From positions 1 through 64,000 of the forward strand of contig BPIL01000010.1 in assembly GCA_026004095.1 (NCBI GenBank): a stretch of DNA of 64,000 bases, read 5' to 3'. The position numbers were made by a program, and so were the translations under genes. Within the stretch, counting starts at the first letter, position 1. Every line of letters starts with the position of its first letter. The DNA is from Meiothermus sp. Lineage in GTDB: Bacteria; Deinococcota; Deinococci; Deinococcales; Thermaceae. The notes beneath the pieces were generated by a model that saw nothing but the letters and a program-made list of their open reading frames with translations, was not told the DNA's origin and did not search any database. This document shows, piece after piece, positions 1 through 64,000 of the stretch.

Positions 1-912
1 GCACTCGAGCAACACCCCCATACCCCAGCGGTAGACGGCCTTCTTGAGCCCGTCGGCGTCCTCCATCCGGCTGCGCACAATAGCCGCTGCATCCTCCCAC
101 AGCCTTGCCGGGGCCAGATAAAAGTCGGGCTGCACCTCTTTGACATCCTCGCGCACGGTGATCACATCCTCGGGGAAGTGCACCACCGTACCGTCGGTAA
201 GGTTGCGCACCACCGTGAGCATCTGCTCGCCAATCCAGGGCAGCGGCAGGTACGAAAACACCCACTCCCCGCCGCGGATGCTGATGGTCTCGCGGCCCGC
301 CTCGGCCCCGGCGATCAGTTGGGCGTGGGTCAGCATGGCCAGCTTGCTGCGGGCCGTGGTGCCGGAGGTGGGGGCCAAGAGCGCCACCGTATCGGGCCCC
401 ACCTGGGCTTGCGCGGCCCGCACAGCCTGGCGGTTTTTCTCGGCCTGGCCCAGCTCCAGCACGCTGCTAAAGGGCCGTACCCGCTCGTTCCAGTACTTGC
501 TCATGCCGGCCTCTTCCCAGACCAGCACAAACTTTAGCTTGTCCAGGTGGGGCAGCACCTTATCCAGTTGCTCCTCGTCCGAGACCACAATGCCCGCGCA
601 CTCGGAGAACTCGATGAAGTAGCCCACCTCCTCCGGCATGGCATCGGCGTAGATGCCCATGGGCATGGCCCCTACGGTCTGGGCCGCCAGTTCGGATATG
701 ACCCACTCCGGTGCGTTCTGGCCCAGGATGGCCAGCACTCTACCCGGCTCCAGGCCCAGTTCCAGCAACCCCCCCGCAAGCTGCTCGACCTTCTCTTTGA
801 GGTGGGCCCAGGAGGTGGTCTCCCACACCCCCAGGCGCTTAACCCGCATCGCAGGGGCGTTGGGCCTGGTCTGGGCGTGATGGGCCAGGAATTCAATCAG
901 GGTCTGACTCAT
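1..912 (-). CDS. AMP-dependent acyl-CoA synthetase, N-terminal part (cut by left edge)
   Basis: The first 304 residues of a long-chain acyl-CoA synthetase/AMP-binding enzyme, which would activate a carboxylic acid as acyl-AMP and transfer it to CoA. The phosphate-binding motif TSGTT is at residues 182-186; the canonical Lys-containing tail of that motif reads ARSKLAM. The ATG at 912-910 overlaps the stop of the upstream ABC ATPase gene (ATGA, 4 bp), which indicates translational coupling. As the distal gene of a LivKHFG-type operon, it may activate the imported compound. The adenylate-forming C-terminal half lies outside the window, so the substrate class cannot be judged. Confidence 0.9.
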   Translation of the reverse strand, partial: MSQTLIEFLAHHAQTRPNAPAMRVKRLGVWETTSWAHLKEKVEQLAGGLLELGLEPGRVLAILGQNAPEWVISELAAQTVGAMPMGIYADAMPEEVGYFIEFSECAGIVVSDEEQLDKVLPHLDKLKFVLVWEEAGMSKYWNERVRPFSSVLELGQAEKNRQAVRAAQAQVGPDTVALLAPTSGTTARSKLAMLTHAQLIAGAEAGRETISIRGGEWVFSYLPLPWIGEQMLTVVRNLTDGTVVHFPEDVITVREDVKEVQPDFYLAPARLWEDAAAIVRSRMEDADGLKKAVYRWGMGVLLEC

Positions 913-1664
913 GCACTCCTCCCCAGATAAGCCTCGGCCACGCGGGGGTTCTCCCGCACACCCGCCGGGGCCCCCTGGTACAAGACCTCGCCGTAGGACA
1001 TCACCAGCACCCCGGTCGAAAGCTCCAGCACCGCCCTGAGATCGTGCTCCACCAGCACCAGCGTAACGCCCCACTCGCGCCGGGCATCCAGCAGGAAGCG
1101 GGCCAGGTCTTGTTTTTCCTCCAGGCTGAGCCCGGCCATGGGCTCGTCCAGGAGCAGCAGCCTGGGCCGCCCGGCCAGGGCTCGAGCCACCTCCACCCGC
1201 TTTTGCAGGCCGTAGGGCAGGGCCCCGGCCGGCACGTGGCGGTACGGCGAGAGGTGCAGGTAGTCCAGCACCTCTTCGGCGTGGTGGCGAATCTTCCATT
1301 CGATCTGGGCTTTGGGCATCAGGTCGGTGTAGCTGCCCACGGCCAGTTCGGCCCCCAGCTTGACGTTGTCCAGCACGGTCATGCCGCGGAAGAGCTCGAG
1401 GTTCTGGAAGGTGCGCCCCAGCCCCTTGCGCACCCGTTGCTGGGGGCTCTGGCCGGCCAGGTCTTCGCCCATAAACACCACCCGACCCTGCTGGGGCCTG
1501 TACAACCCCGACAGCACATTAAGCAGGCTGGTCTTGCCCGCCCCATTGGGGCCTATCACTGCGAACAGGTCGCCCTCCGCTACGCTAAAACTCACCCCGG
1601 CCAGCGCCTTGACACCCCGGAAGGAAAGGTGCAGGTCGTGGACCTCGAGCAGCATTTCAGACAT
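909..1664 (-). CDS. livG: Branched-chain amino-acid-type ABC transporter ATPase, LivG-like
   Basis: 251-residue ABC ATPase. Walker A GPNGAGKT is at residues 38-45, the signature is the Liv-type variant YGLQKR, and Walker B is LLLLDEP. I placed the start at the ATG at 1664 (MSEML) and not at the upstream in-frame codon, because a GGAGGG ribosome site lies directly before it. It would power import of a branched-chain amino acid, short-chain amide or aromatic/fatty acid. No LivM permease is visible in the window; it may lie beyond the left edge. Confidence 0.93.
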   Translation of the reverse strand: MSEMLLEVHDLHLSFRGVKALAGVSFSVAEGDLFAVIGPNGAGKTSLLNVLSGLYRPQQGRVVFMGEDLAGQSPQQRVRKGLGRTFQNLELFRGMTVLDNVKLGAELAVGSYTDLMPKAQIEWKIRHHAEEVLDYLHLSPYRHVPAGALPYGLQKRVEVARALAGRPRLLLLDEPMAGLSLEEKQDLARFLLDARREWGVTLVLVEHDLRAVLELSTGVLVMSYGEVLYQGAPAGVRENPRVAEAYLGRSA

Positions 1665-1742
1665 GGCGGCCCTCCTTGTCGTAGGGCCTGGGCGGAAGTT
1701 CCACACCAGCCCCCCCGCTGACCACCCACCTTTTTCTCGAGA

Positions 1743-2528
1743 CTATACCCATCGCTTTCTCCTCCGATACCGCTTGGCCTCCGAGAAGCCACCGGCCACC
1801 GCACCCCCTAAGTAAAACTCCATCACGTCGGCATCGGCCTGGGCTTCCTGGGCGGTGCCCTCGAAGACCACCCGGCCCTGCTCCATCACATACACCCGCT
1901 CCACGATAGAAAAAGCCGCCCGGGCGTTCTGCTCCACCAGCACCAGGGTAAGGCCCTTGTCGCGACGCAACTCGTCCAGCACGCGCATGACCTCCTCGGT
2001 CAGCTTGGGCGAAAGCCCCAGGCTGGGCTCGTCCACCACCAGAATCCTGGGCTCGGTGAGGAGGGCCATGCCCAGCAGCAGCATCTGCTGCTCGCCGCCC
2101 GAAAGGTACCCCCCCTGCTCGAAGCGGCGCTCATAGAGGCGGGGGAAACGGGCAAAAATCTCGTCGGTTATCTCTTTCTGGCGCTGCGGGGTTAGTTTGT
2201 GCCCCGCGGCCCGCAGGTTTTCGGTCACGGTGAGGTAGCGAAAGATGGGGCGGCCCTCGAGGATCGCGGTCAGGCCCAGGCCCGCCACCTTGAGCGCCGG
2301 CAGGTGGGTGATATCCTCCCCACCCAGGGTAATTCGACCGTCCAGCACCCGCCCGTCGTACTGCGGCAACAGCCCGGAGATGGCCCGCACCAGGGTGCTC
2401 TTGCCCGCCCCGTTGGGCCCCAGCAGCGCCACCGCCTCACCGGCCCCGGCCCGCATGCTGACACCCTGCAAGGCCAGAATGACGCCCCGGTAGACCACTT
2501 TCAGGTTTTCAACGTTAATCTCGGCCAT
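1743..2528 (-). CDS. livF: Branched-chain amino-acid-type ABC transporter ATPase, LivF-like
   Basis: 261-residue second ATPase of the Liv-type importer. Walker A GPNGAGKS is at residues 37-44, followed by the signature LSGGEQQ and Walker B ILVVDEP. It follows livH by about 30 bp and precedes livG by about 80 bp in one minus-strand operon. LivF is about 240 residues in most bacteria; here a short Arg-rich tail (RYRRRKRW) extends it. Function is assigned from family membership, and the substrate is unknown. Confidence 0.93.
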   Translation of the reverse strand: MAEINVENLKVVYRGVILALQGVSMRAGAGEAVALLGPNGAGKSTLVRAISGLLPQYDGRVLDGRITLGGEDITHLPALKVAGLGLTAILEGRPIFRYLTVTENLRAAGHKLTPQRQKEITDEIFARFPRLYERRFEQGGYLSGGEQQMLLLGMALLTEPRILVVDEPSLGLSPKLTEEVMRVLDELRRDKGLTLVLVEQNARAAFSIVERVYVMEQGRVVFEGTAQEAQADADVMEFYLGGAVAGGFSEAKRYRRRKRWV

Positions 2529-2560
2529 TCAGCGCTCCTTGAATTGGGGATGTCCTCCCT

Positions 2561-3475
2561 TCACACCCGCTCGATGCGATGCTGACCGAGCAGACCATAC
2601 GGACGGAAGAGCAGCACCAGCAGCACGATTAAGAAAGGAATGGCCTGGGTGATGCCCGGCAGGAGGGACTCGAGGTAAAGCTGCGAAAAGGCCTCGATCA
2701 GGCCGATGATCAGGCCCGCCACCACCGCGCCCGGCACCGAGTCGAAGCCCCCCAGGATGGCTACGGGGAAGACGATCAGACCAAGCAGAATCAGGTGATG
2801 GCCGGGGCCACCCCCCCCCGCCGCACCGGCCAGAAACGCCCCGCCAATGGTGGCCGTTACCGCTGAAATGCCCCAGGCCACCGCCACCACTCGAGGCGCA
2901 TTGATACCCATGGCCAGCGCAGCGGTCTCACTCTCCGAGACCGCCCGCAGCAGCACCCCGTAGCGGCTGTATTTGAGCGCCAGCACCAGCAGAATAGCCA
3001 GCGGCAGGGCCAGAATTAAGCTCCACACCGCTTTCGAAGAAAGAAACACCCCCCCCAGGCTAAAAGCCAGGCTGGGCATCTCTTTAGGTAGCTGGGAAAC
3101 GTCGGCAGCCCCCATGGCCTTCTGGTCGGGGCCCCACAGGATGAGGGTGGCGCCGTCCAGGGTGGCGGCCAGCCCGATGGTCGCCATGATCACCGCCACC
3201 ACATTCCGCCCCAGGAGGGGCCGCACGAACCCCCGCTCCACCAGCACCCCGAAGATAAAGGCCAGGGGCAGGGCCAGCAGGATAGCCACCAGCAGCGGAA
3301 AAAAAAGCGACATGGTGTAGGTCAGGTAGGCGCCGATGAGCATGAACTCCGCGATGGCGAAATTGACCACGCTGGTTGAGCGATAAACCAGCACAAAGCC
3401 GCTGGCGATTACCGCGTAAAGCGCACCGTTGGCCAGGCCGTTCAGGGCGGTTTGGATGACTAAGGCCAGATCCAT
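2561..3475 (-). CDS. livH: Branched-chain amino-acid-type ABC permease, LivH-like
   Basis: 304-residue integral membrane protein with about eight hydrophobic segments. It starts MDLALVIQTALNGLANGALY, the typical opening of LivH permeases, and has the family-like GINAPRVVAVAWG segment in the middle. It forms half of the transmembrane channel of the importer encoded here. The gene lies between the binding-protein gene and livF on the same strand. The usual partner permease LivM is not visible and would be expected further left. Confidence 0.92.
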   Translation of the reverse strand: MDLALVIQTALNGLANGALYAVIASGFVLVYRSTSVVNFAIAEFMLIGAYLTYTMSLFFPLLVAILLALPLAFIFGVLVERGFVRPLLGRNVVAVIMATIGLAATLDGATLILWGPDQKAMGAADVSQLPKEMPSLAFSLGGVFLSSKAVWSLILALPLAILLVLALKYSRYGVLLRAVSESETAALAMGINAPRVVAVAWGISAVTATIGGAFLAGAAGGGGPGHHLILLGLIVFPVAILGGFDSVPGAVVAGLIIGLIEAFSQLYLESLLPGITQAIPFLIVLLVLLFRPYGLLGQHRIERV

Positions 3476-3561
3476 GTTTTCCTTTAGGCGATTTTTGCGA
3501 CAGGCCCGAGGGCCCGGGCCAACCAGCGGTCAGCTCCCGACCCTCGAGCCCCCAAGGCAGC

Positions 3562-4755
3562 TTAGAGTTTTGAACCGTCCACCCAGTCGGTGATGGCGTC
3601 GAAGCGGCCATCCCGCACGTTGGCCCGCCAGAGCTTGGTAAATGGCAGTCGGTGGTTCACCCAGCGCATGTTGCGCACCTGGCCGCCAGCGTTGTAGTCG
3701 CCCAGGCTCTCCAGGGCCTCGATCATGCCGGGGCGGGTCAGCTTGCCCGCTGCATGCGCCCGGCGCATGGCCTCGGCAATCACATCCACAGCCATCCAGG
3801 AGCCCATGTAATAGGTGGTGCGGTACGAGAGATCGCGGCCTTTAGAGCGGCGCAAAGCCCGGATCTGCTCCACCGCCGGCACCGTGGTGTCGTAGTAGTA
3901 GGCGTTGTGGTAGGTCACGATGAAGCCATCGGCCGCCGCCCCGGCCCGCTGCATCAGGGCCAGCTCGGCCGAATAGTAGGTGCCCATGAAGGTGGCCCGA
4001 ACCCCCTGCTCGCGGGCAGCCCGCACCACCAGGGGCTCCACGGTGAGCACGTAGCCTTGCATAATCACGAAGTCGGGCTGGGTCTGGCGTAGCTTGGTCA
4101 CGATGGGGGTGGCATCGGCGATGGCCAGGGGGGTGACTTCTTCGCCCACGATCTGGAAGCCCAGTTTGGCCGCACGGTCTTTTATGAAGGGAATGGGGTC
4201 GCGGCCGAACTCGGAGTTGGAGTAGCAGAGGAAAATTTTGGCCCCGCGGCCCTTCTGGCGGCGAATCTGCTGCAGCAAAGCCCCGGCCATATCGTTGTAG
4301 GTGGGGCCAAAAACGAAAATGGTGGGGTAGGTGTTGGGATCGGCCAGTTCGTTGGAGAAGGAGGTGGCGGTGTAGGGCAGGCGCAGGCGGGTAATCTCGG
4401 GGGCCAGGGCTTTCGAAAGGCCGGTGGAGTCGCCGTAGACAAACACCAGCTCTTCCGGGCTTTCGCGCTGCACAATGCGGTTGAAGGCGGCCGTTCCGCG
4501 GGCCACATCGTAGCCGTCGTCTTCAACCACCAGTTCAAAACGCCTTCCACCGATACCACCGCTGTCGTTGATGCGGTCGGCGGCATCGCGGAAAGCGTCC
4601 AGGGCCGCATTGCCCGCGAAGGCAAAAGCACCCGTGAGGGGGAGAATGGCCGCGAGTTTGACCGGCCGGGCCTGGGCGCGGGCAATCATCCAGGGGCTGT
4701 ACACGGTAGAAGCAGCTAGACCAGCTTTAAGTACTTGCCGACGGTTCATCTTCAT
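3562..4755 (-). CDS. ABC transporter substrate-binding protein, LivK-like, probable Tat substrate
   Basis: 397-residue periplasmic binding protein of the Peripla_BP_6 type (motifs KLAAILPLTGAFAFAG and IGGRRFELVVEDD). The N terminus MKMNRRQVLKAGL carries a twin-arginine motif, so export may be by Tat. I chose the ATG at 4755 because GGAGGA lies just upstream; an in-frame start 21 bp further upstream has no such support. As the first gene of the minus-strand operon binding protein-livH-livF-livG-acyl-CoA synthetase, it sets the specificity, probably for an aliphatic or aromatic acid or amino acid. Confidence 0.9.
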   Translation of the reverse strand: MKMNRRQVLKAGLAASTVYSPWMIARAQARPVKLAAILPLTGAFAFAGNAALDAFRDAADRINDSGGIGGRRFELVVEDDGYDVARGTAAFNRIVQRESPEELVFVYGDSTGLSKALAPEITRLRLPYTATSFSNELADPNTYPTIFVFGPTYNDMAGALLQQIRRQKGRGAKIFLCYSNSEFGRDPIPFIKDRAAKLGFQIVGEEVTPLAIADATPIVTKLRQTQPDFVIMQGYVLTVEPLVVRAAREQGVRATFMGTYYSAELALMQRAGAAADGFIVTYHNAYYYDTTVPAVEQIRALRRSKGRDLSYRTTYYMGSWMAVDVIAEAMRRAHAAGKLTRPGMIEALESLGDYNAGGQVRNMRWVNHRLPFTKLWRANVRDGRFDAITDWVDGSKL

Positions 4756-4859
4756 GCACTTCCTCCTCGAGAGCAACTTCGGTTGTGTTGTGCACCTAGG
4801 ATACTATGATCCCTCGAGTTTTGTGTACCCGGTTCAAAACCATCTGGCTTATACCGTCC

Positions 4860-4869
4860 ACCGAACGGT
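4860..4869. promoter_or_regulatory. Palindrome upstream of the Liv-type operon
   Basis: ACCG-AA-CGGT is a perfect 10-bp palindrome. It sits within a larger imperfect dyad (ACCGT at 4853-4857 and ACGGT at 4865-4869), about 100 bp upstream of the binding-protein start and about 100 bp upstream of the divergent acetyltransferase gene. The shape suits a TetR-family operator. Which regulator binds is not known from the sequence. Confidence 0.4.
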
Positions 4870-4967
4870 CTAGCACGGCGGCGCATTGGAAAGTTTTCTT
4901 CGGCGCGTGTTGTTGAAGGCTCGAGGTTGGATATTGGCAAGCCCCTTGCCAGGGGGCTAAGCTGCCG

Positions 4968-5612
4968 ATGAATATGAACCCCCACCTCACCCAACCCATC
5001 ACCCTCGAGGGCCGCCTCGTCCGGCTCGAGCCCCTCACCATGGCACACCTGCCCGCCCTGCTGGAGATCGCGCAGCTCGAGGAATACCCCTACACCGCCG
5101 TGCCCAAATCGGAGGTGGGGATGCGGCGCTATATTCAAGCCGCCCTGGACGAGCAGGCCCAGGGACAGGCCCTGCCCTTTGCAACGGTGGACAAGCGAGC
5201 CGGTCGCGTGGTGGGTAGCACCCGTTTTATGGCCTTCGAGTACTGGCCCTGGCCCGAAAACAGCCCCCACCACCGCCCCCAGCAGCCCGATGCGGTGGAG
5301 ATCGGCCACACCTGGCTGGCCCCACCGGCCCAGCGCACCGGCCTCAACACCGAGGCCAAGCTCCTGATGCTCACCCATGCCTTCGAGGGGCTGGGGGTGC
5401 GTCGGGTGACGCTCAAGACCGACGCCCGCAACCTGCGCTCACGCCGGGCCATCGAGCGGCTGGGGGCGCACCTCGACGGGATTCTCCGCGCGCACCGGCC
5501 CGCAGCCGACGGCGGCATCCGCGACAGTGCGATGTACAGCATTCTGGCCGAGGAGTGGCCGGTGGTTAAGACCCGGCTCTTGGGCTTACTGGCCCAGAAA
5601 AACCCCGGCTGA
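4968..5612 (+). CDS. GNAT-family N-acetyltransferase (RimJ/RimL type)
   Basis: 214 residues with the acetyltransferase fold typical of RimJ/RimL proteins: opening ITLEGRLVRLEPLTMAHL, central EIGHTWLAPPAQRTGLN, then ALKTDARNLRSRRAIERLG in the acetyl-CoA/substrate region. It would acetylate an amino group of a protein N terminus or a small molecule. The start is either the ATG at 4968 or the next one at 4974. A short dyad GGCAAG/CTTGCC lies about 25 nt upstream. It is a single gene, divergent from the ABC operon. Confidence 0.87.
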   Translation: MNMNPHLTQPITLEGRLVRLEPLTMAHLPALLEIAQLEEYPYTAVPKSEVGMRRYIQAALDEQAQGQALPFATVDKRAGRVVGSTRFMAFEYWPWPENSPHHRPQQPDAVEIGHTWLAPPAQRTGLNTEAKLLMLTHAFEGLGVRRVTLKTDARNLRSRRAIERLGAHLDGILRAHRPAADGGIRDSAMYSILAEEWPVVKTRLLGLLAQKNPG

Positions 5613-5684
5613 AGGTTGTGGCATCCGCTTTAGCCCACCGCCATGTGTGAGGCGATGCAACCGAGCTTCATACCGTTTCCGCTT

Positions 5685-7001
5685 TCAAGCCCCGGCAAAG
5701 GACAGCTCCGCCACCTCGACCATGGGCGAGCCCACGATGCCCATCATGGGGTTCCACTCGAGCTCGCTGCCCAGGGCAGTGATGCGGGTGAGCAGCTCCA
5801 GGAAGTTCCCCGCCACCGTGAAGTTCTCCACCGGGTAGGCCACCTCGCCCCCCTCCACCTTGAGACCCAGGGCCTGCAGGCTGAACTCCCCCGAGATGGG
5901 GTTGGCCCCGGCGTGCAGGCCCATCAGGTCGGTGACCACGATGCCGCTGTCCATCTGCACCCCCGCGCCGGGCTCTACGAACAGGTTGCTGGGTGCAATG
6001 CCCAGCACCCCCTTGTAGCTGCGGGCGGCGTGGCCGGTGTTCTCCACCCCCATCTTGCGGGCGGTCTCAGAGTTGTGGGCAAAGGTGCGCAGGATGCCCT
6101 TCTCGATGAACACCGTGCGCCGGGCCGCGGTGCCTTCGGCGTCGAAGGGGCGCGAGGCCAGGCCGTCCGGTAGGGTGGGGTCGTCTACCAGGGTGAAAAT
6201 TTCCGAGGCGATTTTCTGCCCCACCCGGCCCGCCAGCAGGCTCTTGCCCTCGAGCACGTTCTTGGCCGAGAGCAAAAACCAGCCCATCATGCCTAGCAGT
6301 TGGGCAAAGGCTTTGGGTTCGAAGTAGGCTTTGTAGCGCCCGGTTTTGAGGGGGCGGGCCCCCAGCAGGCGCCCGGTGTGGTGCAGGAACTGCTGGGCGG
6401 TGCGGCCTGGCTCGAGGGCGTGGAACTCTTTGGCAAGGTCGAACTCGTAGCCCTGCTTGAGGCTGCTCCCCTCACCCATCACGGCGCTGGTCAGGAGCAG
6501 GGCGTAGCCGTTGCGAAAGGCCCCCGAGACCCCCTGGGTGGAGCCCAGGGTGGCCTGGGTTTCGTTCTCGGAGTAGCGGGTCATCTGCACCTGCCGCACC
6601 CGGGGGTCAGCCCGCAGGCTGGCCTCGAGGCTCAGAGCCGCCTGGCGCTTTTGCTCCAGGGGGGCCGAAAGCCCCTCGCCCAGCAGATCGTGCTGGCCCA
6701 GCGTGCCCCCCGCCGGCAGGAACCCCCCGGTCTCGGACTGCAATAGGGCGTTCTCGTGGGCCTCCTGGAGCACCCAGTCGAGCGCCGCCGGGGTGCGCTC
6801 CTCGGTGTAGGCATAGCCGGTTTTGCCCTCCACCACCACCCGCACCCCCACCCCGCCCTGGGCGGCCTGGGTGATTTCTTCCACCTTGCCGCCATGGGCC
6901 TGGATGGTGAGTTCGCGGGTATGGGTCGCCAGCACCTCGGCCTCGAGGCCCAAGGCGCGGGCTTTTTGCAGCAGATAATCCCTGGCTTCTTCAAAGGTCA
7001 T
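5685..7001 (-). CDS. tldE: TldE/PmbA-family protein
   Basis: 438-residue PmbA/TldE-type subunit, partner of TldD in a heteromeric metalloprotease that trims unfolded or ribosomally made peptides. It starts MTFEEARDYLLQKARALGLE at the ATG at 7001, which follows a GGGGGAAG ribosome site; the open frame continues further upstream but lacks support. It lacks the HExxxH motif found in its neighbour, as expected for the non-catalytic subunit. Lies 26 bp downstream of tldD in the same operon. Confidence 0.93.
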   Translation of the reverse strand: MTFEEARDYLLQKARALGLEAEVLATHTRELTIQAHGGKVEEITQAAQGGVGVRVVVEGKTGYAYTEERTPAALDWVLQEAHENALLQSETGGFLPAGGTLGQHDLLGEGLSAPLEQKRQAALSLEASLRADPRVRQVQMTRYSENETQATLGSTQGVSGAFRNGYALLLTSAVMGEGSSLKQGYEFDLAKEFHALEPGRTAQQFLHHTGRLLGARPLKTGRYKAYFEPKAFAQLLGMMGWFLLSAKNVLEGKSLLAGRVGQKIASEIFTLVDDPTLPDGLASRPFDAEGTAARRTVFIEKGILRTFAHNSETARKMGVENTGHAARSYKGVLGIAPSNLFVEPGAGVQMDSGIVVTDLMGLHAGANPISGEFSLQALGLKVEGGEVAYPVENFTVAGNFLELLTRITALGSELEWNPMMGIVGSPMVEVAELSFAGA

Positions 7002-7027
7002 GGTTCTTCCCCCATTCAAAGGCCGGC

Positions 7028-8422
7028 TCAAGCCTGGCCCCCCACCACAATCTCGGAGATCAGAAGGTGCGGCTGGCCCACCTCCACCGGCAGGCTGCCC
7101 GAGAGCGAACCGCACATACCGGGGCCCATCTCGAGGTCGTCCGAGACCGCCACAATTTTCTGGATGCTCTCGGGGCCCTTGCCCACCAGCATGGCCCCCC
7201 GCACCGGCTCCTCGATGCGCCCGCGGCGGATGATGTAGCCCTCCTTGACCGCAAAGTTGTACTCACCCGAGCCGGGCCGCACCTGCCCCCCGCCCATATC
7301 GGCGGCGTAGAGGCCGTACTCGATGCCCTCGAAGAGTTTTTCCTTGGGGGTGGTGCCGGGGGCGATGAAGGTATTGCGCATCCGGCTGGTGGGGGCAAAG
7401 GTGTAGTCCTGGCGGCGGCCCGAGCCGGTGGGCCGGTAGCCGGTGAGCAGGCTGCCCAGCCGATCCACCATGTAGCTTTTGAGCACCCCGTTCTCGATCA
7501 GCACGGTGCGCTCGGTGGGCCTTCCCTCGTCGTCGAACTCCTGCGAACCCCAGCCGTGGGGGGTGGTGCCGTCGTCGATGTAGGTCACGCAGTCCGAGGC
7601 CACCTTTTCGCCCAGCTTGTCGGACAGCACGCTGGCTTTTTTCGCGACGGAAGTGGTTTCCAGGAGGTGCCCCAGGGCCTCGTGGAAGATCACCCCGCCA
7701 AAACCGTTGCCAATTACCACGGGCATGGTGCCGGCGGGGGCCGGTTTGGCCCGCAGGTTGGTGAGGGCCTGCAGGCCGGCCCTGCGCCCGACCTCGGCGG
7801 GGGGGTAGCGGTCGAAGAGCTCGAGGCCCACACTGAGCCCCGGCCCCATCACCCCGGTCTGCATCCCGTTCTCGTCCTGGGCGATGGCGGTTACGTAGAG
7901 GCGGGTGCGCACCCGGCGATCCTCGGCCCAGGTGCCCTCGCTGGTGGCAACGAGCACCTCCTGCTCCCACTCCATCAGGTTGGTCTGCACCTGCTTGATC
8001 TGGGGGCCCACGCTCGCCCCGGCCTCGGCCTCACGGAGGCGCTCGAGGCGGTAGCGCTTGTCTTTGGCGGTAAAGGGAACCTGGGGGGCGTGCAGCCCCT
8101 GGGCCACCGCCTTGCGAAAATCGAGGCCGCCCCGGCCCAGCGCGTCTACCTGCCCCGCCTGGCCCTTGAGCTGAACCAGGGTCTCGGCGACCTCGAGCAG
8201 GCCCTGGGGGCTCAGGTCGTTGGTGTAGGCATACACCACCTCGGTGCCGTAAAAAAGCCGCAGCCCGGCCCCGTACTCGAGGCCGCTGGTGGCCTCCTTC
8301 ACCTCGCCCGAAAGCACCCGCAAGGCCCGCCGCCGCCAGCGTTCCACATACAGCTCTGCGAAGTCGGCCCCGCCCTGCCGGGCACGGCGGAGCACATCTC
8401 CCACCAATGCTTCGTCTAACAC
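7028..8422 (-). CDS. tldD: TldD-family metalloprotease
   Basis: 464-residue catalytic subunit of the TldD/TldE protease. The zinc motif HEALGH (HExxxH) is visible in GVIFHEALGHLLETTS around residue 250. The ATG at 8422 follows a GGAGG site in the reversed sequence. Length and order (tldD then tldE) match the bacterial pair. The enzyme processes small peptides such as microcin precursors and CcdA-like proteins in other bacteria; no such substrate gene is seen nearby. Confidence 0.95.
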   Translation of the reverse strand: MLDEALVGDVLRRARQGGADFAELYVERWRRRALRVLSGEVKEATSGLEYGAGLRLFYGTEVVYAYTNDLSPQGLLEVAETLVQLKGQAGQVDALGRGGLDFRKAVAQGLHAPQVPFTAKDKRYRLERLREAEAGASVGPQIKQVQTNLMEWEQEVLVATSEGTWAEDRRVRTRLYVTAIAQDENGMQTGVMGPGLSVGLELFDRYPPAEVGRRAGLQALTNLRAKPAPAGTMPVVIGNGFGGVIFHEALGHLLETTSVAKKASVLSDKLGEKVASDCVTYIDDGTTPHGWGSQEFDDEGRPTERTVLIENGVLKSYMVDRLGSLLTGYRPTGSGRRQDYTFAPTSRMRNTFIAPGTTPKEKLFEGIEYGLYAADMGGGQVRPGSGEYNFAVKEGYIIRRGRIEEPVRGAMLVGKGPESIQKIVAVSDDLEMGPGMCGSLSGSLPVEVGQPHLLISEIVVGGQA

Positions 8423-8579
8423 ACAACCTCCTTGTAGCCCCTACAGCCTAGCAGGCCCGGCCCCACCCCAAAACCCACCCTGGTTGCATTTTGTACCCAC
8501 AGGGCATCCGCCGGTTGGTGAAGACGCCAGCGCCCAAAACTCATCCGGCACTTTTACGCCGCAATAAACTGAGGCTGTT

Positions 8580-9788
8580 TTGAAGATGTCTCGCCTGCAT
8601 CTGCGTTTACTTATGGCTGCTCTCTTGAGCACCAGCGCTCTGGCCCAGAGCCTGCCGCCCCCCCGCATCGGCGACCAGCCGGGGTTTGCGCGGGTGGTGC
8701 TGGACTTGCCCAAAGAGGCGACCTACCAGATTGAGCCGCTGGGCGCTGCGCTGCGGGTGACCCTGCCGGGTCAGACCGTTGCGCCCGGCCTGCACTTTGT
8801 GAGCCTGCCGGAGCTGGCCGGGTATGTGCTCGAGCAGCACGAGAACCAGGCGGTGCTGATCCTGCTCACCCCCCAGGGGGTCACGCCCCGCTCCGGCTAC
8901 AAAACCATGACCCTGGCCGCCCTGCAAGGCGACGGGCAGCGGCTGGTGATCGACCTCTCGGGGGCTTTTGTGGATACCAGCCCGCTGCCGGCCTTCCCGG
9001 AGTTTCGCTTTATCAGGTCGGGCGGGCGGCGCTTTTCGGTGGTGGTGGACGCCGGGCACGGCGGCCCCGACCCCGGCGCTTTGGGGCCGGTGGCGGAAAA
9101 AGCGGTGAACCTCGAGGTGGCCCTGCGGGTGCGCCGCTTTTTGCAAAACGCGGGCGTGGAGGTCGTCCTGACCCGCGAAAGCGATACGGCCTTTTCGCCC
9201 GACAAGCGCACCGACCTGGCCCAGCGCGTGGCCCTGGCCGAGGGCAAAGATTTGTTCGTCTCCATCCACGCCAACGCCACCGTACCGGCCCGCGCCGACG
9301 GCTGGTGCGGCCTCGAGGTCTACTACTACAGCCCCGACACCACCCGCCCCTTTTTCCCCTCGCCGGTGCCGCTCCCGCCCACCCCGCTGGATGCGCTCGA
9401 GGCCGTCCAGCCTCCCCCAGCGCAAAGCCCGCTCGACCCCGGCGCCCAGCCCAGCCCCGAGGATCTCAACCCCCTCCCACCCCAGAGCCTGCCCTCCCCC
9501 ACCCCCCAGATGGACTCGCTGCGCCGCATGGAACTTTCACGCACCCTGGCTACCCGGGTGCTCTCGTATACGCTGGGGGCCACCGCTGCCGTCAACCGTG
9601 GGGTGCGCAGCGCCAACTTCTACGTGATTCGCTATACCAGCGTCCCGGCCATCCTGGTGGAGATGGGCTACCTGAGCCACCCCATCGAGGGCCAGAACCT
9701 GCGCAACCCCCATTACCTCGACCGCATTGGCTACGGCATCGCCCGGGGGATACTGGAGTATCTGGAAAACGACCATCCGTTCAAATAG
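8580..9788 (+). CDS. amiC: N-acetylmuramoyl-L-alanine amidase with AMIN domain
   Basis: 402 residues. An N-terminal signal peptide ends near ALAQS, a short AMIN-like beta domain follows (residues about 25-145), then a zinc amidase_3 domain. Visible Zn/catalytic residues are in VVVDAGHGG, the Glu of [15 protein letters not shown] and VEMGYLSH. A Pro-rich insertion of about 60 residues (around 255-310) interrupts the catalytic domain and may be a surface loop. It cleaves the stem peptide from peptidoglycan at the septum or in the periplasm. The first possible start is TTG at 8580; the ATG at 8586 is equally likely. Confidence 0.9.
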
Positions 9789-9807
9789 GCTTTCTCGGCA
9801 GAGGGAT

Positions 9808-11469
9808 ATGCTCAGTTGCTTTGACCAGACCCAGGCCACACCCGTCGTCCAGCACCCAGCCGCTCCTTCTGCTCGAGGGGCGGTCTTCACCCGCCCCGAG
9901 GTGGCGGAGTTCATACTGGATCTGGTGGGCTACACCCCCGACCGGCCCCTGCACCAGCAGCGCATTCTGGAGCCGTCCTTTGGGGACGGGGTTTTCCTGC
10001 TAGCCATCCTGCGCCGGCTGCTGTCCTCCGCCCGGCGGTTTGGGACTTCAGGGCTATCCGAAGCCATTCGAGGGGTGGAGCTGCACCCCGAAACCTTCGA
10101 GGCCACCTACCACGCGGTGGTTGCGCTGTTGCAGCAGGAAGGGTTCAGCAAGCATCTAGCCGACCACTGGCTGATTCAGGGGGATTACCTGCTGTGCCCG
10201 CTCGAGGGGCCTTTCCACTACGTGGTCGGCAACCCGCCCTACGTGCGCGTGGAGGCCATCCCCCCTACCCTGCTGGCCGAGTACAGAAGGCGCTACGCCA
10301 CCATGCACGATCGCGCCGACCTGTACATTCCCTTCATCGAGCGTTCGCTATCGCTGCTGGCGGAGGGGGGTGCGCTGGGGTTCATCTGCGCAGACCGCTG
10401 GGCCAAAAACCGCTATGGTGCTTTGTTGCGCAAATATGTGGCCGACAATTTTCACCTAAAAATCTACCTCGATATGGCCCATGCGCCCGCCTTTCGCTCT
10501 AAAGTAGCTGCTTACCCGGCCATCATGGTGATCAGCCGGGAAGCACCAGGGCCCACCCGCATTGTTCATCACCCCAGCCTCGAGCCAGACCAGCTTACCC
10601 AGCTTGCGCAGGTGCTGCGGGCCGACACCCTGCCCGAAGGCGGCGCGGTGCGGGTGGCCCAGGTCACCCGTGGTGCAGCGCCCTGGCTGTTCGTTGCACC
10701 CGAGCAAAGGGCCCTGCTGGAGCGGCTCGAGCGCCGCTTTCCCAGCCTCGAGGAGGCGGGCTGCCGGGTGGGGATTGGGGTGGCGACCGGGGCCGACCAG
10801 GCCTTTATCGGCGACTTCGAGGCCCTCGAGGTAGAACCCGACCGCAAGCTGCCCCTGGTCACAACCCAGGATATCGGCTCGGGTGAGGTGCGGTGGGGCG
10901 GCCTGGGCCTTATCAACCCCTTTAGCGAGACGGGTGATCTCGTCGATCTTCGCTGCTACCCCCGGCTGCGCGCCTACCTGGAGGCGCGCCGGGAGGTAAT
11001 AGCCGGACGACACTACGCCCGGCGCTTTCCGGCTCGGTGGTACCGCACCATCGACCGGATCGTGCCCTCGCTGGCTAGAACACCCAAGCTCCTCATCCCC
11101 GATATCAAAGGCCGGCCCCACGTGGTGCTCGAGCAAGGCCGCCTGTACCCTCATCACAACCTTTACTACATCACCTCCGAATCGTGGGATCTGCGTGCGC
11201 TCCAGGCGGTGCTGTTGTCGGCGGTGGCCCACCTGTTTGTTGCGGCCTATTCAACCCAGATGCGCGGGGGCTATCTCCGCTTTCAGGCCCAGTATTTGCG
11301 GCGCATCCGCATTCCACGCTGGAGCGAGGTACCCCATCACCTTCGACAGGCCCTCCTCGAGGCCGCCCAGGCGCGCGACGTGCAGGCCTGCAACCAGGCG
11401 GCTTTTCGGCTGTACGGTCTTAGCGAGGAAGAAAGCCTCGCTCTTGAAAGGTTATACGCAAACACCTAA
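9808..11469 (+). CDS. Solitary N6-adenine DNA methyltransferase (TaqI/Eco57I-like)
   Basis: 553 residues from the ATG at 9808, 19 bp after the amidase stop. The SAM-binding motif PSFGDGVFL is near residue 55 and the catalytic NPPYVRVE near residue 140, the order and spacing of gamma-class N6A enzymes such as M.TaqI. The C-terminal 300 residues would hold the target-recognition domain. No restriction gene flanks it, so it is an orphan methyltransferase, or protects against an enzyme encoded elsewhere. Codon usage and CTCGAG frequency match the rest of the chromosome, so it appears long resident. Target unknown. Confidence 0.85.
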
Positions 11470-11489
11470 TTTTTGCTACCCTACTCGGC

Positions 11490-12452
11490 ATGGAGTTTGC
11501 ATTAAATCTGTTGCTGATAGCCAGCGGCGTGGCGCTGCTGTACTTTGGGGGCGAAACCCTGGTCAAAAACGCGGTGATACTGGCCCGCAGTTGGGGCATT
11601 AGCACCATGGTGGTGGGCCTGACGGTGGTGGCCTTTGGCACCAGCAGCCCCGAGCTGGCCGCCAGTCTGGCCGCTGCGCTCGCGGGCAGCCCGTCCATCG
11701 CCATTGGCAACGTGGTGGGTTCCAACATTCTCAACATCCTCTTCATCCTGGGCCTCACCGCCCTGATCGTGCCCATCCGCGCCCAGGCCCAGTTCATCAA
11801 GCGCGAGGTGCCCATCATGCTGGGCGCAACCTTGCTGCTGTTTGTGTTCCTGTACTTCGACCAGCAGATCACCCGCGGGGAGGCGCTCCTCTCGGTGGGC
11901 CTGCTGGGCCTGTACATCTGGTTTTTGTACCGCAGCGGTGCAACCGAGATGGCCGAGGTGCAACAAGAATACGAGCAGAAGTACGGCCAACCCCCCAAAG
12001 CTGGCTGGCAGGCCTACGCGGGGGTGGTGCTGGGGCTGGTGCTCCTGGGGGTGGGGGCCCGCCTGCTCACCCTGGGGGCGGTGGCGCTGGCCCGGGCCTT
12101 CGGGGTGCCCGAACTCATCATTGGCCTCACCGTGGTGGCCCTGGGCACCAGCCTACCGGAGGTGGCCGCCTCCATCACCGCTGCCCTGCGCCGCGAGCCG
12201 GACATCGCGCTGGGTAACATCGTGGGCTCCAACATCTTCAACATCCTGGGCATCCTGGGGATCACGGCCCTTGTCCAGCCTGTTGGCTTACCCTGGGAGA
12301 ACATCCAGCGCGATATGTGGGTAATGCTTTTGGCCAGTGTGCTGCTGTGGCCGTTTCTGGCAACCGGGTTTCGCCTGGGGCGCAGGGAGGGCGGGGTTTT
12401 CCTGGGGCTGTATGTGGCGTATGTGGCGTTTTTGATCGTGGCGGCTACTTAG
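11490..12452 (+). CDS. Calcium/sodium antiporter, CaCA family (YrbG-like)
   Basis: 320-residue membrane protein with two homologous halves. Each carries the signature GLTVVAxGTSxPE followed by IGNVVGSNIxNI: the first at about residues 43-90, the second at about 215-255. These alpha repeats form the ion pathway of K+-independent Ca2+/Na+ (or H+) exchangers. A TACCCT box lies 7 nt before the ATG, suggesting a leaderless transcript. The gene is convergent with holA and overlaps its stop by 4 bp. Confidence 0.92.
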   Translation: MEFALNLLLIASGVALLYFGGETLVKNAVILARSWGISTMVVGLTVVAFGTSSPELAASLAAALAGSPSIAIGNVVGSNILNILFILGLTALIVPIRAQAQFIKREVPIMLGATLLLFVFLYFDQQITRGEALLSVGLLGLYIWFLYRSGATEMAEVQQEYEQKYGQPPKAGWQAYAGVVLGLVLLGVGARLLTLGAVALARAFGVPELIIGLTVVALGTSLPEVAASITAALRREPDIALGNIVGSNIFNILGILGITALVQPVGLPWENIQRDMWVMLLASVLLWPFLATGFRLGRREGGVFLGLYVAYVAFLIVAAT

Positions 12453-13387
12453 CGCGAAGCTGGCTGATGAATACCAGCCAGCGCCACGATGGCCCGCTCC
12501 AGGGCCAGGCGCATGTCCTTGCCGGTTTTGGCCGCCTCCTCGGCCTCCATCAGGATCTCCAGGGCCCAGGTAACGGCACTGCCCGACAATTTTTTGGCCA
12601 GCAGCAAAGTTTGTTTGGCGGCGTAGGGGTGCATGCCCAGGGCGCTGGCGGCCGCCCCCTCCCCCATCAGGGGGTCGTCTTGCAACAGGGCCCAGGCTTT
12701 AGCCACCCGCACATACTGCCAGGAGAGCGCACCCAGAATGCGCAAGGGGTCTTCCCCCCGTTCCAAAAGCTCACGGGCCATCTTGAAGGCCAGGGTGGCT
12801 TTACCCTCGGTGATGGAGCGCACCAGGTCGAAGCCGGAGATGGGGGTGTCCAGAGCGGCCAGGGCCTGCACTTTCTCGAGGGTGATGGGGGGCGTGACCA
12901 GGCAGAGTTTGCGCAGTTCCTGGTCGAGGGCCTCGAGGCCCATGGCCGGGTTCTCGGCGCTGCCTTTGCCCCCCACCAGGCCGGCCAGGTACGAAGCCAC
13001 CGCCCCCGGTAGTTTGAGGCCGTGGTGGCGGGCGCGGTTCACCACCCAGTTGGTCATCTCCTTGGGGCCGGGGGTGGGGTGGTCGCGCCTCTGGGCTTTT
13101 TCGGCGTACCACTTGCTGCGGGCCGCGGTGGGCCGGGGGTCGAGCAGCAGCACCACCGCATCGGGCGGCAGGCCTTCCAGCACCTCCCTGAGGGGCTTCC
13201 ACTCGGCCTCGCTGAGGTCGCGCAGATCCACCAGAGCCCCACCGGGGCCAAACAGCCCGCCATTGGCCTCCTGGGCCACCAGGGCCGGCTCCGGGGGCAT
13301 CAGGCGGGGGGGCAGGCCCTGCAGGCTGGCCTCCTGGAGCAGGGCCTCTCGAGCCAGAAAGCTGTCGCCGGTAAAGACCTGAATCAT
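12449..13387 (-). CDS. holA: DNA polymerase III delta subunit
   Basis: 312 residues from the ATG at 13387 (MIQVFTGDSFLAREALL). It shows the delta-subunit N terminus and the ELRKLCL...SVTE-like segment (here ELRKLCLVTPPITLEKVQAL). Delta opens the beta sliding clamp as part of the clamp loader. The open frame extends 63 bp upstream, but MIQVFTGDS is the standard start of the family. Sequence is divergent compared with model bacteria, as is usual for HolA. Confidence 0.88.
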   Translation of the reverse strand: MIQVFTGDSFLAREALLQEASLQGLPPRLMPPEPALVAQEANGGLFGPGGALVDLRDLSEAEWKPLREVLEGLPPDAVVLLLDPRPTAARSKWYAEKAQRRDHPTPGPKEMTNWVVNRARHHGLKLPGAVASYLAGLVGGKGSAENPAMGLEALDQELRKLCLVTPPITLEKVQALAALDTPISGFDLVRSITEGKATLAFKMARELLERGEDPLRILGALSWQYVRVAKAWALLQDDPLMGEGAAASALGMHPYAAKQTLLLAKKLSGSAVTWALEILMEAEEAAKTGKDMRLALERAIVALAGIHQPASR

Positions 13388-13471
13388 GCGCAGTGGCAGG
13401 ATACCAGATGGCAGGGAGTTGCAGCTTAGGGAAGGGGGTCTAGGCGGCAAAGGGAGCCGCGTTCTCCTGCT

Positions 13472-13834
13472 TCAAACTGTAGGCCCCAGCGGGGCCTCGC
13501 ACTGCACTTCCTCGAGCGCCGTTGAAGGCGCTTCGAGTGTAGGGCCCGATTTGTGGCCCGGCTTTTCTTCTTTCCCGGCCTCGGGCCTGACCCCCTGGGT
13601 GATGGCGTACTCCCACCAGAGCTGCAAAAGCTGGGGCTCGAGGTCGGCCACCATCCCCTGCAGCCGGGTGAGCTCGTTGCGGGCCAGGCCGTTGTTGATC
13701 ACCACGCTCACCGGCCTCAGGGTGAACTTGGCCCAGGCGTCCCCATCGCGGGTTACAAAGATGTGCGGCTTTTCCTGGGCGCTGCCCGACTTGACATAAA
13801 AGCGGAAACCACCCCGGCGCATGAGCGTCAACAT
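13472..13834 (-). CDS. DUF4160-like small protein
   Basis: 120 residues. The core KPHIFVTRDGDAWAKFTL...LQLWWEYA resembles DUF4160 proteins, small domains often found beside DUF2442 or antitoxin-like genes. A charged, Pro/Glu-rich tail of about 40 residues is added. No partner gene is adjacent. A TAAACT box (13841-13846) lies 6 nt before the ATG and probably served as a leaderless promoter; the insertion sequence next door duplicated and separated exactly this site, so expression may be changed. Function unknown. Confidence 0.7.
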   Translation of the reverse strand: MLTLMRRGGFRFYVKSGSAQEKPHIFVTRDGDAWAKFTLRPVSVVINNGLARNELTRLQGMVADLEPQLLQLWWEYAITQGVRPEAGKEEKPGHKSGPTLEAPSTALEEVQCEAPLGPTV

Positions 13835-13839
13835 GCCTC

Positions 13840-13848
13840 GAGTTTAAC
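13840..13848. repeat. Target-site duplication of ISAs1-type element, left copy
   Basis: GAGTTTAAC, repeated exactly at 14993-15001 on the other side of the element. Nine bp fits the 8-10 bp expected for the ISAs1 family. Confidence 0.85.
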
Positions 13849-14992
13849 CAGACTTGACCGATATACAGCCCTTGGGGTAGAGAAAGATCATGACTCTGCG
13901 CCAGGCGCTATCCCAGGTCCCGGACCCTCGGGCCCACAACCGGCAGTACCCCCTTTGGGGCCTTCTGGCCCTCATCCTGGTGGCCTTCCTGAGCCGCGTG
14001 GACTCCCTGCGCGGCGTGGAACGCTTTGCCCGCGCCAACCCCCACCTCTTGCCCCACCTGGGCCTGCGCAAGGCCCCAGGCCACACCGCCATCACCCTTC
14101 TCCTTCACCGCCTGGATCCTGAGAAGCTCCAGGCGGCCCTTGGCCAGGTCTTCCCCGAAGCCGACCTTGGGGAGGTCCTGGTGGTGGACGGGAAGCACCT
14201 GCGGGGAAGCGGCAAGGGGAAAAGCCCCCAGGTCAAGCTGGTGGAGGTCCTGGCCCTGCACCTCCATACCACCCTGGCCCAGGCCCGGGCGGAAGGGAGG
14301 GAGGAGAAGGCCTTCCTGGAGCTTCTGGACCGTTTGGAGGCGAGGGAGCTGGAGGGCAAGGTGGTGGTGGGGGACGCGGGGTACCTGTACCCTGAGGTGG
14401 CGGCCCGGGTGCGGAAAAAAGGGGGGACTATCTCTTGGTCCTGAAGGGGAACCAGGGGGAACTTTTGGAGTGGGCCCTGGAGGTGTTCAAGGGGATGGCG
14501 GGAAGGCGTCTTCCCGGGGAGACGGAGGCGACCTGGAGTGGGGTGCGGGACGGGGAGGTGTGGACCTACCGGGTTTGGGCTTCCCCCTACCTGCCGGAAG
14601 AGGTGCGGGCCTTCCCTGGGGCCAGGCAGGTGGTGCGGCTTTGGCGGGAGGTGAGGCACAAGGGGACGGGGGAGGTGCGGCGGACGGTGAGCTACGCCCT
14701 CACCAGCCTGGGGCCGGAGGTAGCGGACGCAAAGCGGCTGGGGAGCCTGTTGCTTTCCCGCTGGGAGGTGGAGAACCGGTCTTTCTGGGTGCGGGACGTG
14801 TGCTTTGGGGAGGATGCCTGTCAGGTGCGGGGGGTGGGGGCGTGGGCGCTAGCGGTGCTGCGGGCCTTCCTGGTCTCCATGCTTCACCGAGAGGGGGTGA
14901 GGGAGAAGAAGGCAGCCCTAGAAATCTTCTCCTTCAACCCCCTCTCCGCCCTGCGCTTCCTGGGGCTCTATGCGGCATAGCGGTCAAGTCTG
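13849..14992 (+). mobile_element. Complete ISAs1-family insertion sequence
   Basis: 1144 bp bounded by perfect 12-bp inverted repeats CAGACTTGACCG (13849-13860) and CGGTCAAGTCTG (14981-14992), with further partial match inside (NTATNCNG). A 9-bp duplication flanks it. It contains one transposase in two frames. CTCGAG, common all around, is absent inside, which supports recent arrival. Confidence 0.9.
13890..14980 (+). CDS. ISAs1-family transposase, split by a frameshift
   Basis: The first frame (13890-14444) encodes residues with the opening PDPRAHNRQYPLWGLLAL, the first catalytic Asp in VVDGKHLRGS (residue 100) and the second in GDAGY (residue 162). The second frame (to 14980) continues with DYLLVLKGNQ and holds the catalytic Glu in WEVENRSFW. 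The switch falls at a run of six A and six G (14415-14426), where a one-base backward shift joins the frames to about 363 residues, the full family length. It may be programmed or transcriptional slippage, a recent mutation, or a sequencing error in the homopolymer. Confidence 0.88.
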
Positions 14993-15001
14993 GAGTTTAA
15001 C
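14993..15001. repeat. Target-site duplication of ISAs1-type element, right copy
   Basis: GAGTTTAAC, identical to 13840-13848. Confidence 0.85.
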
Positions 15002-15105
15002 CTCATCCGGCGCAAGCCCATGGTGCTTCTGCACACCAGGCGCCGCACGGAGTTGGCAGCCGTTTATCCCACCCTCAGCCCTGCATTTTTCGGATAGATT
15101 GGGTC

Positions 15106-15786
15106 TTGGTGGACAACCGTCTGCGGCTCCTATTGCTGGTGTTTCTGCTGGGCAGTTTTGCGCTTTTTAGCTGGCGCGGCCTGGGCGAGGTCTTTCGCGA
15201 GCGCGGGCGCTACACCGATGCCCTGGGGCTGATTCCCGCCGCCACGCCGCCGCTTCGCTTTGGGGTTCCCTCGCTACAGGAGCTCGCGGTGCGCTACCAC
15301 CTCGAGCCCACCCGGGCCACCTGTTCGATCTGCCACCTCGGCCCCCTGGGCAGCAAGCAGTTCAACCCCTTCGGCCGGGACTACCAGGCCATCGTCCATC
15401 GGCTCCTGGAGGAAACCGTGGGGCCCGACAGCCCCGAGGCGCGCAGCATCTTTCAGCTAAGCGCAGTGCAGATCCGCCAGGCCCTGCAGCAGGTAACCCG
15501 GGACGGGCTGGACTCCGACCGGGATGGCTTCGACAACGACCTCGAGCTCCTTTTTGGCTTTCTGCCCGGCGATGCCAACTCCAGGCCCCGCCTGCGCGTG
15601 GAGACCCTGCAAAACTACCGCACCCGGTTGCGCCAGGCCGCCCAGGAGGGCCGGCTGGAGGCCTTGCTACGCCAGGGCGTGCGATCCAGCGAGGCCCAGC
15701 CCGCCTTTTGGGGGTTTGCGGCCAACCAAACCTCCCTGGTGCGCCCAGAACGCCTGGCCCTCTATCAAGCCGCCCTCAGCCCGTGA
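15106..15786 (+). CDS. Membrane-anchored protein with one c-type heme motif
   Basis: 226 residues. A hydrophobic N-terminal segment (about residues 6-18) could be a signal anchor. CSICH (CxxCH) near residue 80 is the classical covalent heme c site, followed by KQFNPFGRDY as in some small cytochromes. DSDRDGFDNDLE near residue 140 resembles a Ca2+-binding loop of the thrombospondin type 3 kind. It may be a periplasmic electron carrier or structural protein. The start is TTG at 15106 or GTG at 15109. It stands alone, convergent with the TRAP permease. I do not recognise a named family. Confidence 0.65.
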   Translation: MVDNRLRLLLLVFLLGSFALFSWRGLGEVFRERGRYTDALGLIPAATPPLRFGVPSLQELAVRYHLEPTRATCSICHLGPLGSKQFNPFGRDYQAIVHRLLEETVGPDSPEARSIFQLSAVQIRQALQQVTRDGLDSDRDGFDNDLELLFGFLPGDANSRPRLRVETLQNYRTRLRQAAQEGRLEALLRQGVRSSEAQPAFWGFAANQTSLVRPERLALYQAALSP

Positions 15787-15792
15787 ATGGTG

Positions 15793-18156
15793 TCAGTCGG
15801 CGGCCTGGGGCGAGGTGGTGCTTTTACCCTCACCGCGCAGGAAGAAGAGCAGCCCCAACACAAAAGGAATAAAGGCCATCCAGAGGTTGGGGTAGGGGTA
15901 GAACAACGCCAGGGCCAGGAGCCCCATCACCCAGCTTTCCCAGCGCCGCAAGGGGCGGCGGGTGTAGCCAACGGTGGCCGCAGCCAGGAAGACAATGGCC
16001 GTGGCGGTGAAGAAGAAGCGCTCGAGGATGATCAGCCACCCCTCGAGGCCCGGCAGGTTCTGTAAAATCGGCAAAATGAGCAGGCCGGTGCCGGTGAAGG
16101 AGAGCAGGAAGAAGAAGCCAATGATGTACTTGGCCAGCGCCACCCGCGCCGCATACACCCCGGTGAGGATGGGGTTGGTTTTGAAAACCGAGGCCGCCGC
16201 ATAACCCGAGAGCGCCACCGGCGGGGTCACGTCGGCCAGCACCGCGTAGTAGAAGAGGAACATGTGGGTGGCCAGGGTGGCGGCCAGCACGGCTTGCTGG
16301 GGCTCGAGGCCAAAGCCCTGGAAGTTGGCCGCAGCAATTTTGATGATGGCCGGCGCAGTAAGCGAGGCCGTGAGCACGTAGGTGGCCGTCGGGGGCACGC
16401 CCATCCCCAGAATCAGGCTGAAGATGGCCGTGACCAGGGTAGCCAGCAGCAGGCTCTCCCCCGAGACCTGCCCCAGAAAAATGGAGAACTTGGAGGGCAG
16501 GCCGGTGATCACCATCATCCCGAAGATCAGGTTGGCCGCCACGATGGCCGAGCCGATGGGGATAAGCTGGCGGAAGCCCTCCACCAAACCCTGGGCGATG
16601 GGCTCGAGGGCCCCCCGCAACTTACCCGCGGCAGCCGCCGGATACACAAACGTACCCAACAGCAGCCCCAGCGTGGCCAGCGTCACAGGCAGAATAGGGA
16701 TATTGCCCAGGTTCCACCCGGCCAGCACAGGGAGCAAAGCACCGCCGATGGCCAGCCCAATGCCCAGTGGCAGGCCCACCTTGTAGGCGGGGCTTTGCAT
16801 GGCCTCGGTCAGCGGGGCCGGCCTCAGGGTGGGGTCGAGGTAGCAGATGAGCACGAAGGCCAGCGAGGCCAGGTACACCGCGGTGGCCACCTCGGTGCCC
16901 AGAAAGAGCAGCACCACAATCAGCACAATCGGGATGAAGATGGTGCTGTAGCGCAGGGCATAGCGTTTTCCTAGCGGAATGTCTGCGCCCACCGGGGGCA
17001 GCTTGGCCTTGCGGGTATAAAACTCGTTGAAGGTGAGAATGCCCAGCAGGTACAGAAGCATGGGCCCCAGAGCCATAATTACCACCCAGAGGTAGCTAAT
17101 CTGCAGGATTTCCACCATCACAAAGGCGATGGAGCCCAGCACCGGCGGCGTAATCAGGGCAATGGTACCCGCGGTGGCCACCAGACCGGCGGCGATCATT
17201 TTGTCGTAGTTGGCTTTTTCGTAGAGGGGCTTGGTCAGGGTGGCCACGAACTGGGTATCGGCCGCCCCGGAGCCGCTGAACATTCCCATAAACACCGAGG
17301 CGATGCCGGTCACCCGGCCCGGGGTCTGGGGGGTGCGGCCCACCATGGCCAGGGCGATGTTCGCCACCACCTTGCCCAGCCCCAACGCCCCAATCAGACC
17401 CGAGAGGATGGTGAAGTAGACCAGGTACTTGGCCGAAACCCCGGTAATCAGGCCGTAGATGCCGGCCTCGGTTTCGTTGTAGGTTTTACCCAGAATCAGG
17501 TCGATGCCGTTTTTGGCCCCACGGAAGGTGCCGGGCACGTACTGGCCGTACATGTTGTAGGTCAGGAAGACCAGCACCAGCGAGGGCATGATGGGGCCCA
17601 GCAGCCGGCTGACCAGCCCCAGCACCAGGATGATGACCGTAAAGGACATGGCCATATCCCAGCCCGCGGGAATCACCGCCCGGTTGACCAGCTCCTCGTA
17701 GTAGCGCACCTGGTAGGCCCAGGGTGCGATGGCCAGCAAAGCCGCGGCGATATCGGCGTAGCGCCGCAACCGGGGTAGCAGATTAGGCCCCACCGCCAGG
17801 GCCCAGGCCAGGGTGCCCATGAGTTTGCCCGCGAGCGGAATATCCACGCCCGGCACGTTGGGCACCCAGAAGGTATAAAGGAAGGGCAGCGACAAAAGCC
17901 CAAACACCCAGGCCCCTATGGTGGGCCGGGCCGCCTGGAGCTGCGAGGTAATCAGGTAGCCCGCCACCAAGAGCAGCAGGACGTGGGTGGCCCGCCGTAG
18001 CTGCACCTGATCCAGGATGCTGATATCCAGCCGACTCAAAGGCGTGAAAGGGTGAAGCACCAGGTACAGGCTGAACAGGGCCGCTGCCAGCAGGATAAAC
18101 CAGATAAGGCGTCCCAGCGGGGTGGTTCTACCTGCGCTGTCTCGAGGTATTTCCAT
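15793..18156 (-). CDS. TRAP transporter fused permease (TAXI type, 4TM/12TM fusion)
   Basis: 787-residue, very hydrophobic protein, the usual length of fused DctQ-DctM permeases that work with TAXI receptors. The N-terminal four-helix part is followed by a long DctM-like region with typical segments such as GMFSGSGAADTQFVATLTKP and GMGVPPTATYVL. It drives secondary import with an ion gradient. The receptor gene lies 111 bp upstream with a terminator between them. Confidence 0.93.
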   Translation of the reverse strand: MEIPRDSAGRTTPLGRLIWFILLAAALFSLYLVLHPFTPLSRLDISILDQVQLRRATHVLLLLVAGYLITSQLQAARPTIGAWVFGLLSLPFLYTFWVPNVPGVDIPLAGKLMGTLAWALAVGPNLLPRLRRYADIAAALLAIAPWAYQVRYYEELVNRAVIPAGWDMAMSFTVIILVLGLVSRLLGPIMPSLVLVFLTYNMYGQYVPGTFRGAKNGIDLILGKTYNETEAGIYGLITGVSAKYLVYFTILSGLIGALGLGKVVANIALAMVGRTPQTPGRVTGIASVFMGMFSGSGAADTQFVATLTKPLYEKANYDKMIAAGLVATAGTIALITPPVLGSIAFVMVEILQISYLWVVIMALGPMLLYLLGILTFNEFYTRKAKLPPVGADIPLGKRYALRYSTIFIPIVLIVVLLFLGTEVATAVYLASLAFVLICYLDPTLRPAPLTEAMQSPAYKVGLPLGIGLAIGGALLPVLAGWNLGNIPILPVTLATLGLLLGTFVYPAAAAGKLRGALEPIAQGLVEGFRQLIPIGSAIVAANLIFGMMVITGLPSKFSIFLGQVSGESLLLATLVTAIFSLILGMGVPPTATYVLTASLTAPAIIKIAAANFQGFGLEPQQAVLAATLATHMFLFYYAVLADVTPPVALSGYAAASVFKTNPILTGVYAARVALAKYIIGFFFLLSFTGTGLLILPILQNLPGLEGWLIILERFFFTATAIVFLAAATVGYTRRPLRRWESWVMGLLALALFYPYPNLWMAFIPFVLGLLFFLRGEGKSTTSPQAAD

Positions 18157-18222
18157 TAATCAAACCTCCCAAAAACCTGTTGAGCGATTATACCGAGTTC
18201 ATAAGAGGCTGTAGCACCCACG

Positions 18223-18253
18223 AAAAAGCTCCCCCGGGCTCGAGGGAGCTTTT
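18223..18253 (-). terminator. Terminator-like hairpin between TRAP receptor and permease genes
   Basis: AAAAGCTCCC pairs with GGGAGCTTTT around a loop rich in C/G, and T residues follow on the minus strand. It lies inside the operon, after the receptor stop and before the permease start, so it would lower permease mRNA relative to receptor mRNA. Confidence 0.75.
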
Positions 18254-18267
18254 AGGCTAGGCCTGGT

Positions 18268-19269
18268 TTAGCGGATGGCTCCGACCTCGCGCAGGTACTT
18301 TATGGCGCCAGGGTGGAAGGGAATCACCGTTTTCTGGTTGTACAGGTCAACAGTGTTCTTCAAGGTGGTGTCCCGCGCAGCGGCGGTGGCCGTGACCAGG
18401 GTCTGCAGGTTGCCAAACACCGCTTTCATGATGGCGGCGGCCAGGTCGTCGGGCATGGAGGCCGGGCAGAGGAAGACGTTGCCGGTGAAGAGGGCGAAGA
18501 CGTCGTCTTTGGTGCCATAGGCGCTCTTGGGCAGCCTGCCGGTGGTGATGATGCCGGGGAACTCCTTGAGCAGCAGTTGGGCAGTGGGGCCGGTGCGGGG
18601 CGAGTCGACTAGTTTAATCTGATCGCCTTTGCGGGCCAGGCTCTGGGCCAGCTCGACCACGCTCGAGGTCGGCACACCCCCTACCCAGAAGTAGGCGTCA
18701 ATGGTGCCCTCGGACAGGGCCTTGGCCGACTCGGCGGCGGGCAGACGCTCGCGCTTGGCAAACTCGCGCGGATCCACCCCCGCCCCCTTGAGCACCAAGA
18801 GGGCCAGGTTCTCGGTGGAAGAGCCGGGCTGGCCGGTCGAGACCCGCTTGCCCCGCAGATCGCCCACAAACCTGATGCCCGACTTTTCGGTGGTCACGAT
18901 GTGAATGAGGCTCGGATACATGTAAAACATGATCCGCTGCATGTCGGCCTTGCGCTGGGCAAAGCGGGGCTCCTCACCCGTGTAGGTGACCAGGGCCGAG
19001 TCGGTGGTAGCCAGGGCGCAGTAGTAGGTGTTGGAACGGGGATCGGTGCGGTCGCGCAGCAGCAGCAGGTTGTCGTAGGAACCCCCGGTCTGCTGGGCGG
19101 TGGCGTCGGCCACCCCAGCCTCGCTCAGGATTTTGGCAACAGCCTGCCCGTAAAAAAAGAACACCCCGCCGGTACTCCCCGTGGGAATGACCACCCTGGG
19201 GCGCTGCTGGGCTACAGCCCAGCCCGCCAGCAACGCCAAGGCAACGATGGTTAGTTTCCAAAACTTCAT
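18268..19269 (-). CDS. TAXI-family TRAP transporter solute-binding protein
   Basis: 333 residues with a signal peptide (MKFWKLTIVALALLAGWAVA). The sequence VVIPTGSTGGVFFFYGQAVAKILSE is the hallmark of TAXI receptors and GTIDAYFWVGGVPTSSV is the second family motif. It binds a small organic solute, for example glutamate or a dicarboxylate, in the periplasm and hands it to the fused permease. It is the first gene of the unit, behind a recognisable promoter. Confidence 0.93.
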   Translation of the reverse strand: MKFWKLTIVALALLAGWAVAQQRPRVVIPTGSTGGVFFFYGQAVAKILSEAGVADATAQQTGGSYDNLLLLRDRTDPRSNTYYCALATTDSALVTYTGEEPRFAQRKADMQRIMFYMYPSLIHIVTTEKSGIRFVGDLRGKRVSTGQPGSSTENLALLVLKGAGVDPREFAKRERLPAAESAKALSEGTIDAYFWVGGVPTSSVVELAQSLARKGDQIKLVDSPRTGPTAQLLLKEFPGIITTGRLPKSAYGTKDDVFALFTGNVFLCPASMPDDLAAAIMKAVFGNLQTLVTATAAARDTTLKNTVDLYNQKTVIPFHPGAIKYLREVGAIR

Positions 19270-19367
19270 TCAAGAACCTCCTGAAACCGGCTCGGGAGCA
19301 AGCGCTGGGTCGCACCCAAACCCAGTACAGGCCGATGCGACCACGGGTTTTGCTTCCGGCTGTGGAC

Positions 19368-19395
19368 AGTTTACATTGTGCACCCAGCAAGTCAA
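19368..19395 (-). promoter_or_regulatory. Promoter of the TAXI TRAP operon
   Basis: On the minus strand TTGACT is followed after 16 nt by TAAACT, about 100 bp upstream of the receptor start. Good match to a housekeeping-sigma promoter. Confidence 0.6.
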
Positions 19396-19476
19396 GAGAC
19401 ACAGGCAACACCCGCTTTATGGGACGAATCACCATCTGGCATCACCCCGGGAGGCATTGAAAAATATCCAGAGCGA

Positions 19477-19498
19477 AAACTGACCCACGGGTCAGTTT
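19477..19498 (+). promoter_or_regulatory. 22-bp palindromic operator before the MFS exporter gene
   Basis: Perfect arms AAACTGACCC and GGGTCAGTTT with AC between. A TATGAT box follows at 19504-19509, 6 nt from the GTG start, so the palindrome covers the expected -35 region. This is the layout of a repressor operator, probably of a TetR- or MarR-type drug-responsive protein not encoded nearby. Confidence 0.65.
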
Positions 19499-19515
19499 AG
19501 GAGTATGATGGGCGG

Positions 19516-20763
19516 GTGCTTGCATTAGCCTTGTTGCGTGACCCCAGATACCGTACCTACTGGATCGCACTGTTTCTTTCCCAACTGGGCACCTGGATGC
19601 AGGCCGCCACCCAGGGCTGGCTGGTGCTCGAGCTCACCAACAGCGCCGAACGGCTGGGGCTGGTGGTGGCCTTGCAGTTTCTGCCCTCGCTCTTGTTCTC
19701 CATTCCCGCGGGCGTGCTCTCCGACCGCTACAGCCGCCGCAACCTGCTTTTCATCACCCAGGGCGGCATGGCCCTGCTGGCCTTGAGCATGTTTGTGCTT
19801 ATCGTCGGTGGCTGGGTGCGCTACGAGCACGTGCTGGTGTTTGCTTTCCTGTACGGCATGTTCAACGCCGCCGACCTGCCGGTGCGGCAGGCCTTCACGG
19901 TGGAGCTGGCCGGAAAAGAACGCTATCCGGGCGCGATTGCCCTCAACTCCTTTGGCTTCAACACCTCGAGGCTCGTAGGCCCGGCCCTGGCGGGCTTGCT
20001 GATTGCGGGCTTTGGCCTCTCCTGGAGTTATCTAGCCAATGCGCTCTCCTTTTTGCCGCTCATCGTGGTGTTGTTCGGTGCGCCCAATCCCAAAGTGCAG
20101 GCCAGGCGCGATGGGGTCTTGCGAGAGGCCCTCGAGGGCATGCATTTCGTCTGGGGGCATCCTCTGGTGCGGCAGGTGGTGTTGCTGGTGGGCCTGACCA
20201 GCCTCCTGGGCATGAACTTCCAGACCATTGTGCCGGCCTACGCACGGCTCGAGCTCAAGCTCGATGCCCAGGGCTTCGGCTTCCTGATGTCGGCGGTGGG
20301 GCTCGGCTCCATTGTGGCGGCCCTTATCCAGGCCCTGGCCTCCAAAGCCCGCCCCTTACGGGCTGTCCTGGGCAGCGGCTTGCTGGGCCTGGCCCTGATG
20401 GGTCTGGCCCTGCCGCTTCCCCCAGCCTGGGTGGCCTTTATTTTCGGCCTGGCCGGCCTGGGGATGATCACCACCCTGATCAACTCCAACACCACCGTGC
20501 AGCTTCTGGCCCCCGACCGCATCCGGGGCCGGGTGATGTCGGTCTACTCGATGGTTTTGTTGGGCTCGGGCCCGCTGGGAGCCTACATTTCAGGGCTGCT
20601 GATCGACACCCTGGGGGCCCGCTTTGGCGTGGCTGTTATGGGTCTGCTTACCCTCTCGGCAGCCCTCTGGATGTCCCGCTTTCCCTGGCCCAAAACCCTG
20701 GCCCACACACCCCCACCCACAGCCGAGCCTTCGGTTCCGCCCCCACAGGTTGCCTCGGACTGA
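19516..20763 (+). CDS. MFS transporter, probable exporter (EntS/DUF894-like)
   Basis: 415 residues with about 12 transmembrane segments. RDPRYRTYWIALFLSQLGTWMQ and SDRYSRRNLLFI (MFS motif A-like loop) are typical of the enterobactin-exporter/DUF894 branch. It probably exports a drug, metabolite or siderophore-like molecule by proton antiport. Start is GTG at 19516; upstream ATGs at 19505 and 19508 are out of frame. Regulation by the adjacent palindrome is likely. Confidence 0.87.
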   Translation: MLALALLRDPRYRTYWIALFLSQLGTWMQAATQGWLVLELTNSAERLGLVVALQFLPSLLFSIPAGVLSDRYSRRNLLFITQGGMALLALSMFVLIVGGWVRYEHVLVFAFLYGMFNAADLPVRQAFTVELAGKERYPGAIALNSFGFNTSRLVGPALAGLLIAGFGLSWSYLANALSFLPLIVVLFGAPNPKVQARRDGVLREALEGMHFVWGHPLVRQVVLLVGLTSLLGMNFQTIVPAYARLELKLDAQGFGFLMSAVGLGSIVAALIQALASKARPLRAVLGSGLLGLALMGLALPLPPAWVAFIFGLAGLGMITTLINSNTTVQLLAPDRIRGRVMSVYSMVLLGSGPLGAYISGLLIDTLGARFGVAVMGLLTLSAALWMSRFPWPKTLAHTPPPTAEPSVPPPQVASD

Positions 20764-20787
20764 CCTGGTACGGGTATCCTGTGCAAG

Positions 20788-21636
20788 GTGGAGATGCTAC
20801 CGGCCCTCGAGGCCCGCTACCAGATGCGCCTGACCCCCCTGGCCGGGGGCGCCGAGGCCCGCACCTTTGCCGGTGATGGGCTGGTATTCAAAGTATACCC
20901 TCCCACCTCCCAACCCGGCGGCATCTACGCCGCGCGGCTCGAGGCCCTCAACATGACCAAGGCCGGGCTGGGCGACTGGGTGGTGGAGACCCATAGCCTT
21001 AACCAGTGCGGCGTCCTGGTCACCAAGCGCTATCCAGGGAGCAACTTCACCCCCGAGCGCTTCAGTCAGGCCGCCCTGGAGGAACTGACCCGGTTTTTTG
21101 TGCGCCTGCACGCCATCCCAGAACCTGGCGTGGTCAGCCGCACCCGCCTGCAAGACCGCCTCCAGCAGTTTGGCAGCACCCTGCACGACCTGCCCCAGGC
21201 CCGGCAGTTGGTCGGCTGGCTTTGGGAGCATATCGAAGAAGTGGCCGGAACCCCCCAGGCCTTCTGCCACCGCGATCCCCACGCCGGCAACATTCTCCTC
21301 AAGCACCCCGAGGCCCAGGGGGTGCCGGAGGCCCTGGTGGTGGACTGGATACGCGCCCAGCCCGACGACCCCGCCCGCGACCTGGCTATTCTAACCACCG
21401 GAACCCTGGTGATGCTCGGGGAAGCGCAGGCGTTGGCCGCCCTGCGGTACATGGTTTCGTGCTACCCAGAGCCACAAGCCCTGTGGCGCCGCCTGCGCTT
21501 CTGGGTGCCCCTCACCTACCTTCACGATATGCACTGGTTCCGCACCAAAGAACCCGCCGGCTTCGAGGCCGCCGTCGCCGACAAGATGCCCAAAGCCCTG
21601 CGGTTCTACCAGGAGTTCAGCCCAGAGCCAGCCTGA
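20788..21636 (+). CDS. Phosphotransferase of the APH/choline-kinase superfamily
   Basis: 282 residues. The catalytic loop FCHRDPHAGNILL and the metal-binding segment VVDWIRAQPDDPARDLAI are clear. The N lobe is short (GDGLVFKVYP). It phosphorylates a hydroxyl on a small molecule or antibiotic; the substrate is not evident. Start is GTG at 20788, with TATCCT 7 nt before. Downstream of an exporter gene, it might belong to a detoxification pair, but that is speculative. Confidence 0.82.
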   Translation: MEMLPALEARYQMRLTPLAGGAEARTFAGDGLVFKVYPPTSQPGGIYAARLEALNMTKAGLGDWVVETHSLNQCGVLVTKRYPGSNFTPERFSQAALEELTRFFVRLHAIPEPGVVSRTRLQDRLQQFGSTLHDLPQARQLVGWLWEHIEEVAGTPQAFCHRDPHAGNILLKHPEAQGVPEALVVDWIRAQPDDPARDLAILTTGTLVMLGEAQALAALRYMVSCYPEPQALWRRLRFWVPLTYLHDMHWFRTKEPAGFEAAVADKMPKALRFYQEFSPEPA

Positions 21637-21681
21637 TACGATTTGCCCCCACCCTTGCCCCGGTGTTACGATTCACTGAGC

Positions 21682-22308
21682 ATGAAACTGACCGTGGTAG
21701 ACCACCCCCTGGTACAGCACAAGCTGGCCATCATTCGCGATAAGAACACCGGCAACAAAGAGTTCCGCGAACTCATGGAAGAGGTCACCATGCTCATGGC
21801 CTACGAAGCCATGCGCGACCTCGAGCTCGACCCGGTCACCATCGAAACCCCCCTTACCACCATGACCGCCCATATGCTTTCGGGCAAAAAGCTGGCTGTG
21901 GTGGCTATTTTGCGGGCTGGCCTCATTATGGTAGATGGCATTCTCAAGCTGGTTCCCGCGGCCAAAGTGGGCCACATTGGCCTTTACCGCGATCCCAACA
22001 CCTTGCAGCCGGTGGAGTATTACTGCAAGCTGCCTTCCGACATTGCCGAGCGGCGGGTCTTCCTCACCGACCCCATGCTGGCCACCGCAGGCAGCGCCGT
22101 GCACGCCCTTTCGATACTGAAGTCCAAAGGGGCCCACCACATCAAACTGATGAGCATCATCGCTGCCCCGGAGGGGATTAAGCGTGTACAGGAAGCCCAT
22201 CCCGACGTGGAGATTGTGGTCGCCGCGGTGGACAGCCACCTCAACGACCACGGCTATATTGTGCCCGGCCTGGGGGACGCCGGCGACCGAATCTACGGAA
22301 CCAGGTAA
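21682..22308 (+). CDS. upp: Uracil phosphoribosyltransferase
   Basis: 208 residues, the standard family length, starting [24 protein letters not shown]-binding segment is [14 protein letters not shown], and the C terminus [15 protein letters not shown] is the uracil-binding hallmark. It converts uracil and PRPP to UMP in pyrimidine salvage. Start is chosen at 21682 because family members begin there, although the frame is open for 39 bp more. Confidence 0.97.
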
Positions 22309-22354
22309 GGCAGTTACATTCCTCACCCATTCGCGGTAGGCTGGGTCAATTGGG

Positions 22355-23473
22355 ATGATCGAGTTTCTGAAGTCCATTGGCATTGCCAACCCCAGCGGTT
22401 CGGGCTGGCTCATCGTGGTTTTTACCTTTGTGGTGGCCTGGGTGGTCACCTGGCGGTTCATGCCCAGGGTACGGCAGTTTGCCCTCAAAGTGGGCTGGGC
22501 CGACCAGCCCAATGCCCGCCGCCTGAACAAAGAACCCCTGCCCAACGCGGGCGGCCTGGCGATCTTTTCGGGCGTGGTCGCTGCTTTAATCGTAGCCACC
22601 ACCCTACGCCCCATCCTGATTCAGGAAGTACAGGTGCAGGTGCTGGCCATTTTGCTGGGTGGGGCCATCCTGGTGCTGGTGGGCTTTGTGGATGACCAGT
22701 TTGGCCTGCCACCGCTGTTTAGGCTTCTAGTACAACTACTCGCCGCTTTGCTGCTGGTTGCGGTGGACATCCGCTTTCACGCTGCTTTCGGCACCGCGCT
22801 CGACCCCTTTTGGGGCGTGATGCTAACGGTGGTATGGGTCATTGGTATCACCAACGCAATTAATCTGATGGACGGCATAGACGGACTGGCCGGCGGTATT
22901 GCTTTTATCACCGCCATGAGCCTGCTGGCGGTCTCGGCCCAGAACCCTCAGTGGGCTGCAGCTACGCTGGTACTGGCCGCGCTTGCAGGGGCCGCGCTTG
23001 GCTTCTTGCGACACAACTTTTATCCTTCAAAAATCATCATGGGCGACGCCGGGGCTTACTTCTTCGGCTACGTTCTGGCGGCCACGGCCCTGCTGGGCAG
23101 CCTCAAAGTGACCACCGCATTCTCCCTGGTTCCCACCGCGCTTTTCTTGCTGCTGCCCATCCTGGACACCACCCAGGTGTTTATTCGTCGGCTACTCAGG
23201 CAGCAAAACCCGCTGTCCACCCCAGGCAAAGACCACATCCACCACCGACTCCTGGCCCAGGGCTTCTCGCAGCGCCGCACCACCATCACCCTGTGGATTG
23301 TGACCCTGCTGTTCAATCTGCTGGCCATGCAGGTGCAGAAGGTAAGCCCGCTGGTTATAGGGGTTACCGCCGCTGGAATTACCTCCCTGCTGGGGTTTAC
23401 CGTTTGGCGCCGGCTCAGGGCTGTTTGGAAGGAGGCCAGGCAATCCCCGATAAACCCCAGCCAGGCACCCTGA
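22355..23473 (+). CDS. Undecaprenyl-phosphate sugar-1-phosphate transferase (WecA/TagO/MraY family)
   Basis: 372-residue membrane protein with about ten hydrophobic segments. Catalytic motifs are visible: [35 protein letters not shown] and the cytoplasmic [14 protein letters not shown]. It transfers a HexNAc-1-phosphate to undecaprenyl phosphate, starting synthesis of a cell-wall or exopolysaccharide. The HIHHR motif favours WecA/TagO over MraY. It sits right after upp. Confidence 0.92.
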
Positions 23474-23484
23474 CAGGCTTTCCG

Positions 23485-23886
23485 CTATGTCCGCACCAGC
23501 GCAACCCTGGCCCGGTCGGCCATCTGGTAGAGCTTCTCTTTGGTAAGGGGAAACTTGCCCTCGAGCACCAACCCCTGGCCTTCCTCCCAGTGGGCGTGGT
23601 AGTGCACATGCCCACCCGGCACCCGGAACGCCACGTGCTTGAGCTTGGCATGGCGGGGCGAGACCGAGGCGAAAAAGAAGGGTTCACCTCGCTCGTCCGA
23701 AAGCGAAACCGCCATCATGGTGGTGGGTAGTTCGTAGGGGCGCTCCATGCGGTAGATGAAGTCGGGGAAGTCGGACTCTTTGCTAAATTGCACGCCTTTT
23801 TCGGCAGCGTATTCCTTCATCCATTCGATCACCTGCACCCAGGCCTGGTAGAGCATCTGATCATGGTGGTCGTGCGCAGCACTCAT
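23485..23886 (-). CDS. Conserved hypothetical protein, His-rich
   Basis: 133 residues, no membrane segment. The N terminus AAHDHHD and the internal GGHVHYHAHWEEGQG are rich in His and could bind metal, but I do not recognise a family. TAAACT (23894-23899) lies 7 nt before the ATG, suggesting a leaderless transcript. It is convergent with the sugar-phosphate transferase gene. Likely a real gene, given its codon bias and length, but function unknown. Confidence 0.6.
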   Translation of the reverse strand: MSAAHDHHDQMLYQAWVQVIEWMKEYAAEKGVQFSKESDFPDFIYRMERPYELPTTMMAVSLSDERGEPFFFASVSPRHAKLKHVAFRVPGGHVHYHAHWEEGQGLVLEGKFPLTKEKLYQMADRARVALVRT

Positions 23887-24081
23887 GGCCCTTAGTTTAT
23901 CGGTTTGGGGGCATAAAGTCTAAAATCGGCCCCGCGCAGCTCCAGGCCATACCTTCAATATCCGGGGTCGCCACGGAAAACGCTTATCCGCCGCCTACTG
24001 CAACGAGCCAGGGTGTGAGGTTTCTCGTGAGCAGCACCAGGTCACACAAAGCCCGCAGGGCTGTACTAGGATAGGGCTCAG

Positions 24082-25878
24082 ATGCGGCTCGAAGACCTAC
24101 CCCCGCTCCCCGAAACGCCGGGCGTATACCTTTGGAAAACCGGCGAGCACATCATTTACGTGGGCAAGGCCAAAAACCTCAAGGCCCGCGTGACCAGCTA
24201 TTTCCACGCCGAGGGCAAGGGTCTGCGCATCTGCCAGGAGGCCACCCACCTCGACTTTATCGTGGTGCGCGACGAGGTGGAGGCGCTTTTGCTCGAGGCC
24301 AATCTCATCAAGCACCACCGCCCCCACTACAACGTCCTGATGAAGGACGACAAGCACTACCCCTTCCTCAAGCTCACCCAGGAGGAGTGGCCCATGCTGA
24401 TGGTGGTGCGCCGGGTGCAGGACGACGGGGCCCGCTACTGGGGGCCCTTCCCCGAGGCTTCGGTGGTGCGGCGCATCAAGCGCCTGGTGGATCGCTTCTT
24501 CCCCTTGCGCAAAAACTCCGGCTACCCCTTCAAGAAAAGGCGCTACCCCTGCCTGAACCACGCCATGGGCCGCTGCCTGGCACCTTGCGTGGGCCAGGCC
24601 GACCCGGCGCAGTATCAGATGGCTGTGCAGCAGGTGGAAAACCTGCTGGACGGCAAAATTGAGGCCTTGTACGAGAGCCTCGAGCAGCAGATGCGCCAGG
24701 CCGCCAGAAACCAGGACTTCGAGCGGGCCGCGGAAATCCGCGACCAGATCAGCGCGGTGAAGAGCTTTTTCGGCACCGACCAGCAAGCCTACGACCCCGA
24801 GCTGGGCGACCTGGACTTCCTGGGCTTTGCCCGGGCCGGCGATTATGCCCTGATCCAGCACTACCAGGTGCGCGGGGGCCAGATGCTGGGGCGCATCAGC
24901 CGCTTTGTGGAGGGGGTCAAGGAGGCCAGCGACGCCGAGTTGCTGGAAGCCTTCCTGCGCGACTACTACCTGGAAGCCACCCCCCTACCCCCGTTGGTGC
25001 TGCTCCCCTTCGAGCTAGAAGCGCAGGAGGCTTTCTCGGCCTTCCTGAGCTCCAAGGGGCGCAAGGTGGAGGTGCGCGTCCCCCAGCGCGGGGAAAAAAC
25101 CCGCCTGATCGAGCTGGCCCAGCACAACGCCCAGACCGCCTTGCAGACCGAACTCAAGCTACTGGAGCGCAAGGGCGACCACCCCGGCCTCAAGGGGCTG
25201 ATGGAGGTGCTGGGGCTCACCCGCCGCCCCTACCGCATCGAGGGCTACGACATATCCAACCTGCTGGGCGAGAGCGTGGTGGGTTCCATCACGGTTTTTG
25301 AAGGGGGTCGCCCCAAAAAAGCCGAGTACCGCCGCATCAAAATTAGGGGCCTGAAGGGCCAGCCCGACGACTTTTTCTCCATGGAGCAGACCATCCTCCG
25401 GCGCTTCACCGGCAGCCTGGCCGAGCAGATGCCCATCCCCGACCTGATCCTGATTGACGGCGGACTGGGCCAGGTGCGGGCCGCGCAAAAAGCCCTGCAG
25501 CAGGCCGGGCTGGAGATCCCGCTGGTGGGGCTGGCCAAGCGTGAAGAAACCCTGGTTCTGCCTGACGGCCGAACCATCGCCCTGCCACTGAGCCATCCTG
25601 CGCTGCAGCTGCTCATCTACCAGCGCGACGAGACCCACCGCAACGGGCTGGAGTTCCACCGCAAACTGCGCAATCAGAAAGCCCTCAAGAGCATCTTCGA
25701 CGATATAAAGGGCATTGGCCCGGCCCGCAAGCTGGCCCTGATGAACCACTTCTCGACCCTGGAAGAACTCAAAGCCATGAGCGTGGAGGAGCTGGCCAAG
25801 CTGCCAGGCCTCGACAAGCGCAGTGCCCAGGCCGTGCTGAAGGCCCTGAGCAATCTGCCGATGGAAACCAAGGTATGA
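24082..25878 (+). CDS. uvrC: Excinuclease ABC subunit C
   Basis: 598 residues. The GIY-YIG nuclease domain is at the N terminus (PGVYLWKTGEHIIYVGKAKN), a UVR domain ERAAEIRDQISAVK is near residue 215, the RNase H-like UvrC domain contains LILIDGGLGQVRAA, and a C-terminal helix-hairpin-helix (GIGPARKLALMNHF) binds DNA. UvrC makes both incisions in nucleotide excision repair with UvrA and UvrB. TAGGAT lies 9 nt before the ATG. Confidence 0.97.
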   Translation: MRLEDLPPLPETPGVYLWKTGEHIIYVGKAKNLKARVTSYFHAEGKGLRICQEATHLDFIVVRDEVEALLLEANLIKHHRPHYNVLMKDDKHYPFLKLTQEEWPMLMVVRRVQDDGARYWGPFPEASVVRRIKRLVDRFFPLRKNSGYPFKKRRYPCLNHAMGRCLAPCVGQADPAQYQMAVQQVENLLDGKIEALYESLEQQMRQAARNQDFERAAEIRDQISAVKSFFGTDQQAYDPELGDLDFLGFARAGDYALIQHYQVRGGQMLGRISRFVEGVKEASDAELLEAFLRDYYLEATPLPPLVLLPFELEAQEAFSAFLSSKGRKVEVRVPQRGEKTRLIELAQHNAQTALQTELKLLERKGDHPGLKGLMEVLGLTRRPYRIEGYDISNLLGESVVGSITVFEGGRPKKAEYRRIKIRGLKGQPDDFFSMEQTILRRFTGSLAEQMPIPDLILIDGGLGQVRAAQKALQQAGLEIPLVGLAKREETLVLPDGRTIALPLSHPALQLLIYQRDETHRNGLEFHRKLRNQKALKSIFDDIKGIGPARKLALMNHFSTLEELKAMSVEELAKLPGLDKRSAQAVLKALSNLPMETKV

Positions 25879-25881
25879 TAT

Positions 25882-26814
25882 ATGGCTATGACAGAACTGA
25901 GCATTAAGAGCAGGTTTGACTCAGAAGCATATGTGGTGATCTATCCTGGCGACTGTGCAGAGTTGCTCAAAGAAATTCCAGACGCCAGCATCTCTTTGGT
26001 GATCACCTCGCCCCCCTACAACATTGGTAAGCCCTACGAAAGCCGTCAAGCCTTGGATGCTTATCTGGCCTGGCAAGAAAGCATTGTCAAGGAATCTGTC
26101 CGCGTGCTCAAACCAACCGGCAGTCTGGTGTGGCAGGTTGGGAATTACGTGGATAACGGTGAAATCCTCCCGCTGGATATACTTCTTTTTCCTATCTTTA
26201 CCAATTTGGGACTAAAGCTTCGCAATCGCATTGTATGGGCGTTTGAGCATGGGCTTCATGCAAAGCGTCGTTTTTCCGGACGTTACGAGGTGGCTTTGTG
26301 GTTTACCAAAACTGACGAGTACACCTTTAATCTGGACAGTGTACGGGTTCCGCAAAAATATCCCAATAAAAAACATTTCAAGGGCCCCAAAAAGGGTGAA
26401 CTCTCCGGCAATCCCCTGGGCAAAAATCCTGGTGACGTGTGGATATTTCCTAATGTTAAGGCCAACCACGTAGAAAAAACCGGCCACCCGGCACAGTACC
26501 CCGTGGAGCTGGTGGAGCGTTTTGTCCTGGCCTTAACGGAAGAAGACGACTGGGTTTTGGATCCGTTCGGCGGATCGGGAACCACCCTCATCGCTGCCTT
26601 GATGCACAGAAGGCGGGGGGCCATGGCCGAAATAATCCCCGATTACGTTGAAATTGCTCATCAGCGCCTCCGTGAAGCCTGGGAAGGCCGTCTGCGGGTA
26701 AGGCCCATGGAGCGCGAAGTGTATGATCCTTCCGGTAAAGGCGCTTACATTCCCCCTCGCGCCGTTGATCTACAAGCCATCTGGAACCCCCCCTTGCTGG
26801 TAGAACCCAAATGA
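25882..26814 (+). CDS. Type II DNA methyltransferase (beta class, N4-cytosine or N6-adenine)
   Basis: 310 residues. The catalytic motif TSPPYN is at residues 42-47 and the SAM motif DPFGGSGTT near residue 225, so motif IV precedes motif I as in beta-class enzymes. SPPY is most often seen in N4-cytosine methylases, including partners of BglII-like nucleases. It begins 3 bp after uvrC and overlaps the next gene by ATGA. The two genes are clearly poorer in GC than their neighbours and contain no CTCGAG. Confidence 0.92.
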   Translation: MAMTELSIKSRFDSEAYVVIYPGDCAELLKEIPDASISLVITSPPYNIGKPYESRQALDAYLAWQESIVKESVRVLKPTGSLVWQVGNYVDNGEILPLDILLFPIFTNLGLKLRNRIVWAFEHGLHAKRRFSGRYEVALWFTKTDEYTFNLDSVRVPQKYPNKKHFKGPKKGELSGNPLGKNPGDVWIFPNVKANHVEKTGHPAQYPVELVERFVLALTEEDDWVLDPFGGSGTTLIAALMHRRRGAMAEIIPDYVEIAHQRLREAWEGRLRVRPMEREVYDPSGKGAYIPPRAVDLQAIWNPPLLVEPK

Positions 26815-27359
26815 AAATCGTCTATGAGTACTCCCATTTAGGCGGTCGAGAGATTCTCCAGGTGCGTTTTCCAACAGTGCTGGAAGAAATCTATGCCGTT
26901 ATCAAAGAGGTAAGTGCTGTTCGGGGCAAAAAAAGTAAAGAAAAAACCAAACTGGGTAAAGAACTCTACGCACCCAAAATCATAAACCAGCGCCTGAAGG
27001 AGGCCTTCCACAAGCGAGGTTTTCGCGAACTCAGGGACTACTACGAGATTCGGCTGCCAGGCCAGGAGGAGCCGGTGGTTCGCGGAGCCTACAAGCAGAT
27101 AGATTTCTTCAAAGAACGGGTTCTCGTCGAGGCTCAGTTTGGGAAATACGCATTTATGTTCTACGACATGGCTAAGTTCCAGTACTTCTTCAACGAAACC
27201 AGGGCCGATGTGGGGGTCGAAATTGTACCGGCTTATGCGCTGCACAAAGAAATGTCCTCGGGTGTGGCTTACGGTGAGCAGCTCATCTACGATATCGAGC
27301 GGCTAAAACGACACTTTCCCGCCGTACCCGTTCACATCATTCTGATTGATGCGGACTGA
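26811..27359 (+). CDS. BglII-family type II restriction endonuclease
   Basis: 182 residues. QIDFFKERVLVEAQ places Asp98, Glu107 and Gln109 at the spacing D-N8-E-x-Q, the same as the D84/E93/Q95 active site I recall for BglII. The following FGKYAFMFYDMAKFQYFF is also reminiscent of that family. It would cut DNA not protected by the overlapping methyltransferase, probably at a GATC-centred site (BglII AGATCT, BstYI RGATCY), although the exact site cannot be read from sequence. Confidence 0.83.
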   Translation: MKIVYEYSHLGGREILQVRFPTVLEEIYAVIKEVSAVRGKKSKEKTKLGKELYAPKIINQRLKEAFHKRGFRELRDYYEIRLPGQEEPVVRGAYKQIDFFKERVLVEAQFGKYAFMFYDMAKFQYFFNETRADVGVEIVPAYALHKEMSSGVAYGEQLIYDIERLKRHFPAVPVHIILIDAD

Positions 27360-27417
27360 TTTGTTGTCATAGGCGTGCCTCTTTCGCAACGAGGCCAGTA
27401 GCGGTAGGCTTACCCCT

Positions 27418-28434
27418 ATGGAAACCGTGCGTGTGGCCCTGATGGGGGGCGGAACAGTCGGGAGCGCTTTTGCACAGCTTTTGCCCGCGCACCAGGCCCG
27501 CTTTAGTGCGCTGGGCGTCAAGGTGGAGCTGGCTCGAGTGCTGGTACGCGACATAGAGAAAAGCCGCCCTGGCATTCCCTCGAGGCTCCTGACCAACAAC
27601 CCCAAAGGTTTTCTGGACGATGTGGACGTGCTGGTGGAGGTGGCCGGGGGCACCACCACCGCCGGTGACCTGGTCTTGCAGGCGCTGGAGAGGGGCCTGC
27701 CGGTGGTCACGGCCAACAAGGCCCTGCTGGCCGAGCGCTGGGACGAGCTGCGCGAATACGCCGAGCAGGGCGACCTGTATTACGAGGCCAGCGTGATGGC
27801 CGGAACACCCATCATCGGGGCCTTGCAAAGCCTGTGGGGCAACCAGACCCTGGAGATGCACGGCATTGTCAACGGCACCTGCAGCTACCTCATCCGGCGC
27901 ATGGAAGAAGGCGCTAGCTACGAACAGGCCTTCAAGGAAGCGGGCGACCTGGGCTACCTCGAGGCCGACCCCAACCTAGACGTGGGCGGCATTGACTCGG
28001 CCCACAAGATTTGCGTGCTGGGGCGGCTCACGGTAGACCCTGGGCTCTCCTGGGAAAAGGTCTTGCGGCGCACTCGAGGCATCCAGCACCTCACCCCGGA
28101 GCTGCTCCGGCAGGCCCGGGCCGAAGGCTACGCCATCAAGCTGGTGGCCAGCCTCTACCCCGAAAATGGCGAATGGGTGGCGGCGGTACGCCCGGTGCGC
28201 CTGCCCGAGTCGCACCCGCTGGTTGCCATGGGCAGCGGGCGCAACGCCATGGTTTATAGGGGCGAGCCGGTCGGGCAGTTGGTCTTTGCCGGGGCCGGGG
28301 CCGGCGGGGGCGTGACGGCCAGCGCCGTGCTGGGCGACCTGTACCGGGTGCTGCTCGGCACGCCCGGCCACCTGCCCATTCCCAGCGCGCCCCCCCTACC
28401 CCAGCAAGTCGTGGAGCAGCTCGAGGAGGTATGA
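27418..28434 (+). CDS. hom: Homoserine dehydrogenase
   Basis: 338 residues. NAD(P)-binding MGGGTVGSAFAQ at the N terminus, EVAGGTTTAGDLVLQALERG, and the substrate motif NGTCSYLIRRMEEG. It lacks an ACT domain, so it is a short form like those of other Thermaceae. It reduces aspartate semialdehyde to homoserine for threonine and methionine synthesis. thrC follows in the same direction. TAGGCT lies 7 nt before the ATG. Confidence 0.95.
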   Translation: METVRVALMGGGTVGSAFAQLLPAHQARFSALGVKVELARVLVRDIEKSRPGIPSRLLTNNPKGFLDDVDVLVEVAGGTTTAGDLVLQALERGLPVVTANKALLAERWDELREYAEQGDLYYEASVMAGTPIIGALQSLWGNQTLEMHGIVNGTCSYLIRRMEEGASYEQAFKEAGDLGYLEADPNLDVGGIDSAHKICVLGRLTVDPGLSWEKVLRRTRGIQHLTPELLRQARAEGYAIKLVASLYPENGEWVAAVRPVRLPESHPLVAMGSGRNAMVYRGEPVGQLVFAGAGAGGGVTASAVLGDLYRVLLGTPGHLPIPSAPPLPQQVVEQLEEV

Positions 28435-28444
28435 TACCGTTTTC

Positions 28445-28492
28445 GCTTGAATCCTTCACCACCGTGCGCAGCCCAAGGTGAAGGATTCAAGC
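28445..28492. repeat. Perfect 16-bp inverted repeat between hom and thrC
   Basis: Arms GCTTGAATCCTTCACC (28445-28460) and its exact complement (28477-28492) are separated by 16 nt. No T-tract follows on either strand, so it is not a normal intrinsic terminator. It might be a transcript-stabilising stem, a protein-binding dyad or a small repeat element. Confidence 0.75.
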
Positions 28493-28586
28493 CGACCGAA
28501 GACATGCCCCGTTCACCCCAGGCCCCAACCGCCCAGGGCGATTGAGCGGTTCGAAGGAGTATAGGGCTTTATCATAAATACCCATC

Positions 28587-29885
28587 ATGGTTCGCTACTA
28601 CAGCACCCGCGACCCCCATAAAAACCTGGTAAGTTTCGAGGAAGCCCTGCTCAAAGGGCTGGCCCCCGATGGGGGGCTGTACATCCCCGACCGCATTCCC
28701 CAAATTGCGCCGGAGGCCTGGCTGGGCGCCCGCTCCATCGCCGAGGTGGGGGTGGCCGTCCTGGGGGAATGGCTCAAGGAGGATATTCCTGGCCCCGACC
28801 TGGAAGCCATCGTCCACGATGCCCTGAACTTCCCCTGTCCGCTGGTAAAGCTATCGGACGAGCTGTATGTGCTCGAGCTCTTCCACGGCCCCACGCTTTC
28901 CTTCAAAGATTTTGGGGCCCGCACCATGGCCCGTCTGATGCAGTATTTTCTGCGCCGGCGGGGCGAGCGCCGCATCATCCTGGTCGCCACCTCGGGCGAC
29001 ACCGGCAGCGCCGTGGCCGATGGCTTCGCCGGACAGGAAAACATCGAGGTGGTTTTGCTCTACCCCAAAGGCAAGGTGAGCGAGGTACAGGAGCGCCAGC
29101 TCATCACCCAGCGCCCCGGCGTGCGCAGCTTTGCCGTGGAGGGCACCTTCGACGACTGCCAGCGCATGGTCAAGGAGGCCTTCGTAGACCCCAAACTGGC
29201 CCACCTACCCCTGAGCAGCGCCAACTCCATCAACATTGGGCGGCTGCTCCCCCAGGCCCTTTACTACCTGTGGGCCGTCGCACAGCTTCACCGCCACACC
29301 CAGGCCACAGGGGTGAATTTCTGCGTCCCCAGCGGCAACCTGGGCAACCTGATGGCCGGAATCCTGGCCGCGCTGATGGGGCAGCCCGTCCACCGGTTCA
29401 TCGCCGCCCACAACGACAACCACTTCTTCCCCGACTTTTTGCAAGGCAGGGTGGAGGCCTACCAGTTCCACCCCACCATCGCCACCCTTTCCAACGCCAT
29501 GGATGTGGGCGCACCCAGCAACTTTGAGCGCCTGTACACCCTGCTGGGGCCGGAAAAGCTGCGGGCGTGGGTCTGGGGTACCACGATCTCCAACGAAGCC
29601 ACCCTCGAGCGCATGAAAAAAACCCACGAGGCCACCGGCTACATGGCCTGCCCCCATACCGCGGTGGGCCTGGAGGCCCAGGCCCGCTACCGCCAGCAAA
29701 CCGCCGACCCCACCCCCCTCATCAGCCTGGCCTGTGCCCATCCGGCCAAGTTCCCCGATGTGGTGCTGAAAGCCCTGGGCCAGGAACCTCCCCAGGAGCA
29801 GGCGCTACAGTTACTCTACAGCCGCCCCACCCAGGTGCAGGTGATCGGCCCAACCCTACAGGCCCTCAGGGACTTTCTGCTTTAG
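28587..29885 (+). CDS. thrC: Threonine synthase
   Basis: 432 residues with the opening MVRYYSTRDPHKNLVSFEEA. The PLP-lysine motif is LSFKDFGARTMARL (around residue 110), and SSANSINIGRLLPQ and PSGNLGNLMAG are family signatures. It makes threonine from phosphohomoserine. The length resembles the E. coli-type, longer class. thrB is not in the window. Confidence 0.95.
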   Translation: MVRYYSTRDPHKNLVSFEEALLKGLAPDGGLYIPDRIPQIAPEAWLGARSIAEVGVAVLGEWLKEDIPGPDLEAIVHDALNFPCPLVKLSDELYVLELFHGPTLSFKDFGARTMARLMQYFLRRRGERRIILVATSGDTGSAVADGFAGQENIEVVLLYPKGKVSEVQERQLITQRPGVRSFAVEGTFDDCQRMVKEAFVDPKLAHLPLSSANSINIGRLLPQALYYLWAVAQLHRHTQATGVNFCVPSGNLGNLMAGILAALMGQPVHRFIAAHNDNHFFPDFLQGRVEAYQFHPTIATLSNAMDVGAPSNFERLYTLLGPEKLRAWVWGTTISNEATLERMKKTHEATGYMACPHTAVGLEAQARYRQQTADPTPLISLACAHPAKFPDVVLKALGQEPPQEQALQLLYSRPTQVQVIGPTLQALRDFLL

Positions 29886-29894
29886 AGGGGTTGT

Positions 29895-29961
29895 CTTCGT
29901 TAAGCAATCCGTTACGGGGACGTTGTACCGGTCGTAGCGGCCGCAACCGCTCTTAACGAAG
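29895..29961. repeat. Inverted repeat downstream of thrC
   Basis: CTTCGTTAAG (29895-29904) and CTTAACGAAG (29952-29961) are perfect complements, and flanking bases extend the pairing imperfectly. The loop of about 47 nt holds a second small dyad (CGGTCGTAGCGGCCG). It may be a 3' mRNA structure. Confidence 0.5.
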
Positions 29962-30065
29962 CAACATCACCCTCCAAGCGAAGCAAGCCAGGTCTCGATA
30001 ACGGCCCAATCACGGCCGGGTAGATACCCTTTTCGCTATACAAATATGCGAAACAGGGGATTGGC

Positions 30066-31277
30066 ATGAAAAAACTCAAGACCTGCCGCTCGTGTGGCTC
30101 GAGTGCGCTGATGCTTTTTCTCAGCCTGGGAAGAATTCCCCTCTCGAGCGTCCTGAGCAGCCACCAACTAGCCATCCCTGAAGAGCGCGGCAGCCTCGAG
30201 GTTGCCTTTTGCCAGCGTTGCAGCCTGGTGCAGCTCGCTGGCGACACCCTCGAAAACCCCCGGGCAGCTTCCCTACCGTGGGCGGAAGGGGAAGGTTTGT
30301 TGAGGGAGTTGCCAAACGGCCACCGGATCGGCCCGCAGACAGTGGCTGTGGCGCTGGAAGGCAGCAACCCGGTGCAGTTACAGGAAATCGCACAGGCTGG
30401 AGCCCGTGTGCTTTACCTCGAGCCCCACCCCGAGCAGGCCAGGGCTGCATCCAGTAGAGGCGTCCATATCCGTGAGGCGCCCTTCAATCGCAGCTACGTT
30501 AAAGCACTGCTCGACGAGGGGGTGCAGGCCGAAGTAATTCTAGCCAATCAGCTACCCACCTACTCCAGCGATCTCAACGGCCTGTTCGAAGGCCTGGCTG
30601 CCCTGCTCGATCCAGAGGGCGTGGTTGTGCTGGAACTGCCCTATGTGCGCGCGCTGCTCGAGGCCCGACAGTTTGGGCAGTTCGCACACCACCGGCTCCA
30701 CTACTTCTCGGTGCATGCCCTCCAGCAGCTAGCCCACCGCCACGGCTTGCGACCCCTGGCGCTCGAAGAACTGAACACAGGCTACCTGCGATATTTCCTG
30801 GGCAAAAACCAACCAGCCGAAACCCTGGTAGGCCGGTACCTGGAAAAAGAACAGCAGCTTGGCCTGACCGATTCGATCTATTACCTCGAGTTTGCCTCCC
30901 ACACCGCTGCGATACGCGAAGCCCTGGTTGCCCTACTCACCGAGCTGCGCGCACGCGGGCGGAGGGTGGCCGCCTTTGGAGCCAGCACCCATAGCATGGT
31001 CTTGCTCAACTACGCCGGGCTGGGGCGCGAGGTTATCGATTTTGTCGTGGACAGTGATGTGAACACACAAGGGCGCTTTCTGGCCGGGGTGCATATCCCC
31101 ATTCACGGGACAAAAAAGCTGCTGGAAGCCCGGCCCGACTACCTGCTGCTACCAGACCACCCATCCGATGAGATCCCCCCTGTGCTCGAGGCCTATCTCC
31201 AGAAGGGGGGCAAGTTTGTGGTAGCCACCCCGCACCCCGAAATTCTAAAGTCCCCTATCCCGCGGTCTGGCCGGTAA
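30066..31277 (+). CDS. C-methyltransferase-like protein (NDP-sugar type) with a weak SAM site
   Basis: 403 residues. An N-terminal zinc-binding domain with CRSCG and CQRC (residues about 8-60), a central domain where a SAM-binding fold is expected, and a C-terminal half with VAAFGASTHSMVLLNYAGL and the tail RPDYLLLPDHPSDEI, both as in TylC3/CloU-type sugar C-methyltransferases. The usual glycine-rich motif EIGSNDG is replaced by ALEGSNPVQ, so methyl transfer is uncertain. It may belong to sugar or exopolysaccharide biosynthesis, or have lost activity. Confidence 0.72.
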   Translation: MKKLKTCRSCGSSALMLFLSLGRIPLSSVLSSHQLAIPEERGSLEVAFCQRCSLVQLAGDTLENPRAASLPWAEGEGLLRELPNGHRIGPQTVAVALEGSNPVQLQEIAQAGARVLYLEPHPEQARAASSRGVHIREAPFNRSYVKALLDEGVQAEVILANQLPTYSSDLNGLFEGLAALLDPEGVVVLELPYVRALLEARQFGQFAHHRLHYFSVHALQQLAHRHGLRPLALEELNTGYLRYFLGKNQPAETLVGRYLEKEQQLGLTDSIYYLEFASHTAAIREALVALLTELRARGRRVAAFGASTHSMVLLNYAGLGREVIDFVVDSDVNTQGRFLAGVHIPIHGTKKLLEARPDYLLLPDHPSDEIPPVLEAYLQKGGKFVVATPHPEILKSPIPRSGR

Positions 31278-31339
31278 GCGCCGGTTATTTTACCCGCATC
31301 AAGGCGAGAGGCGCATGGGCACTGCGCTATGCTCACGTT

Positions 31340-31370
31340 AAAAGGAGGATCCCCGGCTGGCAACCGGGGA
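31340..31370 (-). terminator. Minus-strand intrinsic terminator
   Basis: TCCCCGG and CCGGGGA pair around CTGGCAA (31350-31370). On the minus strand the stem is followed by a pyrimidine-rich stretch with TTTT. It could end the ModE-like gene's transcript. Confidence 0.55.
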
Positions 31371-31395
31371 GCTACATGAAGCGTCTGGCATAATC

Positions 31396-31424
31396 AATGT
31401 ATCATATGTTCTATTTTTAGTCAA
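31396..31424 (-). promoter_or_regulatory. Promoter-like sequence upstream of the terminator
   Basis: Minus strand TTGACT, 17 nt, TACATT in AT-rich DNA. Transcription would start near 31389 and reach the terminator about 40-50 nt later, with no gene between. Confidence 0.4.
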
Positions 31425-31490
31425 CACTTTGCAGACTTTTAGGGTTTTTTGTGCACATTGTCTATATAAAAATGATCATTTGCTGCATAC

Positions 31491-31850
31491 TTATTTTACA
31501 TCTTGCATCTCCGATGCTTCCCCCTTCCAGCCTTCGAAGGCTTCCTGGAAGCGAGCCTCGAGCATCTCCTGCACGCTTAAAACAAAGCTTCGATACCGCT
31601 CAATCAGTTCCAGCGCCTCCGCTGTAAGGGCGCTGCCGCCGCCCCCCTCGCCACCTGAGAAGCGCTCGAGCAAAGCAAACCCCAGGCCGGTCTCGGCTCG
31701 CCTAAGGCGATCCCACGCCGTGCGGTAGCTTAGCCCAACCGCCTTGGCCCCGGCCTTAAGGCTGCCCCGCTCCGCAACGGCCTGCAGCAGGCGTAAGGTT
31801 CCAGGGCCCAGCATAAAGCCACCCGAATCGGACTCGAGCCAGAATTTCAT
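31491..31850 (-). CDS. ModE-type transcriptional regulator, DNA-binding domain only
   Basis: 119 residues from the ATG at 31850. The winged-helix GSLKAGAKAVGLSYRTAWDRLRRAE is typical of the N-terminal ModE/LysR-type HTH (residues about 25-55), followed by LTAEALELIERYRSF. The molybdate-binding TOBE/Mop domains found in E. coli ModE are absent, as in many single-domain homologues. It may sense molybdate or tungstate indirectly. No mod transport genes are near. Confidence 0.82.
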   Translation of the reverse strand: MKFWLESDSGGFMLGPGTLRLLQAVAERGSLKAGAKAVGLSYRTAWDRLRRAETGLGFALLERFSGGEGGGGSALTAEALELIERYRSFVLSVQEMLEARFQEAFEGWKGEASEMQDVK

Positions 31851-32048
31851 CCTGAGCCGCATGACCTAAGCGTACACGAAGCGGCCGTCCGTTATCTGCG
31901 TGCGTTACCACTTCGTTTCGCACCGGATGGCCTCGCATATGCAAGTAACGCCGGAAATTGCTTGCGGTTAAGGGCTGTGTTCCCCAGGCTTCACGTTGGT
32001 GTTATGGGCAGTTACGTACAGTAGTTATCGCAACGGTGCGACCTTCTG

Positions 32049-33914
32049 ATGAAAAGCCCCAAGACCTCCCTCAACGAGATTCTTGACCGCTTCACTAAAG
32101 ACGTGCTGTACGGCGAAGTGGTCGGCAGCACCACCGACTGCGGGGTCATCCGGCTGGGTGTGGATGCCGAGGCCAAAATCTCGGTGGAGTCAGGCGCTCT
32201 GCGCTTCGCACCACTGGACACCCCTGGCTGGGGCCGGCAGGGCGTCGCCTATGGGCCCTTCACCCCGCAGGCCGGCCTGGCCTTTGGGGTTTTCATGCTC
32301 AACGGGCACAACAACTCCCAAACCTTACTCCAACCCCTCAAAGCTGTGCATCGCCCCTCCGCAGGACAGCCCCACCCCAGTCCCCAAAACCCCTTCAAGA
32401 CGCACTTTTCATCCACATTGCTGCAAGAAAATCTGGCGGTGGGCTGGTTTGATCACCCCGCCCCCGCACAGCCCCTCGAGGCCGGCCAGGCCTTCGTCAT
32501 GCAAGGGCATCCCATCGCCAACGGCAGGCTGTGCGCAGCAACCGTGCAAGGACTGCATCATCTGCTTTTGGACATCCCAAACATCCCCATCTATTTTCTC
32601 TCGGTGCTCCGCGCGAAAGGGGTTATCTTTTACGCTGGATCCACCGCGGGCAACCGCCACCTGCCCGCACTACCCAGGCTACGCCCGCTGGCTATAGATC
32701 CCTACGATCTGGGCGCACCGGCACTGTACGCCGGGATCCACCAGTCCGTCCTTGGGGAAAATGGAGGCCAGGCCGATACCCGCGTGTACGGGGTGCGGGT
32801 GGTGCACGTACCCGAATGGCAAGGGTATGGCACAGCCCTGATTGTAGACCCACAGCCCCAGCTTGGTCGTAAGGCCGCCCTGGGGGGGGTCTGGCGGCTC
32901 GAAGGGCCGGGCATGTTACTGGTTCCCAGGGAACCGGGGGGGCTGTTCCATGTGCGGCTTACCGCGCCGGCCAGCCTCATCTGGCGCTACCGCGACCCGG
33001 ATCACCACCTGTCCCTCGAGCTCAGCCCTCAGGAGGTGCGGCTGCATCTGCGGTACGGGGGCAAAGCATATGTGCTGGCCCGTGAACCCCACCCCTACAC
33101 CACCCAAGACCCCCACTGGGTGCAGGTGCTGGACGACGGACAGACCCTGCACATCACCCTGGACGGCAGCCCAATTTTCAGCGAAGGCCCTTTGCTCGAG
33201 CCCCGCCTGGGCCAGGAGACTGGGGTGGGGCTGAAAGGGCAGGCCGCCGACCTCGAGGTACACCCCCGGGAAATAAATTTGCCACTCACACTGGAACTGG
33301 GCCGCCCCTGGCAGGTAAAAGGCCAGCAGACGGTCTTTGCCCCCTACCTCAACCAGGCCGCCGAAAACCTGCTGCTCATCTGGGAGCCCACCATGGGGCC
33401 CGGCAACTTGATGCCTGCCGAGGGCGGGCTAACCATTGAAGCCGCAGGCCTCGAGCGCACCCTCTACACCATCCCCTGGAACCACCCCAGCCTCGCCGAT
33501 GTGGAGTGTGAAATCCTACCCCCCGAAAAAAATAGAAAGCGGCCGGCGCAAAGCCGGGCCGGGCTCTGTTTCTGGCAGGATGCCCAGCACCACCTGGTGG
33601 TGGCCTTATCCCTTGATGAAAGCGAGCACGCGGTAGTAGCTACGCTGCGCTTTGCAGGCTACGAAAACCCCCACAGCAAAGTCTGGACGCATGTACCCGA
33701 TAAACTCTATTTCGGCGTAGCTGTCCGGCTCCGCGTTGTTTGCGATGGAGGGCAGTTTCAGGTCTACCTCGACGACGAACCCGTGCTATACCGGGCCCTT
33801 CGTGACATCTACCCAGGCGCCGACCGCCTCGAGATCCGGCGGGTGGGTCTGGCCCTGAGCGGGTATGGCCAAGATACCGGCAGCATCTTTCGCACCTGGG
33901 TTGCCCGCAAATAA
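32049..33914 (+). CDS. Large protein of unknown function, probable beta-sandwich domains
   Basis: 621 residues with no signal peptide or membrane segment. It is rich in aromatic and beta-prone stretches. The middle and the C-terminal third (DVECEILPPEKN...LCFWQDAQHHLVVALSLDE...YFGVAVRLRVVCDGGQFQVYLDDEPVLY) look like concanavalin/LamG-type sandwiches seen in glycan-binding or DUF1080-like proteins. I do not recognise a family name. A carbohydrate-related job is a guess from this and from the C-methyltransferase-like gene nearby. Confidence 0.6.
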   Translation: MKSPKTSLNEILDRFTKDVLYGEVVGSTTDCGVIRLGVDAEAKISVESGALRFAPLDTPGWGRQGVAYGPFTPQAGLAFGVFMLNGHNNSQTLLQPLKAVHRPSAGQPHPSPQNPFKTHFSSTLLQENLAVGWFDHPAPAQPLEAGQAFVMQGHPIANGRLCAATVQGLHHLLLDIPNIPIYFLSVLRAKGVIFYAGSTAGNRHLPALPRLRPLAIDPYDLGAPALYAGIHQSVLGENGGQADTRVYGVRVVHVPEWQGYGTALIVDPQPQLGRKAALGGVWRLEGPGMLLVPREPGGLFHVRLTAPASLIWRYRDPDHHLSLELSPQEVRLHLRYGGKAYVLAREPHPYTTQDPHWVQVLDDGQTLHITLDGSPIFSEGPLLEPRLGQETGVGLKGQAADLEVHPREINLPLTLELGRPWQVKGQQTVFAPYLNQAAENLLLIWEPTMGPGNLMPAEGGLTIEAAGLERTLYTIPWNHPSLADVECEILPPEKNRKRPAQSRAGLCFWQDAQHHLVVALSLDESEHAVVATLRFAGYENPHSKVWTHVPDKLYFGVAVRLRVVCDGGQFQVYLDDEPVLYRALRDIYPGADRLEIRRVGLALSGYGQDTGSIFRTWVARK

Positions 33915-34054
33915 CGCTCTAGCAACCGATAGAAACACGAACAGCCTCAACTGGGTTGCAACGTAGTATCCCAGGTTGACCCTTTCCGCCCAACACCTCA
34001 GTGCGGCCGATGAGTGGCGGTCAAAAGGACTGAGCGGTCGCTGCCAAAGGGCCT

Positions 34055-35206
34055 CTACAGAATGGAGGCGATGCGCTCTAAGGCCTTGCGGATGTTCTCC
34101 TCGCTGGTGGCGTAGCTGAAGCGCACGTGGTGGGGTGCGGCAAAGTCGGTTCCCGGTACGACCGCCACCCGGGCCTCGTCCAGCAGCTTGAGGGCCGCCC
34201 TGTTCTCGTCGGGGTCAATTTTGGAGACATCCGAGAGGACATAAAAAGCCCCGCTCACCTTGGGGGTGGGCAGGCCCAGCGCGTTCAGGCCGTCCACAAT
34301 AATGCCGCGGCGGGCGCGGTAGGCTTCGCGGGCCATGGAGATGAACTTTTGCGCCTCCTCCACGTTGTTCAGGGCCTCCACCATGGCCCACTGGGCGATG
34401 GTGTCGGGACTGGTGGTGGACTGGCTGGAGACATCGATGATGCCCTTGATCACGTCTTTGGGGCCTCCAGCATAGCCGATGCGCCAGCCGGTCATGGCGT
34501 AGGCTTTGGCCGCGCCGTTGACGGTGATGGTACGGTCGGGGGCCACATGGGCGGGCGAGAAGTGTTCACCCTCGTAGATGAGGTGCTCGTAAATTTCGTC
34601 GGAGACGATGTAGCAGTCGTACTTGTTGGCCAGTTCGGCAATGGCCGCCAGCACCTCTTTGGGGTATACCGCCCCGGTGGGGTTGCCAGGGGAATTAACC
34701 ACGATGGCCTTGGTACGGGGCGTTATCCTGCGCTCAATTTCGGCGGGGTCGGGGATAAAGCCCGACTCGGGGCCGGTATTGACCTCCACCGGCACCCCTT
34801 CAGCGAAGCGCACCATCTCGGGGTAGCTCACCCAGTAAGGGCCAATTACGATCACCTCGTCGCCGGGGTCGAGGATGGCCTGGAACAGGTTGAACAGGGC
34901 CTGTTTACCGCCCACGGTCACAACGGTCTGGTCGGGGGGAATCTCGAGGCCGTTTTCCCGTTTGAACTTGGCGCTGATGGCCTCGCGCAACTCGGGGATG
35001 CCCGCCGGTGGGGCGTATTTGGTTTTGCCAGCAGCCATGGCCCGGGCGGCGGCGTCCTTGATGAACTGCGGGGTATCGAAGTCGGGCTCGCCCGCGGTCA
35101 TGGCGATCAGGTCGACGCCCTGGCGGCGCAGCTCGAGGGCCTTGGCATTAACCGCCACGGTGGAGGACGGCTTCATGGTTTTAACGCGCTTGGAGAGGCC
35201 TCGCAT
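34055..35206 (-). CDS. aspC: Aspartate/aromatic aminotransferase, class I
   Basis: 383 residues. Motifs: MTAGEPDFDTPQFI near the N terminus, VVNSPGNPTG, SDEIYEHL, and the PLP-lysine in NGAAKAYAMTGWRIGY. This closely follows the thermophilic aspartate aminotransferase pattern (subgroup I-gamma). It transfers the amino group between aspartate or glutamate and 2-oxo acids. Start is the ATG at 35206 (MRGLSKRVKTMKPSS), the conserved family start. Confidence 0.95.
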   Translation of the reverse strand: MRGLSKRVKTMKPSSTVAVNAKALELRRQGVDLIAMTAGEPDFDTPQFIKDAAARAMAAGKTKYAPPAGIPELREAISAKFKRENGLEIPPDQTVVTVGGKQALFNLFQAILDPGDEVIVIGPYWVSYPEMVRFAEGVPVEVNTGPESGFIPDPAEIERRITPRTKAIVVNSPGNPTGAVYPKEVLAAIAELANKYDCYIVSDEIYEHLIYEGEHFSPAHVAPDRTITVNGAAKAYAMTGWRIGYAGGPKDVIKGIIDVSSQSTTSPDTIAQWAMVEALNNVEEAQKFISMAREAYRARRGIIVDGLNALGLPTPKVSGAFYVLSDVSKIDPDENRAALKLLDEARVAVVPGTDFAAPHHVRFSYATSEENIRKALERIASIL

Positions 35207-35249
35207 ATTCGTAGATTGTCCTGAGTTTGAAGCCGCAGGTCAAGGGCAG

Positions 35250-35771
35250 CTAGAGCCGCTCGAGCCAGCCCATCGCCCGCCCCGGAGGCTTCACCGGCCA
35301 AGCACCCCGCCGCATGTGCTGCTCAACCTGCTGCGCTGCCCGCAGGGCCTGCTCCACCCATTCAGCCGGGTAAAGCGGGGCTTTGGCCGCGAACTCCTCG
35401 AGGTCGAAGGTCTGGCAGGTGTGGTCGGCCTTGCACTTGACATCTATTTCCAGGTCGTACTGCCAGATGCGATCGGGCTCGAAGCGCGGGGGGGTCTGGA
35501 TGTTCCAGTAGTACTCGAGTACCCTTCCCTCCGCGTCCAGGTCGGGGCCGCCCGAGTACCAGCGTCCCACAAAAAAGGCGACGTAGGCCTGGTGGTTCAC
35601 CCGCAGCACCCGCCGCTTGCTCTCGTGGTGAAACTCAAAGCCCAGCGGCATATGCACCAGCACCGCGCCCTCGCGCGTTTCGTGAACCTGGGCTTCCCAC
35701 CAGTAGTGCAGGGTGTGGGCCGGGTATTTCCAGAATTCGATGCGCACAACCTGTCCAATCGCGTAGTTCAT
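35250..35771 (-). CDS. DUF402-domain protein
   Basis: 173 residues. The region EFHHESKRRVLRVNHQAYVAFFVGRWYSGG...YYWNIQTPPRFE...YDLEIDVKC matches DUF402, a fold related to nucleoside tri/diphosphatases and the RNase E/G-associated FAU-1-like proteins. Conserved acidic residues in DLEIDVKCKAD could bind a metal. Likely a phosphatase or RNA-linked function, but not demonstrated by the sequence. Confidence 0.75.
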   Translation of the reverse strand: MNYAIGQVVRIEFWKYPAHTLHYWWEAQVHETREGAVLVHMPLGFEFHHESKRRVLRVNHQAYVAFFVGRWYSGGPDLDAEGRVLEYYWNIQTPPRFEPDRIWQYDLEIDVKCKADHTCQTFDLEEFAAKAPLYPAEWVEQALRAAQQVEQHMRRGAWPVKPPGRAMGWLERL

Positions 35772-35781
35772 TCTTTGATCT

Positions 35782-35961
35782 GCCCCCTACAACGCCAGCT
35801 TAGAAGCCTACGTGCTGGTATCTTACGACCGCAGGCTGGTGCAAACCCACCGGCGGCTTGCGGATGGAACCTGGCGTTACGAAACCCTGGAGAAAAGCGA
35901 GCTGCCCTGCCTGGATACAAGGCTGAGCCTGGACGAGATCTGCGCGACGTGGATTTTATGA
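35782..35961 (+). pseudogene. Remnant of a Uma2-family gene (C-terminal piece)
   Basis: Reading 35791-35961 in frame gives NASLEAYVLVSYDRRLVQTHRRL... then WRYETLEKSELPCLDTRLSLDEI, the usual C terminus of Uma2/DUF820 proteins. No start or N-terminal two-thirds is present, and the last codons are shifted by one base (the expected ADVDF reads in another frame). A dead fragment next to an intact Uma2 gene on the other strand. Confidence 0.6.
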
Positions 35962-36002
35962 AAAATAGTACCGTCCTATCGACTTGCCTATCCCTCCCAT
36001 CC

Positions 36003-36527
36003 CTACACCCACCACTCGAGCCCGTCCCCCCCGATCGCGATCGGTGCAACCGCCGTGCCCTTCTCGAAGTAAAGGGGCTGATAACCCGGGGCGCGGTAGA
36101 CTTCCAGTTTCTCTTCCAGCAGGTTCGCAATCCATACCTCAGGAATGCCCGCCTGGGCATACAGTGGCACCTTCAGGCTGCGGTCTTGGGCGAGGGTGGT
36201 ATCGCTCACCTCGATCACCAGTAGCACGTCTTGTGGGTAGGGGTCGCGGTCTTTGTAGGTAGAAAGAGGCGGCTTCAAAAGCATCAGATCGGGCTCGGGC
36301 TCGGATTCGGGCGCAATGATCAGCGAGCACTGCGGCATCACCACAACACGCTCGGAAAAGGTTTTGACCAGCATCTGGGTGAGTGCTGTGACGCAATAGC
36401 GATGACGATAGCCCATTGGCGACATGTGATAAACCTCACCATTCAACAGCTCCACCCGGCCCTGCCCCAAAGCGCCTGCAGCATAGGCTTTGTGGTAATC
36501 CTCGACGGTGAAACGGTGCTTCACCAT
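36003..36527 (-). CDS. Uma2-family (DUF820) restriction-nuclease-fold protein
   Basis: 174 residues. The PD-(D/E)xK-like core is seen as EPEPDLMLL and VLLVIEVSDTT, with RVELLNGEVYHMSPMG at the N terminus. Uma2 proteins are abundant in Thermaceae and cyanobacteria, and their role is unknown. TATACT (36534-36539) lies 6 nt before the ATG, so a leaderless mRNA is likely. It is divergent from the paa operon. Confidence 0.88.
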   Translation of the reverse strand: MVKHRFTVEDYHKAYAAGALGQGRVELLNGEVYHMSPMGYRHRYCVTALTQMLVKTFSERVVVMPQCSLIIAPESEPEPDLMLLKPPLSTYKDRDPYPQDVLLVIEVSDTTLAQDRSLKVPLYAQAGIPEVWIANLLEEKLEVYRAPGYQPLYFEKGTAVAPIAIGGDGLEWWV

Positions 36528-36550
36528 GGCTCGAGTATAGCAAGCGTAAT

Positions 36551-36579
36551 CGAGGCACTTTGATTTTTGAGGTGCCTCG
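36551..36579. repeat. 8-bp dyad around the paa promoter -35
   Basis: CGAGGCAC (36551-36558) and GTGCCTCG (36572-36579) are exact complements flanking the -35 hexamer of the paa promoter and lying between the divergent uma2 and paa genes. It may be an operator or a fortuitous stem. Confidence 0.4.
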
Positions 36580-36588
36580 AGCTAAACT
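36560..36588 (+). promoter_or_regulatory. Promoter of the paaABCD operon
   Basis: TTGATT, 17 nt, TAAACT, directly before the PaaR-type operator and about 43 bp before the paaA start. Confidence 0.65.
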
Positions 36589-36593
36589 AACAA

Positions 36594-36613
36594 AAACTAA
36601 CGAGCGTTAGTTT
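36594..36613 (+). promoter_or_regulatory. PaaR-type operator
   Basis: AAACTAACG and CGTTAGTTT form perfect 9-bp arms around AG. The core CTAACG-AG-CGTTAG agrees with the CNAACGNNCGTTNG consensus I recall for the TetR-family repressor PaaR of Thermus thermophilus. It begins just 5 bp after the -10 box, so binding would block transcription until phenylacetyl-CoA releases the repressor. The paaR gene is not in the window. Confidence 0.8.
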
Positions 36614-36630
36614 GGTAGGTGGGAGGAGAT

Positions 36631-37602
36631 ATGCCAATCAAGTACGGAGTACCCAGCGACCCCGACTACAACGAGCGCCTGCGCGAGTTTGAGGCCCGCA
36701 TCGCCCGCGGGGAAAAGATCGAGCCCGGCGACTGGATGCCCGAGGAGTACCGCCGCCAGCTCATCCGCATGATCTCCCAGCACGCCCACTCCGAGGTGGT
36801 GGGGATGCTGCCCGAAGGGGCCTGGATCACCCGCGCCCCCACCCTCAAGCGCAAGATGATCCTGGTGGCCAAGGTGCAGGACGAAGCCGGCCACGGCCAG
36901 TACCTCTACCACGCCGCCGAGACCCTGGGCATATCGCGCGAGGCCATGCTGGAAGCCCTGCTCTCGGGCAAGGCCAAGTACTCCTCCATCTTCAACTACC
37001 CCACCCTGACCTGGGCCGACATCGGCACCATCGGCTGGCTGGTGGACGGGGCCGCCATCAAGAACCAGACCATGCTGGCGGCCTGCTCGTATGGCCCCTA
37101 CAGCCGGGCCATGGTGCGCATCTGCGCCGAGGAAACCTTCCACCACAAGCAGGGCAAGGAGATGGTGCTCCTCTACGCCAAGGGGACGCCCAAGCAGCGC
37201 CAGATGGCCCAGGACGCCATCAACCGCTGGTGGTGGCCGGCCCTGATGATGATGGGCCCCCACGACAAGGACAGCCCCAACACCGAAATTCTGGTGCGCT
37301 GGGGGATCAAGACCAAGACCAACGACCAGGTGCGCCAGGAGTTCATCAATGAGCACGCGCCCGAAATCCTGGAAGCGGGCCTCACCATCCCCGACCCCGA
37401 GCTGCGCTACGACGAGGCTACGGGCAACTGGATTCACGGCCCCATCAACTGGGACGAGTTCTGGCAGGTGGTGGGGGGCAACGGCCCTATGAACAAAGAA
37501 CGCCTGGAAGCCCGCCGGCGGGCCCATGCCGAAGGGGCCTGGGTGCGCGAGGCCCTGGAGGCCTACGCCGCCAAGAAGCAAAAGACCGCCGTTGCGGTGT
37601 AG
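36631..37602 (+). CDS. paaA: Phenylacetyl-CoA epoxidase subunit A
   Basis: 323 residues. Diiron ligands are in [12 protein letters not shown] and [15 protein letters not shown], and [20 protein letters not shown] is a family hallmark. PaaA is the catalytic oxygenase subunit that converts phenylacetyl-CoA to its 1,2-epoxide. The ATG at 36631 has a strong GGAGGA site; an earlier in-frame GTG is less likely. First gene of paaABCD. Confidence 0.96.
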
Positions 37603-37620
37603 CGCTGCAGAGGAGGCCCT

Positions 37621-38184
37621 ATGGATACACAGTGGCCCCGCTGGGAAGTCTTCAAGCAGGACACCCCCCACAAGCCTCATCAGGCGGTGGGCTCGGTGCA
37701 CGCCGTCGACCCCGAACACGCCCTCCTGACCGCCCGTAACGTCTTTGCCCGGCGGCCCCAGGCGGTAAGCCTGTGGGTGGCTCGAGCCGAAGACGTCTAC
37801 GCCTGGACCCAGGAGGAGATCCTCGAGGGCCTGGCAACCGCCAGAGCCGATGCCGGCCTGGGCACGGCCTGCCGATACCTGGTCTTCCGCAAAACCAGCC
37901 ACAAGCGCTCCATGACCTTCGTGGATCATGTGGGCGAGGTGGAGGCCACAAGCCCCGAGGAGGCCCTCCAGCAGGCCCAGGCCCGGTTCAGCGACACCAC
38001 AGCCCTGGCCTGGTGGATTGTACCCGCCGATAAGGTCTACCAGAGCGACCCCAGCCCGGAGACGGTGGAAAGCTGGTTTGCCCCGGCCAGGGACAAAACC
38101 TACAAGCAGCAGCAGTACTACGCCACGGTGGGTTCTCATATTAGCAAGCACAAACGGGGGCGGGGGGTGGAAGATGAGGAGTGA
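37621..38184 (+). CDS. paaB: Phenylacetyl-CoA epoxidase subunit B, tandem two-domain form
   Basis: 187 residues, about twice the usual PaaB length (about 95). Residues 1-75 (WPRWEVFKQ...[12 protein letters not shown]) and residues 84-150 ([19 protein letters not shown]...[13 protein letters not shown]) are two copies of the PaaB fold with different sequences. PaaB bridges PaaA and PaaC in the epoxidase complex. The stop overlaps the paaC start by 11 bp. Confidence 0.9.
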
Positions 38185-38932
38185 AGTCCGCGAGGCCCTG
38201 ATCGCCAAACTGACCGCGCTGGCCGACGACGAGGTCATCCTGGCCCACCGCAACAGCGAGTGGGTCGGCCACGGGCCCATCCTGGAAGAGGACATTGCCC
38301 TGGCCAACATCGTGCAGGACGAGCTGGGCCACGCCACCTTGTGGTACGGCCTGCGCCAGCAACTCGACGGCTCCGACCCCGACCAACTGGCCTTTTTCCG
38401 CGACGCCAACGAGTACCGTTGCTGCGAGCTGGTGGAGCTGCCCAAGGGCGACTGGGCCTTCACCATGCTGCGGCAGTACCTGTTCGACCTTTACGAGGCG
38501 CTCTGGCTCGAGGCCGCCCGGCACAGCACCTACCAGCCCCTGGCCGATGCCGTGCAGAAGATTATCCGCGAGGAGCGCTTCCACCTACAGCACACCCAGG
38601 CCTGGGTGGAGCGGCTGGGCCAGGGCACCGAGGAGTCCAACCGGCGCTTACAGCAGGCCCTGGAGATGCAGTGGAGTTATGCCCAGCAGCTTTTTGTGCC
38701 CATCCCTGGCGAAGAACTGCTGGTAGCCGAGGGCATCGTGCCCGACCTGGCCCCTATCAAAGAACGCTGGCTCGAGCACAGCACCCGCCACCTGCAAGCC
38801 GCTGGCCTTAAGCTGCCCATCAACCCCGGCTACCAGCCCACCTCCCGCGCCTACCACACCGAGCACCTGTGGAGCCTTCTGGCCGAGATGCAGTCCACCG
38901 CCCGCTGGGACGCCGAGGCCAAGGTTTGGTGA
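38174..38932 (+). CDS. paaC: Phenylacetyl-CoA epoxidase subunit C
   Basis: 252 residues. Residues [20 protein letters not shown] and [16 protein letters not shown] near the N terminus and [18 protein letters not shown] later are typical of PaaC, the structural homologue of PaaA that keeps the ferritin-like fold without forming the active diiron site. Start ATG at 38174 lies inside the end of paaB. Confidence 0.95.
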
Positions 38933-38933
38933 T

Positions 38934-39428
38934 ATGACCGCCCTACCCAGTACCGAGCAAGTCTGGAAGGCCCTGGCCCAGATTCCCGACCCCGAGATCC
39001 CGGTGATCAACGTGGTTGAGATGGGCATTGTGCGGGGGGTGGAGATCGAAGGCAACAAGGCCACCATTACCATGACCCCCACCTTCTCGGGCTGCCCGGC
39101 TCTGCACCTCATCCGAGAACAGCTCGAGCGCACCGTTCGCGCCCTGGGCTTCGACCCGGTCGAGGTTAAAACCGTGCTATCGCCGGCCTGGAGCACCGAC
39201 TGGATTAGCCCGGAAGCCAAGGAGCGCCTGCGCCAGTATGGGATTGCACCTCCCAAACCCAGAGGCGCGCAGGACTTTTTGATAGAGCTCGAGGCCGCCC
39301 CCACCCCCTGCCCGCGCTGCGGCTCACTCAACACGTCCGTCAAGAACACCTTTGGCCCCACCCTGTGCAAGGCCATCTACGTCTGCAACAACTGCCAGGA
39401 GCCCTTCGAAAGCTTCAAGACCGTGTAG
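38934..39428 (+). CDS. paaD: PaaD, iron-sulfur/MIP18-family assembly protein
   Basis: 164 residues. N-terminal MIP18/DUF59 domain ([20 protein letters not shown], and [12 protein letters not shown] with the reactive Cys). The C terminus is a zinc ribbon: CPRCGS and CNNC. PaaD is needed for assembly of the epoxidase complex. No paaE reductase follows, so electrons must come from a reductase encoded elsewhere. Confidence 0.95.
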
Positions 39429-39452
39429 CCAAACAAAACCCTTGCATAAGGC

Positions 39453-39471
39453 CCAAAAACCCCATTTTTGG
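39453..39471 (+). terminator. Possible terminator of the paa operon
   Basis: CCAAAAA and TTTTTGG pair around CCCCA, 24 bp after the paaD stop. The stem is mostly A/T, so its strength is doubtful in a thermophile. Confidence 0.35.
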
Positions 39472-39544
39472 TCAAATGTAACTGAGTTCCTCCCGGGCTT
39501 GGGTGTACAATTTCTTTGCTCCGAAGAGCGAACGGGAGGTATTT

Positions 39545-40132
39545 ATGAAGCGTGCAGGACTCCTCGTTGGTGTTTTGGCTCTGGCTTTTGCTGGCTGCGG
39601 GCTCATTAGCAGCCCACCCATCAACAACCCCTTTGGACTGGATGGGCAGCAAACTTCTATTAACCTTGGCCCGAGCTCAGCCGCCACCGGCAACCTGAGC
39701 GTCACTGCCACCTTCAACGACACCACCCTCAATCTTCCGGTCACGCCCACCGGATTCAACTACAACCTGGCCATCTCAGGGGTTTCACTGGGTGGCAGCG
39801 GCTGCCCTTCCCCACTGCCCGCCAGCGTCAACGTCTCGATGAATTTGAGCCTCACGGTCTCCGACAACCCTTCATCTGGGCCACGGCAGGCCTCTGCCAC
39901 TGCCAACAACGTGCAATTTACCCTAAACCAGTCGGGTAGCAGTTATACCGTTGCCAACTTCAGCGCCACATTGAGCTTCTCCAACCTGCAAACCCTGCTG
40001 GATATCCTGCAAAACGGTGGGCAGAACAGCGCAACTCTTAGCGGAACGGTAAATACCACCAGCAACCCCGACCTGGCCGGCTGCACCATGACCATCACCT
40101 GGGGCGGTGGTCAGGGAATTCTAAGGTTCTAA
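39545..40132 (+). CDS. Putative lipoprotein
   Basis: 195 residues from the ATG at 39545, which follows GGGAGG. The signal peptide ends in the lipobox LAFAGC, so the mature protein would be lipid-linked at Cys17. The rest is Ser/Thr/Asn-rich and beta-prone (NLSVTATFNDTTLNLPVTP...), as in beta-sandwich surface lipoproteins. TACAAT at 39506-39511 is a probable -10 box. A hairpin follows the gene. Function unknown. Confidence 0.75.
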   Translation: MKRAGLLVGVLALAFAGCGLISSPPINNPFGLDGQQTSINLGPSSAATGNLSVTATFNDTTLNLPVTPTGFNYNLAISGVSLGGSGCPSPLPASVNVSMNLSLTVSDNPSSGPRQASATANNVQFTLNQSGSSYTVANFSATLSFSNLQTLLDILQNGGQNSATLSGTVNTTSNPDLAGCTMTITWGGGQGILRF

Positions 40133-40194
40133 CCGTCAGCAGGGCTCAAGAACAAATCAACCCGCCCTAACCGACACCCGTTCTTTGCGGTGCG

Positions 40195-40219
40195 CAGACG
40201 GTTCCAGGTGAACCGTCTG
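40195..40219 (+). terminator. Hairpin after the lipoprotein gene
   Basis: CAGACGGTTC and GAACCGTCTG form a perfect 10-bp stem with the loop CAGGT, followed by TATTTGTTCC. An outer pair GAACAAAT (40150-40157) and ATTTGTTC (40221-40228) could extend the structure. Probable terminator. Confidence 0.6.
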
Positions 40220-40286
40220 TATTTGTTCCAAGCTCATAAAAGCGGGTTTTCAGAGGGTATCTCGAGCCTTACCTTCGGTGAGGATA

Positions 40287-41288
40287 TCAGTCTCTCACAG
40301 CCATGCGCCGGGCTACATACACCAGGAACGGCGCCCCAATGCCCGCAATCAAAATTCCCACGGGCGTCTCCAACGGCTTGTCAATCAGGCGCGCCGCCAG
40401 ATCTGATAGCAGCATCAGGCTCGCGCCCAAAATAGCCGACAAGGGGATCACCCGACGGTAATCTGGGCCTACCAGGCCCCGGGCCGCGTGGGGCACCATC
40501 AGCCCCAAAAAACCAATCGGCCCTGCCACACTCACTGCGGCACCGGCCAGCAGCACAGCCAGGGCTGTACTCACCAGTCGAACCACCTCCACCCTGGTTC
40601 CCAATCCGCGGGCCACATCCTCTCCAAGACTCAGCAAGTTAACCTGATGAGACAGGATCAGGGCCAGCAACAAAGCGGGCACAGCCCAGGGTAGCAACGT
40701 CCAGACGTGCTCCCAGGTACGGCCGGCCACACTACCCGACAAGCTGAATAAAACCCCTCGAGTACGGTCTTCAAAGATAATCAGTAAAAAGCTGGCCGCA
40801 GCACCCAGCATGGAGCCCACAGCGATACCAGCCAGCGCCAGGCGAACCGGCGTGAGACCCACGCTCAGGGTGATGCTGTAGACCAGCACCGCAGCCCCCA
40901 CCCCACCCACGGCCGCCACCAGCACGGTGCTCCAGGGGGGCAGGCCAGGGAAAAAAACCAGGGCCACCAGTATAGCCAGCACGGCCCCGGCATTAACCCC
41001 CATAATCCCAGGCTCGCTGAGTGGGTTGCGTGTAATGCCTTGCATCATAGCCCCGGCCACCCCCAGGCAAGCCCCTACCAACGCAGCCACAATCGCCCGT
41101 GGCAGGCGCAATGTGTGCACAATCAGGGCATTGTTGCTGCTCTCGGGGTGGAACAACAGACGCCACACCTCGTCCAATGGAATGTTGGCAGCCCCTAAAG
41201 AGATGGCTAAAAAAAAGGAAAACACCAGCAGTCCTAGGGCCAGCAGGTATACCAGCAGTGTTGGAGCGAACCTTCTGGAATAGATCAT
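40287..41288 (-). CDS. FecCD-family iron(III)/siderophore ABC permease 1
   Basis: 333 residues from the ATG at 41288 (MIYSRRFAPTLLV), with nine to ten hydrophobic segments. Family motifs: RLPRAIVAALVGACLGVAGA, GITRNPLSEPGIMGVNAGA, and the C-terminal GPIGFLGLMVPHAARGLVGPDYR. It pairs with the second permease at 43043 to form the channel. Last gene of the minus-strand iron cluster; only a few bp separate it from the binding-protein gene. Confidence 0.93.
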   Translation of the reverse strand: MIYSRRFAPTLLVYLLALGLLVFSFFLAISLGAANIPLDEVWRLLFHPESSNNALIVHTLRLPRAIVAALVGACLGVAGAMMQGITRNPLSEPGIMGVNAGAVLAILVALVFFPGLPPWSTVLVAAVGGVGAAVLVYSITLSVGLTPVRLALAGIAVGSMLGAAASFLLIIFEDRTRGVLFSLSGSVAGRTWEHVWTLLPWAVPALLLALILSHQVNLLSLGEDVARGLGTRVEVVRLVSTALAVLLAGAAVSVAGPIGFLGLMVPHAARGLVGPDYRRVIPLSAILGASLMLLSDLAARLIDKPLETPVGILIAGIGAPFLVYVARRMAVRD

Positions 41289-41292
41289 GGGT

Positions 41293-42225
41293 TTACGGGG
41301 TGGATGTCTTGAAGCCGTAGGCTCCGCTAGCGGGTTTATCGGCCAGCAAACCGCTGTCAATCAGCTCGGCCAGGATAAAGCGGGTGGCCAGGGGCCCGCG
41401 ACCGCGGGTCCAGTTGTCTCGATCGAACTCGTAAATCCGCCCCCGCTGGGCCGCTTCCAGCCGAGGCCACAAAGGGTTGCGCGCCCAACTTCGCACAATG
41501 GGGGTTTCATCGGGCGCAGTGAACACCACCAAGGTGGCTGGATTAAGGGCAACCAGACCTTCCAGCCCCACCGGGTACTGGGTTTGGTTGTTTTGGGGTT
41601 TAGCCAGGCTTTTGCGCCCCAAGCGCTCTAGCAGGGAGCCAATGAAGCTCTCGTTGGAGTGCACGGTAAAACTATCAGGGGTGGCTACCGCAAGGAGCAG
41701 CGGCGGGGCTTTAGGGTTCGCAAAAGCACGCGCTTTGAGGAGCAAGCGCTCCTGATCCTGAAGAAGTTTCTGCGCCTGGGCCTCGCGTCCTACCAGGCGA
41801 CCGATCTCTAATACCTGTTTGTTGAGGTCATCGAAACTTCCCCGCCGGGAAGAAAAAGCCACCACCGGGGCAATGCGCTGGAGCTGGGGAATCAAGTCCT
41901 TATGTACAAAGGTATCGGCAATAATAACCTGCGGCTGCAACGCTAGAATCGCTTCCAGGCTTGGCACCGCCCTCGAGCCAACCGAGGTTATACCAACCAC
42001 CCGGCTTCGCAGGTACGGCGGCACCCCCCGATCACCCCCCTGCGTCCCAACGGCTGCACCCACAGGGGGAACACCCAGAGCTATTAGTGTGTCCAGAAAA
42101 CTGTACTCCAAGACCACCACCCGCTTCGCGGGTGCGCCCAGGTTCAGGGTACCCAGATCGTGACGAACTTGAATTTGAGCCGCGGCCAAACCACTTAGAA
42201 CCAGCAACGCCAGCAGGCGGTTCAT
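41293..42225 (-). CDS. FecB/BtuF-type iron-complex binding protein 1
   Basis: 310 residues with a signal peptide (MNRLLALLVLSGLAAA). VRHDLGTLNLGAPAKRVVVLEYSFLDTLIALGV is the typical start of the siderophore-binding fold, with PSLEAILALQPQVIIAD in the first lobe. Its start overlaps the fecE-like stop by 4 bp. It is the only one of the five binding proteins located directly between the ATPase and a permease gene, so it probably belongs to the basic FecBCDE unit. Confidence 0.92.
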   Translation of the reverse strand: MNRLLALLVLSGLAAAQIQVRHDLGTLNLGAPAKRVVVLEYSFLDTLIALGVPPVGAAVGTQGGDRGVPPYLRSRVVGITSVGSRAVPSLEAILALQPQVIIADTFVHKDLIPQLQRIAPVVAFSSRRGSFDDLNKQVLEIGRLVGREAQAQKLLQDQERLLLKARAFANPKAPPLLLAVATPDSFTVHSNESFIGSLLERLGRKSLAKPQNNQTQYPVGLEGLVALNPATLVVFTAPDETPIVRSWARNPLWPRLEAAQRGRIYEFDRDNWTRGRGPLATRFILAELIDSGLLADKPASGAYGFKTSTP

Positions 42226-43046
42226 GCTTTCTCCTCCACTCGTTCATCCACCATTAGAGGCTCTTTGCGTGCAAGGGCGTAGGGAATGCAGTAGGGCCGG
42301 CCAGTCTCGGGATCCCGCAAGAAATGCGCCTTGAGGCCAAATACCTCCCGGAGTATTTGCTCGTTCAGCACCTCCTCCGGCAGTCCCTGGGCCACCACCC
42401 GGCCTCCATTCACCACAATCAATTGATGGGCGAAGCGGGAGGCCTGATTAAGATCGTGCAGCACCATGACCACGGTCTTGCCTTCCTCCCGATTGAGCCG
42501 CACCAGCAATTGCAGCACCTCCAGCTGGTGGCTGAGGTCGAGGTAGGTGGTAGGCTCATCGAGCAGCAAAATGGGGGTCTGCTGGGCCAGGGCCATGGCT
42601 ATCCAGGCCCGCTGGCGCTGCCCCCCCGATAGGGTCTCCAGGGCCCGGCTGGCAAAAACCGTCATGCCGGTCTGGGCCAGGGCCCACTCCACCGCTTCCC
42701 GATCGGATTGAGTGCGTCCGCCCAGGACAGACTGGTAGGGGTAGCGCCCAAACCATACCAACTGCTCCACGCTCAGACCCTCGGGGGCCTGTGGCATCTG
42801 GGGCAGCATCGCCAGTTTTTTAGCCACCTCCTTGGTTGGAAGATGCTGGATCATCTTTCCATCCAGCAGCACAGAGCCCTGCCTGGGCGGTAAAAGCCGG
42901 GCCAGGGATCGCAAAATGGTGGACTTTCCGCAGCCGTTGGGCCCAATCAAGACCGATATCTGCCCCGGCGCAATGGCAAGATTAAGATCCTCGACGACCA
43001 GGCGTCCGTCGTAGCCCAGGTATAGCTGATTGGTGGATAGATTCAT
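42222..43046 (-). CDS. FecE-type iron-siderophore ABC ATPase
   Basis: 274 residues. Walker A GPNGCGKST near residue 36, signature LSGGQRQRAW, Walker B ILLLDEPTTYLDL. It energises the FecCD channel. Start overlaps the preceding permease stop by 4 bp. It is the only ATPase of the siderophore class in the window, although there are five binding proteins. Confidence 0.95.
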   Translation of the reverse strand: MNLSTNQLYLGYDGRLVVEDLNLAIAPGQISVLIGPNGCGKSTILRSLARLLPPRQGSVLLDGKMIQHLPTKEVAKKLAMLPQMPQAPEGLSVEQLVWFGRYPYQSVLGGRTQSDREAVEWALAQTGMTVFASRALETLSGGQRQRAWIAMALAQQTPILLLDEPTTYLDLSHQLEVLQLLVRLNREEGKTVVMVLHDLNQASRFAHQLIVVNGGRVVAQGLPEEVLNEQILREVFGLKAHFLRDPETGRPYCIPYALARKEPLMVDERVEEKA

Positions 43047-44050
43047 CGTGCTCGTCCCACCCTTCGCATTAGATACAGGAAATAAGGCGCACCCACCAGG
43101 GTGGTCAGCAGCCCGGCGGGTATCTCTAAAGGCGGCACCAGCCCTCGAGCCAGGGTGTCCGCCCCAACCACCAGGATGGCCCCCAGCAGCAAAGAAGCCG
43201 GCAGCAGTAAATGGAACCTCGAGCCCACCAGCAGCCGGGCGGCATGGGGTGCGATCAGACCCACGAACCCCAGAATGCCAGTCCCCGTCACCGCCACGGA
43301 GGCCAGGGCCACCCCCAGCAAAAGCGCCACCAGCCGGCCCAGCTCCAGGCGCATACCCAGGCTCCTGGCGGTGGAATCACCAAAACTAAGCACGTCGAGC
43401 TTCTGATGAAGAATCAGCGCCAGCGGGATAAGGAAAAGCGCAAAGGGCAGCACCCGCCAGAGGCGTTCCCAATCCGCCCCATACACCGTACCCACCAGAA
43501 AAGTTAGGGCCTGGGCCACCCCATCGTCGGCCCGCACCAGAATCAAGCGGCGCAAAGCATCCAGCGAGGCCTCTACCGCCACACCAATCAGGGCCAGGCG
43601 TATCGGCAACACCTCCCCGGTTCGGATAGAAAGCAGGTAGACCAGCACGAAGGCTAAAAACCCCCCCAGGCAGGCCCCCACCGGCAGGGCCCAGAGCGGG
43701 GCCTTTGGCAGCAGAAGCAGGGTAAAGACGGCGGCCAGACCGGCCCCGGCCGCTACACCCACAATGTCCGGCGAGGCCAGCGGGTTCCGCACCACACCCT
43801 GCAAGATGGCCCCGGAAGCAGCGAACATAGCCCCGCACAGAGCCCCTACCAGGATGCGCGGCATGCGCAAATCGTAAAGAATGCGGGCATGGGTATCCTC
43901 GGCATGGCCCAGGTTGCCAAGCGCTTGCAGCACCTCGGCAAAACTCATGCGCACCGCCCCAACCCCCAGCGCGGCGATACCGACCACCACCAGCCCCAGG
44001 GCTAGCAGAGGGATGATTGTGAGTTTCAGGCCAGCCCATGCGGCCTTCAT
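43043..44050 (-). CDS. FecCD-family iron(III)/siderophore ABC permease 2
   Basis: 335 residues if translation starts at the ATG at 44050; a TTG 24 bp upstream is an alternative. Motifs RMPRILVGALCGAMFAASGAI, GVVRNPLASPDIVGVAAGAG and GLIAPHAARLLVG identify the family. It is homologous to but clearly distinct from the permease at 40287, so the two likely form a heterodimer. Confidence 0.92.
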   Translation of the reverse strand: MKAAWAGLKLTIIPLLALGLVVVGIAALGVGAVRMSFAEVLQALGNLGHAEDTHARILYDLRMPRILVGALCGAMFAASGAILQGVVRNPLASPDIVGVAAGAGLAAVFTLLLLPKAPLWALPVGACLGGFLAFVLVYLLSIRTGEVLPIRLALIGVAVEASLDALRRLILVRADDGVAQALTFLVGTVYGADWERLWRVLPFALFLIPLALILHQKLDVLSFGDSTARSLGMRLELGRLVALLLGVALASVAVTGTGILGFVGLIAPHAARLLVGSRFHLLLPASLLLGAILVVGADTLARGLVPPLEIPAGLLTTLVGAPYFLYLMRRVGRAR

Positions 44051-44087
44051 AGGGCCCACACCCCTGCGGCCCAAAGACCCGCCTGGT

Positions 44088-44618
44088 TCACCCTCTAACC
44101 CCCGCTATAAGCCCCATCTCCTGCACCACCTGCGCCACCCAGCGCTGGATGCGCGCATCGGTCAGATGGGGCTGATTATCATCGTCCAGAGCCAGGCCCA
44201 CAAAATGTTCGCCGCGTTGGCCCCGGGATTTGAAATGTTCATATCCCTCAACCGGCCAAAAACCCACCAGCTCGGCCCCGCGCTCTTCGAGCAAGTCGGC
44301 CAGTATGCCCAGCGCATCCTGGAAGCTATCACCGTAGCCAAGCTGGTCACCGGTGCCGAAAAGCGCGACCTGCTTACCATGGAAGTCCAGGCGCTCGAGC
44401 TGGTTCCACTGGGCCTGCCAGTCGTCCTGCAACTCCCCGATGTTCCAGGTGGAGCAGCCCAGCAGCAGCTTGTCGTAGGCCACCAGCTCCTCCACCTGGC
44501 TATGGGCAATGTCCTTCAGATCGTGCTCGAGGCCCATCTGCCCCAGGTAAAAACTTATCTTTTCCGCCGCCGCAGCGGTATTGCCGTAGGTGGAACCGTA
44601 AAAAATGGCGATTTTCAT
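44088..44618 (-). CDS. Flavodoxin, long-chain type
   Basis: 176 residues from the ATG at 44618 (MKIAIFYGSTYGNTAAAAEKI). The FMN phosphate loop GSTYGNT, WNIGELQDDW and GTGDQLGYGDSFQDAL are standard flavodoxin elements. Flavodoxins replace ferredoxins when iron is short, which agrees with its place inside the iron cluster. It could also reduce ferric complexes or donate electrons to a neighbouring enzyme. Confidence 0.93.
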   Translation of the reverse strand: MKIAIFYGSTYGNTAAAAEKISFYLGQMGLEHDLKDIAHSQVEELVAYDKLLLGCSTWNIGELQDDWQAQWNQLERLDFHGKQVALFGTGDQLGYGDSFQDALGILADLLEERGAELVGFWPVEGYEHFKSRGQRGEHFVGLALDDDNQPHLTDARIQRWVAQVVQEMGLIAGVRG

Positions 44619-44635
44619 CTGATCTTTCCCACCTC

Positions 44636-45001
44636 TCAGTTGGTCATGCGCCAAGCCGCTTCCACCTGGGCCATCGGAGGGGATTGACGCAAGCGCTGCC
44701 GGGCCACAAAGCAAAGGTGCCGAAGTTCGGCCCACTCGAGCGGCTCCAGTCGAAGGCCGACGTTCCCTATCCACAACCGGGTGGCACGGGCCTGCGGGCT
44801 GGCCTCGAGGAAGCCGTCCTGCCTGGGCTCCGATAGCGTGCGGTTGGAGGCCAGGAAGTCCTCGAGACGGGCAAAATCCTTGGGGGCCAGGTGCAGGGTG
44901 AGATTATCCCAGGCCAGATGAATGATGCCGTCGCAACAGTTGCAATAGCCAACAAAGCGGTACTCCGATAGCTTTGCGATGATCCGGGTGTGGTTGCACA
45001 T
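44636..45001 (-). CDS. Small Cys-rich protein in the iron cluster
   Basis: 121 residues. MCNHTRIIAKLSEYRFVGYC is followed by NCCDGIIHLAWDNLTLHLAPKDF, so four Cys and one His are clustered in the first 25 residues and could bind Fe, Zn or a cluster. The remainder is helical. It resembles small DUF6686-like proteins with a similar MCNH...C..C..IHL pattern, though I am not certain. It sits between a binding protein and flavodoxin with gaps of only 3 and 17 bp. Function unknown. Confidence 0.7.
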   Translation of the reverse strand: MCNHTRIIAKLSEYRFVGYCNCCDGIIHLAWDNLTLHLAPKDFARLEDFLASNRTLSEPRQDGFLEASPQARATRLWIGNVGLRLEPLEWAELRHLCFVARQRLRQSPPMAQVEAAWRMTN

Positions 45002-45004
45002 AGC

Positions 45005-45934
45005 TCACCTACGCAACATAGCCGCGATAACCGCATTCACCAGGGTCTCGGCTGAAAGGGGGCCACCAAAGGTCCAGGTCTGGGCCGAAAGCCGGTAAGC
45101 CCGGTTGTTCCTGACAGGTTCCAGGTTCCTCCACAGAGGCTCCACGCTGGGGTTTAAAAAGACGTTGTCATCGTCTTGTACGATGTAGAAGAAATTATCG
45201 GCCTTAATGGAAGCCAGGCCTTCCAGTCCCATCGTGCTGTAGCCATACAGTTGGGGACGATCCGACCAGGCGTTTTTCAAACCAATGCGCTCGAGAATTT
45301 CAGAAGCGATGCTATTGCGGGTAAAAAGCCGCATGGTGCCCACATTCTGGCTGGTAAAAGCCTGCACCAGAACAAAGCTCTCACCGCTGCGCCGGGCCTG
45401 CTCGAGGAGCCGCCGGGCCTGGGCAAAACGAGCCTCCATCTGAACCCGCACCCGGCGGCCCTGATCGCCCTTGCCCACCAGTTCCGCTACGGTCTGGAAA
45501 TCCTGCAAGACGCGGTCAAACTGGCTGCTGCCATCCTCAGGAAACGGATTAAAAGCGATGGTGGGCGCTATTTGGGAGAGCCGGCCATAGGTCTGGGTGA
45601 TCCGAAAGCTGGGTGCCAGAATCAGGTCGGGCTTGATGGCTGCAATTCGCTCGAGGCTGGGCTGCTGGCGCGTACCCACATCGGGCACGCTGCGGTCGAG
45701 CGCAACCGGGATCTTGACCCATTCGTGGTAGCCGCGAATATCAGCCATACCCGCTGGCTGTATCCCCAGCGCCAGTAGGTATTCGGCGTAAGTCCATTCC
45801 AGGGCCACCACCCGCTTAGGGGTACCTGCCACACAGGTCTCACCCAACGCATGCTGCACAAGCCGGCCTGTGCAAGCCTGGGCAGCAGCCAGCGAGGCCA
45901 GAACAAACGCAAACCCGAAAACCAATCGCTTCAT
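45005..45934 (-). CDS. Iron-complex binding protein 2 (Cys-pair type)
   Basis: 309 residues. Signal peptide MKRLVFGFAFVLASLAAAQA, then CTGRLVQHALGETCVAGTPK and RVVALEWTYAEYLLALGI, which is the FecB/FhuD fold with two Cys in the first mature strand. It shares this start, including the Cys pair, with the neighbour at 45951. Conserved lobe segment QPSLERIAAIKPDLILAPSF. Probably binds a ferric siderophore. Confidence 0.92.
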   Translation of the reverse strand: MKRLVFGFAFVLASLAAAQACTGRLVQHALGETCVAGTPKRVVALEWTYAEYLLALGIQPAGMADIRGYHEWVKIPVALDRSVPDVGTRQQPSLERIAAIKPDLILAPSFRITQTYGRLSQIAPTIAFNPFPEDGSSQFDRVLQDFQTVAELVGKGDQGRRVRVQMEARFAQARRLLEQARRSGESFVLVQAFTSQNVGTMRLFTRNSIASEILERIGLKNAWSDRPQLYGYSTMGLEGLASIKADNFFYIVQDDDNVFLNPSVEPLWRNLEPVRNNRAYRLSAQTWTFGGPLSAETLVNAVIAAMLRR

Positions 45935-45950
45935 ACAGCCTCCTTACAAA

Positions 45951-46853
45951 CTAGGGAGTTCTCAACAAGAACCGTTCCAGATCATCCAGCACCCGGCTGG
46001 CCGCCAGCGGCCCTATGCCCAGATACCAGTGGTCGTCCTCCACCCGTATGGCCCGCCCACGCTGCACCGCAGATAAGCGACGCCACAGGGGATGGTTTAG
46101 CACCGCGTTCAGCTCAGTTTGATTGGGATCCCCATAGGCGGCGTAAAAGATGTAATCGGCATCCATATCGGCGATGCGCTCCTGGGAGATAAATTCGGCG
46201 AATTTGTCACTGTCCTGGCTTTTGGGTCTGGGTAAGCCTATATCCGCCAGGATGGTACCGATGAAGTTGGCCTTGCAGTACAGGCGAATCTGGCCCGGAA
46301 CGAAACGCACCATGCTCACGCTGGGCAGGTGTCCACGACCCCCCAGGCGGTTGCGCAACTGGGTGACCCGCCGCTGGTACTGGGCCAGCAACACCCTGGC
46401 CTGGGTGCTCCGCCCCAGGGCTTCACCTACCAGGAGCAGGTTGTCTTTCCAGACCACCCCCACCGTCTCGGCCATTACGGTAGGGGCAATGCGCGAAAGC
46501 TGCGGATAAATCTGACCATGCCGCAACTTGTTGCTGAGAATCAGGTCGGGCTTCAGGGCTATTATTTTTTCCAAATTAGGCTGCTGGATGGTGCCCACCG
46601 ACTGGATTCCTTCAGTTAGGCCCAGCAAGTAGCTCTGGAACGGCTGGCCCGGCGCGGTAACCGCCCCGACCGGCTTAACCCCCAGGGCCAGCGCACTGTC
46701 GAGTTCACCGGTGTCCAACACCACAACCCGCTGGGCCACCTTGGGCACGCAGGTTTCACCCATTGCGTGCTGAATTAGCCGGCCCTGGCAGGCCTGGGCC
46801 AGCGCCGTCGCAGTCAGACCTACTATAGAAAGTAGCACCCAGGCCTTTTTCAT
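45951..46853 (-). CDS. Iron-complex binding protein 3 (Cys-pair type)
   Basis: 300 residues. Signal peptide MKKAWVLLSIVGLTATALAQ, then ACQGRLIQHAMGETCVPKVA, the same Cys-pair start as the gene downstream, and QPNLEKIIALKPDLILSN. A tandem paralogue of the 45005 gene, but with low identity elsewhere. The start overlaps the stop of the SRPBCC gene by 4 bp, so they are translationally coupled. Confidence 0.92.
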   Translation of the reverse strand: MKKAWVLLSIVGLTATALAQACQGRLIQHAMGETCVPKVAQRVVVLDTGELDSALALGVKPVGAVTAPGQPFQSYLLGLTEGIQSVGTIQQPNLEKIIALKPDLILSNKLRHGQIYPQLSRIAPTVMAETVGVVWKDNLLLVGEALGRSTQARVLLAQYQRRVTQLRNRLGGRGHLPSVSMVRFVPGQIRLYCKANFIGTILADIGLPRPKSQDSDKFAEFISQERIADMDADYIFYAAYGDPNQTELNAVLNHPLWRRLSAVQRGRAIRVEDDHWYLGIGPLAASRVLDDLERFLLRTP

Positions 46854-47257
46854 ACGGTTTCCTCTACCAGGCTTTTCAGATGCCTGAGCATGGCTTGACA
46901 GATCTTTTGATTGCCGCGTGCCAGGTTCTCGAGGGTATATCTGGCATAATGCGGGGTTTCCATCGAGCAGTGCACCTCGGTATGGCCGTCCACCTCCCGC
47001 AAGGTAAACAAGAACTCCCTCGTAGCGAAGCTCAGGCCGAATACCTCGGGCGGCCGCAAGTGGGTGAGCCTACCAGGAAAGCGTGGGTGCTTGGGGAAGC
47101 TAAAGAAGAGCTCGGCCCCCTCGCACAGAGAACCCTCGAGGCGCAGTAGGGTGTTTTTGATCCAACGTGGGGCCAGCTCAAAATCGGTCAGAACAGCCCA
47201 AACCCGGTCGCGCCGAGAGGCGATCACCAGACTGCTTTCGACGTGAACGGAAGCCAT
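46850..47257 (-). CDS. SRPBCC (START/Bet v1-like) domain protein
   Basis: 135 residues. VESSLVIASRRDRVWAVLTDFELAPRWIKN is a typical first strand and helix of the SRPBCC fold, ending in a long C-terminal helix. The fold surrounds a hydrophobic pocket for small aromatic or lipid-like molecules. No signal peptide, so it is cytoplasmic. Being coupled between two iron-complex binding proteins, it may receive or modify the imported chelate; this is inference. Confidence 0.8.
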   Translation of the reverse strand: MASVHVESSLVIASRRDRVWAVLTDFELAPRWIKNTLLRLEGSLCEGAELFFSFPKHPRFPGRLTHLRPPEVFGLSFATREFLFTLREVDGHTEVHCSMETPHYARYTLENLARGNQKICQAMLRHLKSLVEETV

Positions 47258-47259
47258 CG

Positions 47260-48216
47260 CTAGCGTACCTTCTCCAGGATCAGCCGGGTCAGGTCGTTGG
47301 AGTTGCGCAAGCTCACCAGCGGGCCGCTGTAGGGGCTATAGGCCTCGGGAAGGTAAAGAATGCTCTGATCTTTCAAGCGTTTGCCCACAGGGCTTTCAAA
47401 AAACGCTTTGGAGCCGTCGTACTGTCCGCCCGGAGGGAACACCACCACCAGGGTCTCTTTATCTAAGGAGAGCAGGGCCTCATCGCTGATAGGGGCTCCG
47501 ACGTTGAGGGTGATCTTGTCCGGGGTAAAGCCATCCTTGAAACCCAGCTCGCGCAGGTCTGGCATCAGCCGTACCCCGGTGTAAATCCAGTTGGCCCCCC
47601 CGGCAAAAGGCGCGATAACCACCGCCTTGGGGTACTTCTGGAAGACACCAGCAGCCCTCAGCCGGGCGGCGTTGCGCCGGTTGTTTACCGCTACCTGCTC
47701 AATAATCGCCTCGGCCTGGGCAGTGCGGCCAAAAATCCGCCCCAGGTCGCGCAGCCCTCGCTGCCAGAACCCCTCGCCCCCCTCCTGGTAGCCAACGGTG
47801 GGCGCGATAGCCGAGAGCTTGTCGTAGTGTTGGTTGCCCTGCCAGGTCAGGCGTACGATGAGATCGGGCTTCAAAGCCAGAATGGTCTCGAGGTTCGGCT
47901 GGATCCAGCTACCCACATACACCGGGTTATTCAGGCGGGCACGGGCCAAAAACCCCTTCCTCAGAACCTCGGGTTTTACCCGCCCGGCCTCAACATCGGC
48001 CGGTGTAAGGTAGGCGCTGCCCAGGCCCACAATTCGGTCGGAAACGCCCAGCGCCATCAGCCATCCCAGGGCTTCTTCATCCAAAACCACCACGCGTTGT
48101 GGGGTTTTATTGAGGGTCGCGCTGCCTTCGTCGTGCTTGATGGTCAGAGGGAAAGCACCCTGGGCCAGCGCCACAAACAGAAAACCAAAAAGTACCACCA
48201 AGATTGCTTTCTTCAC
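47260..48216 (-). CDS. Iron-complex binding protein 4
   Basis: 318 residues from the GTG at 48216 (signal peptide [18 protein letters not shown]). [20 protein letters not shown] and [17 protein letters not shown] match the FecB fold, and [18 protein letters not shown] the lobe motif. Its closest relative here is the protein at 52318. An insertion sequence begins 3 bp upstream of the start codon, which removes the native ribosome site; the ancestral site can be reconstructed (AGAGGAG). Confidence 0.9.
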
Positions 48217-48219
48217 TGT
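48216..48219. repeat. Possible 4-bp target duplication of the IS701-like element
   Basis: CTGT here and at 49297-49300 flanks the element. Four bp fits the IS701 family, although so short a match could be chance. Confidence 0.5.
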
Positions 48220-49296
48220 TTAGGAGTTACGCAGTTGCCTTCCTCCCCTCTACTCGGCTACCCTTTTCTGCAAAGCACACAGACTAAGAGGGATTAGCTG
48301 CTATGAACCCACCAAAGTGCAACGACCTGGACTACATCCACTTCCTCATCGCTGCCCAGAGGGTCTTTACCTGCAGCGAAGCCGCCCGCTGCCAACCAGA
48401 GGCCCCAGCCCACGATGCCTTCACCCGTCTGCTCCAGCGACAGCCTCCCGACACGGAGGCGCTGTGGCAGGAGGCCAGGGCCTTGGTGGAGCCCACCCGA
48501 GGGCTTTTGGTGCTGGATGATACCACCCTGGATAAACCCTACGCCCGGCGGATGGAGTTGGTGACCTACCACTGGAGCGGCAAGCACCAGCGGGTGGTCA
48601 AGGGGATCGCCCTCATGACCCTGCTGTGGACGGAGGGCCAGGCTCTCATCCCCTGTGACTTCCGGGTCTACGACAAGCCTTCGGGGGGCCCGAGCAAGAA
48701 CGCGCACTTTCTGGAGATGCTGCGGGTGGCCAAGGGACGGGGCTTTGCCCCGGCGTACGTGCTGATGGATAGCTGGTACGCTTCGCTGGAGAACCTGAAG
48801 GGGATTGTTGGCCTGGGCTGGCGCTTCCTCACCCGGCTGAAGGGGAACCGCCTGGTGAACCCTGAGGGGGCGGGGCTGCGGCCGGTGAGCGAGGTAGAGA
48901 TACCCCCGGCGGGACGGGTGGTGCACCTGAAGGGTTTTGGTTTGGTCAGGGTGTTCCGGACGGTTTCAAAAGACGGGGACGCGGAGTACTGGGCGACCAA
49001 CGACCTGGGGATGCGCGAGGAGCAACGGGGGGAGCTGGAGCGGGCGGGATGGGGTATAGAGGTCTACCACCGGGGCCTCAAGGGGTGTTGCGGGGTGGAG
49101 CGGGCCCAGGTGAGGAAGAAGGTTTCGGTCTTAGGCCACCTGCTGCTGGCCCTGCGGGCTTTCCTCAGGCTGGAGGCACACCGCTTGCGGACGGGGGTGA
49201 GCTGGTACGAGTCCAAGACAAGCATCATTCGCGAGGCGATACGAAGTTACCTGGCCAATCCCATCCACATCCTTCACCCAACTGCGTAACTCCTAA
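48220..49296 (+). mobile_element. IS701/IS4-like insertion sequence
   Basis: 1077 bp with perfect 18-bp inverted repeats: TTAGGAGTTACGCAGTTG (48220-48237) and its complement (49279-49296). It holds one transposase gene on the plus strand, opposite to the surrounding genes. No CTCGAG inside. Confidence 0.9.
48303..49289 (+). CDS. Transposase, IS701-like DDE type
   Basis: 328 residues. The first catalytic Asp is in LLVLDDTTLDKPYARRMEL, a typical IS701 motif; the second is probably in VLMDSWYAS, and the Glu in WGIEVYHRGLKGCCGVER (YHRGLK region of DDE_Tnp_IS701). The reading frame is intact and reaches into the right inverted repeat. It is likely active or recently so. Confidence 0.88.
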   Translation: MNPPKCNDLDYIHFLIAAQRVFTCSEAARCQPEAPAHDAFTRLLQRQPPDTEALWQEARALVEPTRGLLVLDDTTLDKPYARRMELVTYHWSGKHQRVVKGIALMTLLWTEGQALIPCDFRVYDKPSGGPSKNAHFLEMLRVAKGRGFAPAYVLMDSWYASLENLKGIVGLGWRFLTRLKGNRLVNPEGAGLRPVSEVEIPPAGRVVHLKGFGLVRVFRTVSKDGDAEYWATNDLGMREEQRGELERAGWGIEVYHRGLKGCCGVERAQVRKKVSVLGHLLLALRAFLRLEAHRLRTGVSWYESKTSIIREAIRSYLANPIHILHPTA

Positions 49297-49327
49297 CTGT
49301 TATATGAAATCCTTTTGATTCATTCCC

Positions 49328-49888
49328 CTAACATCCCCCCGGCCACCAGTGAAATAGGGTGTAGCTCTGGATAAGCGCGGGCTGGGTTTGTAGGTAAGCG
49401 CACCGGGCTTCCACCTTGGCCCACAGCTCCTCTTCATCCTGCACCTGCCCATTGGCCACGACCGCGTCAATGAGCCCCCAGGTTCGTTCTACCGGCTGCA
49501 ACTCGGGCGAGTAGGGTGGCAGATAACACAGCCCCAGGCCCTTGGCTGGCTCCACCCGCCCCGAGGTGTGCCAGCCAGCCTGATCCAGCACCACCAGTAC
49601 CAGCTTGCCCGCCCCCGCCCCCCGTAGCCGGGCAAAGGCCTCCAACACCAACTGGAACCCCTCCACCGAGACCGAGGGCAGCAGCCAGTACTCGCTTTCC
49701 CCCGTACCCGGTCTTATGAAGGCGTACACATACAGCCAGCGATAGCGGGGCCGCTCCTGCGCTAGCGGCGTCCTCCCTCGCAAGGCCCATACCCGTCGGC
49801 GGATGGGCTTCAGCCCTATTCGGTGCTCATCAAAGCCCCACACCTCCAACTCCAGTTCAGGAAAGAGCAACCTGAACAGGAAAACCAT
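49328..49888 (-). CDS. IS630 transposase, catalytic half
   Basis: 186 residues with DDE domain: the first Asp in WGFDEHRIGLKP, the second in LVVLDQAGWHTS, and the Glu in LPPYSPELQPVERTWGLI. It starts at an ATG that overlaps the stop of the first frame (TGATG). A run of seven A at about 49898-49904 just before the end of frame one suggests a slippage site to make the fused transposase, or coupled re-initiation. Confidence 0.88.
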   Translation of the reverse strand: MVFLFRLLFPELELEVWGFDEHRIGLKPIRRRVWALRGRTPLAQERPRYRWLYVYAFIRPGTGESEYWLLPSVSVEGFQLVLEAFARLRGAGAGKLVLVVLDQAGWHTSGRVEPAKGLGLCYLPPYSPELQPVERTWGLIDAVVANGQVQDEEELWAKVEARCAYLQTQPALIQSYTLFHWWPGGC

Positions 49889-50400
49889 CAGAAAGAGCTT
49901 TTTTTGAAAGCCTCCTGCCGCTTCGCATCCGCCTCCCGGTGGCGCGGCCGGGGGCGCAGCGGGGCCAGGCCCAGGCGACGCATCCAGTACCAGGCCCGCC
50001 GCCCATCCACCGGACGTCCCAGCCTTTCAGCCAGCCACTCCGCAGCGTTGCGAATGCTCCAAAGCCCGTCCCTGGGATGGGGCTGGAGGAGGGCCTGGCG
50101 GAAGCCCTCCTGGAGTTCGGGCGGTACGAGGGGGGCCCGGCCTTTGTTCTCGTGCCGCAGATTCTTCATGGGCAGGCCCTGATTGTAGCGGTGGATTACC
50201 TGACGCACCCAGCGATCGGTATAGCCCAGATTCCTGGCTACCTCGGGGATGCTCTGACCCCTGGCCAGCAGCCAGAGAGCGTGCCAGCGGGCGCGTTCGG
50301 TGTGGTCTTGGGACTCCCGGTAGAGGGCGTGGAGGTTATCCGGATGGTGTCGCAGTTGGAGTTCCAACCGGGGGCGGCGCTGATGTTGGGCCAGTTGCAT
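49888..50400 (-). CDS. IS630 transposase, helix-turn-helix half
   Basis: 170 residues with a winged/HTH region (IPEVARNLGYTDRWVRQVIHRY) and the second DNA-binding part (WSIRNAAEWLAERLGRPVDG...WYWMRRLGL). It ends after KKSSF, where a seven-A run lies just before; the catalytic part is in the next frame. The pair forms the usual split IS630 gene. Confidence 0.88.
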   Translation of the reverse strand: MQLAQHQRRPRLELQLRHHPDNLHALYRESQDHTERARWHALWLLARGQSIPEVARNLGYTDRWVRQVIHRYNQGLPMKNLRHENKGRAPLVPPELQEGFRQALLQPHPRDGLWSIRNAAEWLAERLGRPVDGRRAWYWMRRLGLAPLRPRPRHREADAKRQEAFKKSSF

Positions 50401-50494
50401 GGCTCCATTTTAGTGGAAAGAGTCTTGAAGATTTCTTATTAGCTCCTCTTCGCGAGCGCATTTGTGCTGCGCTCGAGCGGCATTCGCAAAGGGA

Positions 50495-50538
50495 AGTCTA
50501 TTGGGTGTTGCTTTATAAAGTCAAGTATTCCACTCGGA
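50495..50538 (-). promoter_or_regulatory. Iron-locus promoter, copy 1
   Basis: On the minus strand: TCCGAGTGGA (50529-50538), 4 nt, TTGACT (50519-50524), 18 nt, TAGACT (50495-50500). It once stood about 80 bp before the binding-protein gene now ending at 47260; two insertion sequences have moved it more than 2 kb away. Confidence 0.8.
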
Positions 50539-50599
50539 TTTATCGGCCTTACTCCAGATCAGGCACCGTATTAGCTCAGCCTGCAGCCCCCCCAAGGCC

Positions 50600-51575
50600 C
50601 TAAGCCGATGTCGTATCCAGCCTGCGCTGATAGGCTTCGGGATCCCAGGGAACGCGTGTCCGCTTTACGGTTGGATCGGGGATGGGCACCGCCGAGAGCA
50701 GGGCTTTGGTGTAATCGTCCTGCGGGTTCCGGTAGATGGTGTGTGCATCGGCCAGCTCTACCAGACGCCCCCTGTACATAACCGCCACCCGATCCGAGAT
50801 GCTCTCCACCACAGCCAGGTCGTGTGAGATGAAAAGCAGGGTTAGCCCCAGGGTTTTCTTTAGTTCCCTGATGAGCTCGAGAATTTCAGCACGAATGGAG
50901 ACATCCAGCGCAGACACACACTCATCGGCCACAATAAAGTCGGGGTTGAGCGCCAGGGCTCGAGCAATGCCGATGCGCTGGCGTTGCCCACCGGAAAACT
51001 CGTGCGGGTAGCGGCGGGCCATATCGGGGTCAAGCTGTACCATCTCCAGCAGTTCGGCCACCCGCTGGTTGCGCGCTGCGGCTGTCTTATGGGTGTTGTG
51101 AATTAGCAAAGGCTCAGCCAGGATATCCCCCACGGTCATGCGTGGGTTGAGGCTGGCGAAGGGATCCTGGAAGATTATCTGTAGCCGCCGGCGCAACGGC
51201 CGAAGCTCGTGTTTAGGCAGATGGGTGATATCCTGCCCGTCAAATACGATGCGGCCGCCCGTGGGCTCAATCAGCCGCAGGATGCACCGGCCTACCGTGG
51301 TTTTGCCCGAGCCACTTTCGCCCACCAGCCCCAGCACCTCTCCCTTGTGTATTTTCAGACTCACGTCGGACACCGCCTTTACATAGCCCTGAACACGGTT
51401 TAGAAGACCGCCCCGCAGCGGAAACCATTTCTGCAGGTGCTCAATTTCCAGGAGCACCGGCGGCTCCTCTTGTTTGGGTGGGGCCGGTTTAGCCATGTCG
51501 ATGCGCGGCACAGAGGCGATAAGCCGCTGGGTGTAAGCTTCCTTGGGGGCCGCGAAAATTTCTTTAACCCCCCCC
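50600..51575 (-). CDS. DppF/OppF-like half of a double ABC ATPase (downstream of frameshift)
   Basis: About 325 residues. It begins at the frameshift with [21 protein letters not shown], which is the natural C terminus of a DppD domain, then a second complete ATPase domain (Walker [10 protein letters not shown], signature [10 protein letters not shown], Walker [13 protein letters not shown]). The tail [16 protein letters not shown] is normal for the peptide/nickel family. If it is not reached by slippage at the G9 tract, translation could restart at the ATG at 51496, but no ribosome site is visible. Together with the upstream gene it forms a GsiA-like DppD-DppF fusion. Confidence 0.82.
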
Positions 51576-52307
51576 CTCTTCCACCTTAACCCCGTGCTGC
51601 ATAACCACCACTCGATCGGCCATCTCGGCCACCACCCCGAGGTCGTGGGTGATGAAAAGCACACTGGTCTGGATCTCCGACTTAAGCTTGTTGATCAGCT
51701 CCAGAATCTGGGCTTGAATAATCACGTCCAGCGCGGTGGTGGGCTCATCGGCGATGAGCAGGCTGGGCTTGCAGGAAAGCGCCATGGCGATCATTACCCG
51801 CTGCCGCATGCCCCCAGACATCTGGTGGGGGTAATCTGCAAATCGCCGGTGTGGATTGGGAATTTCCACCAGGTTAAGCATCTCTATAGCCAGGGCCCTG
51901 GCCTCCTGACGGCTTTTCCCTTGATGGAGCCGGATGGCCTCCACAATCTGGTCACCCACGGTGTAGACCGGATTTAACGAGGTCATCGGTTCCTGAAAAA
52001 TCATGGCGATGTCGTTGCCGCGAATCCGGCGCATCTGCGCTTCCGTCAGGCCGATTAGCTCCTTCGGTTGCCCATCCTTGCCCCGAAACCAGACCTGGCC
52101 GGATACAATCCGCCCCGGCGGGCTGGGTATGAGCCGCATAATGGCTAAACTGGTTACACTTTTACCCGACCCCGACTCCCCAACCACCGCCAGCGTCTCG
52201 CCCTTATTGATGTGAAAGGACAGGTCGCGCACGGCCTGGATCACCCCGTTGTCGGTGGTGAACTCAACTGTTAGCTGATTGACTTCCAGTATTCGATCCT
52301 GTTTCAT
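51564..52307 (-). CDS. DppD/OppD-like half of a double ABC ATPase (upstream of frameshift)
   Basis: 247 residues. Walker [10 protein letters not shown] (about residue 43), signature MSGGMRQRV, Walker [14 protein letters not shown] and the peptide-family loop [17 protein letters not shown]. It stops early at VEEGGG because of a run of nine G (minus strand); removing one G restores the frame into the next ATPase. No permease or peptide-binding gene (OppA/B/C) is adjacent, so the partner is unknown. The start follows GGAG. The location between two iron-binding-protein genes suggests iron-linked transport. Confidence 0.85.
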
Positions 52308-52317
52308 GCTGCTCCTT

Positions 52318-53253
52318 TCAGCGTCCCAACAGCAAACGGGCTATTTTTTCCGCCCTGCGCAGGTCGGTGATGGGGCCCCCTTGGGGTTCTTGAAGATCCA
52401 GCTCGTAGCGGTACAAAGGCACCTGTGTGGTTTTGAGCACGCGCTCACTGGTTAGTTCCGGATACCGGCCATCGGGGGTTTTGGCCCGTATATACAGCAC
52501 AAAGTCGGTATTGCTTCGGTTTATAGTGGCAAGGGCTTCTGGTGAGACCGGCTGGTAGGAGCCATCTTTAATCTCCACGCCCGGTACGCTAGCCAGACGA
52601 AAACCCAAACGGGCCAGCGCGATGGAGTAGTTGAACTTTGGCCCAAACACCCCGGTAAACTGCTCGTTGTACAGGAAAAGCGAGGTAACGCGGGGGTTCT
52701 TAGCCACGAAAGGAGCCAGCCGCCCACGCCAAACCCGCATCTGGGCATCGTAATCGCGCAGCACTTTCTGAGCTTGCTGGGTTTGATTGAGGGCTCTTGC
52801 AGTCTCTAAAAAAGCCGTGCGCCACCCTGTAACTGGATCGCGGTTAAACTCCCAAGCCAGCACCGGGGCTATTTTCTTCAAGCCCTCAATGGCCTCCGAG
52901 GTTCCCCAGACCAGTATCAGGTCGGGCTTGAGTGAGAGCACGGCCTCGAGCGAGGGTTGCATGGAGTTGCCCACATAGATGGCCGGGCCTAGCTGGCTGG
53001 GCGAGTAGTAAGTAAGGCCGCTAACCACTTCGCCTGGCCGGACGGCCTGTATTCGGCTAGAACCATAGCCAACCGGCTTTACTCCCAGCGGTATCAAGAG
53101 TTCTAGTAATTCCTCCCCCAAGGCCACCACACGCTCGGGCTTTTTCACAATTGTGGTTTCGCCCGCATCGTGTCGAATGGTCAGCGGGTAGGCGGTCTGG
53201 GCACCGGCTAGCAAGCTCCAGCAAAAAGCTACGATCATCAGGTTCCGTATCAT
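52318..53253 (-). CDS. Iron-complex binding protein 5
   Basis: 311 residues. Signal peptide ending AGAQTA, then [20 protein letters not shown] and [17 protein letters not shown]; lobe segment [19 protein letters not shown]. Closest relative in the window is the gene at 47260. Start overlaps the stop of the VOC gene by 4 bp (ATGA). Confidence 0.92.
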
Positions 53254-53993
53254 CGTTCTCCTTTCTCATCCCCAAGGACGGGCTCGAGGATGGGATCACC
53301 CAGAAGGTGAATCGCCACGCCCTGGGTCTGGCCCCGATCCAGCCTGCCCTCGAGCGGATGACGGGTGCGCAGGATGAGTGTTTGCAAGCCCTCTTCCGTT
53401 GAGGTCTGTAAGTACAGCAGGTGAGATCCAATGGTAAAGACGGCGCGCCGCCCCTGGGCCGTACTCTCAAAAAACCCTTGCTGCCCCAAAAGCCGGCGAA
53501 AGCGAAGCGTTTGACCCAGCAGGTTGGGGGTATGTAAACAAAGTGCGTGCAATCCGACCACCCCATTGGGGTGCTGGGACGGAAGATGGATGGGCTGTGG
53601 CATCAACGGGTTGAACAGCAGGGGCAGTGGAAACCAGGGCAGGGCCAGATGCGGGCACCATCCCCCCAGGGTCTCATAGCTCAGATCCTGGGCCCGGAGG
53701 TGGGCCTCGAGTTCGGCGAAAGAAGCTTTGGGGGTAAGACAAAAGTCCAGCAAGCGGCGCTGCCTGTATTGCCTCAGGCGGCTTTGCAGAATCTCCCCTC
53801 CCCTAGCCAGAAAGCGTTCCAGCCCGCCCTGGTGTGGTAAGAACTCCAGCAATACGCCATCGGGCAGGTATATCCAGGCCCCGCCCCAATGGGGGCTGCG
53901 CACCACTGCAAACCCCAGATCGCGGAAGTTTTGTACGGCCGCCTCGAGGTTCTCGAAGCGAAGCAAGATATGGGAAACGCGAAATTCAAGCAT
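53250..53993 (-). CDS. VOC/glyoxalase-fold protein
   Basis: 247 residues. VSHILLRFENLEAAVQNFRDLGF is the classic VOC opening, and the length allows two modules with a second one near VVGLHALCLHTPNLLG. The fold binds metals or small molecules and includes dioxygenases, glyoxalase I and antibiotic-binding proteins. Cytoplasmic. It is translationally coupled to an iron-complex binding protein, so a role with the imported ligand is possible. No clear metal triad can be assigned. Confidence 0.8.
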   Translation of the reverse strand: MLEFRVSHILLRFENLEAAVQNFRDLGFAVVRSPHWGGAWIYLPDGVLLEFLPHQGGLERFLARGGEILQSRLRQYRQRRLLDFCLTPKASFAELEAHLRAQDLSYETLGGWCPHLALPWFPLPLLFNPLMPQPIHLPSQHPNGVVGLHALCLHTPNLLGQTLRFRRLLGQQGFFESTAQGRRAVFTIGSHLLYLQTSTEEGLQTLILRTRHPLEGRLDRGQTQGVAIHLLGDPILEPVLGDEKGER

Positions 53994-54247
53994 TCACATC
54001 CCCCTCACCTGCCACACCCAGAAAGTAGAGGGCCCAGGGCTCCACCCGGCTCGAGGGTTCGGTCTGAGCCAAAAACTAACTTCACCACCCGGATTAGTCG
54101 GATTTTGGGCTCGAGGCACACCCCCCTCACCTGCATAGCTTTGCCAAAAGCCTGCCGCCCGGGGTTTTAGCAACCGCTGGCCGCCCTGCGCCACCATCTG
54201 CGAAGTTCCCGGGGGTTGCAGGGCCTGGCCTAACACCACCAACACCC

Positions 54248-54850
54248 CTACCCCCTCCAGGCCACCTTCTCTTCCCACGGCCTGCGGCGGGCTTTTGGCC
54301 AGGGAATTGCCGGGCGCCCAACGTACAGGAAACCCAGCAGTTTATCGGGCGGCTCCAGACCCACAAAGCGGGCGGTGTTTTCGTGTCGCACTGGCAGCCC
54401 AGAGGTCCAGAAAGCCCCCAAACCCAGGCTGGCCGCCACCAGATGGGCATTCTGTACGGCGCAGGCCACAGCCGCAATCTCTTCCCACTCAGGAATCTTG
54501 GGATGGGTGCCTATCCGCACACCGATCGAGATCCAGACCGGCGCTTTCCAGACCCGTTCCTTCTGGGCAATCCAGGCCGATTCCTGAAAGGCCTCACCCG
54601 TAAACGCCAGGCGGTAGCTCTGGGCAAAGGCTTCACCCAAGGCGCGCCTCGCTTCGCCGCTAAAAACCGTAAAACGCCAGGGCTCGGTTAAGCCATGGGT
54701 TGGGGCGTAGTTTGCAGCCTCGAGCATCCACCGGATGTACTCCATCGGGATGGGCTCGGGAGAAAGCTGTTCCTGAGAGATACTGCGGCGCCTACGGATA
54801 ACATCCATCAGCATTTCCAACTCCGCGGGTAGGGCCGTATCTTCTATCAT
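54248..54850 (-). CDS. Nitroreductase-family flavoprotein
   Basis: 200 residues. Motifs RRRRSISQEQLSPEPIP and APTHGLTEPWRFTVFSGEARRALGEAF are typical of YdjA-like nitroreductases, which bind FMN and use NAD(P)H. The relation to the cobalamin enzyme BluB is weaker. In an iron cluster such a reductase could release iron from a ferric chelate. Start ATG at 54850 has a good GGAGGT site. First gene behind the iron promoter at 55002-55045. Confidence 0.85.
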   Translation of the reverse strand: MIEDTALPAELEMLMDVIRRRRSISQEQLSPEPIPMEYIRWMLEAANYAPTHGLTEPWRFTVFSGEARRALGEAFAQSYRLAFTGEAFQESAWIAQKERVWKAPVWISIGVRIGTHPKIPEWEEIAAVACAVQNAHLVAASLGLGAFWTSGLPVRHENTARFVGLEPPDKLLGFLYVGRPAIPWPKARRRPWEEKVAWRG

Positions 54851-55001
54851 TAGAACACCTCCGTGGCCTGCATTCTGCGAGAACAGGCGGTAAAGATGGG
54901 GCTCTTTTCAAGCAGGCCGTTGGGGTTGGGAGGGCTTTTCACCGCAGGAGCAAGCTGTTTACCAAGTCCTGCAAGGGGTATTCAGCCTTCACAACGACCC
55001 C

Positions 55002-55045
55002 AGTCTAAAACCGCCAATTCGCAAAAGTCAACTATTCCAGTCGGA
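55002..55045 (-). promoter_or_regulatory. Iron-locus promoter, copy 2
   Basis: On the minus strand: TCCGACTGGA (55036-55045), 4 nt, TTGACT (55026-55031), 18 nt, TAGACT (55002-55007). It is about 145 bp upstream of the nitroreductase gene. The 338 bp between the nitroreductase and MoxR-type genes hold this promoter, a Fur-like box and the leaderless promoter of the MoxR gene. Confidence 0.82.
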
Positions 55046-55057
55046 TTTTATTAATAT

Positions 55058-55076
55058 AAAAATGATAATCAATCTC
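55058..55076 (-). promoter_or_regulatory. Fur-box-like sequence
   Basis: AAAAATGATAATCAATCTC matches the classic 19-bp Fur box GATAATGATAATCATTATC at about 14-15 of 19 positions. It lies just upstream of the TCC-N4-GGA element of copy 2. It could also be an AT-rich UP element. Confidence 0.5.
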
Positions 55077-55176
55077 AGTAGATAACAGCCCGCATGCCCA
55101 TGCCTGGTGTGCTTCTGGCCGAAAGCGATGTTACTCAATACCAATCTGATTTACACAGTCTGGGAACAGGCGGGAC

Positions 55177-55182
55177 TAAACT
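55177..55182 (+). promoter_or_regulatory. Leaderless-type -10 box of the MoxR-like gene
   Basis: TAAACT is followed by 6 nt and then the ATG at 55189; the transcript would begin at or next to the start codon. No clear -35 is visible at the usual distance. Confidence 0.5.
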
Positions 55183-55188
55183 TGACCC

Positions 55189-56610
55189 ATGATCAAGGCC
55201 CGAACCCTCGGTGAACTCAAGCGCACCTACCCCCTGGAAAAACTCCGCCGCAGCGTAAAGGACGAGGCGCGGGAAAACCTGATTGCCAAATTGCGTTCCG
55301 GCGAGCGTCTTTTTCCCGGTATCCAGAGCTACGACGACTCGGTGATTCCCAACCTGGTCAATGCCATCCTGGCCCGGCACAACTTCATTCTGCTGGGCTT
55401 GCGCGGACAGGCCAAAAGCCGCATTTTACGCCAGCTTACCGAACTCCTGGACGATGAAGTACCGGCGCTGCCCACCGAGATCCGCGACAACCCCCTCTTC
55501 CCCCTCTCGGCCGAGGCCAAGCGCCTGCTGGAGGAGGCCGGTGACGACGCCCCCATCGTCTGGATTCCCCGCTCGGAGCGCTACGTAGAGAAGCTAGCCA
55601 CCCCCGACACCACCGTGGCCGATATTCTGGGCGACATTGACCCCATCAAGGCCGCCAAGCGCGGCACCGGGCTGGCCGACCTCGAGGCCGTCCACTACGG
55701 CCTCTTGCCCCGCGCCAACCGGGGTATTTTTGGCATCAACGAGGTGGCCGACCTGGCCCCCAAGGTGCAGGTGGCGCTTTTCAACATCCTGCAGGAGGGC
55801 GATGTGCAGATCCGGGGCTATCCGGTGCGCCTCCAGCTCGACGTCTGGATTGCCTTCACCGCCAACCCCCAGGACTACACCGCCCGCGGCAAGATCGTCA
55901 CGCCCCTCAAAGACCGCATCGGCTCGGAGATCCGCACCCACTACCCCCGCACCCTCGAGGAGGGCCTTTCCATCACCCGGCAGGAGGCCTGGGTCGCTCG
56001 AGCGGAAGGGATGTACATCCCCGCCTACGTGGCCGAGGCTTCGGAAGCGGTGGCCTTTGTGGCCCGCGAGGACAAGCGGGTGGACAAAACCTCGGGGGTC
56101 TCGCAGCGCCTCTCCATTAGCCTGCTGGAGCTGGTAGCTTCCAACGCCGAGCGGCGGGCCCTGCTGGCGGGGGAGCGCCCGGTGGCCCGGCCCCTCGACC
56201 TTTACGCGGCGCTGCCGGCCATTACCGGCAAGATCGAACTCGAGTACGAGGGCGAACTCCAGGGAGCCGAGCGGGTCGCCAAAGATCTTTTACAGAAGGC
56301 TTTCGGCCTGGCTTATGGCGAGCGGGCCCGGGGCCTGCAGGTAGACGAGATCGTGCAGTACTTCGCCGATGGCAACCTCCTGACCCTGCCCGAGGGCAGC
56401 GCCAAAGCGGTGCTTAAGGAGATGGAAAAGGTACCGGGGCTGATCGCGGCTGCCCAGAAGCTCGAGCCCCAGACCACCCCCGAGGCCCTGGTGGCCGCCG
56501 GGGAGTTCATCCTCGAGGGCCTGGCCGGCCGCCGCAAGATCGCCCGCGGCGAGGAGAGCTACAGCGCCCCCATCGAGCGGGAACGCGAACGCTGGGGGAG
56601 CGGCAACTGA
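55189..56610 (+). CDS. MoxR-type AAA+ ATPase resembling magnesium chelatase subunit I
   Basis: 473 residues. Walker [10 protein letters not shown] around residue 70; a long segment with [22 protein letters not shown] and [28 protein letters not shown] (Walker B and sensor region) and [21 protein letters not shown]. This is the Mg-chelatase-like clade of AAA+ proteins. It is followed 14 bp later by a VWA gene, so the two form a MoxR/VWA chaperone pair, perhaps inserting a metal or cofactor into an enzyme. It is distinct from the iron genes in direction but shares their intergenic region. Confidence 0.88.
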
Positions 56611-56624
56611 TCGGGAGTAAACCC

Positions 56625-57845
56625 ATGCGCGTCCGATACTCCAAATACGAACCAGGCTTCGACGACCTCACCGGCGCCGACCTGATGGATATGATCCAGG
56701 ACTTCCTGATGGACTCGGGCTTTTCGGATCCCTACAACCGCTACCAGCCCGACCCCAACCGCGGCCCCACCGTCGAAGACCTGATGGATGCCCTGCTGCA
56801 AGCCCTGCTGGAACGGGATCGCATCCCCGAGGAGTGGCTGCGCGAGGCCCGGAACGCCCGGAATTTTCAGGAAACCCGCTTAGGCCAGGAATTACAGCGC
56901 CTGATCCAACGCCTGCAAGACGAGGGCTACATCCGGCTGCCCGGCGACGACCCCACCAGCCCCCAGGGCCAGGGTATGCAGGGCGCGGCCCAGGAAACCC
57001 GGTTGGAACTCACCAATAAGTCGGTGGACTTTCTGGGCCTCAAGAGCCTGCGCACCCTGCTGGGCTCCCTGGGCAAAAACGCCCCCGGCGCCCACCTCAC
57101 CCGGCACTTTGCCTCGGGGGTGGAGTCGAGCGGCGAGACCAAGCCCTACGAGTTCGGCGACCAGCCCAACATCAACATCGGCGAGACGCTCAAGCAGGTG
57201 GTGATGAAGGGGCTGGAGAACATCGAAGAACGCGACCTGACCATCGAGCTGTCCGAGTACACCGCCGCCATGAACACCGTGGTGCTGCTGGACTGCTCCC
57301 ACTCCATGATCCTCTACGGCGAAGACCGTTTCACCCCGGCCAAGCGGGTGGCTTTGGGGCTGGCGCACCTGATCCGCACCCAGTACCCCGGCGACCAGGT
57401 GCGCTTCGGGGTCTTCCACGACAGTGCCGAGGAAGTACCGCTGGGCCGTCTCCCCACCGTGCAGGTTGGGCCTTACCACACCAACACCGCCGAGGGCCTC
57501 AAGCTGGCCCGCAAGATACTCAGAAAAATGAGCGGGGAGATGAAGCAGATCATCATGATTACCGATGGTAAGCCCTCCGCGCTCACCCTACCCTCGGGTC
57601 AGATCTACAAAAATGCCTGGGGCCTCGACCCTGTGATTCTAGCCGAGACCCTCAAAGAGGCCACCCTGGCCCGCAAGGAAGGCATCCCTATTCACACCTT
57701 CATGCTGGCCCGTGAGCCCGAGCTGCTGGCCTTCGTCAAGAAAATCACCCAGATCACCAAGGGCAAGGCCTACCTCACCACCCCCGGCAACATCGGGCGG
57801 TATGTGCTGATGGACTTTTTGAACCGCAAGGTAAGCCGGAACTAG
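56625..57845 (+). CDS. VWA-domain protein, partner of the MoxR-type ATPase
   Basis: 406 residues. The C-terminal VWA domain has a complete MIDAS: DCSHS (D-x-S-x-S), a Thr in HTNTAEGL, and an Asp in [10 protein letters not shown]. The N-terminal 200 residues are acidic and helical, as in BchD/CobT-like or YehP-like proteins. It would act with the ATPase as a metal-dependent chaperone. No chlorophyll or cobalamin genes are nearby, so the client is unknown. Confidence 0.88.
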
Positions 57846-57941
57846 ACGAGGCCTGTAGAGCACCTTTTGTCGAGCTTGTACTCCGAGAAGCGGTTATACG
57901 CATCTCGACAGCATTGTTCACTTTTGAAGGCGGAAACGGCA

Positions 57942-58217
57942 CTAGTAATGGTATCGCGCTTGCAGGAAATCAATCCGCTCGTCTGAAACGCGGTAAACCA
58001 GGCGGTGCTCCTGGGTGATCCGGCGCGACCACATGCCAGGGCCAAGGTATTTGAGGGGTTCGGGCTTTCCGATCCCAGCAAAGGGTTCGCGCAAAACCGA
58101 TTCGATCAGGTCGAAAATTTTGAGCGCAACCTTTCGGTCAGTATCCACCCAGAAGCGAAGATCCTCGAGAAAAACCGGCGTGAAAAGGGCCTCGCGCGGC
58201 TTATTGGCCTTGGCCAC
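57942..58217 (-). CDS. yoeB: Toxin of the YoeB/Txe family
   Basis: 91 residues. FLEDLRFWVDTDRKVALKIFDLIESV and EPLKYLGPGMWSRRITQEHRLVYRV, ending RYHY, are the full set of YoeB features including the C-terminal His and Tyr used in ribosome-dependent mRNA cleavage. Start is GTG at 58217, overlapping the antitoxin gene by 17 bp. Confidence 0.92.
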   Translation of the reverse strand: MAKANKPREALFTPVFLEDLRFWVDTDRKVALKIFDLIESVLREPFAGIGKPEPLKYLGPGMWSRRITQEHRLVYRVSDERIDFLQARYHY

Positions 58218-58488
58218 CCAGTACCTCGAGCCGCAGATCTGCGGTGCCGCCCTTCAGACCCTCACCTTTTTGAGCCTGCTCGAGCGCCTTCAACAGCCGC
58301 TCGGCGTTCTTGGGAGAGCGCAGCAAGTGCACGGTTTCCATAAGTCGCTCGTACTCATCGGCGTCAATCATGGCCACGCGCTTCCCGTTGCGACGGTTGA
58401 TGATGACCACCTCCAGATCGTTGGTCACGCGATCGAGCAGGGTAGCTAGCTGCTCTCTAGCCTGGCTGTAACTTGTTTCAATAGCCAT
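58201..58488 (-). CDS. yefM: Antitoxin of the YefM/Phd family
   Basis: 95 residues from the ATG at 58488. MAIETSYSQAREQLATLLDR and the DNA-binding core NRRNGKRVAMIDADEYERL are typical; a Leu-rich tail contacts the toxin. It neutralises YoeB and represses its own promoter. A longer upstream frame exists but it would run through the operator. Confidence 0.92.
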   Translation of the reverse strand: MAIETSYSQAREQLATLLDRVTNDLEVVIINRRNGKRVAMIDADEYERLMETVHLLRSPKNAERLLKALEQAQKGEGLKGGTADLRLEVLGGQGQ

Positions 58489-58496
58489 AACCCTAT

Positions 58497-58515
58497 TGTA
58501 CAGTAAATATGTACA
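58497..58515 (-). promoter_or_regulatory. YefM-type operator with two TGTACA sites
   Basis: TGTACA at 58497-58502 and at 58510-58515, 13 bp apart centre to centre, just upstream of the antitoxin start. TGTACA cores are the known recognition element of YefM in the E. coli yefM-yoeB system. Confidence 0.8.
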
Positions 58516-58583
58516 GGTTCGAAGGCGATGGTCACTGGCCGGCACTCATGCTTTGCCCTTCGCTTCCGGCTACACTACCCTTT

Positions 58584-58829
58584 ATGAAAATGGCCCGAGC
58601 CTGGGGAATCGCGGCCTACCTGGCCCTCCTCATCGAACGCCTCTCCCAGGCTGTGCAGTTCCGGCCCAGGCCGGCCCTGAACCCCGCGCAGATCCGCCGC
58701 TACGAAGGGGTGCAGTGGGAGTTGAGCCTCGAGGTGCCCTATTACCCCGCGCGAAGCCCCGGGGGCTATGTGCTGATTCCCAAGGATGGCTACTTCCAGC
58801 AAGCTGAGGAGGTTCTGGAGCATCTTTAG
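58584..58829 (+). CDS. Small hypothetical protein
   Basis: 81 residues from the ATG at 58584, preceded by TACACT and 7 nt. RYEGVQWELSLEVPYYPARSPGGYVLIP is the only conspicuous part. No known domain and no membrane segment beyond a short hydrophobic helix near the start. It may be a real leaderless gene; support is only moderate. Confidence 0.45.
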   Translation: MKMARAWGIAAYLALLIERLSQAVQFRPRPALNPAQIRRYEGVQWELSLEVPYYPARSPGGYVLIPKDGYFQQAEEVLEHL

Positions 58830-58904
58830 GGCGCGCTCGCACTGGCGGCGTCATGGTGCACTGCATCCTACCTGAACTCAACCCTTCCCCAGTACCCTGT
58901 AGCC

Positions 58905-60215
58905 ATGCACCGAGCATGGGCTGCAAGGCGGGCTTGGCGGGTGCGGCTCTGGCTGGCTACAGGGCTGGCCTTGCTGCTATTCCCGCTGGCCTGGCTGGTG
59001 CATCCGGCCTGGGTATTGGGGTCGTTGCTGGGTTTGCTGTACCCCTCCCGCTGGGAGGAGCGGCGCGCCCTGGCCGACCTGGATCGGCAGTACGGCCTGG
59101 CCTACCGCAGCGCGCTGGAGGCCCCGCCCCACCACCCCTGGCGTAATCAGTTGCAGCTCGAGGCGGCGGCCAGTCTGCGCGGAGCCCGGCTGCCGACCAT
59201 ACCCTGGGTTTTTGTGGCCCTCTACCTGGTGCTGGTGGGGCTGGCGTGGGTAATGCCCCCGCTGCGCCCGCCCTCCTCGCCTGCGGTGGCCTCGAGCCCC
59301 CCCTCCCCTCCCGCACCACAAACCACCCGCCCAACCGACCCAGCCCAACCCAGCCCACAGCCAACGGAACCCCCCCCTCCACAAGGGAACTCCTCCGAAG
59401 GCCAGCAGCCCGGTGTGGAGCCTGGGGAAGCCATCAACCCAGCAGAAGAGTCGCAGCCTACGCGAACAGACTCGCCCGCACAGGAGGGGGGTGCTCAAGG
59501 CCAGAACCAGCCGCAGGACGCAGTCGGCCAGGATGCAACGCGCCCCGGTCAAACGGGTGAAAACCTGCAAGGCCGCGAAGAGCCTTCGTCCAGCCCAAAC
59601 GGGCAAGATCCCGCACAGTCTGGGCAGAATTCACCCAATCCGACAGGACAGCCGCAGACCAATCAGCCGGGTCAAGCACAGCCTCCTCAACCTGGACAAG
59701 CACAGCCTCCTCAACCTGGACAAGCGCAGCCATCCCAACCTGGACAAGCGCAGCCCTCTCAACCTGGACAAGCACAGCCAACACAGCCCGGACAGACACA
59801 GCCCTCGCAAGCGGGCCGTCCGCAATCGGAGCCAAACCAGCCCAGCCAGCCGGGGCAACCGTCCCAGAGCCAACCTGGACAAGCACAGCCCTCCCAACCT
59901 GGGCAAGCACAGCCAGGGCAGGGCCAGCCTTCGAGGGATAATCCGGGCCAGGGTCAGGCTCGAGGTGGTGAAGGCGGTAGCCCGCAGGCCCGCCCACCCC
60001 AGAACCTGCCCTTGCGCACCGAGCGCCCAGCAGGCGAAGCGCCGCTCAGCCGGGGGGAAAACCGACAGGGAAGACCCGCCCCCCTGCCCAGCCCCTGGGC
60101 CTCGGGCCAGCCCCCGCAGAACGTGCAGCGCCAGGCCGAGAAGTACCTCGAGTCCGAGCCTTTGCCCCCCGAGGTGCGCAACCTCGTTCGTCGCTACTTT
60201 GAACTACCCCCCTAG
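58905..60215 (+). CDS. Membrane protein with a Pro/Gln/Gly-rich repeat region
   Basis: 436 residues. Two transmembrane segments near residues 17-45 and 100-118, then a low-complexity region that begins with Pro/Ser/Gln-rich sequence and contains QPGQAQPP/S repeats at residues 254-301. A folded C terminus (EKYLESEPLPPEVRNLVRRYFELP) resembles that of large BatA/DUF4175-type membrane proteins. TACCCT lies 6 nt before the ATG. It may be an envelope spacer. Function unknown. Confidence 0.7.
   Translation: MHRAWAARRAWRVRLWLATGLALLLFPLAWLVHPAWVLGSLLGLLYPSRWEERRALADLDRQYGLAYRSALEAPPHHPWRNQLQLEAAASLRGARLPTIPWVFVALYLVLVGLAWVMPPLRPPSSPAVASSPPSPPAPQTTRPTDPAQPSPQPTEPPPPQGNSSEGQQPGVEPGEAINPAEESQPTRTDSPAQEGGAQGQNQPQDAVGQDATRPGQTGENLQGREEPSSSPNGQDPAQSGQNSPNPTGQPQTNQPGQAQPPQPGQAQPPQPGQAQPSQPGQAQPSQPGQAQPTQPGQTQPSQAGRPQSEPNQPSQPGQPSQSQPGQAQPSQPGQAQPGQGQPSRDNPGQGQARGGEGGSPQARPPQNLPLRTERPAGEAPLSRGENRQGRPAPLPSPWASGQPPQNVQRQAEKYLESEPLPPEVRNLVRRYFELPP
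59664..59918 (+). repeat. 24-bp coding tandem repeat
   Basis: Six consecutive 24-bp units from 59664 to 59807 encode QPGQAQPP or close variants; after 63 bp two more follow (59871-59918). Units differ at a few positions, mostly silent or P/S/T changes. This is a coding repeat, not a CRISPR array. Confidence 0.85.
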
Positions 60216-60292
60216 AGGCATCCAACCAGCCCACCATGCCCACACAGCGATTGTGCTAATGCTATTGGTTATCAGTTTCAAAAATCATATAT

Positions 60293-60335
60293 TCCAACCG
60301 GATTACTTGACTTTACAGCAGCAGCTTCCTAGACT
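60293..60335 (+). promoter_or_regulatory. Iron-locus promoter, copy 3
   Basis: TCCAACCGGA (60293-60302), 4 nt, TTGACT (60307-60312), 17 nt, TAGACT (60330-60335), on the plus strand, 24 bp before the imelysin-like start codon. TTATCA lies about as far upstream of the -35 as in copy 2. Confidence 0.82.
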
Positions 60336-60359
60336 GGGCCTTGAAAAGGAAGGAATGCC

Positions 60360-61388
60360 ATGAAATGGCCCACCCTCGCGCTGCTATCGCTATCGTTATG
60401 GTTGCCCACGGCCCAGGCCCAGGTTGAAAGTGTAAAAAGCTACCTGATTGAGCGCGTGTCGCAGCAAAAAGCCGCCACGGCTCAACTGGCCGAGGCCGCT
60501 GGGCGCTACGAGGCCATCGTTCGCAACGCTGGGTTTCAGTACACCAAACTAGCCCAGCAGCATGGCCCGGCCATTCGCAACGCTCTGCGGGACGCCCGGA
60601 TGGCCTGGATTAAAGCCAGCCCGATTTACGAAAGTGTGGAGGGCATTGTGGCCGGCGTCGAGTTGTTGAGCGATTTCGATCTCAATCTGGATGCCGGTGC
60701 TTCAGGGGCCGAGGGGGGCGATGCCGTGGTCACCTTTGACCTTAAGCTAGCCAACGGCAAGGTTCTACCCCGCCCCGGCAACCTTTTTGGTGTTTTAGAA
60801 GGCAGCCTGTGGGGTAGCGAACGCGCTTTCTCCTCCGGGGTGGCCTTTGACGTGGACGGCGACGGCCGTATAGGGTTTGGCGATCATCTGCCGGACGCGC
60901 TCATACTGCGGGCTGCTGCGGAAAAACTGGATGCCATGACCGGGGAGTTGCTGGCTACCGCCCGCACATGGAAGCCCACCGCGCAGGATGTGTTCAGGGC
61001 CTTGGCCGCCAACGTGCCCACGGCAGCACCGGTGTTTATCGAGCGCTGGAAAACCAGTCGGTTTGTGCTGGGCGACAAGGCCACCCGCCGGGACTTTAAC
61101 GTGATCTCTTCGCTGGACGACCTGATCAACAACATCACCTCCTGGCAGCAGCTTTATGGAGGGGTAGCGCAGCTCGTGCAAGCCAAAAACCCCTCCCTCG
61201 ACCGGCAGATTCGCGATGGCCTGGCCAGCCTCAAAACCTGGGTGCAGCGCCTGGCTGCGCAGGAGAAAACCCGTCGCTTCACACCCGAGCAGGCCGAGAT
61301 GATCCTCAAAGAGGGCGATAACCGCGCCACGGCTGTGACCGGAAAAATCGTTCAGGCTGCCGTCTTGCTGGGCATCAAGGTGGAGTAA
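60360..61388 (+). CDS. Imelysin/EfeO-like periplasmic protein
   Basis: 342 residues with a signal peptide (ending PTAQAQ). The helical body and location before an FTR1 permease suggest an EfeO/imelysin relative that captures iron in the periplasm, though the GxHxxE metal site of imelysins is not evident. FDVDGDGRIGFGDHLPD around residue 160 is EF-hand-like and may bind Ca2+. A GGAAGGA ribosome site precedes the ATG. Its stop overlaps the next start (TAATG). Confidence 0.65.
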   Translation: MKWPTLALLSLSLWLPTAQAQVESVKSYLIERVSQQKAATAQLAEAAGRYEAIVRNAGFQYTKLAQQHGPAIRNALRDARMAWIKASPIYESVEGIVAGVELLSDFDLNLDAGASGAEGGDAVVTFDLKLANGKVLPRPGNLFGVLEGSLWGSERAFSSGVAFDVDGDGRIGFGDHLPDALILRAAAEKLDAMTGELLATARTWKPTAQDVFRALAANVPTAAPVFIERWKTSRFVLGDKATRRDFNVISSLDDLINNITSWQQLYGGVAQLVQAKNPSLDRQIRDGLASLKTWVQRLAAQEKTRRFTPEQAEMILKEGDNRATAVTGKIVQAAVLLGIKVE

Positions 61389-63619
61389 TGCGCTGGATAA
61401 CAACCATGCTGGTGGTGCTTGGGTGCTGGGCCCTGGCCCAGCACAGCCCTGCAGAGGCCGCCGAGCACCTGCGGGCTGCCTTGAGTCAGGCTGCCCTCGA
61501 GCTCAACTTCGACCCCGGCGCGGCCAGGAATCTTCTAAAGGAAGCAGAGCAGGCTGCGCTACTGCTAGAAAAGCAGGGCCTTGGCTTTGAACAGGGCGCT
61601 TTTGCCCGGCTCGAAGAGCAGATTGCCCAGAAAAACCCGGCCGGTTTTGCTCAGTTACAGGCCCGGCTCTGGACAGATCTACTGGCCCAGAGCTACCGGC
61701 GGCTCGAGGAGGCCTTGCGCAAGGGGAACCTCGAGGAAGCCAGGAATTGGGCCAGCCTGCGGGAGTACCGCCCAGCCACCCCCTACGCCCCGCCTGCCTA
61801 CGATGCCACCCTAGCGCTGGAAGAGCTGGCACAAAACAAGCTAAATGTGCAGGAAGCCCTGACCGCTGTGCAGTCGGATCTGCTCGGCGCATACCAGGCA
61901 CGCCTGGCGCAGGCCCTCGAGGCCGCACAGCAGGCCCAGCAGCAGGGCCACCGGGTGCGCCTGGCCGAGCAGATCGCCCTGGCCCAGGGCTACTTTGCAA
62001 TTCTCGCCGATGCCTACCGCCAACAGCGCGGGGAAGCTGCCCTGGCCCAGGCCCAGCAGGCGTTTGCCAGCGGGCAGCCAGCCGCCATGCTAAAGGTGCT
62101 CGAGGGTTTTCAAGCAGCCCCCCTGTCGCCGCGCGAACGGGCCAAGCGGGCCAACCAAACCCTGCGCTTTTTACAACTGGTGGCTGTGGAATACCGCCGG
62201 GGGGTGCGGGGCGCCGAGGGCGAGGTGCGCGTTACCAACGAGCTCGAGATCATCGAGGCACGCAGCTTTTTGCGCAGCGCCCAGAGCGCCTGGAAGGTGC
62301 TCGAGCCACTTCTGATCAAAGATCAGGGGGCCCAGGTGGGCCTGGTTAACCAGCGCTTCGCCTGGCTCGAGCAGGCCCTGTACACCCACACCCCCCCCAC
62401 AGCCGACAGGCTCTCGGACGAGGTAGACGCGACCGTGCGCCTGCTATCGGATATGTTGCCCGAGTCCTGGCGGCGGGCCGATCCATCCGGCGACCTCGAG
62501 GTCATACGTCAGCAGTTGCGATCGCTGGAAAACGCCGTTGCAGCGGGTCGCTACGATCTGGCCGAAACGGCCCGCCTGGATGCCTACGCCATGCTGGAGT
62601 CGGGGGCCGAGGCCCGCCTGCGCGCCTTCAACCCCCAGCTTGCGCTGGATCTGGAATCGCTGTTTTGGAATGGGGTGAACCCCCCAGGCCTGGCCCGCCT
62701 GATCCGGGATAAAGCCAGCCCCCTCGAGGTGCGCAACACCCGTCGTACGCTGGAGAACAAGCTTAATGAGGCCGCCCGCATACTGGGCCGCGAAACCTCC
62801 CCAACCACCATCGGCATCAACGCCGCCATCATCGTATTCCGGGAGGGCCTGGAAGCAGTGCTGATCATTGCGGCGCTGCTGGCCTCTTTTCGTCGCCCAG
62901 AAAACCTGCATCTGCGCCGACCGGTCTGGTGGGGGGTTGGTCTGGCCCTGATAGCCAGCCTGCTTACCTGGGCCGCCATGTGGGGAACCATCCAGCAGTT
63001 TGCGCGGTTCGGCGAGCGGGTAGAGGCCGTGGTCTCCTTGCTGGCTATCGGTGTGCTGCTGCTAATCCTGAACTGGTTTTACCATAAGGTGTACTGGACC
63101 GACCGCCTGGCCGACTTTCACCAGCATAAGCAACAGGCGGTGCAAAAAACGGGCTGGGCCGCCATACTCGGGCTGGTTGCGGTGGGCTTTGAAAGCATCT
63201 ACCGCGAGGGCTTTGAAACAGTTTTGTTTTTGCAGTCGCTGGTGCTGCAGGGGGGGTTCCGCGATGTGCTCTGGGGCATCCTGGTAGGCCTGAGCACCGT
63301 GATTCTACTGGGAATCGCCATCTTTCGTTTTCAGATTAAGCTACCCCAAAAAAAGATGCTGATCTTCACCGGGGTGCTGATCCTGATGGTGCTGGTGGTA
63401 ATGGTGGGCCAGACTGCGCACGTCATGCAGGTGGTGGGTTGGCTGCCCATACACGCCTTTCCCCTCGAGATACCCTTCTGGCTAAGTAGCTGGTTCGGCC
63501 TGTACGCGACCTGGGAAGGCATCGTTTTGCAGGTGCTATCCGCGGGCGTGGTGCTTGGAAGCTATTTCTGGGCAGAGCGAATCAAGCGCAATCACCTGGG
63601 CCGCCTGAAAACCGCCTGA
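61388..63619 (+). CDS. FTR1-family iron permease with a large N-terminal domain
   Basis: 743 residues. A signal peptide (ALAQ) and about 470 residues of mostly helical, presumably periplasmic sequence precede a C-terminal membrane part of about seven segments. Both FTR1 iron-binding motifs are present: FREGLEAVLIIAAL near residue 485 and YREGFETVLFLQSL near residue 604. It imports Fe2+/Fe3+ like EfeU, with the upstream protein as capture partner. Ordinary EfeU is about 280 residues, so the N-terminal domain may replace EfeO/EfeB. Confidence 0.92.
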   Translation: MRWITTMLVVLGCWALAQHSPAEAAEHLRAALSQAALELNFDPGAARNLLKEAEQAALLLEKQGLGFEQGAFARLEEQIAQKNPAGFAQLQARLWTDLLAQSYRRLEEALRKGNLEEARNWASLREYRPATPYAPPAYDATLALEELAQNKLNVQEALTAVQSDLLGAYQARLAQALEAAQQAQQQGHRVRLAEQIALAQGYFAILADAYRQQRGEAALAQAQQAFASGQPAAMLKVLEGFQAAPLSPRERAKRANQTLRFLQLVAVEYRRGVRGAEGEVRVTNELEIIEARSFLRSAQSAWKVLEPLLIKDQGAQVGLVNQRFAWLEQALYTHTPPTADRLSDEVDATVRLLSDMLPESWRRADPSGDLEVIRQQLRSLENAVAAGRYDLAETARLDAYAMLESGAEARLRAFNPQLALDLESLFWNGVNPPGLARLIRDKASPLEVRNTRRTLENKLNEAARILGRETSPTTIGINAAIIVFREGLEAVLIIAALLASFRRPENLHLRRPVWWGVGLALIASLLTWAAMWGTIQQFARFGERVEAVVSLLAIGVLLLILNWFYHKVYWTDRLADFHQHKQQAVQKTGWAAILGLVAVGFESIYREGFETVLFLQSLVLQGGFRDVLWGILVGLSTVILLGIAIFRFQIKLPQKKMLIFTGVLILMVLVVMVGQTAHVMQVVGWLPIHAFPLEIPFWLSSWFGLYATWEGIVLQVLSAGVVLGSYFWAERIKRNHLGRLKTA

Positions 63620-63663
63620 ACTCCGCCCATAGGAGTTGCGCGGCTGTCGCCTGCCCCCAGGCT

Positions 63664-64000
63664 AGAGCCGGCCCGCATCCAGCAGCACCGCCACCACCAG
63701 CCGCCCCGGCCCGTGCACCCCCTTGACCATAATCTGGCCGATGTCGGCGGATTTGCTGGGGCCGGAGTGCAACCCGATGGCCGAGGGCAGCCCGGTTTGC
63801 AGGGCCTGGAGGGCCTGCAAAAGGGTTGGGTAAATTTTCCCCTGCGGTACAAACACCAGGTGTGTGGGTGGCAAAAGCTGGGTGCGGCGCCCCTCCTGGC
63901 TGCTGAGGATGACCGTGCCGGTCTCGGCCACCGCGCCCCAGGCCCAGGAGATGCCCAGGGGGGCTTCCTGGGGGGGCAGAAGGGGCAATTGGGGGCGCAA
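63664..64000 (-). CDS. lutC: LutC-type LUD-domain protein, C-terminal part (cut by right edge)
   Basis: About 112 residues of the C terminus. THLVFVPQGKIYPTLLQAL and SAIGLHSGPSKSADIGQIMVKGVHGPGRLVVAVLLD match the end of LutC/YkgG, which in the LutABC complex oxidises L-lactate. The reading frame is open to the window edge, so the true start lies beyond it. Confidence 0.9.

Follow-up and report, generated by a model that had tools for sequence, protein, structure and literature searches.

Results

Three related promoters at iron loci

The DNA analysed here (the window) is a 64-kb stretch of a Meiothermus sp. contig. It carries three promoters with the same -35, the same -10 and a dyad (TCC-N4-GGA) always 4 nt from the -35, as described in the first-pass annotation at the same coordinates and strands. 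Site 1 (minus strand) reads TCCGAGTGGA-ATAC-TTGACT-18-TAGACT, site 2 (minus strand) TCCGACTGGA-ATAG-TTGACT-18-TAGACT and site 3 (plus strand) TCCAACCGGA-TTAC-TTGACT-17-TAGACT. The features are as follows.

40287..47257, minus: rest of the FecB/FecCD/ATPase/flavodoxin cluster (Pfam matches for five genes, others named from reading frames)
47260..48216, minus: FecB-type periplasmic binding protein (best match Fe3+ dicitrate SBP, under cut-off), directly behind site 1 in the relatives G011 and G016
48222..50438, no strand: inserted DNA containing transposase genes, which separates fecB from the site 1 promoter (boundaries approximate)
50495..50500, minus: site 1 -10 TAGACT, 18 nt from the -35, kept in stretches L014 and L018
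50517..50540, minus: site 1 core AATCCGAGTGGAATACTTGACTTT (dyad 50529-50538, -35 TTGACT 50519-50524), 24/24 against the core consensus
50600..54850, minus: nitroreductase, VOC-like protein, FecB-type SBP and DppD-/DppF-type ATPases behind site 2
55002..55007, minus: site 2 -10 TAGACT, 18 nt from the -35
55024..55047, minus: site 2 core AATCCGACTGGAATAGTTGACTTT (dyad 55036-55045, -35 55026-55031)
55060..55074, minus: Fur-type palindrome of site 2 (GATTGATTATCATTT; score 14/15), centred 22 bp upstream of TCC
60263..60277, plus: Fur-type palindrome of site 3 (TATTGGTTATCAGTT; score 12/15), centred 23 bp upstream of TCC
60291..60314, plus: site 3 core ATTCCAACCGGATTACTTGACTTT (dyad 60293-60302, -35 60307-60312)
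60330..60335, plus: site 3 -10 TAGACT, 17 nt from the -35
60360..63619, plus: imelysin (Peptidase_M75) and the iron permease FTR1, behind site 3

In the FecB cluster, FecCD, flavodoxin and Peripla_BP_2 matched over the Pfam cut-off and AHSA1 just over it, while DUF6686 and Polyketide_cyc2 stayed just under. Behind site 2, the VOC-like protein gave no Pfam match and DppD was named from its reading frame. The earlier assignment of site 1 to the FecBCDE cluster holds in two relatives, where the promoter abuts the FecB gene; in the present genome about 2.2 kb with transposase genes intervenes.

Number of copies and chance expectation

Exact matches to TCC-N4-GGA-N4-TTGACT numbered three in the window and four in the 2.77-Mb genome, versus 0.005 per 64 kb and 0.22 per genome expected under a first-order Markov model of the window, and the reversed-pattern control gave 0. 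The fourth copy (C10:68913-68932) lies just beyond the window edge, upstream of a heme-monooxygenase/ABC-transporter operon. When two mismatches were allowed, nine window matches were obtained against a shuffle mean of 4.15, a count reached by 2 of 100 shuffles, so the exact copies are the notable ones. A fuller consensus with up to three mismatches again yielded only those four sites in the genome.

Since all four copies are located within 18.4 kb, chance or the recent spread of one duplicated promoter was considered. However, the genome expectation is far below the count found, and the four promoters are alike in their cores (identity 0.79-0.96) and dissimilar in 15 nt of the -35/-10 spacer (0.07-0.47) and in their flanks (0.13-0.33), which argues against recent duplication. 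The element also stands at non-homologous genes across Thermaceae, and we regard the probability of this explanation as negligible.

Architecture of the element

The full element was described from a set of 110 sites, in which the L041 FbpA site is present twice and many rows are close relatives. It consists of AWTCCGANYGGAWTASTTGACWTT, 17-18 nt and TAnnnT, and in 100/110 sites the centre of a Fur-type palindrome lies 21-23 bp upstream. The conserved block spans 24 bp and is larger than the dyad and -35 alone; 102 of the 110 sites match it at 22/24 or better, indicating constraint on the core beyond the need of a -35. The dyad has the consensus AWTCC-GANY-GGAWT (14 bp), and 2 bp separate it from the downstream -35 hexamer. 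Its position 4 is almost invariant and the mirror position 5 is variable, so it is an imperfect palindrome. Family f4, which we take to be Marinithermaceae, has three FeoAB promoters in which TCCGACCGG sits 3 bp nearer a TTGAC, and the dyad and the -35 therefore look separable.

One possible explanation is that RNA polymerase reads the core simply as a promoter module of great strength, that no dedicated protein binds it, and that Fur supplies all regulation. TTGACW and TAnnnT are spaced by 17 nt (84 sites) or 18 nt (21 sites) in 105/110 sites, and a 100-bp sip fragment was strong according to the available text of PMC7282064. However, a module of this kind should recur at other strong promoters, while the dyad block was found at element sites alone, and the dyad is rich in GC, unlike the AT-rich sequence expected of an UP element. 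This explanation is thus considered improbable. An ECF sigma promoter with GGAAT as its -35 was rejected, because no conserved -10 was present at the matching distance.

A Fur-type palindrome accompanies most copies

A Fur-type score of at least 11/15 was reached in 100/110 sites, with a consensus derived from the same sites, and 8% of shuffled stretches (shuffles from the first 60 rows) attain 11/15; the best match was located 21-23 bp from TCC in 100/110 sites. Sites 2 and 3 of the window both carry the box. At site 4 a box of 10/15 is in register, a score attained by 31% of shuffled stretches. Site 1 has a best score of 10/15 that is out of register (26 bp), and its two orthologues score 9 and 7. 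Strict Fur-box matches fell inside the composite element in 15 of 18 cases, and the reversed control gave 6, so a few are expected by chance. The first-pass annotation had read the element as not the classic Fur box. This is correct for the dyad itself, since AWTCCGANYGGAWT has no GATWATC core and fails as a Fur box; the Fur-type palindrome at sites 2 and 3, and at most other copies, had been overlooked.

The palindrome shares with the Fur box consensus its palindromic form, the central GATWATC, the 7-1-7 symmetry and the company of iron-uptake genes. It differs in being paired with a second, unrelated dyad and in its position. Counted from the first base of the -35, its centre lies about 36 bp upstream; with a transcription start some 7 nt past the -10, this corresponds to about -72. 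No overlap with the -35 or -10 was found.

Fur could in principle do everything, with dimers loading on the palindrome and spreading or cooperating over the dyad to cover the -35, the dyad then being a divergent Fur site. A lone box at about -72 is poorly placed for repression, and spreading would solve this geometry; the palindrome spacing is fixed at 21-23 bp; FUR-family matches number exactly three in 47/50 Thermaceae genomes, and each of the 50 has at least one; and an interaction of Fur with the sip region is published, in the available text of PMC7282064. Against this, the dyad lacks a GATWATC-type core and is more conserved than the Fur-type box. Moreover, site 1 keeps a 24/24 core in three species where no in-register Fur-type box is found, which points to selection acting on the core by itself. 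Regulation by Fur only is accordingly judged rather unlikely, and it is the most serious of the alternatives.

Distribution and genes behind the sites

The sequence model matched in 50/50 genomes of family f1, taken as Thermaceae, of which 28 were outside the model-building set. In family f4 it matched in 12/14 genomes, some matches being weak or partial (G075, G078 and G079 were weak or covered model positions 6-47 only). With strict filters, 0/47 genomes in the rest of the phylum gave a match among the best candidates scored (at most 40 per genome); the many-genome searches in general scored the best 90 or the best 40 candidates at most per genome. Three of 45 exact-pattern places in 61 genomes (G037:C11, G023:C1:595027 and G020:C15) were unrelated, and the model reports none of them.

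The dyad-only pattern, which leaves out the -35, gave 82 matches in 49/50 Thermaceae genomes, all 82 at model sites, with one match for the reversed control. This 15-bp dyad block had 0 matches outside model sites in the 50 Thermaceae, so the motif is not frequent at unrelated promoters. Iron-uptake-type genes were found within 1.5 kb downstream in 108 of 113 distinct site contexts, in agreement with the link to iron loci drawn from the three window sites. For this classification the FecB-cluster sites of G011 and G016 were counted in the heme class, because their FecB proteins match the HmuT reference. Taken together, the contexts and the confinement of the dyad-only pattern to model sites fit the label of a predicted iron regulon, which across Thermaceae would include FbpA, FeoAB, heme uptake and FTR1.

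The Helicobacter-labelled contig L103, one of 26 stretches in the contig collection, showed a partial model match (23.6 bits, E 2.9e-6), which is put down to pattern-based picking of the contig; about two chance matches are expected for the collection behind it by arithmetic with equal bases. The match lies in flhA-like DNA (judged by eye) of 31.5% GC and was rejected.

Candidates for a dyad-binding factor

No regulator gene recurred beside the sites among protein clusters of at least four members (crude gene calls, judged by eye). The sole adjacent regulator was a CRP/FNR-type gene before feoAB in 10/12 Thermus loci. AraC-family (HTH_18) proteins do not occur in every element-bearing genome, being present in 11/50 Thermaceae and 0 in the genome of the window (84% complete). 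A DtxR-family domain is present in 104/111 genomes of the phylum, and its spread thus does not follow the element.

An Rrf2/IscR-type iron-sulfur regulator might read the right part of the core. Half of an IscR type 1 site is ATASYYGACT, and the letters ATASTTGACW of the core resemble it; Rrf2 matches occur in 50/50 Thermaceae at E <= 0.001, 49 of them over the family cut-off. However, the conserved inverted second half that marks a type 1 site was not found past the -35, and ATASTTGACW was not found in the stretches examined (L281, L284 and L287) around Rrf2 genes that adjoin a cysteine desulfurase-like gene. We consider this reading very improbable, slightly more so than the promoter module.

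Discussion

Considering the above results, we propose a dual-input iron-starvation promoter that receives Fur and a second putative dyad-binding factor, a reading suggested by sequence comparison which we hold to be somewhat more probable than its rivals together. A sigma-A type promoter (TTGACW, 17-18 nt, TAnnnT) would bear a dedicated 14-bp dyad operator. Fur with iron probably occupies the palindrome and would lower transcription, and a second sequence-specific protein may sit on the dyad next to the -35. We lean towards an activator or co-regulator that contacts RNA polymerase, with a second repressor only slightly less probable. More specifically, an undescribed iron-starvation regulator may use the dyad AWTCCGANYGGAWT as its operator throughout Thermaceae and in a large part of a second family within the order, working with Fur and, at site 1, without a Fur box; this proposal has about an even chance of being right.

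IdiB of cyanobacteria is a CRP-family iron-starvation activator. The proposed factor would resemble it in activating a FutA/FbpA-type gene from a position next to the -35; the comparison is at the level of the system, and no such protein was identified here. If a new regulator does read the dyad, iron control in this lineage would differ from both Fur-only and DtxR-only schemes. A second operator was not met in the literature found by a search on the topic of iron and Fur regulation in Thermus, Meiothermus and Deinococcus-Thermus, and the primary Sip papers may already describe part of the element.

Of the species examined, the one closest to T. thermophilus has the element at its FbpA gene. 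The G068 FbpA shares 94.2% identity with the solved 3wae chain, which presumably comes from T. thermophilus HB8; counted back from the ATG of the G068 gene, the core begins at 85 nt and the centre of the Fur-type box is at 107 nt. The sip promoter of Thermus, a model thermophile, already serves in an expression vector. Fur TTHA0344 of T. thermophilus interacts within 150 bp of the sip coding sequence; the Fur site is reported as unclear, the authors did not find the Fur consensus of other bacteria at the promoter, and no dyad is named in the available text of the paper (PMC7282064). Our result offers a candidate Fur site for this promoter.

According to the same available text, sip (FbpA) is induced by supersaturated silica, which is thought to sequester iron, and dipyridyl and phenanthroline gave no notable induction of the reporter, so a simple iron-only signal is poorly fitted (PMC7282064). 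The 100-bp sip fragment was 6 times stronger than that of 600 bp and also leakier (PMC7282064). Judged by the distances in G068, a relative and not the T. thermophilus promoter itself, a 100-bp sip-type fragment would still contain the core but no longer the Fur-type box.

The promoter element in the window and its genome

The three promoters reported by the first-pass annotation, each with a TCC-N4-GGA dyad, TTGACT and TAGACT, were found exactly as described. The pattern TCC-N4-GGA-N4-TTGACT occurs at 4 exact places in the genome (2,767,118 bases; assembly 84% complete) versus 0.22 expected, all on the window's contig (C10) between 50,519 and 68,932, and the reversed control pattern at 0 places. 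A search with a fuller consensus and up to 3 mismatches gave no additional places in this genome. The fourth place was missed earlier because it lies outside the window.

50495-50538, minus strand: site 1
55002-55045, minus strand: site 2
60293-60335, plus strand: site 3
C10:68913-68932, minus strand: site 4, 167 bp upstream of a small monooxygenase gene

The site 4 monooxygenase matches Pfam ABM, its best NCBIfam matches being heme-degrading enzymes below cut-off. Behind it come genes for a periplasmic binding protein, a DUF3386 protein, a FecCD permease and an ATPase. A reading frame a short way ahead of site 3 (58905-60215) carries a long stretch of Pro/Gln-rich repeats (QPGQAQPSQ-like).

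Among the four promoters, identity is 0.79-0.96 in the core (the 24-bp block that contains dyad and -35) and near random in spacer and flanks, which argues that selection rather than duplication maintains the core. Of 113 unique rows, all but 3 had a core that could be recognised; the consensus of these 110 sites was A-W-T-C-C-G-A-N-Y-G-G-A-W-T-A-S-T-T-G-A-C-W-T-T, matched at 22/24 or better in 102. TAnnnT follows the -35 in 105 of them, at 17 nt (84) or 18 nt (21).

A Fur-type box beside the core

A palindrome, RAAYGRTTAYCRTTY (best form TTGCRAAYGRTTAYCRTTYGCAA), stands upstream of the core; its letters agree with the centre of the Fur consensus. The best match lies 21-23 bp ahead of TCC in 100/110 sites, and the score is at least 11/15 in 100/110 sites, as in 8% of shuffled stretches. 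Sites 2 and 3 score 14/15 and 12/15, and site 4 scores 10/15 in register (31% of shuffles score likewise). Site 1 was counted as lacking the box, because its 10/15 match sits at 26 bp, out of register, and the orthologous sites of genomes G016 and G011 score 9 and 7; the core is 24/24 at all three. The first-pass annotation had set the element apart from the classic Fur box: the dyad would be an additional operator, but a Fur-type box accompanies the core at most sites. The element is a new type of composite promoter, associated with Fur and not independent of it, the new part being a second, candidate operator and its putative reader.

A strict palindrome search of 50 genomes gave 18 places, spread over 14 genomes; 15 coincide with sites matched by our profile of the element (model sites), and the reversed control gave 6. 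Two of the other three, without a dyad (stretch L205, 1501-1518; stretch L200, G070:C76:6766), neighbour reading frames that by eye are peroxiredoxin-like (ahead of which the palindrome lies) and ZIP-like. Another Fur-family member may act there, possibly at PerR or Zur sites, or these may be chance matches given the 6 in the control.

Spread among genomes

The exact pattern was found at 45 places in 25 of 61 genomes (reversed control, 1); one common element aligns 42 of these, and the other three do not align. A sequence-only profile built from 41 sites matched at E <= 0.01 in 50/50 Thermaceae genomes, 28 of which had contributed no sequence to it. Across the phylum 62/111 genomes were positive: 50/50 Thermaceae, 12/14 of a second family of the same order, f4 (E 1e-12 to 0.003, some partial), and 0/47 beyond these, with at most 40 candidates scored per genome. 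In genome_contigs (84,980 species), TCCRANYGGAWTASTTGACTTT matched 26 stretches; for 25 the contig title names Thermus, Meiothermus, Calidithermus or Thermaceae. The 26th, inside AT-rich coding sequence of a bin labelled Helicobacter, was judged chance.

Genes served

Searched without any -35, AWTCCGANYGGAWTA gave 82 matches in 49/50 genomes (reversed control, 1). All coincide with model sites, one being counted on both strands, so the dyad is not frequent at unrelated promoters. Genes were assigned by homology within 1.5 kb downstream of 113 distinct contexts.

Genes downstream of the element (contexts of 113)
FbpA/Sip: 56
Heme monooxygenase/heme uptake or FecB-type proteins: 24
FeoB: 13
FTR1/imelysin: 10
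Nitroreductase cluster: 3
FbpB-type permease: 2

The remaining 5 are window site 1, f4 sites L179, L181 and L182, and the weak site L180. Judged by these homologies, the element marks iron-uptake promoters family-wide.

In L181 and L182 a divergent copy precedes a short reading frame, about 45 codons long. Stretch L041 holds divergent copies (8534-8609, minus; 9121-9201, plus) facing FbpA and an FbpB-type permease, and in L168 a copy likewise lies ahead of the permease.

Site 1 had been assigned to the FecBCDE cluster. Its promoter directly abuts the FecB gene in G011 and G016; in the window, about 2.2 kb with transposase genes (48,222-50,438), absent from both genomes, separates the two, so site 1 may no longer serve FecBCDE here.

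48303-49289, plus strand: transposase gene, DDE domains
49888-50400, minus strand: reading frame with HTH domains, IS630-like by eye
49328-49888, minus strand: overlapping reading frame, IS630-like by eye

Proposed mechanism and candidate binders

Anatomy, spacing, exclusivity and spread of the element are established here. Fur on the upstream palindrome would repress, and a second protein would read the dyad, located at about -51 to -38. Three FeoAB promoters of f4 (L183, L184 and L185, from G043, G047 and G060) have TCCGACCGG at 11 nt from TTGAC instead of 14, with a Fur-like stretch still upstream. Both this 3-bp shift and the way the dyad is conserved by itself at site 1 speak for a putative protein-binding site distinct from the -35.

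AraC-type proteins were ruled out as a family-wide binder (11/50 genomes, none in the window's genome). FUR-family matches number exactly three in 47/50 genomes; those of the window's genome include one Fur-like and one above the cut-off of a PerR model, and G016 has a further match beside a ZnuA-like gene (by eye). Rrf2 matches occur in 50/50 genomes, 49 above cut-off. A CRP/FNR-type gene, with NCBIfam matches below cut-off only and a recognition helix of FNR-like E-x-x-S-R pattern, precedes feoAB in 10 of the 12 Thermus feoAB loci examined. One of the other two is cut by a contig end. In L138 the gene was not seen in the 530 bp ahead of feoAB. Where present, it ends just ahead of the feoAB Fur-type box (L280, 31-585; L148, L154, L155, L162, L163, L165, L166, L171, L279). 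None of the FUR-family, Rrf2 or CRP/FNR-type candidates was tied to the dyad in the genomes and loci examined.

The sip promoter of T. thermophilus

According to PMC7282064, supersaturated silica induces Sip, an FbpA-type protein, about tenfold in T. thermophilus, which its authors ascribe to iron starvation. The same paper places Fur (TTHA0344) interaction within 150 bp of the sip CDS, reports no match to the Fur consensus known from other bacteria and calls the Fur site 'unclear'. It further describes a 100-bp upstream fragment as active, 6x stronger than 600 bp and leakier, and a 50-bp fragment as dead. The chelators dipyridyl and phenanthroline gave no notable induction of the sip reporter (PMC7282064), which is evidence against reading the signal simply as iron alone.

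Among the loci examined, the FbpA nearest to the solved chain (3wae) was that of G068 (94.2%) and the next that of G032 (87.9%); none was identical to it. In these two the core begins 85 nt ahead of the start codon, and the centre of the Fur-type box is 107 nt ahead of it. If T. thermophilus shares this spacing, the 100-bp construct would have retained the core and the promoter without the Fur-type box. The authors' own alternative is titration of Fur by plasmid copies (PMC7282064). Loss of the box, with a stronger and leakier fragment, would fit a repressing role of the box.
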